DNA of 64,000 bases from Begonia masoniana (taxonomy: Eukaryota; Streptophyta; Magnoliopsida; Cucurbitales; Begoniaceae): assembly GCA_022432975.1 (NCBI GenBank), contig CM039502.1:25690383-25754382 (forward strand), in the 5' to 3' direction. This document shows positions 1 to 64,000 of this stretch, one piece after another; position 1 is the first letter of the stretch; each line of letters starts with the position of its first letter. The notes beneath the pieces were generated by a model. The model searched no databases. It saw only the letters and a list, made by a program, of their open reading frames with translations, and was not told the DNA's origin. A program made the position numbers and the translations under genes.

Positions 1-922
1 GCAGTTTAACTGATGTCTGTTGGAGTAAAGGTGAAGTTGACAACGTTTTGATTTGAATAGGTTGAGTCCTCATGACAGTAGTTGTTTCAATGTTTTGAAT
101 TTTTCTGATAATGGTATTCTGCTGAGATTTGACGATGGCACTTGCTGGATTGTTTTAAGTAATGCATTTGTTAGAATGGTATTTGAATGATTTCAGTAAC
201 GTGAGTAATTTCATTTCTGTAATTAGAGTTGTGTTTGCGTAGCATGGAGTAGTTGAGTTGTTGTTCTATCGTCTATCGGAAGATATAAGTAGGACTTTTG
301 TCATTTTGCGGCCGGTGGTTATAGAGTAAAGTCGATCGGATGAGGAAATCATCCGGCTGACGTCACCGGTGGTTATAGAGTAAAGTCGATCGGATGAGGA
401 ACTTATCCGGCTGACGTCACCGGTGGATATAGAGTAAAGTCGATTGGATGAGGAAATCATCCGGCTGACGTAACCGGTAGATGTTGGATGTATCTTGTCG
501 TTTTGCGACCGGATGATGTAGCCAAAACTTTGTCGTTTTGTGACCGGATGATGTAGTCGAAACTTTGTCGTTTTGTTTTCAGGGAAAAGCCTTCTGTTTT
601 CTACGTCAGTTCCTTCCGGTTGACTTCGTTCTTCGGATGATGTGTTTGACTTTCATAGATTTCAAGTATTTCACGCCTAAACTTTCATCCTTTCCGGTTG
701 ACTTATTTTCTTAATATTTTATGTGATCATTCAAACACTGTTACATAGTTTTGCTCAACTCTATTTTGCTCAAAGATTTTCGCTGCAAGTTTTCATGTTT
801 TATCAAACGTTAAAATTTGAATTTCGAAGGAAGTTTAAATTTCGGTCCAAGTTTTTTTTTCCTTTTAGTAATATCCGAGTTTACGAGTAACAAACTGGGT
901 TCAGAAAACTCGGGGCGTTACA
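1..922 (+). repeat. 5' LTR of element A, partial
   Basis: It matches 6711-7702 over its whole length with about a dozen substitutions. It lacks one 54-bp repeat unit and a short TTTTG-flanked insertion that are present in the 3' copy. It ends CA directly before the primer site. Confidence 0.95.
312..473 (+). repeat. 54-bp tandem repeat in LTR, 3 units
   Basis: Units start at 312, 366 and 420, exactly 54 bp apart. Each has an inverted repeat CGGATG/CATCCG. The first two end in the palindrome TGACGTCA (358-365, 412-419); in the third unit it is changed to TGACGTAA. The 3' LTR has four units. Confidence 0.95.
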
Positions 923-925
923 GTA

Positions 926-937
926 TGGTATCAGAGA
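926..937 (+). other. Primer binding site, tRNA-iMet type
   Basis: TGGTATCAGAG follows the end of the LTR after a short spacer. This is the standard plant Ty3/gypsy primer site complementary to the initiator tRNA 3' end. Confidence 0.9.
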
Positions 938-1076
938 CATTCAGTTAAACTGTTCAAAAGATTACTCATCAGTGCCAATCGTTGCATGGGGGTACTCAAA
1001 CAACTGTACGTGTTTACCTTAACCTTAGCTACTAGGTATTTAAGAGTATAATTAACCTTGTGCAGGAATATAGCAA

Positions 1077-4000
1077 ATGTCTAGACGACCAGGAAGACCA
1101 AGGTTACCAAGGGAGATACCAAGTCCGAGGCGGGAGGAGGACTCTAGTGTGATTAGGTAGCTGACAGAATTGATGCGTCAGCAGACTGATATAGTACGTC
1201 AACAGTCTGACCAATTAGGAGTGCTGTTGAGCCGGGAGACACAAGGAAGTGCCAACTCGGGTTCTAGTAGTGAACATTCTGGAGATAGATTCCGGAGACT
1301 GAGACCACCCACGTTTGATGGTCAGTCAACTGATCCAATTATTGCTGAGGGTTGGCTTAGAAAAATTGAAAGTATGTTTAGGTGTGCCAATATTGAAGAA
1401 GAGGACAAAGTCACGTTGGCCACGTTCCATTTGGCTTGTGAAGCTCAACTCTGGTGGGAAACAGTTGAAACCACCACTGACATTCTGACTATGACTTGGT
1501 CACAGTTTAAAGACATCTTTTATGAGAAATATTTTAACAGCACGGTCCAAATCGCAAAGAAGTTGGAGTTTCTGAATTTGAAGCAGACAGGGTCCGTGGC
1601 CGAGTACAGTAGGCAATTTGAGTCCTTGTCCAGGTTTGCTTGACATTTTGCTCATAAGGACGAGGATAAGGTGTTCAAATTTGTGCATGGACTGAAGCCA
1701 GAGATTTATCGAGGAGTCAAATTCTATGGCATTAAAGGTTTAACGTTCAGTGAAGTTGTGTCCACTGCTCTGGAAGTGGAAGAAGCTGAAGGGAAGTGTG
1801 CTAGACCAAAGGAGGTTTCGCAAAAGTGTATCCAGCCACACCATCAGAGGGGAGAGAAGAGGCCAAGTGAAGGCCAAAGTAACCAAGGATCTGGAAAGAG
1901 GGTACTGAATACCCAGAAGTTTCCTCAATGCCCGAAATGTTCAAAGAATCACTCGGGTGAGTGTAGATTTGGATCGGGTAAGTGTTTTAACTGTGAAGAG
2001 GTTGGACATTTGTACAAGGATTGCCCAAAGCCCCGGATCATTCGATGTTTCCATTGCAACAAGGTTGGCCATGTCAACAAAGACTGCCCAGCCTTGAAGG
2101 GTGGCCCTGCCAGGATTAAGCCAAGAATATTCTCCATGATGGAGTCAGGTGGTGAGGACCAGCCTGCTGTAGTGTCAGGTACTATATTGATTAACTCTGT
2201 ACCTACTTTTACTTTGATAGATTCAGGTGCAACTCATTCTTTTATAGCCTCTACATTTGCTGATAAGTTAGATGTACGGTTTACTCCTTCTGAGCATGTG
2301 TATAACGTAGCATTACCTTCTGGTGAGCACATGCACTCCAGTCAAATGATGCCTGATAGTGTGGTGTTAGTAGGGAACATGAATTTGCCTGCTGATCTTA
2401 TTGTTATGGACATAATGGGATTTGATGTGATCCTAGGAATGGACTGGCTGTTTAAGCATCATGCCACAATAGATTGTAGGACTGGAATAGTTAACTTCCA
2501 ACCCCCTGGTAGTTTGAAACACACCTTTCAAGCCTCAAAGAAAGGTAAGGAAATGTCTGTGATGACCTCTATTAACACAAGACCCTCCCCTTGCAGAGAG
2601 TATTTGTGCTTTTTGGCCAGTGCTTTAGACACACAAACAGTAGGAAAATCAAGCCCCAAAAATGTTTTAGTTGTCCAAGATTTTCCAGAAGTATTCCTAG
2701 ATGACCTTCCTGGTTTGCCACCAGATAGGGAAATTGAATTCGTTGTAGATGTTTACCCCGGCGCTGAGCCAGTATCTAAGAATCCATATAGACTAGCACC
2801 AACAGAACTTAAAGAGTTGAAGAAACAGTTAGAGGACTTGTTGGAAAAGGGGTTCATACGCCCTAGCTTTTCACCATGGGGTGCACCTGTCCTTTTTGTC
2901 AAAAAGAAGGATGGATCAATGCGTATGTGCATAGACTATAGAGAATTGAATAAGCTAACTGTCAAGAACAAGTATCCACTGCCGAGGATCGATGATTTAT
3001 TTGATCAGCTTTAGGGTGCAAGAGTTTTCTCAAAAATTGACCTTAGGTCTGGTTATTACCAGTTGAAGGTTAAATCTGAAGATATCCCAAAGACTGCCTT
3101 TCGCACAAGGTATGGGCATTATGAGTTTTTGGTTATGTCTTTTGGTTTGACAAATGCGCCAGCAGCCTTCATGGATCTCATGAATAGGGTGTTTCACGAG
3201 TATTTGGACAAGTTTGTCATTGTATTCATAGATGACATTTTAATCTATTCTAGAACTAAGGATGAGCATGCAGGACACCTAAGCTTGGTGTTAGGATTGC
3301 TGAGGCAGCACCAACTTTATGCTAAGTTTTCCAAGTGTGAGTTTTGGTTGGACAGAGTTCACTTTCTTGGTCATGTGATCTCTGGTGATGGGATATCTGT
3401 CGATCCAGCCAAGGTTCAAGCTGTTAAGGAATGGCCCCAACCGAAGAATGCTTCCGATATCAGGAGTTTTCTTGGGTTAGCAGGATATTATAGGAAATTC
3501 ATCGAGGGATTTTCAAAGATTGTCACACCCCTTACTATGTTGACAAGGAAAAATGTGAAGTATAATTGGACTGATAAATGTGAATCCAGTTTCCAGACCT
3601 TAAAGCAAAAACTGACCAATGCCCCAATTTTAACTCTTCCTGTCGAAAATGGTAAATTCAGTATTTATTGTGATGCTTCCAAGGTTGGACTTGGTAGTGT
3701 TTTGATGCAAGATAGAAAAGTTATAGCTTATGCCTCTAGGCAGTTAAAAGTACACGAAAAGAATTACCCTACACATGACTTAGAATTAGCTGCTGTGGTT
3801 TTTGCATTAAAGATTTGGAGGCACTACCTGCATGGACAAGTTTGTGAGATATTTTCGGATCATAAAAGTCTAAAATACATTTTCACGCAAAAAGAACTGA
3901 ATATGAGAAAACGTAGGTGGTTAGAGTTTGTCAAAGATTATGATTTTGAGATAAAGTACCACCCTGGTAAGGCGAATGTTGTGGCTGATGCTTTGAGTAG

Positions 4001-5561
4001 AGTGACTCCTTCAGTCTCTGCATTGATTTTAAACATACCAATAGCCTTAGAGACAGAATTCCAAAGATTTAACCTGGAAGCTGTGTCTAGTGTGTCAGCC
4101 ATGCTTTCGGCCATATCTTTGAGGCCAACTATTTTGGAGAAAATAAAGGAAGTTCAAATGAATGACGCTGAATGTAATAAGTATAAGTTGTGCATAGATT
4201 CTACTGATAAGTCGGATTTCAACTGCTCAGCTGATGGAATTCTTAAGTTTCGAAGTAGATGGTTTGTTCCGGCTGATACTGAACTTAAAAGGGAAATCCT
4301 ATCTGAGGCACATTCCTCCAGACTTTCCGTTCATCCTGGAGGTACGAAAATGTACAGAGATCTCAAGCAACATTATTGGTGGCCAAGTATGAGGAGATGT
4401 GTGGCGGAGTACGTGGAGTCATGTCTGGTCTGCCAGCAAGTCAAAGCTGAACATCAGAGGCCTGCTGGAACATTACAACCCTTACCAGTTCCCGAATGGA
4501 AATGGAAACAAATAACTATGGATTTTGTTATAGGATTACCTAGAACAACAAAAGGTCACGATGCAATTTGGGTAGTAGTTGATCGTTTAACCAAATCAGC
4601 TCACTTTCTGCCAATAAAGATAACATACTCGATGGATCAATTGGCTGAGTTGTATGTGCACGAGGTTGTTAGACTGCATGGAGTTCCAAGCACCATAGTT
4701 TCAGATCGAGACTCCAGATTTACATCTAAGTTTTAGAAATGTATGCACAAGGCTATGGGAACACAGCTTAGTTTTAGCACAGCCTTTCATCCTCAAACTG
4801 ATGGACAATCCGAGAGAACTATCCAAACGTTGGAGGATATGCTTCGTGCATGTGTGCTGGAATTTCAGGGTTCTTGGAGTAAGTATATACCATTGATTGA
4901 ATTCTCTTATAATAACAGTTTTCAAGCAACAATAGACATGGCACCATACGAGGCATTATATGGGCGTAAGTGCAGATCTCCATTATATTGGGATGAAGTT
5001 GGAGAAGCACAGTTGATTGGTCCTGACATTGTGCAGCAGACAGTGGAAAAGATTGCTCTTATCCGACAGAGGATCTTAACAGCTCAAAGCTGGCAGAAAA
5101 GCTATGCAAACAAAAGACGAAGAGAATTAGAATTTGATGTCGGTAATGAGGTTTTCCTTAAGGTGTCGCCTTTCAAAGGAGTTCTGAGATTTGGGAAAAG
5201 AGGCAAGTTGAACCCCAGATATATAGGACCTTTTCAAATAGTGAAGAGAATTGGGAAGTCAGCATATCAACTTCAGTTACCAGTCTCTCTGGAGGGAATT
5301 CATAATGTGTTTCATGTTTCCATGCTAAAGAAATGTGTTAGAGATCCTTCACAGATTATAGAACAGCAGAGTATCGAAGTCCTTCCTACTCTTGCATTTG
5401 AGGAGAAACCAGTAAGAATCTTAGATTATGTAGTGAAGGTATTACGCAACAAAGAAGTTCCACTGGTAAAGGTCTTATGGCACAACCAGAATATTGAGGA
5501 GACAACTTGGGAGCGCCAGCAAGACATGATGGACCAATATCCGGAATTATTCAGGTACTAA
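1077..5561 (+). pseudogene. Gag-pol polyprotein, one frame broken by four stops
   Basis: From the ATG at 1077 to the TAA at 5559-5561 is 4485 nt with no frameshift, but there are stops near 1158, 1641, 3013 and 4735. In order: gag (retrotransposon capsid); three CCHC-like zinc knuckles around 1930-2095; aspartic protease with DSGATHSF near 2218; RT with FIDDILIYS near 3220; RNase H with YCDAS near 3665 and DHKSLKY; integrase with an HX3-4HX..CX2C zinc region (about 4306-4445); a DD35E core (D near 4519, D near 4707, E near 4813); and a C-terminal chromodomain-like segment from about 5400. The product would act in virus-like particles and integrate cDNA. Compared with element I-J, two stops replace CAG and one replaces TGG. 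Not functional as read. Confidence 0.95.
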
Positions 5562-5596
5562 ATTTTGAGGACAAAATTCTTTTAAGGAGGGTAGAT
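5561..5596 (+). other. AGGA-loop hairpin and polypurine tract of element A
   Basis: AATTTTG (5561-5567), loop AGGA, CAAAATT (5572-5578) form a 7-bp stem starting at the gag-pol stop codon. The purine tract AAGGAGGGTAGA (5584-5595) directly precedes the 3' LTR and would prime plus-strand DNA. Confidence 0.85.
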
Positions 5597-5732
5597 TGTA
5601 GCACCCGGCTCTATTAAACCAAATTTAATTGCCAATTATAATGTGTTAATTTTATGGAAGAATTGAGGGAGAAAGTGATTAGGTTAGTTAATAACTATGT
5701 AAGGACAAAAGGGTAATTAGCAATTTTATAAA

Positions 5733-5748
5733 TGGATAACGTATTTAA
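5733..5748 (+). promoter_or_regulatory. Likely LTR TATA region
   Basis: GGATAACGTATTTAAT matches GGATAACCTATTTAAG at the same place in LTRs B (13616-13631), I (55174-55190) and J (62047-62063), each read on the minus strand. A conserved GCCGCCACTGTTT follows about 30 nt downstream, a plausible start region. Inferred from position and conservation only. Confidence 0.5.
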
Positions 5749-6133
5749 TGGAGGGTTTAATGAGGTTTAGCCGCCACTGTTTCCCTCATTTTCCTTCTCG
5801 GTATTCAGCTCAAGCACAGCAGAGCTCCAGGCGATTTCCCTCTCCGATACTCATTCCTCAAACTAGGTGAGTTTTCCATTTTATTTCTCGAGGTTTTAGT
5901 GGCTAGATAGCAGAGATAGTGTAATGCGCGTATTTTGATAATACTGCGAGTGAGTTGAGTTCGATTTTAGTACTGAGCTGAGAGTGTATGATGATTAGAG
6001 ATTTCAAACGAGCCCCTTAGGTTTCAGAACGATTTAGGATAAGGTTAGTGGTGATCTAATCGGTATTTTTGCTTATGACGCTAGGTGAGCAGGGTTTCCA
6101 GAGTAGTTGAAACTGAACGATTTCCAGGAGACC

Positions 6134-6617
6134 AGGTAAGTAAAGTATGCATGTGCCTTCGGGCCTACATCACAAAACAGTAGGGTTATGCATATTGAGA
6201 ATGATTTTGTATGTCACGCATCATGTTTTTTTTTAAAGACTACGAAAATGAATTTCCATGTAAGAATAGTGAAGTATGAACTGTATGTGACAGACAAACT
6301 ATTAAGGGAGCTAATCCGCCCCTTAATCGAGTAGAGGATGTATGACATTGGGAGAATTGATCCCACTCCCAAGGGAACAGAGGGATCAGTTCAGCTATTA
6401 AGGGAACTAATCCGCCCCTTAATCGAGTAGAGGATGTATGACCTTGGGAAAATTGATCCACTTCCCAAGGGAACCGAGGGATCAGATCAGCTTATGAATG
6501 TATGTGAATGCAACTGAGATGAGAAAGTAGAAATTGCATGTTTAGGAATTTATGTTTCAGCATTTCATTCCATTACTTACTTAGCATTAGGCTAATAGAT
6601 GGGTTTTGTGATGTAGG
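6134..6617 (+). other. LTR leader module: donor, hairpin, closing inverted repeat, acceptor
   Basis: CAGGTAAGT (6134-6142); hairpin GCC-TTCG-GGC (6155-6164); CCTACATCACAAAAC (6164-6178); second hairpin TTAGC-ATTAG-GCTAA (6581-6595); then GTTTTGTGATGTAGG (6603-6617), the exact reverse complement of the first 15-mer. GT at 6137 and AG at 6616 would bound a 480-nt intron. The same order recurs in nine other LTR copies in this window. Structure is seen directly; splicing is inferred. Confidence 0.75.
6299..6490 (+). repeat. 96-bp tandem duplication inside the leader module
   Basis: Two units start at 6299 and 6395. Each can form two stems: TTAAGGG with CCCCTTAA, and TTGGGA with TCCCAA. A related two-unit array with the same stems is present in LTRs B, I and J. 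Confidence 0.85.
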
Positions 6618-7032
6618 TGGAGAAGTTACAGCAGGTGAGCCTTCTGAGTTCGTTGAAGGATAGGCTGGTTGGGGGAGCACACTCATGCCACGGACCTGGT
6701 ATTTGATGAGGCAGTTTAATTGATGTCTGTTGGAGTAAAGGTGAAGTTGACAACGTTTTGATTTGAATAGGTTGAGTCCTCATGACAGTAGTTGTTTCAA
6801 TGTTTTGAAAATATTTTGAATTTTTCTGATAATGGTATTCTGCTGAGATTTGACGATGGCACTTGCTGGATTGTTTTAAGTAATGCATTTGTTAGAATGG
6901 TATTTGAATGATTTCAGTAACGTGAGTAATTTCATTTCTGTAATTAGAGTTGTGTTTGCGTAGCATGGAGTAGTTGAGTTGTTGTTCTGTCGTCTATCAG
7001 AAGATATAAGTAGGACTTTTGTCATTTTACGG

Positions 7033-7248
7033 CCGGTGGTTATAGAGTAAAGTCGATCGGATGAGGAAATCATCCGGCTGACGTCACCGGTGGTTATAGA
7101 GTAAAGTCGATCGGATGAGGAAATCATCCGGCTGACGTCACCGGTGGATATAGAGTAAAGTCAATCGGATGAGGAAATTATCCGGCTGACGTCACCGGTG
7201 GATATAGAGTAAAGTCGATCGGATGAGGAAATCATCCGGCTGACGTCA
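7033..7248 (+). repeat. 54-bp tandem repeat in LTR, 4 units
   Basis: Units start at 7033, 7087, 7141 and 7195. All four carry TGACGTCA (7079, 7133, 7187, 7241), the core of CRE/as-1-like bZIP sites, next to a CGGATG/CATCCG stem. Confidence 0.95.
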
Positions 7249-7703
7249 CCGGTAGATGTAGGATGTATCTTGTCGTTTTGCGACCGGATGATGTAGCCGA
7301 AACTTTGTCATTTTGTGACCGGATGATGTAGTCGAAACTTTGTCGTTTTGTTATCAGGGAAAAGCCTTCTGTTTTCTACGTCAGTTCCTTCCGGTTGACT
7401 TCGTTCTTCGAATGATGTGTTTGACTTTCATAGATTTCAAGTATTTCACGCCTAAACTTTCATCCCTTCCGGTTGAATTATTTTCTTAATATTTTATGTG
7501 ATCATTCAAACACTATTACATAGTTTTGCTCAACTCTATTTTGCTCAAAGATTTCCGCTGCAAGTTTTCATATTTTATCAAACGTTAAAATTTGAATTTC
7601 GAAGGAAGTTTAAATTTCGGTCCAAGTTTTTTTTTTTTTTCCTTTTAGTAATATCCGAGTTTACGAGTAACAAACTGGGTTCAGAAAACTCGGGGCGTTA
7701 CAG

Positions 7704-8640
7704 CTACCGCCTCCGGCATATGTACGCAAACTTTAAAAGCCAATTTTTGGGGCAGAGCATTCAGAGATGCAATGTGGAATGCGGCCAAGGCAACCACAAA
7801 TTTTCATTTTGAGATAGAAATGAAGAAACTACATCAGATTCACCCGGATGCCCACACATGGCTTCGACAAACACCGTCTAGCTATTGGGCTAGTCATGCA
7901 TTTTCCTCAATTCCAAGTGTGATATGAGCTTGAATAATTTATGCGAGTCGTTCAATGAAGTTCTATTGTCGGGCATGGACAAACCAATCTTGACCATGTT
8001 CGAGATGATTCGAAAGTCCTTGATGACTCGCCTTGTAAAAAAATATGAGAAGATGCTCTTGTCAACAGACCTCACGTGTCCTAAGATAAAGAAAAAGCTT
8101 GGGAAGCTAGATCGTGCAGCTCGAAATTGGAATGCTGTGTTCGCGGGAGATGCATGATTTGAGTTCAGTAATGACAATGAACAATATGTTGTCGACCTGA
8201 ATGCAGGTGCGTGCATCTGTTGCAGGTGGGAGCTTACTAGAATCTCATGTGTCCATTTCATTCTATGCATGCATTTCATGAGTCTGACACCGAAAAATTT
8301 CGTTCATCGACTCTATCACTAGGCGACATATGTAAAGATGTACTCAAACTTCATCGTCCCATTAGTGGCATTGACATGTGGTCGCCCATACACGAAATGA
8401 ACCCAATCATTCTGCCCGAGAAAATGCGTCAACCTAGTAGGCTGAAGAAGAATAGAGTGCACCATGTCGATGAGCCGTCGAGGTCGATAATTTCTACAAA
8501 GAAATCTACAATGACGTGTCGTATATGTCGGCATCACGGTAATAATAGTCGCACTTGTCCTGACAGGGGATCAACTTTAGGCGCTGCTTCCACTTCTGCT
8601 TCCCAAGACACATTTATGAGTTTTCACACATTTGACGGGA
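7704..8640 (+). pseudogene. MULE (Mutator-like) transposase, C-terminal fragment
   Basis: Translation across shifting frames gives features of plant MuDR-type transposases: RHMYANFK near 7719; the conserved stretch CDMSLNNLCESFN at about 7918-7957; a SWIM-type zinc region (YVVDLNAGACICCRWELT, about 8186-8240) followed by C.H; and a terminal CRICRHHGNNSRTCP knuckle (about 8521-8565). The reading frame is broken by frameshifts near 7750, 7900 and 8240 and by a stop near 8156. The N-terminal half, including the catalytic DDE core, is absent: it begins exactly where LTR A ends, so element A probably inserted into it. Confidence 0.85.
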
Positions 8641-9012
8641 TGCGGGTACATTTCAACCCTTTTTTCATAAACACACTTTCATTATTTTTCTTAATATAGT
8701 TTTCATTATGTGCAGAAATATTCCACACATGGCTATGGACGAAGAAACGTATGACTATATTCAGGCTATATCGTTTGGTAATTTTTTAAAATTAATTTTT
8801 TACAATGTCTAATGTAAATATGTTTTATGATTTAATTAACTAAAATGACAATAAATCGTACCAGTGCTAGAAAATCATGAAAAATTTCCTATTATCTTTC
8901 CATTGTTTGATGAAGAAATGGTCAAATTTTTAAATAAATCTAATATTGTTTGGTAATTTTTTAAAATTAATTTTTTATAATGTGTAATGTAAGTATATTT
9001 TATGATTTAATT
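8641..9012 (+). repeat. AT-rich MULE tail with a 65-bp direct repeat
   Basis: No gene seen. 8773-8837 and 8948-9012 are the same 65-bp AT-rich sequence with a few differences, 175 bp apart. The 41-bp array of LTR H begins at the very next base after the second copy, so this is a rearrangement junction. Confidence 0.7.
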
Positions 9013-10203
9013 CACCTCTGGCCCGAGTCTCACTCGGAATTCGCGGAGCACATCACCTCCGGCCCGAGTCCCACTCGGAATTCGCGGAGCACATCACCTC
9101 CAGCCCGAGTCCAACTCGGAATTCGCGGACCACATCACCTCCTGCCCAAGTCCCACTCAGAATTCGCGGAGCACCTCACCTCCGGCCCGAGTCTCACTCG
9201 GAATTCGGGAAGCACATCACCTCCGGCCCGAGTCCCACTCAGAATTCGCGGAGCACATCACCTCCTGCCCAAGTCCCACTCAGAATTCGCGGAGCACCTC
9301 ACCTCCGGCCCGAGTCTCACTCGGAATTCGGGAAGCACATCACCTCCGGCCCGAGTCTCACTCGGAATTCGCGGAGCACCTCACCTCCGGCCCGAGTCCC
9401 ACTCAGAATTTGCAGAGCACATCACCTCCGGCCCGAGTCCCACTCGGAATTCGCGGAGCACATCACCTCCGGCCCGAGTCCCACTCGGAATTCGCGGAGC
9501 ACATCACCTCCAGCCCGAGTCCAACTCGGAATTCGCGGACCACATCACCTCCTGCCCAAGTCCCACTCGGAATTCGCGGAGCACCTCACCTCCGGCCCGA
9601 GTCCCACTCGGAATTCGCGGAGCACATCACCTCCGGCCCGAGTCCCACTCGGAATTCGCGGAGCACATCACCTCCGGCCCGAGTCTCACTCGGAATTCGC
9701 GGAGCACATCACCTCCGGCCCGAGTCCCACTCGGAATTCGCGGAGCACATCACCTCCGGCCCGAGTCCCACTCAGAATTCGCGGAGCACATCACCTCCGG
9801 CCCGAGTCCCACTCAGAATTCGCGGAGCACATCACCTCCGGCCCGAGTCCCACTCAGAATTCGCGGAGCACATCACCTCCGGCCCGAGTCCCACTCGGAA
9901 TTCGCGGAGCACATCACCTCCGGCCCGAGTCCCACTCGGAATTCGCGGAGCACATCACCTCCGGCCCGAGTCTCACTCGGAATTCGCGGAGCACATCACC
10001 TCCGGCCCGAGTCCCACTCGGAATTCGCGGAGCACATCACCTCCGGCCCGAGTCCCACTCGGAATTCGCGGAGCACATCACCTCCGGCCCGAGTCTCACT
10101 CGGAATTCGCGGAGCACATCACCTCACCTCCGCCCTGTCCCACTCAGAATTTGCAGAGCACATCACCTCCGGCCCGAGTCCCACTCGGAATTCGCGGAGC
10201 ACA
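9013..10203 (-). repeat. 41-bp minisatellite, about 29 units
   Basis: GGCCCGAG recurs at 9020, 9061 and so on, every 41 bp. Each unit can fold as CCGAGT-ccc-ACTCGG inside an outer CTCCG/CGGAG stem. Variant units recur 123 bp (3 units) and 410 bp (10 units) apart, giving higher-order repeats. It sits where the other LTRs carry their own arrays inside the leader module. Because 41 is not a multiple of 3 and units lack stops, several frames stay open; these ORFs are by-products. Confidence 0.95.
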
Positions 10204-10459
10204 TCGCATACAGACTACTCAAAACGTGTTTACGACTCACAACATGCAAACAACGGTGGTGTACCATGACCAACTGACGACAACTCCACATCCCCATCAC
10301 TTCACACGCGTACCTACGACTCACAACCTGCATACAACTAACCCACACCCTGCACAAGTCACATAACATACCACTAACGACGACTGCACCTTCACGTCAC
10401 ATACAGCCTACTCATGACATACTCACAACATACACACAACTCACAACATGCGAACAACT

Positions 10460-10518
10460 GGGGTGTAGGCCCTTATGGGCGACTCTCAGACATTTACACC
10501 CACACTACTACTTACCTG
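10460..10518 (-). other. Donor side of the leader module in LTR H
   Basis: On the minus strand: CAGGTAAGT (10518-10510), hairpin GCCC-ATAA-GGGC (10480-10469), then CCTACACCCC (10469-10460). The acceptor side is not present, consistent with truncation at 9013. Confidence 0.65.
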
Positions 10519-11280
10519 GCGTCCTAGCTTGCTGAGGATGTTCGGTTTCTTGCCCACCTACGGCTCGACCTACGACAAAAATTCAAACTTCATCAAAATC
10601 AAACTTACATTCACCAATTACTCTCAAACTACTATTTCGAGTCTAATCCAACTAAAATCTAACTAAATGGCCATTAATTTGGGTTCGGTAAAAAAAAACC
10701 GACCCGAAACTTCAAATGTGCATAACTTTTGCCTCGGATATCAGAATCGAACGATTCCAGCGGCCACGTACTCCTCTAATAACCTATTTTAACCTGCCAA
10801 AAGGAATTTCAAAACAAACGACCGTAACTAGGTCAAATCAGGCAAAACCCGAACTGCCCTAACCCGGGAATTTCATCCCTCTCGGTTTTCCATCAATTTT
10901 CACCAAATTTTTCACCAATCAATCCCCCACACCCTCAATTAGCATAAACAAATCAAAATCCCGAGGCTAGACACGCAAAACCCGAAATGCCCAAATTTGA
11001 AGTTCACTATTTTTTGCTTAAATTGAGCTCCTCACAACCTGGCGACGATTGCTGGTCCAAGGGTCGGCAAACCCATACCGAGAGCTCCCAAAATCGGCCG
11101 GTGATCAGAGCTCAAACTCGCTCCTCACCCTCGGCCACGAACAGAACAAAAACAGGGGTGAAACCGAGCCTTACCGGGCGGTCGTGCGCGGAGTCAGCCA
11201 GAATATCCTCGTCGCCGGCGTCTGGTCGGAGAGTGTCGGAAATCTCCGGTGAACGCTCGCCTACGCCGCCCCGCGTTCTC

Positions 11281-11385
11281 TCCCCCCCCCCCCCCCTCCC
11301 CTGTTCCGCTCCTTGCGCGACTCGAACGACAGAATGGTTTGAAAACCATTCTATCATTTGTTTTCATTTTTATTATTATTTAGTT

Positions 11386-11414
<29 letters not shown>
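11281..11414 (-). repeat. Poly-C run, short hairpin and AAT microsatellite in LTR H
   Basis: A run of C near 11282-11297. Then AGAATGGTT (11332-11340), loop, AACCATTCT (11345-11353). Then AAT repeats at about 11386-11414. The hairpin and AAT tract occupy the same positions in LTRs F and G. Confidence 0.8.
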
Positions 11415-11418
<4 letters not shown>

Positions 11419-11880
11419 CTAACCATTAATTAATCCTTATTTACCGTTTTGCCCTCCCGTGTTTCTGACCATTTCGACTTTCGTTAAATCTCGTTCTTAA
11501 TTATAACCCCGACTTAATTTCATTGGGAATACCTAAACCTAAATTAAGAAACCATTCACTTTTCTTTTAAATTAATTAAAACAACCTATTTTGTTATTTT
11601 TTTATTTATTTATATATTTTATTTTTATTTTTTTGAAAAATAAAATCCCAAATTTTAATAAGCTATTTAACCCGTTAAAATCTCTCACGAAATCCTAACA
11701 AAACTTTTAATTTGATTCAATAAAATTTCCGGGTTATTACATCGGCGGTAGAAGCCGTACAAATTACATCTTCCACACACAGAACGACAACGTTTTACAC
11801 TCGCATTCACCGCTCACAAAACAACAAATCTCCTATTTACTTCTACCGCTCACTAACGACAAATCTCCTATTTACTTCTA

Positions 11881-12115
11881 CCGCTCACTAACGACAAACA
11901 TTCTCAGCTCACATCAACCGATAGAACAAGCTGCGTCTTCCGATCACTAGACGACAAAAATTCACAATTCACATCTACCGATCGCAAAATGACAAATTTA
12001 CCTCTACCGCTCACTAACGACAAACATTCTCAGCTCACATCAACCGATAGAACAAGCTGCGTCTTCCGATCACTAGACGACAAAATTCCACAATTCACAT
12101 CTACCGATCGCAAAA
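11881..12115 (-). repeat. 126-bp tandem duplication in LTR B
   Basis: CCGCTCACTAACGACAAAC occurs at 11881 and 12007, with the following ~110 bp repeated almost exactly. It contains short CCGAT-rich units similar to the 54-bp repeats of LTR A. Confidence 0.8.
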
Positions 12116-12748
12116 CAACAAATTTCTTCCTACATCTTCCGATAGATATAATATTCGACATCACCCGGTCACAAAACGACAAATTCTAATACTCACATCC
12201 ACCGATGGACTACATCCACCGATAGACAAAACTCTCGACTTCTACCGATGGACTAAATTCACCGATAGACAAAACTCTCGACTTCTGCCGATAGACATCA
12301 TCTATCGATAGATAAAAAATACTCAACATCTGTCGATAGACATCATTTACCGATAGATCAAAAACACTAAAAAAAAAAAACAGCATAGCAACAATTTCAC
12401 TCTAAACAAAGAAAACTCCGACTACCAAAAGAACTTGAGCATTTTACTAAAAAGAACGTTCAAAACTACTTAAATCCGTGTATTACTCCAAAATTTGGTA
12501 AAAACCACTATTAAAACCAACAGAGTATCATTATCAGAAAAGTCTTAAATTGTATTCAAAACATCAAAACTACCACTGTCATAAAAACTCTCAACATACT
12601 TAAATTGAATCATGGTTCACTGAACCTTCTCATCTACTTCCACCAGTTAAACCGCCCCATCAGTTGCCAGATCGATGTATGAATGCACCCCTCCAACCTG
12701 CCTAGTTCTCAGCAAACTCAGAGAACACACTTGCTGTCACTTCTTCAC

Positions 12749-13232
12749 CTACATCACAAAACTCATCTATTAGCCTAATGCTAAGTAAGTAAAGCAATAA
12801 TAAAATGGAATGTTGAAACATAAACTCCTAAACATGCAGTTTCTACTTTCTCATCCCAGTTGCATATGCATTCGTTTCTGATCTGATCCCCCTGTGAAAT
12901 TGGGAGTTGGATCACTTCTCCCAAAGTCATACATCCTCTCTCTCGATTAAGGGGCAGATTAGTTCCCTTAACAACTGTTCAGATCCCCCTGTGAAATTGG
13001 GAGTTGGATCACTTCTCCCAAAGTATAAATCCCTTCATAAGTGAATGGGCGGATTAGTTTCCTTAATAGTTTATCTGTTACAGTCTGTTCATTCCTTACC
13101 ACGCCATTTCATGTAAATTCATTTTCGCATACTTTCAAAATATGATGCATGACATACAAACACATTCAAGCAAACAGAATCCTACTGTTTTGTGATGTAG
13201 GCCCGAAGGCACAAGCATACTTCACTTACATG
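12749..13232 (-). other. Leader module in LTR B
   Basis: GTTTTGTGATGTAGG (13187-13201) and CCTACATCACAAAAC (12749-12763) are exact inverted repeats. The hairpin GCC-TTCG-GGC lies at 13201-13210 (minus strand). The donor reads CATGTAAGT instead of CAGGTAAGT. The implied GT-AG interval is 480 nt, as in element A. Confidence 0.7.
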
Positions 13233-13766
13233 ATCTCTTGGAGATTGTCTGGTTGTTAGCTACTTCAGAATTCTGCTCACCTATAATCGTAAACAGAGCA
13301 CCGCATTGCTAAACTTCATTCTAAATTATTTAGAAATCTTAGGGAAACTAGTTGGAAGTCCTGTTCGTCGAGCATTCCTGGTTCTCCACAAAACCCAAAA
13401 CTAACTCTCACTCACAGCATTCACGAACACTCTCCTACAATCTCTCTGTTATCTAATCACTAAAAAAGCAAGTAAAACGAAACAAAACTCACCTAGAATG
13501 GAGAAAATCAAAGAGGAAAATGTCGGAAGGAAGTCTGCTGAGCTGAGCTGAAAATCAACGAAGGGAAATGGTAATAGGGTGACGGCTACTGTGCATTAAA
13601 CGCAGAACCTCTTCCCTTAAATAGGTTATCCACTTTTTATCTCAATTTACCATTATGCCCTCGCCTAATCATCATTATCCTAATCACTAATTTCTCCCAA
13701 TTTCATCGATAAAACATTCACTACTAGTTGACAAAATAAGTTGGCTCAATGAAACCGGGTGCTACA

Positions 13767-15085
13767 ATCTATCAATTTATTATGACAATATTACAAGAAT
13801 ATTCTATTAAAGATAGAATTTTTAGCATAACTTTTGATAATGTTAGTGCTAATAAAGTTGTTATTTCTCAATTTAAGGATTATTTACAATTAGATGTTAC
13901 TCGTGGTTTTTTTTTTTCACATGAGATGTCTGTGTCATATTTTAAATTTGGTTGTTAAAGATGATATGTTATTTATTTCACCTCATATTGAATTAATTAG
14001 GTCTGTATTTTCTTATATTTTTTGGTCTAATTCGAGACAACAAGAATATGAAGAGTTTTTTAGAGTTGCCCAACTTAAACCAAGAAAATTAAAAACCGAC
14101 GTAGATAATAGTTGGAATTCAACTTATTTGATGTTGCAAAATGCTAGGTCATATTGACAAGTTATTTGTACTTTTATTAATGATAAGAAGTAAAGTATTA
14201 ACCTTGACAAATCTAGTTGTGATATTGCTAATATCTTTCTTGATTTTGTAAAATATTTTTATGATGTTACAAATCAATATTCTGGAATTTATTATCCCAC
14301 TTCTAATATTATTCTTCCTATTTCTGTAAATTAACATGTAATTTTGTAAAATATTAATTAGTAGATGAATTTAGTAATATTCTTAATAAATTAAAATTAA
14401 AATTTAAAAAATATTGGCATAACATTCCTCTTTTTTTTTTTATGCACGCATCATAGATTCAAGATTTAAATTAAAAGGAGTATGTCTCATGCTCAATAGG
14501 ATTTTTATAAATTTATCTATTGCATCTTTAATTACTAGTGCTGACATAAAAAGTGGAGTTGCTAATTTATATGTTTTTTATGAAATAAAATATTTCAATG
14601 TTAATCGTTATTATTCACGACCTTCACACGCCGAGATTTATCCTAGTAGTAGCAGCAGTAGTGGTGGAGATAGTTGTCAACAATATAGCATTGATGATAT
14701 ATGAAGTGATTTACAAACTGAAAATTATTCTACTTATTTTACAAATGAACTCAATATTTATTTGAAGCTCGTTATCAATTTTCTCGAGATCATAATTTTG
14801 ATATTTTAGATTGGTGAAAAAGACATTTTACCACATATCCTATTCTTTTTATAATGGCACGTGATCTACTAACACCTCATGTTTCTACGTGATCTACTAG
14901 CATCAGAATCAGCTTTTAGTGCAGGTGAGCATGTTTATGATGAACAAAGAGGAAGACTTGCACTGGATCTTGTGTAGGCGCTCATTTGTAACAAAAATTG
15001 GGATTGACATCAAGACGAGAGATCAACAACGAGAGGATGAAATTATTTAGGAGTTTACGAATTTGAATGTTGAAGACTAGAGATT
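13767..15085 (+). pseudogene. hAT-family transposase remnant (RICESLEEPER/BED type)
   Basis: Readable blocks in order: YSIKDRIFSITFDN (~13802), HMRCLCHILNLVVK (13920-13961), a WNSTYLML block near 14113, an RNase H-like stretch ARIIDSRFKLKGV (~14447-14485), and the C-terminal dimerisation region ASESAFSAGEHVYDEQRGRL (~14904-14964). These are hallmarks of plant hAT transposases, which excise and reinsert DNA leaving 8-bp duplications. There are frameshifts near 13905 and 14455 and stops near 14157 and 14335 and further on. The N-terminus and BED finger are missing, cut at the edge of LTR B. Dead copy. Confidence 0.85.
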
Positions 15086-15389
15086 CTTTTTATTGAATTT
15101 CTTTTGTAATTTGAAGTAATTTTTTTTTTAAAATTTGTAATTTCTTTTAGAATTTGTAAGTTTTTTTCAAATTCTAATTTCTTTTTATACTCAAAATATT
15201 TTTAATAATATTTATGTAATATTTTTTATTGGATAGTCTCAAATAATTTTTTTATTAATATATTCAATTTTATATACCGTAATATAATTAATTTTTAAAT
15301 TAAATGAGTAAATATCGTTGATGTATAATTATTAATACATATTATAATTTTAAATGAAATTTTTTAAAAAACTTATATTATAGGGAAAC
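15086..15389. other. AT-rich spacer, then left edge of an inverted-repeat element
   Basis: No gene seen. The first part is probably hAT 3' flank. The last ~20 bp, AACTTATATTATAGGGAAAC, match in reverse complement the right edge near 51575-51590, so the inverted-repeat element interrupted by LTRs C and P begins here. 15385-15389 (GAAAC) is the target duplication of LTR C. Confidence 0.55.
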
Positions 15390-15944
15390 TGTAACACCAG
15401 CATTTTGGCCATGTAATTATCCCTTGAAGTATTAAACGGGATTAATTCGATATTAATATAATGAATATTTCATTGGAATTTGTTTGAATGTTTAGTGGAA
15501 AAAGAGGATTTCGGAGAAATCGAATCGACGAGCTAAATAACGAATTAGTTAGAAACCAATTGAGGGGCAAATTGGGAAGACAATTAAGGTGGTTGGGAGA
15601 GAGCCAATGAGGGAGTGCTACTAGTCCAAGCTTGTTGAAGAAGCCAAGCTTTCTCTTCCTCTTCCTCTCTTCTCTTCTCTTCTCTTCTATTCTATGTAAA
15701 ACTCTCATTTTTCCTCTCTTCTTTGTTTTCTCTCTTCTAGACGACATGCAACGATTTCCAAACTTCGTCTTCCCCTGTTTTCTCCCATTTTCTCCGTTAA
15801 AGGTAACCATTTACGTTAGTTAACGAGTTTAGGTTAATTATCCCTTAGTTTTATTGAAGTTTAGGGTTAATGGTTCGGTTATGCATAATATAGGTTCGTG
15901 AATCGTCGAGGACGTACGTGCGTGCTTGCAACTCTACGGACATT

Positions 15945-16117
15945 AGGTAAGTTCATACATATAGGTTTTGCCCTTAAGGGCCTACATCACGGAGATACTA
16001 GGTTTTGGTTGTCGGGCAGTTAGGTCGTAGGTTACGTTCTAAGTTAAATGTGTCTGCATCACTGCATTGTATGTTCTTACTGAGCTCTAGGATCATAGTT
16101 GAACTCTCTATTGTAGG
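15945..16117 (+). other. Short leader module in solo LTR C
   Basis: AGGTAAGT (15945-15952), hairpin GCCC-TTAA-GGGC (15970-15981), CCTACATCAC (15981-15990), and TGTAGG at the acceptor (16112-16117). The closing repeat is only 6 bp here and the GT-AG interval is just 170 nt, with no repeat array. This is the minimal version of the module. Confidence 0.6.
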
Positions 16118-16537
16118 TACGGATCCTCCGGATTAGGACTTTGTCCTTTAGGCCGACCAGTAGGTGCAGTAGGTGGGACAAGCTTGTGGGGTTGGTTGTG
16201 GACAGTCAGGCGCATTTTGACCTGTGGGGGTGTGGTTTTGAAGTGTATGTCAAGTTTGCACAGGTTTTTTTTGGAATTTAGATGATGTATAGGTTTTGTG
16301 TTGATGTTTTAAAACTTCTGTTCTGACAGTTGTATTTTGAAATATACTGGAATCGTTTGAGATTTTCTTTTAAGTTGTGCATGGATTGTTTCGAGTTTTA
16401 AATTGATCCATGCAGGTTGATTTTCTTGAATTTCTGCCATATTTTCTAACACGTTTAAAGTTATGTTTTGAATCGGGTTTTTGGGGTTTTAAAGCTTTTG
16501 GTGTCTAAAGAAGTCGGGAAGAAGTTTTTGTAGAAAT

Positions 16538-16584
16538 GTCGTCCATTCCTGTCGTCGTTCATTCCTATTGTCGTCCACTCCTGT
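16538..16584 (+). repeat. 16-bp minisatellite, left part
   Basis: About three GTCGTCCATTCCTGTT-like units of 16 bp, interrupted by element D-E at 16585 and continuing at 25946. Confidence 0.85.
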
Positions 16585-17404
16585 TGTAACACCCGGATTT
16601 TTGGGTTACGAGTTTTGTCTCTAGACACCCGGTTCTTCGCCGTATTGTGTTTCGATCAGTAAAATATTAATTTAGGCCTGTTTTGCGAATACGAAGTTTT
16701 ATCGGAACCACAAGGATTTATTAGAATTTTAGTAGATTAAAGATTATTTTGGAGAAAATCAAATCATAGGTTAATTAATGAGATTAAATAAAAGGGCACT
16801 AGGAAGGGCGATATGGTAATTTTTATAAGAAAATTTTAATTAAAACCTAAAAATCCTATTCATTTCCTCTTATTCCCTCAGCTCTCTCCTCCTGGCGGCT
16901 CTCCTTCTCCTCTCCCACGATTTTTCCTCCTCCAATCCACCTCCTAACCGTTTCTCCTTCCGTTTTCTTCAGAATTCAAAGCCTAGGTAAGTTTTAAGTG
17001 CTTTCTCACATTAGTTTCGATTTTAGGGGTTTTTTTCGCTAGAGTTATAGATTTAGAATTGAGATTTATTGAGTTCCGGTTAGAAGTTGATGGTGTTGCG
17101 TTTTATATTCGTTGATGATACATTTATTGCTATTGGAGTAGTTAGGATGAATTATTTGGTGGAGTTATTGAATTTGTGGTGGTTGGGAGGAGTAAGTAGT
17201 ATTAATGTTAGGTTAGTTTTATTTATGCACATGAAGTGTTCGATAAAATGCCCGAATGAGATTAGTTGAATTTCTAGAAAATTTCCTTAGCTAGGATTTT
17301 GCTAGTTTTGAGTTTAGAGTACTTAGGATTGATTTTTAACATCGGGATATGAAATGTCATAGGTGAAGGAGCTTAAGGTAAAGACACGACGTTGCTAAGG
17401 AGCC

Positions 17405-18058
17405 CAGGTAAGTAAGTGTGCTAGGATTTTCGACCACTAGGGTCCTACATCACGAGGATACTAGGAATGTTGTTTGAGTAGTCTGTTGATGATTACGACT
17501 TGTCGTATGTTATGTTATGTTGGATTTGAGTAGAATGATGATATGACATGTGTTGCATTGCTCGTCCTTATAGTACGTCATTCCTATGTGTATCCATGTC
17601 TATGCATTATGTGTATGTGTTATATGATCAAGGTAAGAATATGAAATGTATATGTATGTATGATTAAGTATGGAACGGGTTGAATGGGCCACGGTTATGT
17701 ACTTAAGATTTTAGTATGGTTCGCGGATACTCCCGTTGGTTGGGGCCAGACTGACAGGAAGACTCGCGGATCCTCCCGCTGGTGGGGGCCGGGTTGATAC
17801 TGCACGATCAGTTCGTGGATTTCGCCGTTGGTGTGGGCCGGACTGGTCGTTACAAATGTTATCCGTTTGGACCATGATTATGATTCTTTTGCCCTTTTCT
17901 TCCCGTGTCCTCCCTTAATTAATGTCAAGTAAAAGATGAGTAAGAATACGATTATGAACAGGAATATGATTATGTGAAGTATGCATTCATGAGATTTTAT
18001 GTGTTTGTTGCACTCCTTACTAAGCATTAGGCTTATAGTTTGAACCTTATGATGTAGG
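17405..18058 (+). other. Leader module in LTR D
   Basis: CAGGTAAGT (17405-17413); hairpin GACC-ACTAG-GGTC (17432-17444); CCTACATCACGAGG (17444-17457); second hairpin TAAGC-ATTAG-GCTTA (18021-18035); CCTTATGATGTAGG (18045-18058). The closing stem is 9 bp, two non-pairing or wobble positions, then 3 bp. The implied interval is 650 nt. Between them lie CTCCCGCTGGTGGGGGCC-type units, also able to form stems. Confidence 0.7.
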
Positions 18059-18517
18059 TGACGAGTTTGAAGGTGAGGACCTCAAACCGAATGATGAAGT
18101 CTAAGTCGGGTTGCTGGATGGTACTCATGGCGGGGTTTTGTGGCTGGGCAGCAATTGACCCGTGGTTGGTGCTCCAAGCTTGATTGGTAAAAGTTTACGT
18201 TATAGGAGTTTAAGTAAAAGAATTTCGTAGGACTTTCATGTGATGACTAGTTTTGAAATGATTTGCGTCTTTTCTTGTTTTGAAGAGGATTTTACGACTA
18301 AAGGATTTATACCCGTTTTGTCTTCCTCTACGGTCTAAATGTTTTGTTTTTCTATGATTTTCAATGATGGATGGTTTAGGGATTTAAAACTTCTCGTTTG
18401 AATGGTTTAAATTGAGTTTTGGTCGATGGATTTAAGAGAAGTTGTGAGTTATTTTATTGTTTGTATAAGAGTTTGGAAGGAAATTTCTGGATTGTGTTTC
18501 CAGAGGGGTAGCCTTAC

Positions 18518-18667
18518 GATCGGCCAGAAGGGCGATCGTTCGGCTGACTTTGTTTGGCGAAAATGGAGAAGCAGAGAAGACGTCGATCGATCGGCTGATG
18601 TTGCGATCGATCGGCTGTGTATTCTTGTGCAGGGCGATCGATCGCCTAGTTTGGCCGATCGATCGGC
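18518..18667 (+). repeat. GATCGATC palindrome cluster in LTR D
   Basis: Several CGATCGATCGGCTGATG-like units, ending with GGCGATCGATCGCC and GGCCGATCGATCGGCC, both perfect palindromes. LTR E has about one extra unit. Confidence 0.85.
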
Positions 18668-18929
18668 CCTCTTACTTTTCCGTCCCTGCCCCTTTTCTTG
18701 TCTCTAAATTCCAAGTGTGTCCTCACAAATTTATTCTTTACGATTTTATAGAATGCTTGAGTTTTTCAATGAAACTTCAATCGGGTTTTAAATATGACTC
18801 TCCATGATTTTAGCAAAGTTTCTTCCAAGTAGTTTTTCTTATGTTCAAAAAAAAAATTACGAGTCTAGAATAAGACCACGAACACGATTATGTAAGTCGC
18901 GGCCCATTGGGTTTTAGGTCGTGACAACT

Positions 18930-18941
18930 TCGGTATCAGAG
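18930..18941 (+). other. Primer binding site of element D-E
   Basis: TCGGTATCAGAG, three bases after the LTR. It differs from the usual TGGTATCAGAG by one base at the 5' end. Confidence 0.75.
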
Positions 18942-19087
18942 AGCCCGGATTTTAAAATCGGTTCTGTAGACTGCCTACCTGCACAAATCGCCGTATTAGT
19001 ACACTCTAACAACTGTAAGTGTTTATGATTTTTGTAATGTCATTAAAGTTAAGATGTGTTTATGATAATATGATAGGACTTTCAAGA

Positions 19088-22000
19088 TGGTAAGAGGTCA
19101 ACAAAGAGAAACCAACGAAGACAGTAATACCATTGCCCAGCTAACAGAATTGGTTCTTCGTCTACCTGCCAGATTTACCAGCTTGTGGCTACTAGAGAGA
19201 AGAGCATGGGAATTCTAGCTCGAATACGACTCATGACCATGGTGGCGATCGTTTTCACCGACTTCGACCTCCGATATTTAATGGCCAAGTTTTGGATCCT
19301 ATCTATGCTGAAGAATGGATTCGAACAATTGAGGACATGTTTAAGTATGCTAAGGTCAAAGAGGGGCACAAGATCACATGTGCTGTTTTTCATCTTGCAC
19401 TGGATGCAAGGCATTGGTGGGACTCAATTGAGAGCACTACTAACATGGAAACTATGACTTAGGCATGGTTCAAGACGGCCTTCTTTGACAGCTACTTCAG
19501 CCGAGCGGTTCGGGCCAGCAAAAAGATGGAGTTTATGCAGCTGCGCCAAACCGGTTCTGTGGCGGACTATATTTGTAAGTTTGAAGCATTGTCACGATTT
19601 GCACCTTGTTTGGTGGATGATGAAGAAGACAAGATTCACCAATTTGTCCAAGGGCTGAAGCCAAATCTTTTCAGGGGTGTGAAGACCGCAGGAATTCATA
19701 ACATACCTTATTCTGAGGTGGCAGCTAAGGCCTTGGAACTGGAAGAGGTTGAAATAGCAGTGCAAGGGCAACATGACAGAATAGAGGGTGGCAACCACAG
19801 CAGAACAGGGGAGGGCAACAACAACAGAAAGGTGTGAAGAGACCCTTCAATCCAAATGACGACCAAGGAAAGGGAAAACGACCTCAAGGGGCTCCTCAAG
19901 CTCCCCTATGTTTCACCTGCCAGAGGAACCATTACGGCGAGTGTAAGTTATTCACGGGCCGATGTTTCAGGTGCGACAAGATTGGTCATTGGATTAAAGA
20001 TTGTCCTATACCGCCGGATGCAAACCGAGCGAGAGTGGCGCCTAGAGTTTTTGCCCTGATGGAAGATGAAGATGCAATTCAGCACACGGTTATAACAGGT
20101 ACAATTATGATCTACAGTGTATCCACATACACACTTATTGATACGGGTGCTACACATTCTTTCGTAGCAACTACGTTTGTATGCATGTATAATCTACGCT
20201 TTTTGCCAGCTGTTAAGTCTTATAGCATCATGTTAGCATCGGGAGAGTCCTTACATTCAGAACAGGTAGAGAAGGGTGATATTGTATCAGTAGGGGACAA
20301 GGAGCTATATGTAGAATTGATCATAATCGTTATGAAATGGTACGAAGTTATTTTTGGGATGAATTGGTTATTCAGACATTTCGCCCCAATAAGTTGTAGG
20401 ACTTGATTAGTTGAATTCCGACCCCCGAATGGAGACCGGTAGTCCTTCCAAGCCATTCCAAAAACAAGCAAAATGCCAATTATATCCTCGATGGATGCTC
20501 AGTAGTTATTGAAGCATGGATGTGTGGGTTATCTAGCTAGTGTAATTGATATAAAAGGATAAGCTAAAACTCCAAGACATTCCTATAGTTCGAGAGTTTC
20601 TTGAGATACTCTTGGACGACCTGCCAGGGTTACCGCCTGATAGGGAAATTGAATTTGTCATCGATACGTACCCTGAAGTCTTGCCAGTGTCTAAGAATCC
20701 CTATCGTATGGCACCCGTTGAACTGAAGAAGCTAAAAACTCAGTTACAAGAGTTAGTAGACAAGGGTTTTGTGCGCCCTAGTTGTTCTCCCTAGGGTGCA
20801 CCTGTTTTATTTGTCAAGAAGAAGGAAGGGGCCCTCAGAATGTGCATAGATTACAGGGAGTTGAACAAACTGACAATCAAGAGCAAATACCTCTTGCCCC
20901 GAATCGACGACCTGTTTGACCAGCTTCAAGGAGCCAAGATATTTTCTAAAATCGACTTACGCTCAGGCTACTACCAGTTAAAAGTCAAGGCCAAGGACGT
21001 GCCTAAGACTGCGTTTCGAATCCGATAATTGCATTATGAATTTCTTGTGATGTCGTTTGGGTTGACGAACGCTCCTGCAGCCTTCATGGACATGATGAAC
21101 CGAGTGTTTCGAGAATATTTGGACAAGTTTGTTATTGTGTTTATAGATGATATTCTGATTTACTCTCGGACTGAGGATGAACATGAAGATCACCTAAGGA
21201 TTGTTTTGGCGACTCTTAAGCAGCAGCAGTTATATGCCAAATTCTCTAAGTGCAAATTTTGGCTGGATAGAGTCAACTTTTTGGGTCACGTCATCTCTGC
21301 AGAAGGCATCTCTGTGATTCAATTAAAATAAAAGTGGTAAAAGATTGGCCACAACCAAGGAATGCCAACGAAGTTCGTAGTTTCCCTGGATTTGCAGGCT
21401 ATTACAGAAAGTTCATCAAAGGATTCTCGATGATAGCCAAACCTCTGACTTGTTTAACAAAGAAAGACATCAAATACTCTTGGTCAGGAGCTTGCGAGGA
21501 GAGTTTCCAGACGCTGAAACTAAAATTAACGACAGCTTCTTTACTGACACTCCCTATAGATGAGGGAAAATTCAGTTTATATTGCGACGCATCTAAGATT
21601 GGATTGGGGTGTGTGTTGATGCAAGAGGGCAAAGTTGTAACGTATACTTCCAGGCAGCTGAAAAGTTATGAGCAGAATTACCCCACTCACGACCTGAAAT
21701 TTGCCGCTGTGGTATTTGCACTAAAAATCTAGAGACAATACTTTTATGGTCAGCAGTGTGAGGTGTTTTCGGACCACAAAAGCCTGAAATATCTTTTTAC
21801 TCAAAAGGAATTAAATATGAGACAAAGGCGTTGGCTTGAATTCGTTAAAGACTACGATTTTGAGATTAAGTACCACCCTGGTAAAGCCAATGCGGTAGCT
21901 GATGCATTAAGCAGAATGCAAACGACGATGATGTCAGCCATGTCTCTACCCTTAAAAGTTGAAGTTCAGGAGTTTGAGTGGGAGATAGTTTCGGAATTAT

Positions 22001-23470
22001 CGACCTTGCTTTCGGAGTTAACCGTTCGGCCTACTATCTTGGATAAGATCAAAGAGGCTCAACAATTAGATTTGAAGGAGAAGAAAAACATCGTGAGCAA
22101 GATGTCGAATGTTCCTTCTTAGTTAAGTCTTTCGGAGGATGGGATTTTGAAGTTCAAGATCGCTGGTATGTCCCTAAAGATGATGTGTTACGAAAGTTGA
22201 TTTTGGCCGAGGCGCACTCATCTCCCTTTTCTGTGCATTCAGTTAACACCAAGATGTACTGTGATTTGAAGTTGCATTATTGGTGGCCGAATCTGAAACG
22301 AGATGTTGCTAAGTATGTGGAGTCATGTATGGTATGCCAGCAAGTTAAGGCAGAACACCAAAGACCGGGAGGTACTCTTCAGCCTCTACCGATTCTTGAA
22401 TGGAAATGGAAAAACATAGCCATGGACTTTGTTGTGGGTTTACCGAAGACGATCAAAGGCCAGGATAGCATTTGGGTTATAGTCGACAGGATGACAAAAT
22501 CAGCTCACTTCCTACCTATAAAGATGACTTATACGATGGATCAGTTTGCTAACTTGTATGTCCAGGAGATCATCAGGTTACATGGGATCCCGGTATCGAT
22601 TGTCTCGGATCGTGATCCCAAGTTTACCTCAAGATTTTGGAAAATTTTACAAGGCGCGATGGGTACAAAGTTAACCTTTAGCACGACATTTCACCCTCAA
22701 GCAGATGGACAATCAGAACAAACTATTCAGATACTTGAGGACATGTTGAAGGCATGCGTGCTTGAATTTCAGACATCCTTGTGTCGACACTTACCATTAG
22801 TTGAGTTCTCCTATAACAATAGTTACCAATCCACAATTGGTATGACACCTTATGAGGCGTTGTATGGAAGGAAGTGTAGATCGCCTTTCTACTGGGATGA
22901 AGTTGGTGAAGCAAAACTGTTAAGCCCAGAGATTGTGCAGCAGATGTTTGATAAGATTGCTGTTATTAGACAAAGGATGGAGACCGTACAAAGCTGACAG
23001 AAGAGTTACGCTGATCAGAGAAGAAGGGATCTTGAGTTTGCTGTCGGTGATGAAGTTTTCTTAAAGATCTCACCGTTCAGAGGTGTTATGCGGTTTGGAA
23101 AGAAAGGGAAGCTTAACCCAAGATTTGTCAGACCCTTCCCTATTTTGACAAGGATTGGGAGTACTGCATATAGGTTGCAGCTGCCTTCATCAGTGGACGT
23201 AGTTCACAACGTCTTGCACGTGTCGATGTTAAGGAAGTGCAAACGTGATCCGACACATGTGGTGGAGCCGGTTAATATTGAGATTCAACCAACCTTGACA
23301 TATGAAGAGAAACCGATGCGTCTCCTTGAATCGTCTATTTAGGTGTTACGGAACAAGGAGATCCCACTGGTAAAACTATTACGGAAGAATCACAACATTG
23401 AGGAGGCCACTGTCGGAGTGACAACAGGACATGATGAACAGGTATCCATAATTGTTTAGGTACGTAAATT
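19088..23470 (+). pseudogene. Gag-pol of element D-E, heavily broken
   Basis: Same domain order as element A: gag with LRQTGSVADY near 19541; zinc knuckle CFRCDKIGHWIKDC (~19965-20006); protease DTGATHSF (~20139); RT with [10 protein letters not shown] (~21139-21170); RNase H with YCDASKIG (~21579); zinc region and integrase with VIVDRMTKSAHF (~22477) and a DD35E core; chromodomain-like tail to about 23470. There are frameshifts near 19160-19330, 19835, 21330 and 23400, and stops near 19460, 20405, 20792, 21027, 21729 and 22120. Several stops stand where relatives have Trp, Gln or Gly. No function expected. Confidence 0.93.
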
Positions 23471-23503
23471 TTGAGGACAAAATTTTAAATAAGGAAGGTA
23501 GGA
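23466..23503 (+). other. AGGA-loop hairpin and polypurine tract of element D-E
   Basis: AAATTTTG (23466-23473), loop AGGA, CAAAATTT (23478-23485) give an 8-bp stem. The purine tract AAGGAAGGTAGGA (23491-23503) abuts the LTR. Confidence 0.85.
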
Positions 23504-24323
23504 TGTAACACCTGAATTTTTGGGTTACGAGTTTTGTCTCTAGACCCCGGGTTCTTCGCCGTATTGTGTTTCGATCCGTAAAATATTAATTTAGGCCCGT
23601 TTTGTGAATAGAAAGTTTTATTGGAACCACAAGGATTTATTAGAATTTTAGTGGATTAAGATTATTTTGGAGAAAATCAAATCATAGGTTAATTAATGGG
23701 ATTAAATAAAAGGGCACTATGAAGGGTGATATGGTAATTTTTATAAGAAAATTTTAATTATAACCTAAAAATCCTATTCATTTCCTCTTATTCCCTCGGC
23801 TCTCTCCTCCTAGCCTCTCTCCTTCTCCTCTCCCACGATTTTTCCTCCTCCAATCCACCTCCTAACCGTTTTTCCTTCCGTTTTCTTCAGGATTCAAAGC
23901 CTAGGTAAGTTTTAAGTGCTTTCTCACATTAGTTTCGATTTTAGGGGTTTTGTTTCGTTAGAGTTATGGATTTAGAATTGAGATTTATTGAGTTTCAGTT
24001 AGAAGTTGATGGTGTTGCATTTTATACTCGTTGATGATACATTTATTGCTATTGGAGTAGTTAGGATAAATTATTTGATGGAGTTATTGAATTTGTGGTG
24101 GTTGGGAGGAATAAGTAGTATTAATGTTAGGTTAGTTTTATTTATACACATGAAGTGTTTGATAAAATGCCTGAATGAGATTAGTTGAATTTCTAGGAAA
24201 TTTCTTAGCTAGGATTTTGCTAGTTTTGAGCTTAGACTACTTAGGATTGATTTTTAACATCGGGATATGAAATGGCATAGGTGAAAGAGCTTAAGGTGAA
24301 GACATGACGTTGCTAAGGAGCCT

Positions 24324-25019
24324 AGGTAAGTGAGTGTGTTAGGATTTCTGGCCACTAGGGTCCTACATCACGAGGATACTAGGAATGTTGTTTGAGTTGT
24401 CTGTTGATGATTATGACTTATCGTATGTTATGTTATGTTCGATTTGAGTAGAATGATGATATGACATGCGTTGCATTGCTCGTCCTTATAGTACGTCATT
24501 CCTATGTGTATCCCTGTCTATGCATTATGTGTATGTGTTATATGATCAAGGTAAAAATATGAAATGTATATGTATGTATGATTAAGTGTGGAACGGGTTG
24601 AATGGGCCACGGTTATGTACTTAAGATTTTAGTATGGTTTGCGGATCCTCCCATTGGTGGGGGCCAGACTGGCAGGAAGACTCGCGGATCCTCCCACTGG
24701 TGGGGGCTGGACTGGCAGGATGACTCGCTGATCCTCCCGCTGGTGGGGGCCGGGTTGATACTGCACGATCAGTTTGCAGATTTTGCCGTTGGTGTGGGCC
24801 GGACTGGTCGTTACAAATGTTGTCCGTTGGGACCATGATTATGATTCTTTTGCCCTTTTCTTCCCGTGTCCTCCCTTAATTCATGTCAAGTAAAAGATGA
24901 GTAAAAATACGATTATGAACACGAATATGATTATGTGAAGTATGCATTCATGAGATTTTATGTGTTTGTTGCACTTCTTACTAAGAATTAGGCTTATAGT
25001 TTGAACCTTATGATGTAGG
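24324..25019 (+). other. Leader module in LTR E
   Basis: AGGTAAGT (24324-24331), hairpin GGCC-ACTAG-GGTC (24350-24362, with one G-T pair), CCTACATCACGAGG (24362-24375), TGATGTAGG (25011-25019). In the second hairpin one arm has changed (TAAGA instead of TAAGC). The implied interval is 693 nt. Confidence 0.65.
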
Positions 25020-25478
25020 TGACGAGTTTGAAGGTGAGGACCTCAAACTGAACGATGAAGTCTAAGTCGGGTTGCTGGATGGTATTCATGGCGTGGTTTT
25101 ATGGCTGGGCAGCAATTGACCCGTGGTTGGTGCTCCAAGCTAGATTGGTAAAAGTTTACGTTATAGGAGTTTAAGTAAAAGAATTTCGTAGGACTTTCGT
25201 GTGATGACTAGTTTTGAAATGATTGGCGTTTTTTCTTGTTCTGAAGAGGATTTTATGACTAAAGGATTTATACCTGTTTTGTCTTTCGTTACGGTCTAAA
25301 TGTTTTGTTCTTTTATGATTTTCAATGATGGATGGTTTAGGGATTTAAAGCTTCTCGTTTGAATGGTTTAAATTGAGTATTGGTTGATGGATTTAAGAGA
25401 AGTTGTAAGTTATTTTATTATTTGTATAAGAGTTTGGAAGGAAATTTTTGGAATGTGTTTCCAGAGGGGTAGTCGAAC

Positions 25479-25683
25479 GATCGGCCAGAAGGGCGATCAT
25501 TCGGTTGACTTTGTTTGGCGAAATGCAGAAGCAGAGAAGACGCCGATCGATCGGCTGATGTAGCGATTGATCGGCTGTGTATTCTTTGAGAGGAGATCGA
25601 TCGCCCAAAACAGGCGATCGATCGGCCGTGTTTATTTTTTGTGCAGGGCGATCGATCGCCTAGTTTGGCCGATCGATCGGCCC
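25479..25683 (+). repeat. GATCGATC palindrome cluster in LTR E
   Basis: Six or so CGATCGATCG-type palindromes, including GGCGATCGATCGCC and GGCCGATCGATCGGCC near the end, as in LTR D. Confidence 0.85.
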
Positions 25684-25945
25684 TCTTACTTTTCTGTCCC
25701 TGCCCTTTTTCTTCTCTCTAAATTCCGAGTGTGTCCTCACAAATTTATTCTTCACGATTTTATAGAATGCTTGAGTTTTTCAATGAAACTTCAAACGGGT
25801 TTTAAATATGACTCTCCATGATTTTAGCAAAGTTTCTTCCAAGAAGTTTTTCTTATGTTCAGAAAAAAAATTACGAGTCTAGAATAAGAACACGAACATG
25901 ATTATGTAAGTTGCGGCCCATTGGGTTTTGGGTCATGACACCTGT

Positions 25946-26390
25946 TGTTGTCCATTCCTATCCTCGTCCATTCTTGTTGTCGTCGACTCCTGTGGTCGTC
26001 CATTCCTGTTGTCGTCCATTTCTGCCGTCGTCCACTCCTGTTGTCGTCCATTCCTGCCGTCGTCCATTCCTATCGTCGTCCACTCATGTTGTGGTCCATT
26101 CCTGTCCTCTGTCCTCGCCCATTCCTGTTGTCATCCACTCGTATCCATTCCTGTCCTCGTCCATTCCTATTGTCGTCCATTCCTGCTGTCCTCCATTCCT
26201 GTTGTCGTCCATTCCTGCCGTCATCCACTCTTGTTGTTGTCCATTTCTGCCGTCGTCCATTCCTGTCCTCATCCACTTCTGTCCTCATCCATTCCAGTCG
26301 TCCATTCCAGTAGTCCATTCTAGTAGCCCATTCCAGTCATCTATTCCAGTAGTCCATTCCTGTCGTCCATATTTGTCTTCCATTTTTTTA
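25946..26390 (+). repeat. 16-bp minisatellite, right part, about 28 units
   Basis: Repeats of a CCATTCCTGTTGTCGT-like 16-mer with variants, degenerating after about 26300. Because 16 is not a multiple of 3, all plus frames stay open and give proline/serine-rich or repeated peptide ORFs; these are not genes. Confidence 0.92.
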
Positions 26391-26510
26391 TGTCTTTCTA
26401 TCTGAATTAGAGTTTTAAATAGTCGAAAAATTTCACGTCCAAAATGTCAATGTCAAAGTCAATGTCCGGTCGTGTCCCGTGTGCCAGTGCGGCGGGTCTG
26501 GGTCGTCGCA

Positions 26511-27311
26511 GAAACTATCGATTTTAGCCCTATACTATACCCATAATTTCAGGTAGCTCCCTCTACTAAAAAAACTGGTAAACCGAACCTCGTACTATGA
26601 TTGTGTTATTGGCCTTAAGCTTTTTAATCTTTCCGTCTGCACCCACGTTAATTGCACGTGAGAGCTTCAAATTTTCACCTGGGAAACTATAGATTTTAAC
26701 TCTGTACTATAGCCAGAATTTTAGGTAGCTACTAAAAAAATTGGCAAACCGAACCCCATATTATGATTTTGTTATCGGCTTTGACGTTTTTAATTTTTCC
26801 GTCAACACCCACGTTAAGTGCATGTGGGAGGTTCAAATTTTCATCCTCCTGATTCCATCTGTTTCTACAGGTTCTCAATTCACCCGTGACAGACAAATTT
26901 ATTACCTTAATTACTGGTTGTCATTTTAAAAAATAAACTAAACAACAGAAACCAATGAACTTGCAGATGAATTTAAAATGGACAATGAAAAAAAAACATG
27001 TCCCGTAACTTGACTGAAATATTTCTATAAATAAAGAGATTTACCAAATGACTAACACTACGATTGAATCACTCATTTGTAGAGAGAACAAAAACGTATA
27101 TAAAATAAAATCAAGGGAACAAATTATTATAATCACGTCTCTCTTTTACAAGAATAGCATTTCTGTAAATGAAGAACTCACCAAAAATCTGTACCAGAAG
27201 ACCATTGTCGACTGTCAACTGTCAACGCTTGAAGCGTGCTCTCTCTCTCTCTTTTGCCTTCGGGTGTTGACGGAATGAAGAACTCACCATGAGTTTATCG
27301 TATTCCCTCTC
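26511..27311 (+). repeat. Inverted-repeat (MULE-like) element, first internal block
   Basis: No gene. Two copies of a ~175-bp unit (26516-26692, 26693-26860), marked by a TACTATG...GTTAT.GGC core and AATCTTTCCGTC, are followed by ~450 bp ending in CGTATTCCCTCTC. The block is repeated at 50426-51178, and the 175-bp units recur inverted at 51226-51575. The left edge resumes from 15389 across LTR C. Long inverted ends without coding sequence suggest a non-autonomous Mutator-like element, but a 9-bp target duplication was not found. Confidence 0.6.
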
Positions 27312-28317
27312 TGTAAAATCCGCCAAATTTTAGTGACTGTAAAATTTTAATAAATTTTTCGCGAATTTTAAGTGTAAATGTTTGCCCAATTTCACTAATT
27401 TTTGAAAAGTAGTAACGTATGAATTTTTGGTCACGTGTGACCCGTACGTAAAATTTAAGAATATTATTCGTTAAGAATTGAAATCGAGAAACCGAACATT
27501 AAATGGATTTATTATAAATTAAATAAAAAGAATTATTTAAAATGAAATAAAATAAAATAATAAATAAAATAAATTGTTTAATGAAAAGATAAGGTTTCAG
27601 AATGAAACCTTATCGTTTCATTCTGTCAACAGAACACCCGAGAGAGAGAGAGAATCGCCGATGTCGGAACGACCTCCGTTCGGTACGATCTTAGTGTCAA
27701 AACGTTCGTCTCGAAGCATAGATCAATGTTGGCAAAGAGAGTTTTTGAAGGTAAGCTCTCCATCTCCTGATTTTTGATCGGAAAGTTTCAGGTTTTTAGG
27801 TTTTTGGTAGATCTGTGTTTTGAGGTCGAATCTTCGATGTTTTTGGTAGGAATCGACTGGAAAAGAGGCAAGAAATGTGTTGGAAACAAGTTTCGACGAA
27901 AATTAGGTTAGAAAACGCAATTTTTCGGCATCACGGGGTCTTCGGTGTGTCGCCGATGTGTCACCGGCGCTCGGCTGTCGACGGTCGAGTATACTCGACT
28001 GTGGGCTGAGTCAACTCGGGCAATGGGCCCAGTTGACTCGGGCCCAAGGTCGAGTTAAGCCTGGGTTGGGTCAGGCCGACTCAGATCTGGGTTCGGGCTA
28101 GGATCAGCCCTATTCGGGCCGGGTCTGACCTGAGCCCAACTGGGGCGGGTTCATCTGATTCAAACCGATCCGACCTATACCAACCCGAACCAATTTGGTT
28201 AGATCCGACCCGAATCGGCCCGATCTGAACTAGACCCGACCCGACCAATTTGAGTTCGACTCGACCCGAACTGGTCTAGACCCGAACTGGTTTGACCTAG
28301 CTAGAACCGGTCCGGTC

Positions 28318-28387
28318 AGTCAAAGTCAACTATTGACTTTGACTTTGATCGTTGACTTTGATCGTTGACTTTTGACCAAAAGTCAAC
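28318..28387 (+). promoter_or_regulatory. W-box (TTGAC) cluster in LTR P
   Basis: At least seven TTGAC/GTCAA cores lie within 70 bp. Two perfect hairpins are formed: AGTCAAAGTCAA/TTGACTTTGACT (28318-28329, 28333-28344) and GTTGACTTTTG/CAAAAGTCAAC (28364-28374, 28377-28387). TTGAC is the core bound by WRKY factors. Activity is inferred. Confidence 0.5.
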
Positions 28388-28992
28388 TAGAGCCGTTTGG
28401 GCCCGTTTTTGCCCCGGTTCGCAATTTATATCGTTTCTTAACCAAATTGGACCTTAACGAGGTTCCTCATTTGTTTTGATTCTCAGATTCAGAGGATTTT
28501 GCTGATTTGGAAGCAATTCCTGAGGAGCAACGGTTTACCGAGAATATGAGGACTCGCCATAGGGGTATCGGTTATTATACTTATTGCGTTATACCTAGCC
28601 TTGCATGCACGTATATTATTTTTGGTGGGATACCACTAGTATTGGTGTCGGCATTTTACTGACATGATCATTTTGCATATTGTGGCACGTATATTTTTTG
28701 ACTGATTCATACTGCCTACTGGATTTTAGATGCCATGTTTTACTCGACTTTGCCGACGGGCTGTATTTGATATTTGTCATGAGATTTATCATGGTTGGCA
28801 TGCAGATGGTTTTATAGATGCATTTGATTTTGTTCATGCATTGGTTTTTTGCTGTGCCATTTTGAGTTTGATACTGGAGATAACCGTCTGACACTTTTAG
28901 TTGGGCCCATATGTTAAGAGTATCAGGGGGTTTTGCCCAGTTTCACCCGTGTTTGAGGGTTGCTGTGGTACTCCCCACACTTGTTTGGATAG

Positions 28993-29149
28993 GGTACTCC
29001 CCTTGATAATAGGAGGAAGAGACTCTGAGCTATGCTAGTCCTGTGTGGTACTCCCCTTGATAATAGGAGGAAGAGACTCTGAGCTATGCTAGTCCTGTGT
29101 GGTACTCCCTGCGAATGGAGGAATGGGCTCTGAGCTATGCTAGCCCTGG
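28993..29149 (+). repeat. 54-bp tandem repeat in LTR P
   Basis: GGTACTCC recurs at 28993, 29047 and 29101. The third unit is more diverged and is where element F-G inserted (target duplication CCTGG). Confidence 0.9.
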
Positions 29150-30048
29150 TGTAACGCCCCCGAACCCACCCTGGTTCGGAGTGCTACTTTGCTAGCCAAT
29201 CTCACGTTAAAATCTAATTTAAAATAAGACTAGACTCGCTAATGCCCCTTAATCCTAATCTCTAAGCACCACGGCGTTCTTCCCGAAAATTTCGGCAAAG
29301 TAACGTCTGAAAATGGCGCCTCCAAAATGCTAAATACCTGCACACAATTCAATTCCCAACCAGTCCAGAATACTCTTACATCCAACATACGAAATCTCTA
29401 AAATACCAGTATCCCTAAGTGAAGAAAATCCGCAGTATAGGGCGACACGTCACCCTTAACTTAACTATATACAACAACCATACACCTAGCTATACCATAA
29501 CTGTTACAAACCTTAACCAAACAGAGTTATACACATGCACATCATTTCCACCAACAGACATTTAAAATACTACCAAACTACAAATCCCACATCTTCCGAA
29601 GACCATGGTCGAGACGCCCCGACAGATGCCCGCACCGGCACACCCCATGCACCACCAACTGCTGCCACGTCCTGGCTCACTCGCTTAGCTCACCTGTAAC
29701 CGCGTCGTTACCTACACCACAGAACACACACGCACACGTAAGCTTACGCTTAGCAAGTAGGGATAACAAATATAAACAAGCACAATGCACACGCAACACT
29801 GAACAAAACAACCAAACAACACAACACAACAATGCAACTCGACTAGATAGAATACAAGCTACACACAACACTGAACAAAACCACCAAACAACACAACACC
29901 ACAATGCAACTCGACTACTCAACTCATAGTTGCCCGCACCCCAAAGGTGCCTTACACATTGCCCGCACCGAAGTGCCTTACACAACGACAAACTCACAAC
30001 GACAGACACACAACGACAAACACACAACGACAAACACACAACGACACA

Positions 30049-30232
30049 TTGCCCGCACCGAAGTGCCTTAGTTGCCCGCCCCGAAGGGCCTTAGTTGCCC
30101 GCACCGAAGTGCCTTAGTTGCCCGCCCCGAAGGGCCTTAGTTGCCCGCACCGAAGTGCCTTAGTTGCCCGCCCCGAAGGGCCTTAGTTGCCCGCCCCGAA
30201 GGGCCTTAGTTGCCCGCCCCGAAGGGCCTTAC
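30049..30232 (-). repeat. 23-bp UUCG-hairpin array in LTR F, 8 units
   Basis: Units start every 23 bp from 30049. On the plus strand, type a has GCAC-CGAA-GTGC and type b GCCC-CGAA-GGGC, in order a b a b a b b b. On the transcript strand each is a 4-bp stem with a TTCG loop. The difference between the types changes both arms together. Degenerate units lie at 29932 and 29959. Confidence 0.92.
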
Positions 30233-30548
30233 ACTTTAACCGACTACCACGCTAACTAATGCAACACCACACGACAACCAACCAATGCAACCCACACGAC
30301 AACCAACCAATGCAACCCACACAACAACCAACCGACCAATACTCAAATCCCAACAACAACCAAGAATTTCGTTGCCACACGACTTAATACCAAACAAAAC
30401 AACTAACCAAGTAATACAAAGCAAAACTACCAACTCACAATTCAAACAAAGTAAAGCGGCCAACTCACCAGTTTAAACAAAACAAAGCAGCCAACTCACA
30501 AATACTTAACCAGACCAGAACAAAGTAAAGCAATCAACCATCAACAAT

Positions 30549-30700
30549 GCTTGACCAACAAAGAAGACAACAAAACATCAACAACAAAGAACCAACAAGG
30601 CTTAACCAACAAAGAAGACAATCAAACATCAAACAACAAACAACCAACAAGGCTTAAGCAACAAAGAAGACAGCCAAACAACAAACAACAAAATAAATCC
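30549..30700 (-). repeat. About 51-bp AAC-rich tandem repeat in LTR F
   Basis: GCTTGACC/GCTTAACC/GCTTAAGC with ACAAAGAAGACA recurs at 30549, 30600 and 30652. The same units are in LTR G near 48001-48125. Confidence 0.85.
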
Positions 30701-31572
30701 TACCGTTCCGTGGTATAGGCCCGAAGGCAATACAAACGTTCCCTACTTACCTGACTGCTCGGCTTTACGGTGCTCACCTCTAATGATCAATTCACTCGTC
30801 CGATAACCTATCAATTATAGAAAATAACTTAGCAATTCACTCATAAATTTCTAAACTAAAACTAACCATACTTCAAACTCCTTTCTCTCACCAAAACACA
30901 AAACCCGATTTTATGTAAATTGTACCGTCCAACTTTAACTCCATTAAAATTAAGCCTACATTCACCAATTACTCTCAAACTACTATTTTTAGCCTAATCC
31001 AACTAAAATCTAACTAAATGGGCCACCAATTTGGGTTCGGTAAAAACCGACCCGAACTTCAAACGCGCGTAACTTTTGCGTCGGATATCAGAATCGAACA
31101 ATTCCAGCGGCCACGTACTCCTCTAATAACCTATTTTAACCTGCCAAAAGGAATTTCAAAACAAATAACCCTAGCTAGGACAAAATGGCAAAAACCCGAA
31201 TCTGCCCCTAACTGTAAAATTTCCCCATTTTGGTTTTTCATCAATTTTCACTCAATTGCTCACCAATCAACCATATTTAGTCTCAATTAACATAATCTAA
31301 CCAAAAACCCCGAGAATACACAGCAAAACCGAAATGCCCTAAATCGGGCTTGCTGAATTTCGCCCAAATTGGGCTCCTCACGGCCAGGCGATTATTGCCA
31401 GCCCACTACCCGACAATCTCAGGCCAAAATCGCCCGAAAACGGCCGGTGATCGGAGCTCAATCGAGCTCTTCACTCACGGCTTCGAACAGAGAGGAAAAC
31501 AGGGGAAAAACTCATGCATACCAGTCGGTGCGCGCGCGGAGACGGTTGGAACCTCCTCGCCGGCGGTGATCG

Positions 31573-31862
31573 TGTTGTGGAACCCAGGGTTCCCAACTCA
31601 TACTCTCACGAAATCGTTCTACAAAGGAAATGGAAAACGGAAAAGAAAGAAAAACAGTAAATAAAGAAACAGATTATCATTCATTTCACCTCTTCTCACG
31701 CCTCTCTCTGCTGCCTTTATCTGCTTCCTTCCTCCTCTTCTAACAGATTGGACACGTCAGCTGAGGGTCCATAACTGGGTTGGGCTCGGTTCTCTTGGTT
31801 CTGCTGTGTTTCCCCTCAGTGGCCCAACTGCATAGCCCATCATGGAAGAGGCTTCCATGACA
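31573..31862 (-). repeat. 3' LTR of the gene-capturing element
   Basis: 290 bp. On the minus strand it starts TGTCATGGAAG at 31862 and ends CCACAACA at 31573. It differs from the 5' LTR at three C/T positions. Confidence 0.95.
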
Positions 31863-31899
31863 AATCCTCCCCCTTAACATATCCTTGTCCTCAAGGATA
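31863..31899 (-). other. Polypurine tract and AGGA-loop hairpin of the gene-capturing element
   Basis: Minus strand: TATCCTTG (31899-31892), loop AGGA, CAAGGATA (31887-31880), then a purine-rich tract (AAGGGGGAGGATT, ~31875-31863) directly before the LTR. Confidence 0.85.
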
Positions 31900-32039
31900 A
31901 AAATTTGGACAACAACATATTCATATGCTCTTCGACAATCGGCCTCTTCAACGTTAGTATCTGAATCACAGTCAATCTCTACTACCAACCTGCATCGTTT
32001 CCTTCTGCATCTGATCCTTCCCTGTAAATCCACTAGCAA

Positions 32040-32642
32040 CAAGCTGAGACAAATAAATGAGGACAGCATGCTGACGACAAACATCACAACGACGTAGTTG
32101 TAAAATGCTGGTCGGGGTGAAAGCTTCTCTCTCCATTTTGAGAAATGAAATAACAGGATGAAGCCATAAACTGTTGTAAGCAATAGCTGATAAATGAGCC
32201 ACAAGCTCCACTTTGCTCTGTGTGTACTTTCGCCATCCATGAACAATGGAATCCCGAATCCAAAAATATATATTGCCTTAAGGACAAGATCTACTCCAAC
32301 AATAATCCCTAATATAATGAAATTATGAGCTAAAGATTCCAGCCTTGTAGCATAATTTTCTTGGAGTAAAAAGACAACCAAGCTAATTTCTAAACAAAGC
32401 ATTCCGGGTGATGTAAACAAGGAGAAAATGTGCCAGACAACCTTCTTTCCAGGTGAGTATTGCCATGTCTAAAGAGAGCACCAAGCTAGATTGAGCAAGT
32501 AAGCAGCCCAAAGAAGAGTATAATAAGAGATGATTACATAAGAACGGCTAGTGTAGAGCTTCTTCAGATTCTTCCTCGCGTGTATCATCAAGTAGATCAA
32601 GAATAGCACCGACGGCACAACCAAAACTGCGTCATACCAAAT
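32040..32642 (-). pseudogene. Captured fragment of a CAND/TPRA1-like seven-TM protein gene
   Basis: Translation gives a membrane protein with LVVPSVLFLIYL, SRSYVIISYYTLLWA, SGMLCLEIS-like SPGMLCLEISLVVFLLQ, IYIFGFGIPLF and KWREKLSPRPAFY blocks. This is the pattern I recognise from plant 'candidate G-protein-coupled receptor'/TPRA1-like proteins (transmembrane, function poorly known). Several hydrophobic segments are clear. Two stops (near 32643 and 32480) stand where Trp and Gln are expected. The segment covers most of the family's core but not both ends, and it has no visible intron. It is followed by element sequence with the LEDKDML motif before the purine tract. Confidence 0.7.
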
Positions 32643-32689
32643 TCAATGGCAGAGGGATGTTGTGTAAAAGTCATGGGGTAAGAGCTTAT

Positions 32690-32768
32690 GTTTCAGCAAA
32701 TTCTTCAGGACCATGTAAGTGCCGCCAGGCTTGAGAGAAACAATGCAGGCAACTAACTCTGATGGAAC
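32690..32768 (-). other. Unidentified segment between the FtsH and CAND-like fragments
   Basis: It continues the frame with [20 protein letters not shown] do not recognise it with confidence. It may be the start of the CAND-like fragment or a sixth captured piece. Confidence 0.4.
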
Positions 32769-32996
32769 AATATCAGCAATGAAGATAATGCAATGTGACT
32801 GCTTCTTCGCAACAGAAAATAAATCACCAACTCTCCTGGCTCCAACACCAACATCCATCTCTTCGAACCCACTGCCACTGCATGAGAAAAAAGGAACCAC
32901 CGTTTCTCCAGCAATAGCCCTCGCCAACTTTGTCTTGCCTGTGCCTAGAGGACCAACGAGTACAACACCTCTTGGGAGCCTTCCACCAGGACGAGT
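32769..32996 (-). pseudogene. Captured fragment of an FtsH-type AAA protease gene
   Basis: About 76 residues match the AAA ATPase core of plant organellar FtsH proteases: [17 protein letters not shown], then a Walker A with GPLGTGKT (usual GPPGTGKT), [17 protein letters not shown], and CIIFI at the start of Walker B, where the match ends before the acidic residues. Membrane-bound FtsH degrades proteins in chloroplasts and mitochondria. This piece lacks the rest of the ATPase, the protease domain and the membrane segments, so it cannot act. It is in frame with the preceding VAC14 tail. Confidence 0.8.
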
Positions 32997-33065
32997 AAAT
33001 CGCGTTGGCTTATAACATAATTTTTTCCTTGTCGATTTATAGTTCAGAAGTTTACGAATTAAAAC

Positions 33066-33245
33066 TTCAGAGGAAGTCAATAAAATCAAATTCAATGCCT
33101 GAACCATACTAGAGGCAAAATCCAGACCTGATTCTCCTTTTAATATTTTTGAGAACTCTCTGTAGACTCTTTCCGCATCTAAAAGTACACTGAGTCTGCA
33201 AATTATTAAAGCTCCATGCCCCTCCAAAAGAGAATTATCCACACT
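33066..33245 (-). pseudogene. Captured VAC14 fragment, second part (shifted frame)
   Basis: It continues the VAC14-like sequence of the chimeric ORF in another frame: [20 protein letters not shown] and [17 protein letters not shown]. One frameshift near 33240 separates the two parts. The fusion point with the FtsH piece lies just downstream. Confidence 0.75.
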
Positions 33246-34815
33246 GAAAATTATGAACAAAGAAGACAACAAGCTGACTGAAATGTTGATCATCTTTTGA
33301 GATGCATGCAAGATCCTCAAGGACAAGGAGCACCACCTCATTAGATGAAACTGATGGTGCCTTAAGTAGCGTGTCAAGTAGGTCAAGCGAAAAAGTCAAG
33401 ACCTCACCGCGATGTCCACTTAATAGTGCCAATATCCATAGCAATGCTTCAATTCTAGTGGCCTCATATTCACTCGATCTTTGCCTCCTTACAATGGAAA
33501 ATATGGCCCCAATGTCAAATCCTTCAGGTGGATTAGCCTTGATATTTCTAAGCTCTTTATTGGTTTCTCCAGCAACCACTCTAATTTTCTCATCTTTATT
33601 AGATATGCCAGGTAAAATTACTCCCAGAAGATCTGCATAATATGGTACTAATTGGTCCCCATCAAGCTTTACAAACTTGTGAATCCAAGTGATAGCCGTC
33701 AAGCGAGTAAACTCATCTGCACAACCAGCCCTCTGTACCAATATTTCAGCCATTCGACCACAATCTACAGATGGGGAGTTTGTTATCTCTTGGAGAAATT
33801 CTGTCAGTGCAAAATCAGCTTGTTGCCATATTTCATGGCTATTATCACTTAGCATATCAAACAAACCATCAAGGAAATAAGGAAGAAAACCCAGCATAAC
33901 AATTTCAGGGACACCATCCAGCACAGTGGTGACGGTAAAAACATCAAGACTCTCTTTCATCTCTTCAAAAATCTGAGCAACTTCCTCGTATAAAGATCCT
34001 CGCCGACAACAACTAATAAGTGTGTTATACGTATACAGATAAGGAGCAATCCATGCAGTCTTCATACCATCGACAAGAACAAGAATCTTATTCCAAGGCA
34101 TACCCATTTTACCATAAACATTCACCATTTTTTCTTTTACTAACTCCGTGGCTGAAAAATCTTTTGTCAACTTGATTTGAGCAGGACGTGCTTCGTAGTT
34201 TTGGTGATTGGTACACAGGCCATTGCCTAGTTCAAGGGGCTGCATTCGATCAGATCCTGAATCGGTATCCTCACCGTTAGTCGATTCGTCATTCTCCAGT
34301 GCAGTCTCCTTTCCGGCGTGGTCATCTTCTGAACTCAGTATATCGTTCTCATCTGCCGGAACAGGATTAATAATATCAACAGCCTTCTTTCCGGAAACAA
34401 TAGCGTCCATCTTCACCTGCAAGTCGATTACCTGCTTGAAAACCAACTTCCAGCAACCACTAACTCTAGAATCTAAACCCTTTAAAGAATCGAAAAACAG
34501 ATTCATCAGCGTCTCTTTCACCTGCAATTTTTCTTTCGGGTTGCTTTGAATCAACTCCACCACCTCTTTTTCTAGAAGCCATTTCTCAATCTCATTAACT
34601 CCTCGCTTCGTCGCCAAGATCTTCTTCATGCTCTTCCTCGCCAAAAATCCGCGCAACACTTTCTGGATTTTCAGCGCCGAATCGGATCTACTCCGCTCTA
34701 ATCTGGTGCTCGCCTGAGACTCAACCATTTTCGTAAGCAGGGACAAAATCGCCTCCGTCTGTGCTTTCGATTCTGCTAACAGTTCTTCAAGTGATTTTGC
34801 TCTCGTTTCAGCCAT
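33235..34815 (-). CDS. Chimeric open frame: leader + BAG + PPR + VAC14 fragments
   Basis: 526 codons from the ATG at 34815 (the frame is open back to 34872 in the LTR, and even reads through the primer site). Residues here count from 34872. 20-60: Lys/Glu-rich leader, possibly element-derived. 64-160: IQ motif ([16 protein letters not shown]) followed by a BAG-domain-like helix region, as in plant BAG chaperone regulators that bind Hsp70. 200-250: acidic linker. 250-307: part of a pentatricopeptide protein ([31 protein letters not shown]). 308-545: HEAT-repeat part of VAC14, the scaffold of the PIKfyve/Fab1 lipid kinase complex ([32 protein letters not shown]). These genes normally contain introns; none is seen, so capture via RNA is likely. 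Whether it is translated is unknown. Confidence 0.75.
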
Positions 34816-34830
34816 TTTCTGATCGTAACT

Positions 34831-34842
34831 GCTCTGATACCA
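34831..34842 (-). other. Primer binding site of the gene-capturing element
   Basis: On the minus strand TGGTATCAGAGC follows the LTR after one base, complementary to the initiator tRNA end. Confidence 0.9.
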
Positions 34843-34843
34843 C

Positions 34844-35133
34844 TGTTGTGGAACCCAGGGTTCCCAACTCATACTCTCACGAAATCGTTCTACAAAGGAA
34901 ATGGAAAACGGAAAAGAAAGAAAAACAGTAAATAAAGAAACAGATTATCATTCATTTCACCTCTTCTCACGCCTCTCTCTGCTGCCTTTATTTGCTTCCT
35001 TCTTCCTCTTCTAACAGATTGGACACGTCAGCTGAGGGTCCATAACTGGGTTGGGCTCGGTTCTCTTGGTTCTGTTGTGTTTCCCCTCAGTGGCCCAACT
35101 GCATAGCCCATCATGGAAGAGGCTTCCATGACA
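34844..35133 (-). repeat. 5' LTR of the gene-capturing element
   Basis: 290 bp, matching 31573-31862 except for three transitions. It is bordered by GATCG at 35134-35138. Confidence 0.95.
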
Positions 35134-35212
35134 GATCGACTCGCCGAACGCCGCCCCGCGTTTCCCCCTCTCCCCTGCCTCCTCTCGGCGTCGGGCCCGA
35201 GCAACAGAATGG

Positions 35213-36738
35213 TGATAAGTGTGTATTTTACACACTTATTTATATCTTTTTACACTTGATTTGATAAGTTTTTCCTTGAGTGTTTGAAGAAATTTGATAA
35301 ATTGTGGGTAAGTGCGCAGATATTAAATATAGAACAGGAGGCTGGAAAAAGGAGGTGAAAAAGAATTAAAATTCAAGTTAAGTGAGAAGCAAGAGCGATC
35401 AATCTCTATACATACAAATTTGAAGGCAGCGATCGATCTCTATGCTATCCAGAGATCGATCACCAAGCATAAGGAGAAGGAAGATCGCTACATTTATTTG
35501 GAAGAAGCCAGCGATTCGTTACATAGAAGAGCAGCGATCGATCTCAATATAAATCCAGTAATCGATCGCCGTACATGGAAGAGAAGGAGAAGCAATTGAC
35601 AAATACATATTCCAGCAATGAAAATAAAGGAAGCAGCGATCGATCTCTATGAAGTCCAGAGATCGATCGCCACACAATTCATATCGCTACACAAGAGATG
35701 CCGCGATCGATCTCTGTAACTTGGCAGAGATCGATCGCTGATCAAAGTTTAATATGGAAAGCTGATGTGTTTTAATCTAAGCCATTCACCTGAAGACAGA
35801 TCTAATCTCAACCGTTGATGGAGTTAAAAGAAACCATTAAAAACCTAAAGCAGACCTAAATTCAGGCATTCAGCAAATCCTGAGGCCGCGACTGAGAGCA
35901 CCACCGAGCGAATTCTTCGACGAGGAGGGGCGATCATTCTTCATAGTTTTCTTTTCCTTTCTTTTTAATTTCACTATTTAATTATGCAACTCTTTATTAT
36001 TACTGTTGTTTATTTTTCTAGTATGAACTAATCTTCCCGTTCTAGGGTTTCGATGTAGCTTTACTATGATTGTTTATTTTTCTTGATTCAAGTATTTAAT
36101 TTTCTGTTTCTGTTCTGTGTTTGAGTAATTTATTCTGAACGTAATGCTTAGGTTTGCTTGATCACCAAAACTAAGAACTTTAGGGTTGATTCGGGATGCG
36201 AGAGCGGAGAATTTAACCGTGCACTGAATAATTTGCCATGAAAAGGATGTTAGACTAGAGATAGCTAATGCGTTCATGTGGTAGTATAATTTCTTGTTCT
36301 TAATGTATTCAATTAATTCTCAGGATTAGAGACCGAGAGGTAATAATTTGTTAATTGAATAAGTTTATCTTTGCTCGAGAGAGATTGATAAATATTTTCG
36401 TGAAATTGCCATCAACACATAGAAATAGGATTTAATTATTTGGATTAGGTTTAATAAATAGGATTAGTTAAGTGAAATCGGAACCCTGGATTTTCTCAAC
36501 ATATAATCTTACTTCTTTATTTTAGAATATTTTATTTAAATTGTTCACTTATTTTATTTGAATTATTTTAGTTTTAAAAATCCAAATCACTAAATTTATT
36601 GTTTCTTTTCAAATTAAACTAGAAATTAGATATTCAACTTTTAACATAATTGTTCCTCGTGGGATCGACACTCGTACTTAATACACACTTTATTACTTTT
36701 GCGACACGTGCACTTGCGTAGTACGATTTTTCGCAACA
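35213..36738 (+). repeat. 5' LTR of the Athila-type element
   Basis: TGATAAGTGTG...TCGCAACA, 1526 bp. It differs from the 3' LTR at two positions seen (near 35344 and 36345). Confidence 0.97.
35431..35738 (+). repeat. Four GATCGATC stem-loops in the Athila LTR
   Basis: Inverted pairs: 35431-35441/35451-35461 (11 bp); a 9-bp GCGATCGAT pair near 35534-35569; 35636-35648/35658-35670 (13 bp, loop of 9); 35703-35716/35725-35738 (14 bp, loop of 8). They are repeated in the 3' LTR at about 42407-42714. Confidence 0.9.
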
Positions 36739-36744
36739 AGTTTT

Positions 36745-36762
36745 TGGCGCCGTTGCCGGGGA
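36745..36762 (+). other. Primer binding site, tRNA-Asp type
   Basis: TGGCGCCGTTGCCGGGGA, the site typical of Athila/Tat elements, six bases after the LTR. Confidence 0.93.
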
Positions 36763-36900
36763 ATAAATTTTGTTATTTTTTTGAATTATTTGATTTTAGT
36801 TTATATTTGAAATTTTAATTTATTTTTTTTTATTATTATTTATTTATTTTATTTTATTTTATTGTAAGCTTAAATTACATTATTTGCACATTGCAGGTGC

Positions 36901-39252
36901 ATGCGAAAATTAGGTACTGCCAACCTAATCCCTATCGACCTTGAAATTGAACGAACCTGTCGCCGAAATCGAAGGGAAACAAAACTAGCAATTATGGCAG
37001 ATGATCAAAACGCAAATCTACAACGGAGGGTTGAAGTGGCAGAGGTCGAACGGCGAACTTTGCTCGATTATGTTATGCCACCCATCTACGGGATTCAATC
37101 AGCAATTCGGAAACCTGCTATCACGTGCAACAATTTTGAAATAAAGCCGGGAACCATACAAATGATCCAGCAGTATCAATTCTGTGGTCTGCCTAACGAG
37201 GATCCAAAAGATCATATTGCAAGCTTCGTTGAGGTCTGTGACACGTTTAAATATCATAATGTTTCTGATGATGCTGTTAGGCTTAGGTTGTTCCCCTTTA
37301 CACTAAGAGATCGCGCTAAAAACTGGTTAAATTCCTTACCCCCGGATTCAATTACAACGTGGAATGAATTAGTTCAAAGATTCCTATCTAAATTCTTTCC
37401 CTTTGAAAAAATGGCAAAACTTCGCAACGAAATTAACAACTTTAATCAATTCGATGGCGAGACGGTCTACGAAGCATGGGGCCGATTCAAGGAACTTTTA
37501 CGAAAATGCCCCCAGCATGGTCTACCACAATGGATGCAAATACAGACATTCTTCATCGGCCTATCAAGTTCTACACGGACGCTTGTCAACTCAGCAGCTG
37601 GTGGATCACTATTATCTAAGACAGAAGTGGAGGCATTTAACCTATTAGAAGAGTTATCCCTCAATAATGATCAGTGCCCAGTTGAACGTCAGATTTTGAG
37701 GAGGCAGTCAAATACACCAGAAATGGAAGCAATAAGAGCATTAACTACACAAGTTGCATCTCTCACTCAGCACATCCAAGGAAATCAAGCTATAGTTAAT
37801 GCAATTCAATCACCGATCATGCAATGTCAATGGTGCCAAGGACCACATGCGAGTGAAAACTGTCAGCAAGGGAACCAAATGGTTAGAAGTTCATCTGAAC
37901 AAGCCCAATATGTGAGAAATTATAATAGACCGACACTTCAAAATTCCGGTAATTACTATAATGGGGGGCGCAACAATCATCTGAACTTCTCTTGGAAGAA
38001 CCCGAACAACGCCATGCAGATGCCACAAGCTAATCAGCCGGGACCTCAGTTTCCTGAAAGACAATCTAATCTGGAGGAATTAATTGCCAAAATGGGAGAA
38101 CGCACCAATAATATGATTGCTGAAATGGGGGAACACACAAACAAATTTATGGCTGAAACACGAATAACCCTGCAGAACCAGTCGGCTCAAATTCGAAGCT
38201 TAGAGACACAAATGGGCCAGATCGCAGCTGCACTAAATGGACGCCCACAAGGTACATTGCCCAGTTCTACTGAAATCAACCCCAGAGAACAATGCAATGC
38301 CATTACACTTAGGAGTGGAAAAGTGATTGAAAATTGTACTAAGGAAAATAAGAAAGTGGTCGCACATGACGGAGTGCATTCGTCATCATCCGAGTCCACA
38401 CCAGAGGATCAAAGGCTACAGGAAACTCCACCTCAGATTCCAAAGGAGATCATCCCCAAAATTCCTTTTCCTCAACGACTGAAAAATGTGAAGCTTGATA
38501 ATCAGTTTTCTAAGTTTCTTGATATCTTCAAAAAGCTCCACATCAATATTCCATTCGCAGAGGCACTCGAGCAAATGCCTAAATATGCAAAGTTTCTGAA
38601 AGACATCTTGTCTCAAAAACGGAAAATTGACAAATATGGCACGATCGCTTTAACTGAGGAATGTAGTGCCATTGTTCAACGGAAGCTTCCACAAAAATTG
38701 AAAGATCCGGGAAGTTTCACCATACCATGTGCAATTGGGGAGTCCATTTTTGAGCGGGCATTATGTGATTTGGGTGCTAGTATAAATTTGATGCCGCTAT
38801 CTATATTTCGTAAGCTGGGTATTGGTGAAGCAAAGCCCACCAGGGTAATCCTACAGATGGCCGATCGCTCTATAAAACATCCGTATGGGGTGATTGAAGA
38901 TGTCCTTGTCAAAGTCGACAAGTTTATTTTTCCCGCTGATTTCTTGATTCTCGATATGGACGAAGACCGAGGCATCCCGATAATATTAGGTCGACCATTT
39001 TTAGCAACAGGGGGAGCTGTTATTGATCTAAGAAAAGGAGAGCTCAAATTGCAAGTATATGATGACGAGGTGACATTCAAAGTATATAAATCTATAAATT
39101 ACCCAACAGCTAGCAATGAGCCAATTGCCGATAATGTGCCAGACAAAGAGCTTCCTGAAATTGATAAATTAGTAAACGGACAAAAAGCGAAGCCATATCT
39201 TAACGGAGTTTTGCAGAATGATACAACTATTACTCTCCGTGCACCAGATTAG
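36901..39252 (+). CDS. Athila-type Gag-protease, open
   Basis: 783 codons without interruption; ATG at 36901 about 160 nt after the LTR. Residues ~95-260 form the retrotransposon Gag domain (LFPFTLRDRAKNWLNSLP, FLSKFFPFEK, YEAWGRFKELLRKCP). Near residue 302 is a zinc knuckle CX2CX3HX4C (CQWCQGPHASENC). 380-450 has a coiled-coil-like run with ALNGRPQGTLPS. About 620-740 is an aspartic protease with DLGASINLMP (DLGA in place of DSGA, usual in this clade) and ILGRPFL. The frame stops at 39252, followed by the AAGCGCTTGGTGGGAGGCAACCCA region usual downstream of Athila pol, so the polymerase has been deleted. The product could form particles and process Gag. The open frame in a young copy suggests recent expression or a recent source. 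Confidence 0.92.
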   Translation: MRKLGTANLIPIDLEIERTCRRNRRETKLAIMADDQNANLQRRVEVAEVERRTLLDYVMPPIYGIQSAIRKPAITCNNFEIKPGTIQMIQQYQFCGLPNEDPKDHIASFVEVCDTFKYHNVSDDAVRLRLFPFTLRDRAKNWLNSLPPDSITTWNELVQRFLSKFFPFEKMAKLRNEINNFNQFDGETVYEAWGRFKELLRKCPQHGLPQWMQIQTFFIGLSSSTRTLVNSAAGGSLLSKTEVEAFNLLEELSLNNDQCPVERQILRRQSNTPEMEAIRALTTQVASLTQHIQGNQAIVNAIQSPIMQCQWCQGPHASENCQQGNQMVRSSSEQAQYVRNYNRPTLQNSGNYYNGGRNNHLNFSWKNPNNAMQMPQANQPGPQFPERQSNLEELIAKMGERTNNMIAEMGEHTNKFMAETRITLQNQSAQIRSLETQMGQIAAALNGRPQGTLPSSTEINPREQCNAITLRSGKVIENCTKENKKVVAHDGVHSSSSESTPEDQRLQETPPQIPKEIIPKIPFPQRLKNVKLDNQFSKFLDIFKKLHINIPFAEALEQMPKYAKFLKDILSQKRKIDKYGTIALTEECSAIVQRKLPQKLKDPGSFTIPCAIGESIFERALCDLGASINLMPLSIFRKLGIGEAKPTRVILQMADRSIKHPYGVIEDVLVKVDKFIFPADFLILDMDEDRGIPIILGRPFLATGGAVIDLRKGELKLQVYDDEVTFKVYKSINYPTASNEPIADNVPDKELPEIDKLVNGQKAKPYLNGVLQNDTTITLRAPD

Positions 39253-39392
39253 CAAGCGGCTTACAACGTCAAGCTAATGACGCTAAAACAAGCGCTTGGT
39301 GGGAGGCAACCCACCCAAGTATCCTTTTTATTTTTTATTTTTATTTTTATTTCATTTTATTAGTATTAAATTAAAAAAAAACAAAACAAAAT

Positions 39393-39715
39393 ACATCTTG
39401 TCTCATAAACGGAAAATTGACAAATATGGCACGATCGCTTTAACTGAGGAATGTAGTGCCATTGTTCAACGGAAGCTTCCACAAAAATTGAAAGATCCGG
39501 GAAGTTTCACCATACCATGTGCAATTGGGGAGTCCATTTTTGAGCGGGCATTATGTGATTTGGGTGCTAGTATAAATTTGATGCCGCTATCTATATTTCG
39601 TAAGCTGGGTATTGGTGAAGCAAAGCCCACCAGGGTAATCCTACAGATGGCCGATCGCTCTATAAAACATCCGTATGGGGTGATTGAAGATGTCCTTGTC
39701 AAAGTCGACAAGTTT
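39393..39715 (+). repeat. 323-bp duplication of part of gag-protease
   Basis: It copies 38603-38925 with one difference (39406). It starts after an A-rich stretch and ends where AAGTTTATTTTT of the protease gene meets a TATTTT microsatellite, suggesting a template switch at matching bases. Confidence 0.95.
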
Positions 39716-40300
39716 TATTTTTATTTTTATTTTTATTTTTATTTTTATTTTTATTTTTATTTTTATTTTTATTTTTATTTTTATTTTTATTTTTATTTTT
39801 ATTTTTATTTTTATTTTTATTTTTATTTTTATTTTTATTTTTATTTTTATTTTTATTTTTATTTTTATTTTTATTTTTATTTTTATTTTTATTTTTATTT
39901 TTATTTTTATTTTTATTTTTATTTTTATTTTTATTTCAAGAAATTATTATTTTTTTTTTTTTTTTTTTTTTGTTTTTATTTTTATTTTTATTTTTATTTT
40001 TATTTTTATTTTTATTTTTATTTTTATTTTTATTTTTATTTTTATTTTTATTTTTATTTTTATTTTTATTTTTATTTTTATTTTTATTTTTATTTTTATT
40101 TTTATTTTTATTTTTATTTTTATTTTTATTTTTATTTTTATTTTTATTTTTATTTTTATTTTTATTTTTATTTTTATTTTTATTTTTATTTTTATTTTTA
40201 TTTTTATTTTTATTTTCATATTTATTTTTATTTTTATTTTTATTTTTATTTTTATTTTTATTTTTATTTTTATTTTTATTTTTATTTTTCTTTTTATCTT
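39716..40300 (+). repeat. TATTTT hexanucleotide microsatellite
   Basis: Two long runs of (TATTTT)n, about 39716-39936 and 39975-40289, are separated by CAAGAAATTATTA and a poly-T run. Reading it gives Tyr-Phe or Ile-Phe repeats (and Leu-Phe in another frame) that are not genes. Confidence 0.97.
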
Positions 40301-40561
40301 TCTTTTTCTTGTTCTAAGTAGTTTTATTTTAGATTAATTAGCCATTTATTTTTCCTTTATTTTTATTTTTATTTTTATTTTTATTTTTATTTTTTCCTTA
40401 TTTTATTTATTGTATTCTGTTTCTATTTCTATTTGTTTTTTTTGTAATTCGTTCTTTTTATCTTTCTTTCTTTTTATTTTCTTCTTACTTCATTTTTTTT
40501 CTCTCGTATTTTCATTTCCCGTTTCAAGCATTTTCATTTTCGGTTAGTATTTCTCTATTTA

Positions 40562-40593
<32 letters not shown>

Positions 40594-42153
40594 GTTCTTG
40601 ATAGATTGCTCTCTTCGACTGAAGCTCCACCACACTACTGTCGGGCCCCACATGAGGTACACTATCCCCTTTCCTATTTTTCGTGTATGCTTTATTTACA
40701 TTGAGGACAATGTCTATATTAAGTTTGGGGGGGTTTTTATTTAGATATTATTTAGTAAGTCTGCTTAATATTTTGAATTTTATGGTATGATTATTTATTT
40801 CATTTGTTTAAAGTGTCGATGACTGCACCTTTGATCAATGCATGTTTCAACTTCTGAATAGATTCTGAGATAGTACGATTTGTGGTAGTAGCATTGATTG
40901 GAGCTTAGGAAGTTAGACTTGTTTGTGTGGAAATGTTCATTCTTATTTAAATTTAGCTGATAATGATATAAATTGTTGTCTTGAGATCGAGAGCCTAAAC
41001 ACAGTAAGGGAGTGCTTGAGTGTAAACACTGAAAGGGAGTGAGCTCCATTTAAATTTAGTGAGTGATTAGTGAGTATTAAATTGTTCCTGGTTTTGCCTT
41101 GCATTCATGAATACAAATTATGATTTTTACAGAAATAAGAGAATGACTTAGGCCATTTTTGATTCGTTTGAGCCTTTATTGACATACCTCATTTGTGTCA
41201 TTTAAATGGCACCCTTAGTCTCCTATTTGAACCTTTATTTATCACTGTTTTGTCAACCCTAATTTAGCCTACCCTGAAATTATTTTGACTATCCTGTTTA
41301 TTGAGCACAGGGTTGTGGGTACATTTTATGGGGAGAGTTGGAGAAAGTAGTGGTGAGAATCAGAGTTAACTCTTTTGTCAATTGTCTAAGTTGTCAGTAT
41401 TTTGGGATTTTATTTATTCTTCTTTTATATTTTTCAGTGATTAAAGTTGTGAAAAAAAAAAAAAAAAAAAAAAAAAGTTGAATTGTTCAGTAGTAGAACA
41501 ATTTCTTATATGCTATTTAATTTGTTATTATTGTTATTATTTGTATCTTATGTTTGTTAGTAAAGACATTGACAAAGGAGTTGGTTTTGAGAAATAGAGA
41601 GTGAGACAAGTTTGGGGGGATTATTGAGTTAACTGATTGGAAAAGAGTTCAACTGAGTGTAAGGAGTGAGGGTGACATAAGGATGGATTGTGCTCTAGAG
41701 TTTCGTTTGAATCCAAAAATTTCCTACCTTATAACCTGGCCTTACATTACAAGCTTAATTAAAGACCTATCGACTTTTATTCTGTTTACTCATATTTGTT
41801 ATTAGTGAATAATGGGCAAGACTGATGAACAATAAGAGTGGAGTGAGTGATCCTGAGAGGTATTTTTGATTTCCCTTCTCATAAGACACAATTATAGATC
41901 TATCAGTTAAACGAGAATGAGTCTGAGCATGTACACACACAAGTATTTCTGATTAAATTTCTCTCAATGCGATATCATGAGTTGTATTATTGAAAGTATT
42001 TATTTAGATAGTTTATTTGCATGCAAATATCAAGCTGAGACAAAATACTGCGAATTGTGATTTAGATTATTTTACCATGGAAATTTGAAACATTTTGCAG
42101 ACTTTAAAAATTCCTGAATAGACTTGGCTAAATTTCTACGCTTATTTTTGTTC
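40301..42153 (+). other. Non-coding 3' region of the Athila-type element
   Basis: No gene. It holds poly-A runs near 40568-40593 and 41453-41476. Two AAGTTTGGGGGG tract-like copies lie at 40721-40734 and 41608-41620. No env-like ORF is present. Confidence 0.8.
40698..40734 (+). other. Internal AGGA-loop hairpin and tract-like sequence
   Basis: ACATTG-AGGA-CAATGT (40698-40713) followed by AAGTTTGGGGGGGT. It mirrors the true 3' end 1.45 kb downstream. Confidence 0.75.
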
Positions 42154-42188
42154 GCTTGAGGACAAGCTTTCATTCAAGTTTGGGGGTG
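42154..42188 (+). other. AGGA-loop hairpin and polypurine tract of the Athila-type element
   Basis: GCTTG-AGGA-CAAGC (42154-42167), then AAGTTTGGGGGTG (42176-42188) directly before the 3' LTR. Confidence 0.85.
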
Positions 42189-43714
42189 TGATAAGTGTGT
42201 ATTTTACACACTTATTTATATCTTTTTACACTTGATTTGATAAGTTTTTCCTTGAGTGTTTGAAGAAATTTGATAAATTGTGGGTAAGTGCGCAGATATT
42301 AAATATAGAACAGGAGGCTAGAAAAAGGAGGTGAAAAAGAATTAAAATTCAAGTTAAGTGAGAAGCAAGAGCGATCAATCTCTATACATACAAATTTGAA
42401 GGCAGCGATCGATCTCTATGCTATCCAGAGATCGATCACCAAGCATAAGGAGAAGGAAGATCGCTACATTTATTTGGAAGAAGCCAGCGATTCGTTACAT
42501 AGAAGAGCAGCGATCGATCTCAATATAAATCCAGTAATCGATCGCCGTACATGGAAGAGAAGGAGAAGCAATTGACAAATACATATTCCAGCAATGAAAA
42601 TAAAGGAAGCAGCGATCGATCTCTATGAAGTCCAGAGATCGATCGCCACACAATTCATATCGCTACACAAGAGATGCCGCGATCGATCTCTGTAACTTGG
42701 CAGAGATCGATCGCTGATCAAAGTTTAATATGGAAAGCTGATGTGTTTTAATCTAAGCCATTCACCTGAAGACAGATCTAATCTCAACCGTTGATGGAGT
42801 TAAAAGAAACCATTAAAAACCTAAAGCAGACCTAAATTCAGGCATTCAGCAAATCCTGAGGCCGCGACTGAGAGCACCACCGAGCGAATTCTTCGACGAG
42901 GAGGGGCGATCATTCTTCATAGTTTTCTTTTCCTTTCTTTTTAATTTCACTATTTAATTATGCAACTCTTTATTATTACTGTTGTTTATTTTTCTAGTAT
43001 GAACTAATCTTCCCGTTCTAGGGTTTCGATGTAGCTTTACTATGATTGTTTATTTTTCTTGATTCAAGTATTTAATTTTCTGTTTCTGTTCTGTGTTTGA
43101 GTAATTTATTCTGAACGTAATGCTTAGGTTTGCTTGATCACCAAAACTAAGAACTTTAGGGTTGATTCGGGATGCGAGAGCGGAGAATTTAACCGTGCAC
43201 TGAATAATTTGCCATGAAAAGGATGTTAGACTAGAGATAGCTAATGCGTTCATGTGGTAGTATAATTTCTTGTTCTTAATGTATTCAATTAATTCTCAGG
43301 ATTAGAGACCGAGAGGTAATAATTCGTTAATTGAATAAGTTTATCTTTGCTCGAGAGAGATTGATAAATATTTTCGTGAAATTGCCATCAACACATAGAA
43401 ATAGGATTTAATTATTTGGATTAGGTTTAATAAATAGGATTAGTTAAGTGAAATCGGAACCCTGGATTTTCTCAACATATAATCTTACTTCTTTATTTTA
43501 GAATATTTTATTTAAATTGTTCACTTATTTTATTTGAATTATTTTAGTTTTAAAAATCCAAATCACTAAATTTATTGTTTCTTTTCAAATTAAACTAGAA
43601 ATTAGATATTCAACTTTTAACATAATTGTTCCTCGTGGGATCGACACTCGTACTTAATACACACTTTATTACTTTTGCGACACGTGCACTTGCGTAGTAC
43701 GATTTTTCGCAACA
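42189..43714 (+). repeat. 3' LTR of the Athila-type element
   Basis: 1526 bp, nearly identical to the 5' LTR, followed by the AATGG duplication. Confidence 0.97.
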
Positions 43715-43748
43715 AATGGCGAATGCCATTCTGTTGTTTTTATTTTAT

Positions 43749-43789
<41 letters not shown>

Positions 43790-44059
43790 TAAATAATAAC
43801 TATTTCATTAATTTAAACTAGCTAATTACCGTTTTGCCCTCCCGAAAATTCTGCTAAATCCTGTCATTAAATTATAAATTTCCGTAAATTGACCCTCACC
43901 CCGTTCCCAGCTTAAGTTCTCCATTTAGAATATCCGAACACCAATTAATTAATCAATTAGTTTAACCGAATTTATTCATTTTTCTTTAAATTAATTAAAA
44001 CAACTATTTATTAAACAATTACCTAATCATTTTATTTTCTCGATTTCCCGGGTGTTACA

Positions 44060-46538
44060 ATCCACCGTCCTTACAAAAATTTTGTCCTCAAAATTTGACG
44101 TGCCTTAATATTCTTCACTTACTTATTCTAATCTACCCTCCATAACTTTTGATTTGTCACTGAATTCTAGACTATACTACAATCTTAGTCATCTATCAAA
44201 CACTGAAAAGTTTTTACATTTCCAAAGTTTTAAATTGCCTAGCTATGCCTTCCATAGCTCACCTACTCATATATCCGTAGACTTTAATTTGAGCATTCAT
44301 CACTTAGACTATCAATCTCTCCAACTTAGCTCTCAACTCTAGCTTTTCCTCATGCTCAGTTCACTTAATCGCTTAATTTTCTAATCTAATGTTCATCAAA
44401 CCTTACATTATAACCTCAAATTTCCAAAGCTACCCCCTATTCCTTCAAAGTATAAAATGAATTTGTGTACGATTTGTCCAACTTTGACTATAGTTATCAC
44501 CAAACACTTTCAAAATCATAGGTCTAAATTAATTCGTTCTCACTATTCACCTAATATTCTAAACAGTGTATCACCACTTTAATTTCAACTCCCAACCTTC
44601 CTCAACTATATAACACTAAAACTTAGTGAATAAACTTCTTACCCTAAGTTTTCAGTTCAAACTTCCCTTCTAAGTTATTATTTCATCCTCCACCTTGTTA
44701 CTTCGACTAACATCCTTAACTACATCAATTTTATCTCACTTCTATTCCAGTCATAACTACACACTCTCGAAAAAAATCAATATCCCCAAGATTCTCTTCA
44801 AAATTTACTAACTACTACACTCTTTAGTTTTCATAATCTTCTAACTCTCTAACTCTCATATCAGCAAGTCACCCAACAACCTTTTTGTTTGCAAACTTGT
44901 TGTAGTTTAAATAACCCCCAGAATACCAATGTCCTACCTATTATCTCGACGAGTTACCATTTCCTTTCTAATTTATCACTCTTATTTCTTATACTAACTT
45001 ATCTCGAGAAAGCACACTACCTACTTACCTCGAGTAAACTTAATTTATCCAACTATTACCTCGCTTATCATCAAACATTATCAAAGTCTTTAATCTAAAT
45101 TATCTCATTTCTCACTCTTCACTACTCTTCATCCAACAACATAGTTCAAACATATTACTTAATCTAACTTTCATAACTATTTAGCCAATCAAAACAATTT
45201 ATACCTCGAACGATCTTAACATCTTGTTATTTCCAACACCGCCCTTCTACTCAAAATTCTCACCACTTAAATCTACCAACAAAATCTACCAACTAGTCTT
45301 AAAATGTACTCAGAATCTTTATACTTACACTCATCACGTTCAACTTGACTAATTTCTAATTTAGTCACCACCAAACAATCTAAATTTTAAAGCTATCTCA
45401 ATAGCGTATCACTAAAACCTGCTGAATAAACTTTTAAGTCCTCAATTACATATTGTTCCTAAGTCTATCCAAATCATAACGTACTTTAGCAACTCTTCTA
45501 GCTATATTATACAATCTTAACACTCGAGTTCTTTCTAACTTACATCCTATGCTTGAACTTATCCACTTTTAACCTATCGACTTTGACCAACACCAGCAAG
45601 TCCGACTTCGTTACATACGAGTCGACCCTTTAGACTTTCTAACTCTAAACATTATCTCTAAATCACTCACACACTTTGAGTACAATTTCTCATTTCTCGT
45701 ACTCAAATATTTCCATAACATTCCATAACATCTAAACTGTCGTAACTTTCCCAAACTCTCCCAAACTCAACTAACTTCTAAGTCCATGTGAACATTTCTT
45801 CGCTTTCGTGTACAATATCTCCTAACTTTCCTAGCTTCATGCGGAACATTAAATATTTAATAGCTCACCAGCTTATCTTAACCCTCTCTTTGAGTTAAGT
45901 TGACTTCCACATCTAGTATATCGGCTACCCATCTATCTTGCATCACACATCCTCTACACTAAGCTTTGAGTCTAATCACTCCTAAACTTAATGACTCTGG
46001 CCGAAACTATTTACTTAATCTAAACATCCACACATAATCAACATCTAACTATCCCTACGATGCGTAACTTTAACTATTCCACATTTTCCCATTGATCTAG
46101 TTAAACATACTAATAATACCTCTACGATCTAAGGTATCTCTAGTTCATCGTATCCTAAAACTTCAAGGGTTTGCTAAATAGGGTCAAACTTCTATCTATT
46201 CTAATCTTATTATCTATTCATAAATGTATCTCCTTACAACTCTCACTTCTACCTGGTTAACGCTTACACTCCTACACTCCAATCATACCAACCCCACCTC
46301 TTTCCCCATATTCTTTGGTTATCAAACTTACATTCGCATCATAATATTCTCTAAGTTTTATATTCTCAATCATACTTTTATTTATTATAATCATAAAAAT
46401 AACAGAGGTTAAACCAAACAAACAGGTAAACTAACTAAACGTCAAGAAATACTTACAGTCGGCGAAGCACGTTGCATGGCGGCTGGCATTGTCGGGTAAT
46501 CAATTGAACGACTTGACCATTTTGCTCTGATACCATCT
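44060..46538 (-). other. Internal domain of element F-G, no coding capacity
   Basis: About 2.5 kb without an ORF of note. The plus strand is strikingly poor in G, so the transcript (minus) strand is poor in C. It opens (minus strand) with the primer site and ends with the hairpin AAATTTTG-AGGA-CAAAATTT (44096-44077) and the tract TAAGGACGGTGGAT (44073-44060). No trace of gag or pol could be read. Confidence 0.75.
46524..46535 (-). other. Primer binding site of element F-G
   Basis: TGGTATCAGAGC on the minus strand, three bases after LTR G. Confidence 0.88.
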
Positions 46539-47099
46539 TGTAACGCCCCCGAACCCACCCTGGCTCGGAGCGCTACTTTGCTAGCCAATCTCACGTTAAA
46601 ATCTAATTTAAAATAAGACTAGACTCGCTAATGCCCCTTAATCCTAATCTCTAAGCACCACGGCGTTCTTCCCGAAAATTTCGGCAAAGTAACGTCTGAA
46701 AATGGCGCCTCCAAAATGCTAAATACCTGCACACAATTCAATTCCCAACCAGTCCAGAATACTCTTACATCCAACATACGAAATCTCTAAAATACCAGTA
46801 TCCCTAAGTGAAGAAAATCCGCAGTATAGGGCGACACGTCACCCTTAACTTAACTATATACAACAACCATACACCTAGCTATACCATAACTGTTACAAAC
46901 CTTAACCAAACAGAGTTATACACATGCACATCATTTCCACCAACAGACATTTAAAATACTACCAAACTACAAATCCCACATCTTCCGAAGACCATGGTCG
47001 AGACGCCCCGACAGATGCCCGCACCGGCACGCCCCATGCACCACCAACTGCTGCCACGTCCTGGCTCACTCGCTTAGCTCACCTGTAACCGCGTCGTTA

Positions 47100-48206
47100 C
47101 CTACACCACAGAACACACACGCACACGTAAGCTTACGCTTAGCAAGTAGGGATAACAAATATAAACAAGCACAATGCACACGCAACACTGAACAAAACAA
47201 CCAAACAACACAACACCACAATGCAACTCGACTAGATAGAATACAAGCTACACACAACACTGAACAAAACCACCAAACAACACAACACCACAATGCAACT
47301 CGACTACTCAACTCATAGTTGCCCGCACCCCAAAGGTGCCTTACACATTGCCCACACCGAAGTGCCTTACACAACGAAAAACTCACAACGACAGACACAC
47401 AACGACAAACACACAATGACAAACACACAACGACAGACACACAACGACAAACACACAACGACAAACACACAACGACACATTGCCCGCACCGAAGTGCCTT
47501 AGTTGCCCGCCCCGAAGGGCCTTAGTTGCCCGCCCCGAAGGGCCTTAGTTGCCCGCACCGAAGTGCCTTAGTTGCCCGCCCCGAAGGGCCTTAGTTGCCC
47601 GCACCGAAGTGCCTTAGTTGCCCGCACCGAAGGGCCTTAGTTGCCCACCCCGAAGGGCCTTAGTTGCCCGCCCCGAAGGGCCTTACACTTTAACCGACTA
47701 CCACGCTAACTAATGCAACAGCACACGACAACCAACCAATGCAACCCACACGACAACCAACCAATGCAACCCACACAACAACCAACCGACCAATATTCAA
47801 ATCCCAACAACAACCAAGAATTTCGTTGCCACACGACTTAATACCAAACAAAACAACTAACCAAGTAATACAAAGCAAAACTACCAACTCACAATTCAAA
47901 CAAAGTAAAGCGGCCAACTCACCAGTTAAACAAAACAAAGCAGCCAACTCACAAATACTTAACCAGACCAGAACAAAGTAAAGCAATCAACCATCAACAA
48001 TGCTTGACCAACAAAGAAGACAACAAAACATCAACAACAAAGAACCAACAAGGCTTAACCAACAAAGAAGACAATCAAACATCAAACAACAAACAACCAA
48101 CAAGGCTTAACCAACAAAGAAGACAGCTAAACAACAAACAACAAAATAAATCCTACCGTTCCGTGGTGTAGGCCCGAAGGCAAAACAAACGTCCCCTACT
48201 TACCTG
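47100..48206 (-). other. Leader module in LTR G
   Basis: Minus strand: CAGGTAAGT (48206-48198); hairpin GCC-TTCG-GGC (48181-48172); GTTCCGTGGTGTAGG on the plus strand at 48158-48172 pairs with CCTACACCACAGAAC at 47100-47114 with one mismatch. The implied interval is 1103 nt. Confidence 0.72.
47480..47686 (-). repeat. 23-bp UUCG-hairpin array in LTR G, 9 units
   Basis: Order of unit types: a b b a b a, then two units with one arm changed (47618, 47641), then b. Same period and stems as in LTR F. Confidence 0.92.
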
Positions 48207-49105
48207 ACTGCTCGGCTTTAACGATCAATTCACTCGTCCGATAACCTATCAATTATAGAAAATAACTTAGCAATTCACTCATAAATTTCTAAACTAAAAC
48301 TAACCATACTTCAAACTCCTTTCTCTCACCAAAACACAAAACCCGATTTTATGTAAATTTTACCGTCCAACTTTAACTCCATTAAAATTAAGCCTACATT
48401 CACCAATTACTCTCAAACTACTATTTTTAGCCTAATCCAACTAAAATCTAACTAGATGGGCCACCAATTTGGGTTCGGTAAAAACCGACCCGAACTTCAA
48501 ACGCGCGTAACTTTTGCGTCGGATATCATAATCGAACAATTCCAGCGGCCACGTACTCCTCTAATAACCTATTTTAACCTGCCAAAAGGAATTTCAAAAC
48601 AAATAACCCTAGCTAGGACAAAATGGCAAAAACCCGAATCTGCCCCTAACCGTAAAATTTCCCCATTTTGGTTTTTCATCAATTTTCACTCAATTGCTCA
48701 CCAATCAACCATATTTAGTCTCAATTAACATAATCTAACCAAAAACTTCGAGAATACACAGCAAAACCGAAATGCCCTAAATCGGGCTTGCTGAATTTCG
48801 CCCAAATTGGGCTCCTCACGGCCAGGCGATTATTGCCAGCCCACTACCTGACAATCTCAGGCCAAAATTGCCCGAAAACGGCCGGTGATCGGAGCTCAAT
48901 CGAGCTCGTCACTCACGGCTTCGAACAGAGAGGAAAACAGGGGAAAAACTCATGCATACCAGTCGGTGCGCGCGCGGAGACGGCTGGAACCTCCTCGCCG
49001 GAGTCGTCTGGCCGGAGAGCGTCGAATCGCCGGCGGTGATCGACTCGCCGAACGCCGCCCCGCGTTTCCCCCTCTCCCCTGCCTCCTCTTGGCGTCGGGC
49101 CCGAG

Positions 49106-49133
49106 CAACAGAATGGCGAATGCCATTCTGTTG
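49106..49133 (-). other. 12-bp perfect hairpin in LTR G
   Basis: CAACAGAATGGC, loop GAAT, GCCATTCTGTTG. In LTR F the Athila element sits inside it (its AATGG target lies in the left arm). LTR H has a related stem with altered inner pairs. Confidence 0.85.
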
Positions 49134-49145
49134 TTTTTATTTTAT

Positions 49146-49192
<47 letters not shown>

Positions 49193-49535
49193 TATTTCAT
49201 TAATTTAAACTAGCTAATTACCGTTTTGTCCTCCCGAAAATTCTGCTAAATCCTGTCATTAAATTATAAATTTTCGTAAATTGACCCTCACCCCGTTCCC
49301 AGCTTAAGTTCTCATTTAGAATATCCGAACACCAATTAATTAATCAATTAGTTTAACCGAATTTATTCATTTTTCTTTAAATTAATTAAAACAACTATTT
49401 ATTAAACAATTACCTAATCATTTTATTTTCTCGATTTTCTGGGTGTTACACCTGGGCTCTGAGCTATGATAGCCCTGTTACCCGACCTGGCCAGTGTCTG
49501 TTCGTTGCTACCCTCGGTATGATAAGTTCACTGCG

Positions 49536-49750
49536 TGGTCCCCTTGGGCCCAGGGTTGAGTGGTTCATCCGTCCTGGTGTGCTCTAGCGTGTGTGCATCG
49601 GTGGCCCAGGGTTGAGTGGTTCATCCCTCCTGGTGGTTGACAAGTCCACTGTGTGGTCCCCTTGGGCCTAGGATTGAGTGGTTCGTCCCTCCTGGTGTGC
49701 CCTAGCGCGGTGTTCCGGTGGCCCAAGGCTGAGTGGTTCGTTTCTCCTGG
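49536..49750 (+). repeat. About 130-bp duplication in LTR P
   Basis: TGTGGTCCCCTTGGGCC...GAGTGGTTC.TCC.TCCTGGTG blocks occur twice (from about 49535 and 49659), with internal shorter repeats of GTTGAGTGGTTC. Confidence 0.8.
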
Positions 49751-50404
49751 TGGTTGACCTTTTCTCTTCTCCCTATGAGGCCCTACCTGGTGTTATCGCG
49801 GCCTTTCTGTGCTGGTGTGGTTCGGAGGATCCGTGAGTGACCTCATTTTTCACTGTACACCTAGATATATATTTTTATTATAGCATTGTTAATGTGGGTC
49901 TATGTTTACTACATATACTTATTTCATTGTTAGCCCCATCAATCGTTTTAAAATGAATAATGAGAAGAGAAATGAATAACATTGAAACTGGTTTTAGTTT
50001 TTAAAACGTGATTTTATGCAGCATGCATCTTTTGAGTGGTAGGTATAACATCCCATACTGAGTTTGTCACTTACTCCAACGACTCCCCCTCTACAGGTAA
50101 AGGGAAGAAAAATAGAAAGTGAGCTCTATCCGTGCTGGATTTTCTTTGAGTCTCACAGTTTCTTTTTGCAGCTTTGTATTATATAAGAACCTATTTGGGA
50201 TTGTACCTTACTTTGACATGTAATTATTTTCATTTATCTTGTATTTCTACTATTGTTTGTACTCTCATCTTTGTTGCTTTGAGGAGGTCCTGGATCAGTG
50301 TTAAAACTTCCGCACTCAGCCTTAGGTTAGACAGTGGACCTCCCCGAGGTTGATCAATTAACCTAGCGTTTCTGTTAGGCCCTCTCCCGGGTCGTGACAC
50401 TCTC

Positions 50405-51178
50405 GGTCGCGCTTCTTCAAGTGGTGTACTATGATTCTGTTATCGGCCTTAACCTTTTTAATCTTTCCGTCAACACCCACGTTAATTACACGTGAGAGCT
50501 TCAAATTTTCAGTTGGAAAACTATTGATTTTAACCATGTACTATACCCGGAATTTCAAGTAGCCCCCTCTACTAAAAAAACCAGCAAACCGAACCCATAC
50601 TATGATTCTGTTATCGGCCTTGACCTTTTTAATCTTTCCGTCAACACTCATGTTAAGTGCACGTGGGAGCTTCAAATTTTCATCCTCCTGATTCCATCTG
50701 TTTCTGCAGGTTCTCAATTCACCCGGTATTTTCTTGGATGGACAGACAAATTTATTACCTTAATTACTGGTTGTCATTTTAAAAAACAAACTAAACAACA
50801 GAAACCAATGAATTTGCAGATGAATTTAAAATGGACAATGAAAAAAAAATATGTCCCGTAACTTTACTGAAACATTTCTATAAATGAAGAGATTTACCAA
50901 ATGATTAAAACTGTAATTGAATCACTCATTTGTAAAGAGAACAAAAATGTATATAAAACAAAATCAAGCGAACAAATTATTATAATCGCGTCTTTCTTTT
51001 AACAAAATAGCATTTCTGTAAATGAAGAACTTATCGAAAATCTATACCAGAATACCATTGTCGACTGTCAACGCTTGAAACGCGCTCTCTCTCGTTCACC
51101 TTCGGGTGTTGACGGAATGAAGAACTCACCGTGAGTTTATCGTATTCCCTTCTAGTCGCGCTTCTTCGAGTGGTGGCG
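50405..51178 (+). repeat. Second copy of the inverted-repeat element block
   Basis: 50405-50425 (GGTCGCGCTTCTTCAAGTGG) ends the first block. From 50426 the 175-bp units and the ~450-bp tail recur, ending CGCGCTTCTTCGAGTGG near 51175. This is a direct tandem duplication older than LTR P. Confidence 0.75.
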
Positions 51179-51182
51179 TCTA

Positions 51183-51218
51183 AAATTGTAGCCCTAACTC
51201 AATTTAGGGCTACAATTT
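51183..51218. other. 15-bp perfect palindrome at the turning point of the inverted repeat
   Basis: AAATTGTAGCCCTAA (51183-51197) and TTAGGGCTACAATTT (51204-51218), 6-nt loop. It separates the direct blocks from the inverted 175-bp units. Confidence 0.85.
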
Positions 51219-51225
51219 CAGATTT

Positions 51226-51575
51226 CAGGTAAAAATTTTAAGCTCCCTCGTGCACTTAACATGGTAGCTGATGGAAAGATTAAAAAAGTCAAGGCTGATA
51301 ACGGAATCATAGTACAGGGTTCGATTTGCTCTTTTTTTTTAGTAGAGGGGGGCTACCTAAAATTATGGGTATAGTACAAGGTTAAAATTGATAGCTTCCC
51401 AGCTGAAAATTTGAAGCTCCCACGTGCACTTAACTTAGGTGTGGACAGAAAGATTAAAAAGGTCAAGGCAATAATGGAGTCATAGTACGGAATTCGGTTT
51501 GCTAATTTTTTTAGTAAAGAGGGCTACCTAAAATTACGGGTATAGTACAAGGTTAAAAATGATAATTTTCCTATA
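51226..51575 (-). repeat. Inverted 175-bp units, right arm of the inverted-repeat element
   Basis: Two units in reverse orientation relative to 26516-26860. The outer end TTTTTAACC...GGTAG, read in reverse, matches 26520-26565, and the AT-rich edge matches 15370-15389. Confidence 0.7.
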
Positions 51576-53110
51576 TTATAATAATATAAGTTGAAAATAT
51601 TTATATACGCTCGGCTCGTTAGACTCGTTTAACTCGTGATTCGCGAGCCGGCTCAAGTTGAATTTTTTTCAGGCTAGATCACTAGGTTCGGCTCGTTAGA
51701 CTTTATTCGTTTAACTTGTTAGGCTCGGTGAGCTAGACTACTTCTGTCTCGACTCGGTCGACTCATTTGTCATCTCTATCAAGAGAGTATAAGAAAATGA
51801 GAAAGAAATTAATGCCAGATTTCTTTCCCAATTAAATTTCTAAGGTTACAACAACCAATAAAATTAAAACAAACACCCACTGAATAAAATACAAGTCTCA
51901 TTATGTAGACTAGTTTATCCAAAATATATACATATGTGAGTCATTCTAAAGACAAAGTACAAAATGAAAGGGCTACTTATGGTTTATTATTTAGAATTTT
52001 CATATAAGCATACCCATCTAGACATTTTACTCATCGTTTACACTTAAGGTATTGCACATAACCGTGTACTGACCATCCTACATAATTGGTTTCCACAATC
52101 TCAATTTTCATGAAAAAGTTGATCACATACTCATGTTCATACATTTTTCATTATTTATGTGTTACATGTTCTCCTAGACATATTTACCTCGTGTCTAGTG
52201 CCAATAAGTATTATACACTTCTTCTGTGTCAGAAGTGTATAATACATGTGTATGAATAGATAGACATATAATATCATGAATCAAAGCCTATATGTCATAA
52301 TCCTAATAAATATGAATTTTCTTTATGAACAACTAGGGAATAAATGCTCTGTCCTCATTCACAATTAACCTCATGCAAATTTATTCTTAAGTAATCTTAC
52401 GCACTTAATGTTGAAGATTAAGTGCTACCATGTTTATACACTTATTTTTTAATTTCATCAAGTGGTAAACTAATTAATACTTAATATAAAATTAACTCTA
52501 GTGCAATTACTTTAGTCCCTCTACTTCCAAAGAAGAATTATAGTTTTATCTACTATGCATATGATGATGATTATGCCAAAAAAGAAAACCATCAATGCAT
52601 TCATCTCAATTCTTTATTGCATTAATCTAGGTAGATTTTATTGTTTATCGACGTACATGCATGCAATGATAGTAATGCATACACATCTAAAGAATATATT
52701 CAATTTATATTTATTGTGTATACAATAACTACCTATCAAATTAACATTTGTCAATATATGTTAACATGAATATACAAAAATGTTCAAGTAATCTCACAAT
52801 ACTTCGTTCCTAGGGCTTTTACCATTCTAGTTGTAACAATCAAATCATTTTCCTTATAAGTATTTACTATCACATCAAAAGTTGGACTGGATGTGTATTG
52901 ATATATCAAGAAAAATTTATGCTTATATGTTTAGGTAATAAAAGACTCGAGTATTTATCCCACTCATATATTTGAGTTGGCGGCAATCATCTTTACTTTG
53001 AATATATGAAAAAATAATTTATATGTTGCGATATTTTAAATTTTCTTAGATAATAAAAGTCTGAAGTATTTTTTCATGTAACATGATTTGAATCTTAGAC
53101 AGAGCAGATG
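51576..53110. other. AT-rich region without a recognised gene
   Basis: No ORF, element end or RNA gene recognised on either strand. One strong palindrome at 52208-52245. 53106-53110 is the AGATG target copy of element I-J. Confidence 0.6.
52208..52245. other. 15-bp perfect palindrome
   Basis: Arms 52208-52222 (GTATTATACACTTCT) and 52231-52245, loop of 8. Function unknown. Confidence 0.8.
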
Positions 53111-55315
53111 TGTAAGGCCCAAGTTTCCCAAACCCGATTTGTTACTCAAAACCCGAACATAACTAAGAAGATTTCGGACAAATTTAAAACTTCGCTCGAA
53201 AGTCAAAATTTGACATTTTCTAAAACCTCAAAACATTTAAAGAATTGCAGCGAAAATCATTTGAGGAAAATAGAGTTAAACAAAACTATAGAACAATGCT
53301 TGAATAATCGGTTGTGATGTTAAGGAGTAATCGGTCAAAAGAAATAAAGGTATAAATCGCGGAATACTTTAAAAGTATCAAAAGTCAAACGCATCTGCCG
53401 CTGAACAAAGTCAACGGAAGAGGCTAAAACGGATAACAGAAGGCTCCTTCCGGTGACAAAATGACAAAACTTTCACTTCATCTTCCGGTAAGTCTAATAC
53501 ACGACATCCACCGGTCACTAAACGACAAGACTTCTACTATAGTCTTCCGATTAGTTTAATACACTACATCCACCGGTCATAAGACGACAAAAGTCTTCCT
53601 ACATCTAACGATGACGTCAGCTGGATGATTCTTTCATCCGATCGACTTTATCTTACATCTACCGGTGACGTCAGCCGGATGATCCCCTTCACCCAACCTC
53701 TGCCGATCGCTAAACGACAAGTTTTACCATATCATCCGATAGACTAAATCTATTGGTAGACAAAACAATTAACGTCCACCTGTGAACTTCATCCACCGAT
53801 GGTTTAACTTACAAATTTCACTCAAAAAATTTAAAACAACCTGGCCCTAAGTAACATCTGAAATCCAACAATTGACCATTTGAAACCAACATTTATATCT
53901 AGAATCTATAAAATTCCAAACTAACAAATTGTAATAAAACCAAATCAGATTTTTATAACAGGGGACGACTCAAATATTCTAAACCCTTCATAAAAATTAG
54001 ACACCAACAACATTCAAATCACGTTTTTCCTTGACAAAGAAGAAAATCCCAAAGGTGTTAAAACATCAAATTACTACTGTCATTAAAACTACTACGGTCA
54101 TAAAACTCTCAACATACTTAAGTTGAAACATTGTCAACTAAACCTTCACACCAACTGACACCAGTTACACCGCCCCATCAACTGCCAGATTGTTGCATAG
54201 TTGCACTCCTCCAACAATCTAGTCCTCAGCAAACTCAGTACACACACCTGCTGTCACTTCTTCACCTACATCACAAAACTCATCTATTAGCCTAATGCTA
54301 AGTAAGTAAAGCAATAATGTAATGTAATGCTGAAACATAAATTCCTAAATATGCAGTTTCTACTTTCTCATCTCAGTTGCATATGCATCGTTTCTGATCT
54401 GATCTCTCTGTGAAATTGGGAGTTGGATCACTTCTCCCAAAGTATAAATATCCACTGACTCATTAAGGGGCGGATTAATTCCCTTAACAGTAAATCTGAT
54501 TCACATAGTTGTTTCTGATCCCCTTGTTCGATGGGAAGCAGATCAAGTTTCCCAAAGTCTAAATATCCATTGTCTCATTAAGGGGCGGATTATTTCCCTT
54601 AACAGTAAATCTGATTCACATAGCTGTTTCATTATGTTCATTCCTTACCATGCCAACATGCATTCAAATTCATTTTCGTATACTTTTAAAATATGATGCA
54701 TGACATACAGACACATTCAAGTAAACAAAATCTTAATGTTTTGTGATGTAGGCCCGAAGGCACAAGCAAACTTCACTTACCTGGATTCCTGGTGGATACT
54801 CGGTTAGGAGTTGCTTCGGAATTGCTCACCTAGAACCATAAACAGAACATTAAGCCAATCCTTACTAATCCTCATTCTAAAGCATTCAGAAAACCTAAGT
54901 GGACAGTTGGGAGTTCTATTCACTGAGCATTCCCAAATTCTACACTAAACCTGAATCTACTCTCATTCATGGCAAATCACAAAATACGTATCCACAATCT
55001 CCACTCAATCATCCTTAGTCACTAAATCAGTAAGAAATCAAGGTAGAACTCACCTAGATTGGAGAAAGGAATCGGGAAGAAAGTCGCCTGGGGAGCTCTG
55101 CTAAGTTGAGCTGAAAACCGAGAGTGAGAATAAACAGTGGCGGCTAAACCTCAATAAATTCTTCTTTAAATAGGTTATCCACTACTAATTTATAATTACT
55201 AAAATGCCCTTACTTATTCCTTCATTAACCTAATCAGTAATTCTTCCAAATATCATCTATAAAACATTCACTGCAAGTTAGTAAAATTAATAGTTTAATG
55301 AAACCGGGTGTTACA
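53111..55315 (-). repeat. 3' LTR (I) of element I-J
   Basis: Plus-strand ends TGTAAGGCCC and GGTGTTACA. It contains two TGACGTCA palindromes (53622-53629, 53666-53673), the family array (54410-54605), and the TATA-like box at 55174-55190. Confidence 0.94.
54265..54783 (-). other. Leader module in LTR I
   Basis: CCTACATCACAAAAC (54265-54279) and GTTTTGTGATGTAGG (54738-54752) are exact inverted repeats. GCC-TTCG-GGC at 54761-54752 and CAGGTAAGT at 54783-54775 on the minus strand. The implied interval is 515 nt. Confidence 0.75.
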
Positions 55316-55351
55316 ATCTACCTCCTTAAAAGAATTTTGCCCTCAAAATTC
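55316..55351 (-). other. Hairpin and polypurine tract of element I-J
   Basis: Minus strand: GAATTTTG (55351-55344), loop AGGG, CAAAATTC (55339-55332), then the tract AAGGAGGTAGAT (55327-55316). The loop is AGGG rather than AGGA. Confidence 0.85.
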
Positions 55352-58300
55352 AGTATCTGAATAATTCTGGATGTTGGTCTATCATGTCTTGCTGGCGCTC
55401 CCAAGTTGCTTCCTCTATATTCTGGTTACGCTACAAGACTTTCACCAATGGAACTTCTTTGTTGCGCAATACCTTCACTGCATAATCTAAGATCTTTATT
55501 GGTTTCTCTTCATAGGCAAGGGTAAGATGAACCTCAAAGTCTTGTTGTTCCATGACCCTATTTGGATCCCTTATGCAATTTTTCAGCATAGAAACGTGGA
55601 ATACATCATGTATCCCTTCCATAGAATCCGGTAGCTTCAACTAATAGGCTGCTCTCCCAACTCTCTTCAAAATAGTGAATGGTCCAATAAATCTGGGGTT
55701 CAACTTGCCTCTCTTCCCGAATCTCACAACTCCTTTAAATGGTGATACCTTGAGGAAAACTTCATCACCTACTCCAAACTCTAGTTCTCTGCGTCTTCTG
55801 TCGGCATAACTTTTCTGCCTGCTTTGAGCTGTTAAGATCCTCTGGCGGATGAGGGCAACCTTCTCAACAGTTTGTTGCACAATGTCAGGACCAAGCAACT
55901 ATGCTTCACCAACTTCATCTCAGTACAAAGGTGATCTACATTTTCGCCCATACAAGGCCTCATAAGGTGCCATTCCTATTGTTGCCTAAAAACTGTTATT
56001 ATAAGAGAATTCTACTAAGGATAGGTACTTGCTTCAGGAACCTTGAAAATCCAATATGCATGCACGAAGCATATCCTCTACTATTTGGATGGTTCTTTCG
56101 GACTGTCCATCTGTTTGAGGGTGAAAGGCTGTGCTAAAGTTGAGCTGTGTACCTATAGCCTGATGCAAACTTTTCCAAAACTTAGATGTAAATCTAGAGT
56201 CCCGGTCAGAAACTATAGTGCTTGGAACTCCATACAGTCTAACAATTTCATGCACATACAACTCAGCAAGCTGATCCATCGAGTAAGTCACCTTTATCGG
56301 TAGGAAATGAGCTGATTTGGTTAGACGTTCAACTATCACCCAAATTGCATCACGTCCCTTTGCTGTTTTAGGCAATCCCACAACAAAGTCCATCGTTATT
56401 TGTTCCCATTTCCATTCGGGAACTGGTAAGGGTTGTAACATTCCTGCAGGTCTCTGGTGCTCAGCTTTAACCTGTTGACAAACTAGGCATGATTCCACAT
56501 ATTCTGCCACACTTCTTTTCATACTTGGCCACCAATAATGTTGTCTAAGATCCTTGTACATCTTTGTACTCTCAGGGTGAACAGAGAACCTGGAAGAGTG
56601 TGCTTCAGAGAGAATCTCTTCACGAAGTTCTTTAATGGCAGGAACAAACCATCTATTTCTAAACTTAAGGATCCCGTCGGTAGAATGGTTAAAATCTGAC
56701 TTGTCCATAGAATCCATGCTTAACTTGTACTTGTTACACTCATCATCATTCGTCTGAGCTTCTTTTATTTTCTCTAGAATGGTAGGCTTTAAGGTTAAGG
56801 CTGAAAGTATAGCTGATACACTGGATACTGCTTCTAGGTTAAACCTTTGGAATTCTGACTCTAAGGCTAATGGTATATTGAAAATCATAGTTGGGGTTGG
56901 TGTTGTTACTCTACTCAAGGCATCTGCCACAACATTCGCTTTGCCGGGATGATATTTAATCTCGAAATCATAGTCCTTTACAAATTCCAACCATCGACGT
57001 TGCCTCATGTTTAGTTCTTTCTGTGTGAAAATATACTTCCGGCTCTTATGATCTGAAAATATCTCGCAATATTGTCCATACAAGTAATGCCTCCAAATCT
57101 TAAGTGCAAATACCACTGCAGGTAATTCTAAGTCATGTGTAGGGTAATTCTTCTCATGTGTTTTCAACTGTCTAGAGGCATAAGCTATTACTTTACCATC
57201 CTGCATTAACACACAACCAAAACCAATTTTGGAAGCATCACAATAAATACTAAATTTACCATCCTCAACTGGAAGGGTTAAAATTGGAGCATTGGTCAGT
57301 TTCTGTTTCAGGGTCTGAAAACTATGCTCACATTCGTCAATCCATATAGACTTCACATTTTTCCTTGTTAACTTAGTAAGGGGTGTAGCAATCTTCGAAA
57401 ATCCTTCAATGAACTTTCTATAATATCCTGCTAGTCCAAGAAAACTCCTGATATCTGTAGCATTCCTCGGTTGGGGCCATTCCTTAACTGCTTGAACCTT
57501 AGCTGGATCGACAGATATACCATCCCCAGAGATAACATGTCCTAAAAAGTGAACTTGGTCCAATCAAAATTCACACTTAGAAAACTTGGCGTATAGTTGG
57601 TGCTGTTTTAATACTTCCAACACCAAGGTCAAGTGCCTAGCATGCTCATCCTTAGTACGTGAATAGATTAAAATGTCATCTATAAATACTATGACAAACT
57701 TATCCAAATATTCATGAAACACTCTGTTCATAAGATCCATAAAGGCTGCCGGTGCATTAGTCAATCCAAAGGACATAACCAAAAACTCATAATGTCCGTA
57801 TCTTGTGCGAAAAGCAGTCTTTGGGATATCTTCAGATTTAACCTTCAACTGGTAATAACCGGACCTAAGGTCAATCTTAGAGAAAACTCTTGCACCATTA
57901 AGTTGGTCGAATTAATCATCAATCCTTGGTAATGGATACTGATTCTTGACAGTTAACTTATTCAATTCTCTATAATCAATGCACATACGCATTGATCCAT
58001 CTTTCTTTTTGACAAAAAGGACAAGTGCACCCCACGGTGAAAAGCTAGGGCGTATGAACCCTTTCTCCAATAAATCCTCTAACTGTTTCTTCAATTCCTT
58101 AAGTTCTGTAGGTGCTAGTCTATATGGATTTTTAGACACAGGCTTGGTGCCTGGGTAAACATCTACAACAAATTCAATTTTCCTATCTGGTGGTAAACCA
58201 GGAAGGTCATCTAGAAATACTTCAGGAAAGTTTTGGACAATTAAAACATTTTGAGGATTTTCTTTTCCTACAAGTTGTGTGTCTAAAACACTAGCTAAGA

Positions 58301-59833
58301 AGCACAAATACTCTCCACATAGGGAAGGTCTAGTGTTTATAGCAGTCATCACAAATATTTCCTTACTCTTCCTTGAAGCTTGAAAGGTATGCTTCAAACT
58401 ACCAGGGGGTGGAAGCTAACTATTCCAGTCCTACAATCAATCGTGGCGTGGTGTTTAAACAACCAGTCCATTCCTAGGATTACATCAAATCCCATTATAT
58501 CCATAATAATAAGATCAGCAGGTAGACTTACGTTCCCTACTAACACATCACTGTCAAGCATCACTTGGTTAGAGTGCATGCGTTCACCAGAGGGTAATGT
58601 AACATTAAACACATGCATGGAAGGGATGAACTGTACATCTAACTTAACAGCAAATGCAGATGCTATAAATGAATGCGTTGCACCAGAATCTATTAAAGTA
58701 AAAGCAGGCACAAAGTTGATCAATATAGTACCTGACACCACTGCAGGCTGGTCTTCATCCCCCGACTCCATCTTGGAGAATACCCTCAGTTTAATCATAG
58801 CAGGGCCACTCTTAGGAACTGGACAGTCTCTGCTAATATGGCCGACCTTGTTACAATTGTAGCATCTGGTGATTCTAGGCTTCGAGCATTCCTTGAACGT
58901 GTGTCCAACCTCCTCACAGTTGAAACACTTCCCAAAGCCCAGTCTGCATTCGCCAGGGTGGTTCTTCAAACAATTAGGACACTGGGGAAATTTCCTGACA
59001 TTCTGTACCTTCCCTCCTGTTCCTTGGCTATTTTGGCTCTCACTTGGTCTCTTCGTTCCTCTTTGTTGGTGTGGCTGGATAAACCTTTGTGGGATCTCCT
59101 TTGGTCCAGCACACTTCCTTTCAGCTTCTTCCACTTCCAGAGCAGTGGACACAACCTCACTGAATGTCAAGCCTTTAATGCCACAAAATTTAACTCCTCT
59201 ATAAATTTCTGGCTTCAGTCCATGCACAAATTTGAACACTTTATCCTCGTCCTTGTGAGCAAAATGTCCAGCAAACCTGGACAAGGACTTAAATTGCCTA
59301 TTGTATTTGGCCACAGACCCTGTCTGCTTCAAGTTCAGAAACTCCAACTTTTTCGCGGTTTTGACTGTGCTGTTAAAATACTTCTCATAGAAAATGTCCT
59401 TGAATTGTGACCAAGGCATCGCCAAAATATCGGTGATGGTCTCTATTGTTTCCCACCAAAGTTCGGCTTCACCAGCTAAGTGAAATGTTGCCAACGTGAC
59501 CTTGTCTCCTTCTCCTATGTTGGCACACCTAAACATACTCTCAATCTTTCTAAGCCATCCTTCAGCAATAACTAGATCAGATGACTGTCCATCAAACGTG
59601 GGTGGTCTTAGTCTCCGGAATCTATCTCCAGAATGTTCATTGCTAGAACCCGAGTTGGCACTTCCTTGCACCTCTCGGTTCAACAGTACTCCTAGTTGGT
59701 CAGACTGTTGGCGCACTAAATTAGTTTGCTGACGCACTAAATCTGTCAGCTGCCTTATCACACTAGGCTCCTCTTCATCTCTCACATTTGGCATTTCTCT
59801 TGGCACTCTAGGTCTCCCTGGGCGTCTGGCCAT
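55350..59833 (-). pseudogene. Gag-pol of element I-J, one frameshift and eight stops
   Basis: ATG at 59833 (MARRPGRPR), homologous to the start in element A. Gag, knuckles and protease (DSGATHSF near 58690) are open to ~58410, where one C/A loss after CCACCCCC shifts the frame. Then come RT with [11 protein letters not shown] (~57695-57660), RNase H, zinc region ([12 protein letters not shown] ~56500), integrase core (SDRDSRF ~56205, [12 protein letters not shown] ~56125), and chromodomain-like tail to the stop at 55350. Stops near 57912, 57564, 56034, 55993, 55920, 55905, 55640 and 55431; seven stand at Trp or Gln positions of the relative in element A. Inactive, but otherwise well preserved. 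Confidence 0.95.
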
Positions 59834-59974
59834 TATACTAAATTCCTGCACAGGGTTAACTACTCTCATAAACATCTTATAGCTAAATCTAACATAAACA
59901 CTTACAGTTGTTGTAGTACCCTCATGCAACGATTGGCACTGATGAGTAATCTTTTGAACGGTTTAACAGAATGT

Positions 59975-59985
59975 CTCTGATACCA
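59975..59985 (-). other. Primer binding site of element I-J
   Basis: TGGTATCAGAG on the minus strand, three bases after the LTR. Confidence 0.88.
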
Positions 59986-59988
59986 TAT

Positions 59989-62198
59989 TGTAAGGCCCCA
60001 AGTTTCCCAAACCCGATTTGTTACTCATAAACCCGAACATAACTAAGAAAATTTCGGACTAAATTTAAAACTTCGCTCGAAAGTCAAAATTTGACATTTT
60101 CTAAAACTTCAAATCATTTAAAGAATTGCAGCGGAAATCATTTGAGGAAAATAGAGTTAAACAAAACTATAGAACAATGCTTGAATAATCGGTTGGGATG
60201 TTAAGGAATAATCGGTCAAAAGAAATAAATGTATAAATCGCAGAATACTTTAAAAGTTACAAAAGTCAAACGCATCTGCCACTGAGAAAAGTCAACAGAA
60301 GAGGCTGAAACAGATAATAGAAGGCTCCTTCCAGTGACTAAAACGACAAAACTTTCACTTCATCTTCCGGTAAGTCTAATACACGACATCCACCGGTCAC
60401 TAAACGACAAGACTTCTACTATAGTCTTCTGATTAGTTTAATACACCACATCCACCGGTCATAAGACGACAAAAGTCTTCCTACATCTTCCGATGACGTC
60501 AGCCAGATGATTCCTTCATCCGATCGACTTTATCTTACATCTACCGGTGACGTCAGCCGGATGATCCCCTTCATCCAACCTCTGTCGATCGCTAAACGAC
60601 AAGTTTTACCATATCATCCGATAGACTAAATCTATCGGTAGACAAAACACTTAACGTCCACTGGTGAACTTCATCCACCGATGGTTGAACTTACAGATTT
60701 CACTCAAAACATTTAAAACAACCTGGCCCTAACTAACATCTGAAATCCAACAATTGACTATTTCAAACCAACATTTATGTCCTGAACCTATAAAATTCTA
60801 AACAAACAAATTGTAATAAAACCAAATCAGATTTTTATAACAAAGGACGACTCAAATATTCTAAACCCTTCATAAAAATTAGACACCAACAACATTCAAA
60901 TCACATTTTTCCTTGACAGAGAAGAAAATCCCAAAGGTGTTAAAACATCAAATTACTACTGTCATTAAAACTACTACGGTCATAAAACTCTCAACATACT
61001 TAAGTTGAAACATTGTCAACTAAACCTTCACACCAACTGACACCAGTTAAACTGCCCCATCAACTGCCAGATTGTTGCATAGTTGCACTCCTCCAACCAG
61101 TCTAGTCCTCAGCAAACTCAGTGCACACACCTGCTGTCACTTCTTCACCTACATCACAAAAATCATCTATTAGCCTAATGCTAAGTAAGTAAAGCAATAA
61201 TGTAATGTAATGCTGAAACATAAATTCCTAAATATGCAGTTTCTACTTTCTCATCTCAGTTGCATATGCATCGTTTCTGATCTGATCTCCCTGTGAAATT
61301 GGGATTTGGATCACTTCTCCCAAAGTATAAATATCCACTGACTCATTAAGGGGCGGATTAATTCCCTTAACAGTAAATCTGATTTACATAGCTGTTTCTA
61401 ATCCCCATGTTCGATGGGAAGCGGATCAAGTTTCCCAAAGTCTAAATATCCATTGTCTCATTAAGGGGCGGATTATTTCCCTTAACAGTAAATCTGATTC
61501 ACATAGCTGTTTCATTATGTTCATTCCTTACCATGCCAACATGCATTCAAATTCATTTTCGTATACTTTTAAATTATGATGCATGACATACAGACACATT
61601 CAAGTAAATAAAATCCTAATGTTTTGTGATGTAGGCCCGAAGGCACAAGCAAACTTCACTTACCTAGATTCCTGGTGGATACTCGGTTAGGAGTTGCTTC
61701 GGAATTGCTCACCTAGAACCATAAACAGAGCATTAAGTCAATCCTTACTAATCCTCATTCTAAAGCATTCAGAAAACCTAAGTGGACAGTTGGGAGTTCT
61801 ATTCACTGAGCATTCCCAAATTCTACACTAAACCCGAATCTACTCTCATTCATGGCAAATCATAAAATACGTATCCACAATCTCCACTCAATCATCCTTA
61901 GTCACTAAATCAGTAAGAAATCAAGGTAGAACTCACCTAGATTGGAGAAAGGAATCAGGAAGAAAGTCGCCTGGGGAGCTCTGCTAAGTTGAGCTGAAAA
62001 CCGAGAGTGAGAATAAACAGTGGCGGCTAAACCTCAATAAATTCTTCTTTAAATAGGTTATCCACTACTAATTTATAATTACTAAAATGTCCTTACTTAT
62101 TCTTTCATTAACCTAATCAGTAATTCCTCCCAATATCATCTATAAAACATTCACTACAAGTTAGTAAAATAAATAGTTCAATGAAACCGTGTGTTACA
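59989..62198 (-). repeat. 5' LTR (J) of element I-J
   Basis: 2210 bp, closely matching LTR I. TGACGTCA at 60494-60501 and 60548-60555; TATA-like box at 62047-62063. Confidence 0.94.
61148..61666 (-). other. Leader module in LTR J
   Basis: As in LTR I, but the closing repeat is 14 bp because of one substitution at 61162, and the donor reads TAGGTAAGT. GCC-TTCG-GGC at 61644-61635. Confidence 0.72.
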
Positions 62199-62209
62199 AG
62201 ATGAACGAA

Positions 62210-62970
62210 GTACATGAATTATTATGACTTCACACTAGAGTAGCACCCAGGTAAAACAAAGGCATTAGCAGATGCTTCGAGTAAACATTCTTTAAGGTTC
62301 TACTTGTATGGTGTTGGAGGATTGTATGATCTATATTATTTTAATGATGGTTCGACTGCATGCACATATAATTTGATAGTGACTTATACTCTCTTGTAGT
62401 AAGTTAAGCAGATGTAAATGAATGATGATGATATTAAAGATAGATTTAAGAAATTATAGAATGGTGAGCAACATGATGGTTAGGAAGTCATTGTTGATAG
62501 ATCTATGTTATTCAAGTGTAGATTTTATCATGCCTAATGATTTAGAGTTGAGACATGTGATTTTCGCTGAGGGCATAAAGCTGAGGTTATATATTTATAT
62601 AGGTTCCACCAAGATGTATCACGACTTGAACAGTCAGTGTTGGTGGACTTATATGAAGTTGATGTGGCAGTGTGTTACAATATGTTTGAGTTTTAAGCAA
62701 ATTAAAAATGAGCATTAGAGACATACATGATTACTACAACATTTATCTATTTTCAAAGTGGACTGGAGATGGAATCACTATCGGTTTTATGACTGAAAGA
62801 TCGACGATTGTGCAGAACTATGATGTACTTTGGGTTATAATTGATCCATTGACTAAATTTGAAAAATTATTCCACTGAAGATGGACTACTCTTTGTCAAA
62901 GTTAAGTCCGCTATACAAGGAGAAAAATGTTTGTTTGCACAATATTCCTTTAAGCATAGTATTGTGAATC
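62210..62970 (+). pseudogene. Decayed gypsy pol: end of RNase H and integrase
   Basis: Blocks readable across frames and stops: HPGK.KALADASS near 62248 (end of RNase H); STKMYHDLNSQCWWTYMK near 62605 (zinc region); FKQIKNEH near 62690; and a faint [13 protein letters not shown] stretch near 62840 followed by NIPLSIV near 62940. These follow the order of Ty3/gypsy pol. No LTR belonging to it was found. Element I-J inserted immediately upstream. Confidence 0.7.
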
Positions 62971-62989
62971 CTAATATTGTTGAAAGTCT

Positions 62990-63250
62990 TCTCATCTAGT
63001 TGTTTAATAAATATCGACTAATTGCTTCTCATAGTTGATAAACTCAAAAGATATATCCCCTTTTGGAACATGGTCTTTAATGAAATGATATCTAATCTCT
63101 GTGTTTGGTTCGAGAATGTTGGATAGGATTTTAAGAGATATTTGTTACACTAGAGTTATCACACATAATCAAAAGTTTCTCATAGTTTGGACCTTAATTC
63201 TTCTAGTGTTTGCTCTAGCTAAAGAATTTAGGCTTTATTTGAGAAAGAAA
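62990..63250 (-). pseudogene. Decayed Ty1/copia pol fragment (RNase H end)
   Basis: On the minus strand: LEQTLEELRSKL, then ILSNILEPNTEIRYHFIKDHV, matching the copia RNase H pattern of NP.hHSRTKHIdirhHFIrdhV, then a faint QLADIFTK.LDE-like stretch near 63010. Stops and shifts throughout. Only about 80 codons remain. Confidence 0.6.
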
Positions 63251-63311
63251 AAGAATGTTGCCATAGTAGTTTCTAAGTGAAGATCTAGTTTTAATTCTTA
63301 AGGATGGATCA

Positions 63312-64000
63312 TGTCACGACCCAGAGGTGATCCTAGTTGATCGACCCAATCCTTGGAGAGAACCTGACTGCCCAACCTAAGGCTAGGTTTGATAACAAAA
63401 GACTTGAAATAAATTGAGCTCTGACCCACAAGTAGTGGGTCGAGATATACATAATGATCACATAAAAATAAGATAGTGCAAACTTAAATAAATCCAATAA
63501 ATATTATGCAAGAAATAAAATACCAAACACCTAATGATTTATACAGATCTCAAATACGAATAAAATAATTAAACATGGAATTCCTCATCGAATAACACTC
63601 AAGAAAAACCACAAAAGAGAAGGACGAAGAAGGGGACGCACTCCTCAATGAGCATCAATAACATCAACCTCCACGATTCAAACTTAGAGATGAAGAGCAT
63701 TTTTGGGATAAGTGTCTAACTCAATAAGGAACCTTATATTATACTCAAATGCATATGTAAAATTAGTTTTATCATTTTCTTTCAAAAATATAAAGCCATT
63801 ATAAAGATGCAGTGCTTTAAAAGATTGAGCCAAAAAATTCAGTGCATGGATTTACATTCAAAATCATTTTTCTGTATTTCAAAATAGGCTTCACATGCTA
63901 AAGATTTTTAAATCACCAAATTCTTATTTATTTATTTTTTAAAACAGACTCATCAAGCCATCAGTGGGACAAGTTCAAAAACATTGCTACATACCTAGGT
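63312..64000 (-). repeat. LTR-like sequence Q related to LTR P, cut by window end
   Basis: The plus strand starts TGTCACGACCC and contains CCTAAGGCTAGG. Read in reverse it aligns with the end of LTR P (CCTTAGGTT..CAGT..GGGTCGTGACA). No gene in the stretch. Confidence 0.6.

Follow-up and report, generated by a model that had tools for sequence, protein, structure and literature searches.

The maize element Bs1 lacks a polymerase of its own, is 3.2 kb in length and carries a 302-bp LTR, features in which it resembles the element described here. Bs1 was characterised by Elrouby and Bureau as an LTR retroelement that joins segments of several host genes into a new chimeric gene (PMC13317346, PMC5408686, accessible text of both). 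In the text available, its donors are three, namely a membrane ATPase, a xylan endohydrolase and a beta-1,3-glucanase, of which only exons were captured (PMC4717578, in part). The soybean TRIM GmaRetroS15 has LTRs, a 5-bp target-site duplication and pieces of three host genes, likewise exons only; gene-bearing TRIMs measure 1172-1449 bp, and the accessible part of that paper mentions no fused frame (PMC4717578). In maize B73, 425 LTR elements carry gene fragments from at least 189 captures, and, as far as the accessible text goes, under that study's conditions none harbors two or more standard nuclear genes (PMC2774510). A further comparison of gene capture by LTR elements counts 672 and 1343 captured genes, and the portion available gives no element with several donors. 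According to the accessible parts of the respective papers, genes transduced by retrotransposons mostly share the orientation of gag and pol (PMC7264820), and packaging of mRNA followed by template switching has been reviewed as the mechanism of capture (PMC5408686, PMC13317346).

Bs1 and GmaRetroS15, with three genes each, are the closest systems in the literature searched, which lay mostly outside subscription journals and was in part accessible only as excerpts; an LTR element with four or more donors was not found in it. The first-pass annotation of our locus had rightly named Bs1 as a precedent and had called so many donors in one element unusual, a judgment that agrees with this search. 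Like Bs1, the element described here holds pieces of several host genes between its LTRs, recognised by sequence homology, and like the maize B73 elements it holds them within an intact element. It differs from Bs1 in that the donors are different ones and probably six in number, and in that its reading frame is now broken; freedom from introns, a property of both Bs1 and GmaRetroS15, was found for two of the pieces, at three inferred junctions. At 3561 bp it is also much larger than the gene-bearing TRIMs and falls outside their size range. We regard it as very probably a non-autonomous plant LTR retrotransposon whose coding region was replaced, most likely via template switching, by spliced-mRNA pieces of what are probably six host genes, and which would then have been moved in trans.

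Anatomy of the element and its insertion site

The window (the whole 64-kb stretch of Begonia masoniana DNA that was analysed) contains, at 31573-35133, an LTR retrotransposon that is complete and lies on the minus strand. Its parts and its insertion target are:

34844..35133, minus strand: 5' LTR, 290 bp, TG..CA ends, the right-hand copy
31573..31862, minus strand: 3' LTR, 290 bp, 3 differences from the 5' LTR
31568..31572, strand not applicable: target-site duplication GATCG, left copy; a single copy stands in the empty site near 49040
35134..35138, strand not applicable: target-site duplication GATCG, right copy
34831..34842, minus strand: primer-binding site TGGTATCAGAGC, one base from the 5' LTR
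31863..31877, minus strand: polypurine tract TTAAGGGGGAGGATT, adjoining the 3' LTR
34699..34815, minus strand: N-terminal leader of 39 codons, no family match
31878..32048, minus strand: 3' part before the polypurine tract, no assignment, no matches
29150..31572, plus strand: older repeat, the insertion target; its other copy at 46539-49450 has the empty site

On the minus strand, the primer-binding site, which we take to be of the initiator-Met tRNA type, follows the right-hand LTR and the polypurine tract precedes the left-hand LTR. This gives the element a right-to-left reading direction, with the right-hand LTR as its 5' LTR. Both LTRs are direct repeats, and the three differences among their 290 bp, a count the first-pass annotation had given correctly, are all transitions. 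The site is also known without the insert: the paralogous copy of the older repeat runs continuously across the insertion point with one GATCG. The left flank (29980-31563) is 96.5% identical to 47425-49001 and the first 82 bases of the right flank are 97.6% identical to 49038-49119. The complete element claimed in the first pass is hence borne out, with the empty site as an addition. A short stretch immediately upstream of the insertion is missing from the filled copy of the repeat. A neighbouring element in the same older repeat is bounded by 1528-bp repeats of 99.87% identity (35212-36739 and 42188-43715). Ordered by divergence, the outer repeat comes first (about 3.5%), followed by the gene-carrying element (1.0%) and the neighbour (0.13%).

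No Pfam domain of gag, protease, reverse transcriptase, RNase H or integrase occurs in the open stretches and peptides scanned, and by its sequence the element would not count as an autonomous Ty1/copia or Ty3/gypsy element. Within the window, neither the LTR nor the interior has a second copy (blastn, E 1e-3). The LTR end has no relatives among viral contigs, and runs of eight or more A or T are absent from the element. The 39-codon leader is possibly a remnant of gag; it matches no Pfam family, and its 25 pattern matches among viral contigs include no relative by tblastn. The stretch 31878..32048 may, as we assume from a resemblance, be a remnant of the end of pol. This 3' tail and an acidic stretch after the BAG piece have no PDB match up to E 10 and no Pfam family.

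Captured gene pieces

The interior carries pieces of probably six host genes, all on one strand, as the first pass had stated for its five, and in sense orientation. The aligned pieces span 2313 of the 2981 interior bases and are, in reading order:

34384..34698, minus strand: BAG5-like piece (IQ motif and BAG-domain region), frame 0
33949..34137, minus strand: piece of a PPR protein, frame 0, Pfam E 7.7e-7
33063..33927, minus strand: VAC14 piece, residues 198-485 of a plant VAC14 of 726-735 aa, frame 0, then frame 1
32769..33014, minus strand: FtsH AAA piece, frame 1
32673..32774, minus strand: RIO2 kinase N-terminal piece, frame 1, probably a sixth donor
32049..32651, minus strand: CAND2/TPRA1 (Tmemb_40) piece, residues 35-236 of a plant protein of 300 aa, frame 1

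VAC14 is matched with a protein-search E of 2.3e-101 and 77% identity over 42% of the long frame; its C-terminal domain, Vac14_Fig4_bd, is recognised by Pfam at E 1.9e-14. The CAND2/TPRA1 piece, searched with its two in-frame stops (32643-32645 and 32469-32471) read as X, reaches up to 68% identity (138 matches, best 120 listed) and matches Tmemb_40 at E 1.7e-47 and 4.9e-18. For the BAG piece, a search against 384 candidates returned 18 proteins with E up to 1, the best at 3.8e-27, with up to 59% identity over half of the query region; Pfam recognises only the IQ motif in this region of the window protein. By comparison, the best score of 300 resampled elements against the VAC14, BAG and CAND2 proteins is 27.7 bits. 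The PPR donor presumably resembles the At5g02860 type. The FtsH piece matches Pfam AAA/FtsH at E 7.4e-16 and NCBIfam FtsH_fam at E 2.4e-35 (model positions 183-263), with a score far below the whole-protein cut-off, as expected for a fragment. FtsH also comes first in a PDB sequence search with the AAA piece, and the donor is, we assume, similar to plant FTSH4. The matches to the donors indicate a flowering plant as host.

The first-pass annotation had spoken of at least five donors and named BAG, PPR, VAC14, FtsH and CAND/TPRA1. All five are matched, and the number is probably too low, since a stretch of 34 residues points to RIO2 as a sixth. In a PDB sequence search it matches six RIO2 sequences at about residues 31-64 (E 7.1e-5 to 1.9e-4), the other three matches being unrelated proteins at E of 0.7 or more. 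Its best Pfam family is Rio2_N (E 0.0036), at 18 bits below the curated cut-off of 27; in the scan of the window protein Rio2_N appears at E 0.049. The 40 residues that separate FtsH from CAND2 had been considered as perhaps the N-terminus of CAND2 itself, a reading dropped given this match.

It is unlikely that the donor functions are retained, because the conserved acidic pair after IIFI in the FtsH piece is altered relative to E. coli FtsH, and the VAC14, FtsH, RIO2 and CAND2 pieces are truncated. Among the papers listed in our literature search, none of relevance links VAC14, BAG or PPR with retrotransposons.

Reading frame and age of the captures

The leader is open into the BAG piece, and a single frame joins both to the following donors:

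33235..34872, minus strand: 545-codon frame from an upstream ATG, comprising the leader, BAG, PPR and the first VAC14 part

Counted from the ATG at 34815, this frame has exactly 526 codons, the length reported in the first pass together with the fusion of three pieces. The longest open stretch comprises 569 codons. In 300 Markov-resampled versions of the element, read in three frames of its own strand, the corresponding length has a median of 91 codons and never exceeds 158. Frame 0 holds BAG, PPR and the beginning of the VAC14 piece; frame 1 holds the remainder of VAC14 together with FtsH, RIO2 and CAND2. The sole change of frame lies inside VAC14, near 33243, and consequently none of the five joins between donors shifts the phase. 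By a test applied post hoc, the chance of this is 1/243, or 1/81 for the four junctions that are left without RIO2.

The phase of the junctions is what would be expected if the chimera had persisted as a single long fusion polypeptide, under selection for a frame without breaks that was lost lately, for instance because such a frame spares the RNA from nonsense-mediated decay or keeps a gag-fusion product. We consider this possible, short of an even chance; it is compatible with an origin by template switching. The frame as it stands is broken by one frame change in VAC14 and two stops in CAND2, in 739 compared codons. Under free drift at a divergence of 0.05-0.08, 3.7 to 6 new stops are expected, a difference that by itself is not significant (P = 0.28 to 0.05), and the lack of any stop in the first VAC14 part has a neutral P of 0.21. 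Frameshifts are expected in 4 to 16 instances (divergence 0.05-0.06; P of one or fewer 0.06 to less than 0.001), where the ratios of indels to substitutions (0.05-0.15) and the share of frame-shifting indels (80%) are assumptions. Taken together, the counts lean towards selection on the frame and are no proof of it. Somewhat more doubtful is the specific version in which the element once formed an open fusion of about 920 codons, with a gag-like start followed by all six captured genes in one phase, and in which selection acted on the unbroken frame and not on donor function.

Against a maintained fusion stands that residues invariant in the donor families have not been kept. At family-invariant columns the fragment deviates at 15% of positions in the first VAC14 part, 14% in the second, 17% in CAND2 and 19% in BAG. 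Where columns were chosen as invariant in one random half of the family and scored in the other (200 random splits), the median deviation of held-out members is 0, 0, 0 and 2.4%, respectively, and the mean share of held-out members deviating as much as the fragment is 0, 0.8%, 2% and 0. Near-invariant sites (thresholds 0.98, 0.98, 0.95 and 0.99 in the same order) are altered at 19 of 131, 4 of 32, 6 of 55 and 5 of 33 positions, with member maxima of 0.031, 0.133, 0.164 and 0; these member values are pushed towards 0 because the columns were picked from the same proteins, and the held-out halves are the fairer control. Identity to the family consensus is low for the first VAC14 part (175/228, member minimum 0.877) and BAG (62/105, minimum 0.733), within range for the second VAC14 part (50/60, minimum 0.796) and ordinary for CAND2 (147/201, member median 0.746). 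All of these values measure divergence from the donor families, and the host's own donor genes could themselves be divergent.

The LTRs give a divergence of 0.005 per lineage (95% range of the count 0.6-8.8 differences), corresponding to 0.4, 0.74 and 2.1 My under three assumed rates. In contrast to the insertion, for which the first-pass label "recent" holds, the captures look older: with 14-19% of family-invariant residues lost in the tested pieces, capture probably preceded the present insertion, and the chimera would then have transposed before. A replacement of 12-15% corresponds to approximately 0.06-0.08 substitutions per site under neutral change. Given one common rate, ordinary host donors and no burst of reverse-transcription errors, the captures would be roughly ten times older than the insertion.

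Introns and the origin of the mosaic

The VAC14 piece aligns over 288 residues in two blocks with one frame change, and the CAND2 piece over 202 residues, both without an intron. The splice junctions of the donors were inferred from 120 VAC14 and 120 CAND2 database proteins, compared with one reference each, and depend on gene models, so that some inserts are possibly annotation errors. For VAC14, the segment from residue 473 is skipped in 8 of 120 proteins (P0014, P0061, P0070, P0074, P0075, P0113, P0115 and P0117, among them three of Citrus sinensis and two of Glycine soja), and in P0066 residue 472 is followed by an insert of 88 residues, which together mark a junction at 472|473; the 120 proteins reveal no candidate junction within 198-471. 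For CAND2, inserts after 94-96 in 5 of 120 proteins (P0217, P0224, P0236, P0238, P0240) and after 159-160 in 6 of 120 (P0186, P0191, P0199, P0205, P0211, P0241) mark junctions near 95 and 160, and 215|216 (P0234, P0242) is a weaker, possible fourth. The element has no insert at the three inferred junctions, one in VAC14 and two in CAND2, which points to capture from spliced mRNA. The first pass had seen no introns and had named retained introns in the donor comparison as the sign against its reading; none are found at these junctions.

Template switching is the mechanism of capture that we consider most likely. Host mRNAs would have been packaged beside the element RNA, and the reverse transcriptase would have switched templates among the co-packaged mRNAs, with at least one switch per junction, while the element ends (LTRs, primer-binding site and polypurine tract) were retained. 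The resulting chimera would then have been mobilised in trans by the enzymes of a relative.

Alternatively, the mosaic might already have existed, assembled for example by a Pack-MULE or a Helitron, and its transcript might have been acquired in one switch. Elements of these two kinds collect genes more actively, with 1194 Helitron captures in maize against none of 425 LTR elements with several genes (PMC2774510, accessible text). Pack-MULEs contain exons and introns (PMC4717578, accessible text), whereas the three testable introns are absent here, although splicing would have freed the transcript of a prior mosaic from introns as well; we judge a prior mosaic improbable. An ordinary host gene or processed pseudogene between chance repeats is practically out of the question, as it is contradicted by the 290-bp LTRs with TG..CA ends, the target-site duplication, primer-binding site and polypurine tract, by the empty site, by the resampling of open frames, and by the protein matches, none of which covers more than 48% of the long frame (best 120 of 621), so that the interior is a mosaic of gene fragments and not one host gene.

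The first-pass observation is confirmed, and it was an understatement. In the literature covered, part of it accessible as excerpts, few multi-gene cases document exon shuffling by plant LTR elements, and the present element is a richer example of a gene shuffling already known from a few plant elements. With probably six donors, joins in phase and no intron where this can be checked, it would preserve a natural trace of template switching that happened repeatedly. Selection on the reading frame can also be tested here as a filter on captures; if the chimera was indeed once a single open fusion and was selected for its unbroken frame, reading frame would decide which captures LTR elements keep, and these elements would shuffle exons in frame.

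Palindrome in the LTRs of the gene-capturing element

Near the U3 end, each LTR of the gene-capturing element contains the palindrome TCATGGAAG..CTTCCATGA:
31840-31860, palindrome, one LTR
35111-35131, palindrome, other LTR

The older repeat and the neighbouring LTR element

A repeat of nearly 3 kb is present in copies that are probably LTRs belonging to a single older element; two later insertions have split the left copy:
29150-31572, stretch of the repeat
43709-44059, stretch of the repeat
46539-49450, stretch of the repeat

Adjacent to the gene-capturing element lies another LTR element (35212-43715), with 1528-bp repeats of 99.87% identity and a gag-like frame:
36901-39252, gag-like frame, 783 codons

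A 334-bp piece of this frame recurs at 39389-39722 (99.1%), adjoined by a long low-complexity array (39713-40517).

Other repeats and frames in the window

Gag-pol-like open frames, in pieces, were found at three places, their reverse transcriptase and integrase being recognised by eye:
1671-5561, gag-pol-like frame
19834-22997, gag-pol-like frame
56034-59929, gag-pol-like frame

The stretches 725-5873 and 60190-55047 are approximately 82% alike, in opposite orientation. A unit of about 41 bp is repeated in tandem over 9012-10205, and a 429-codon frame (8980-10269) stays open through this array.
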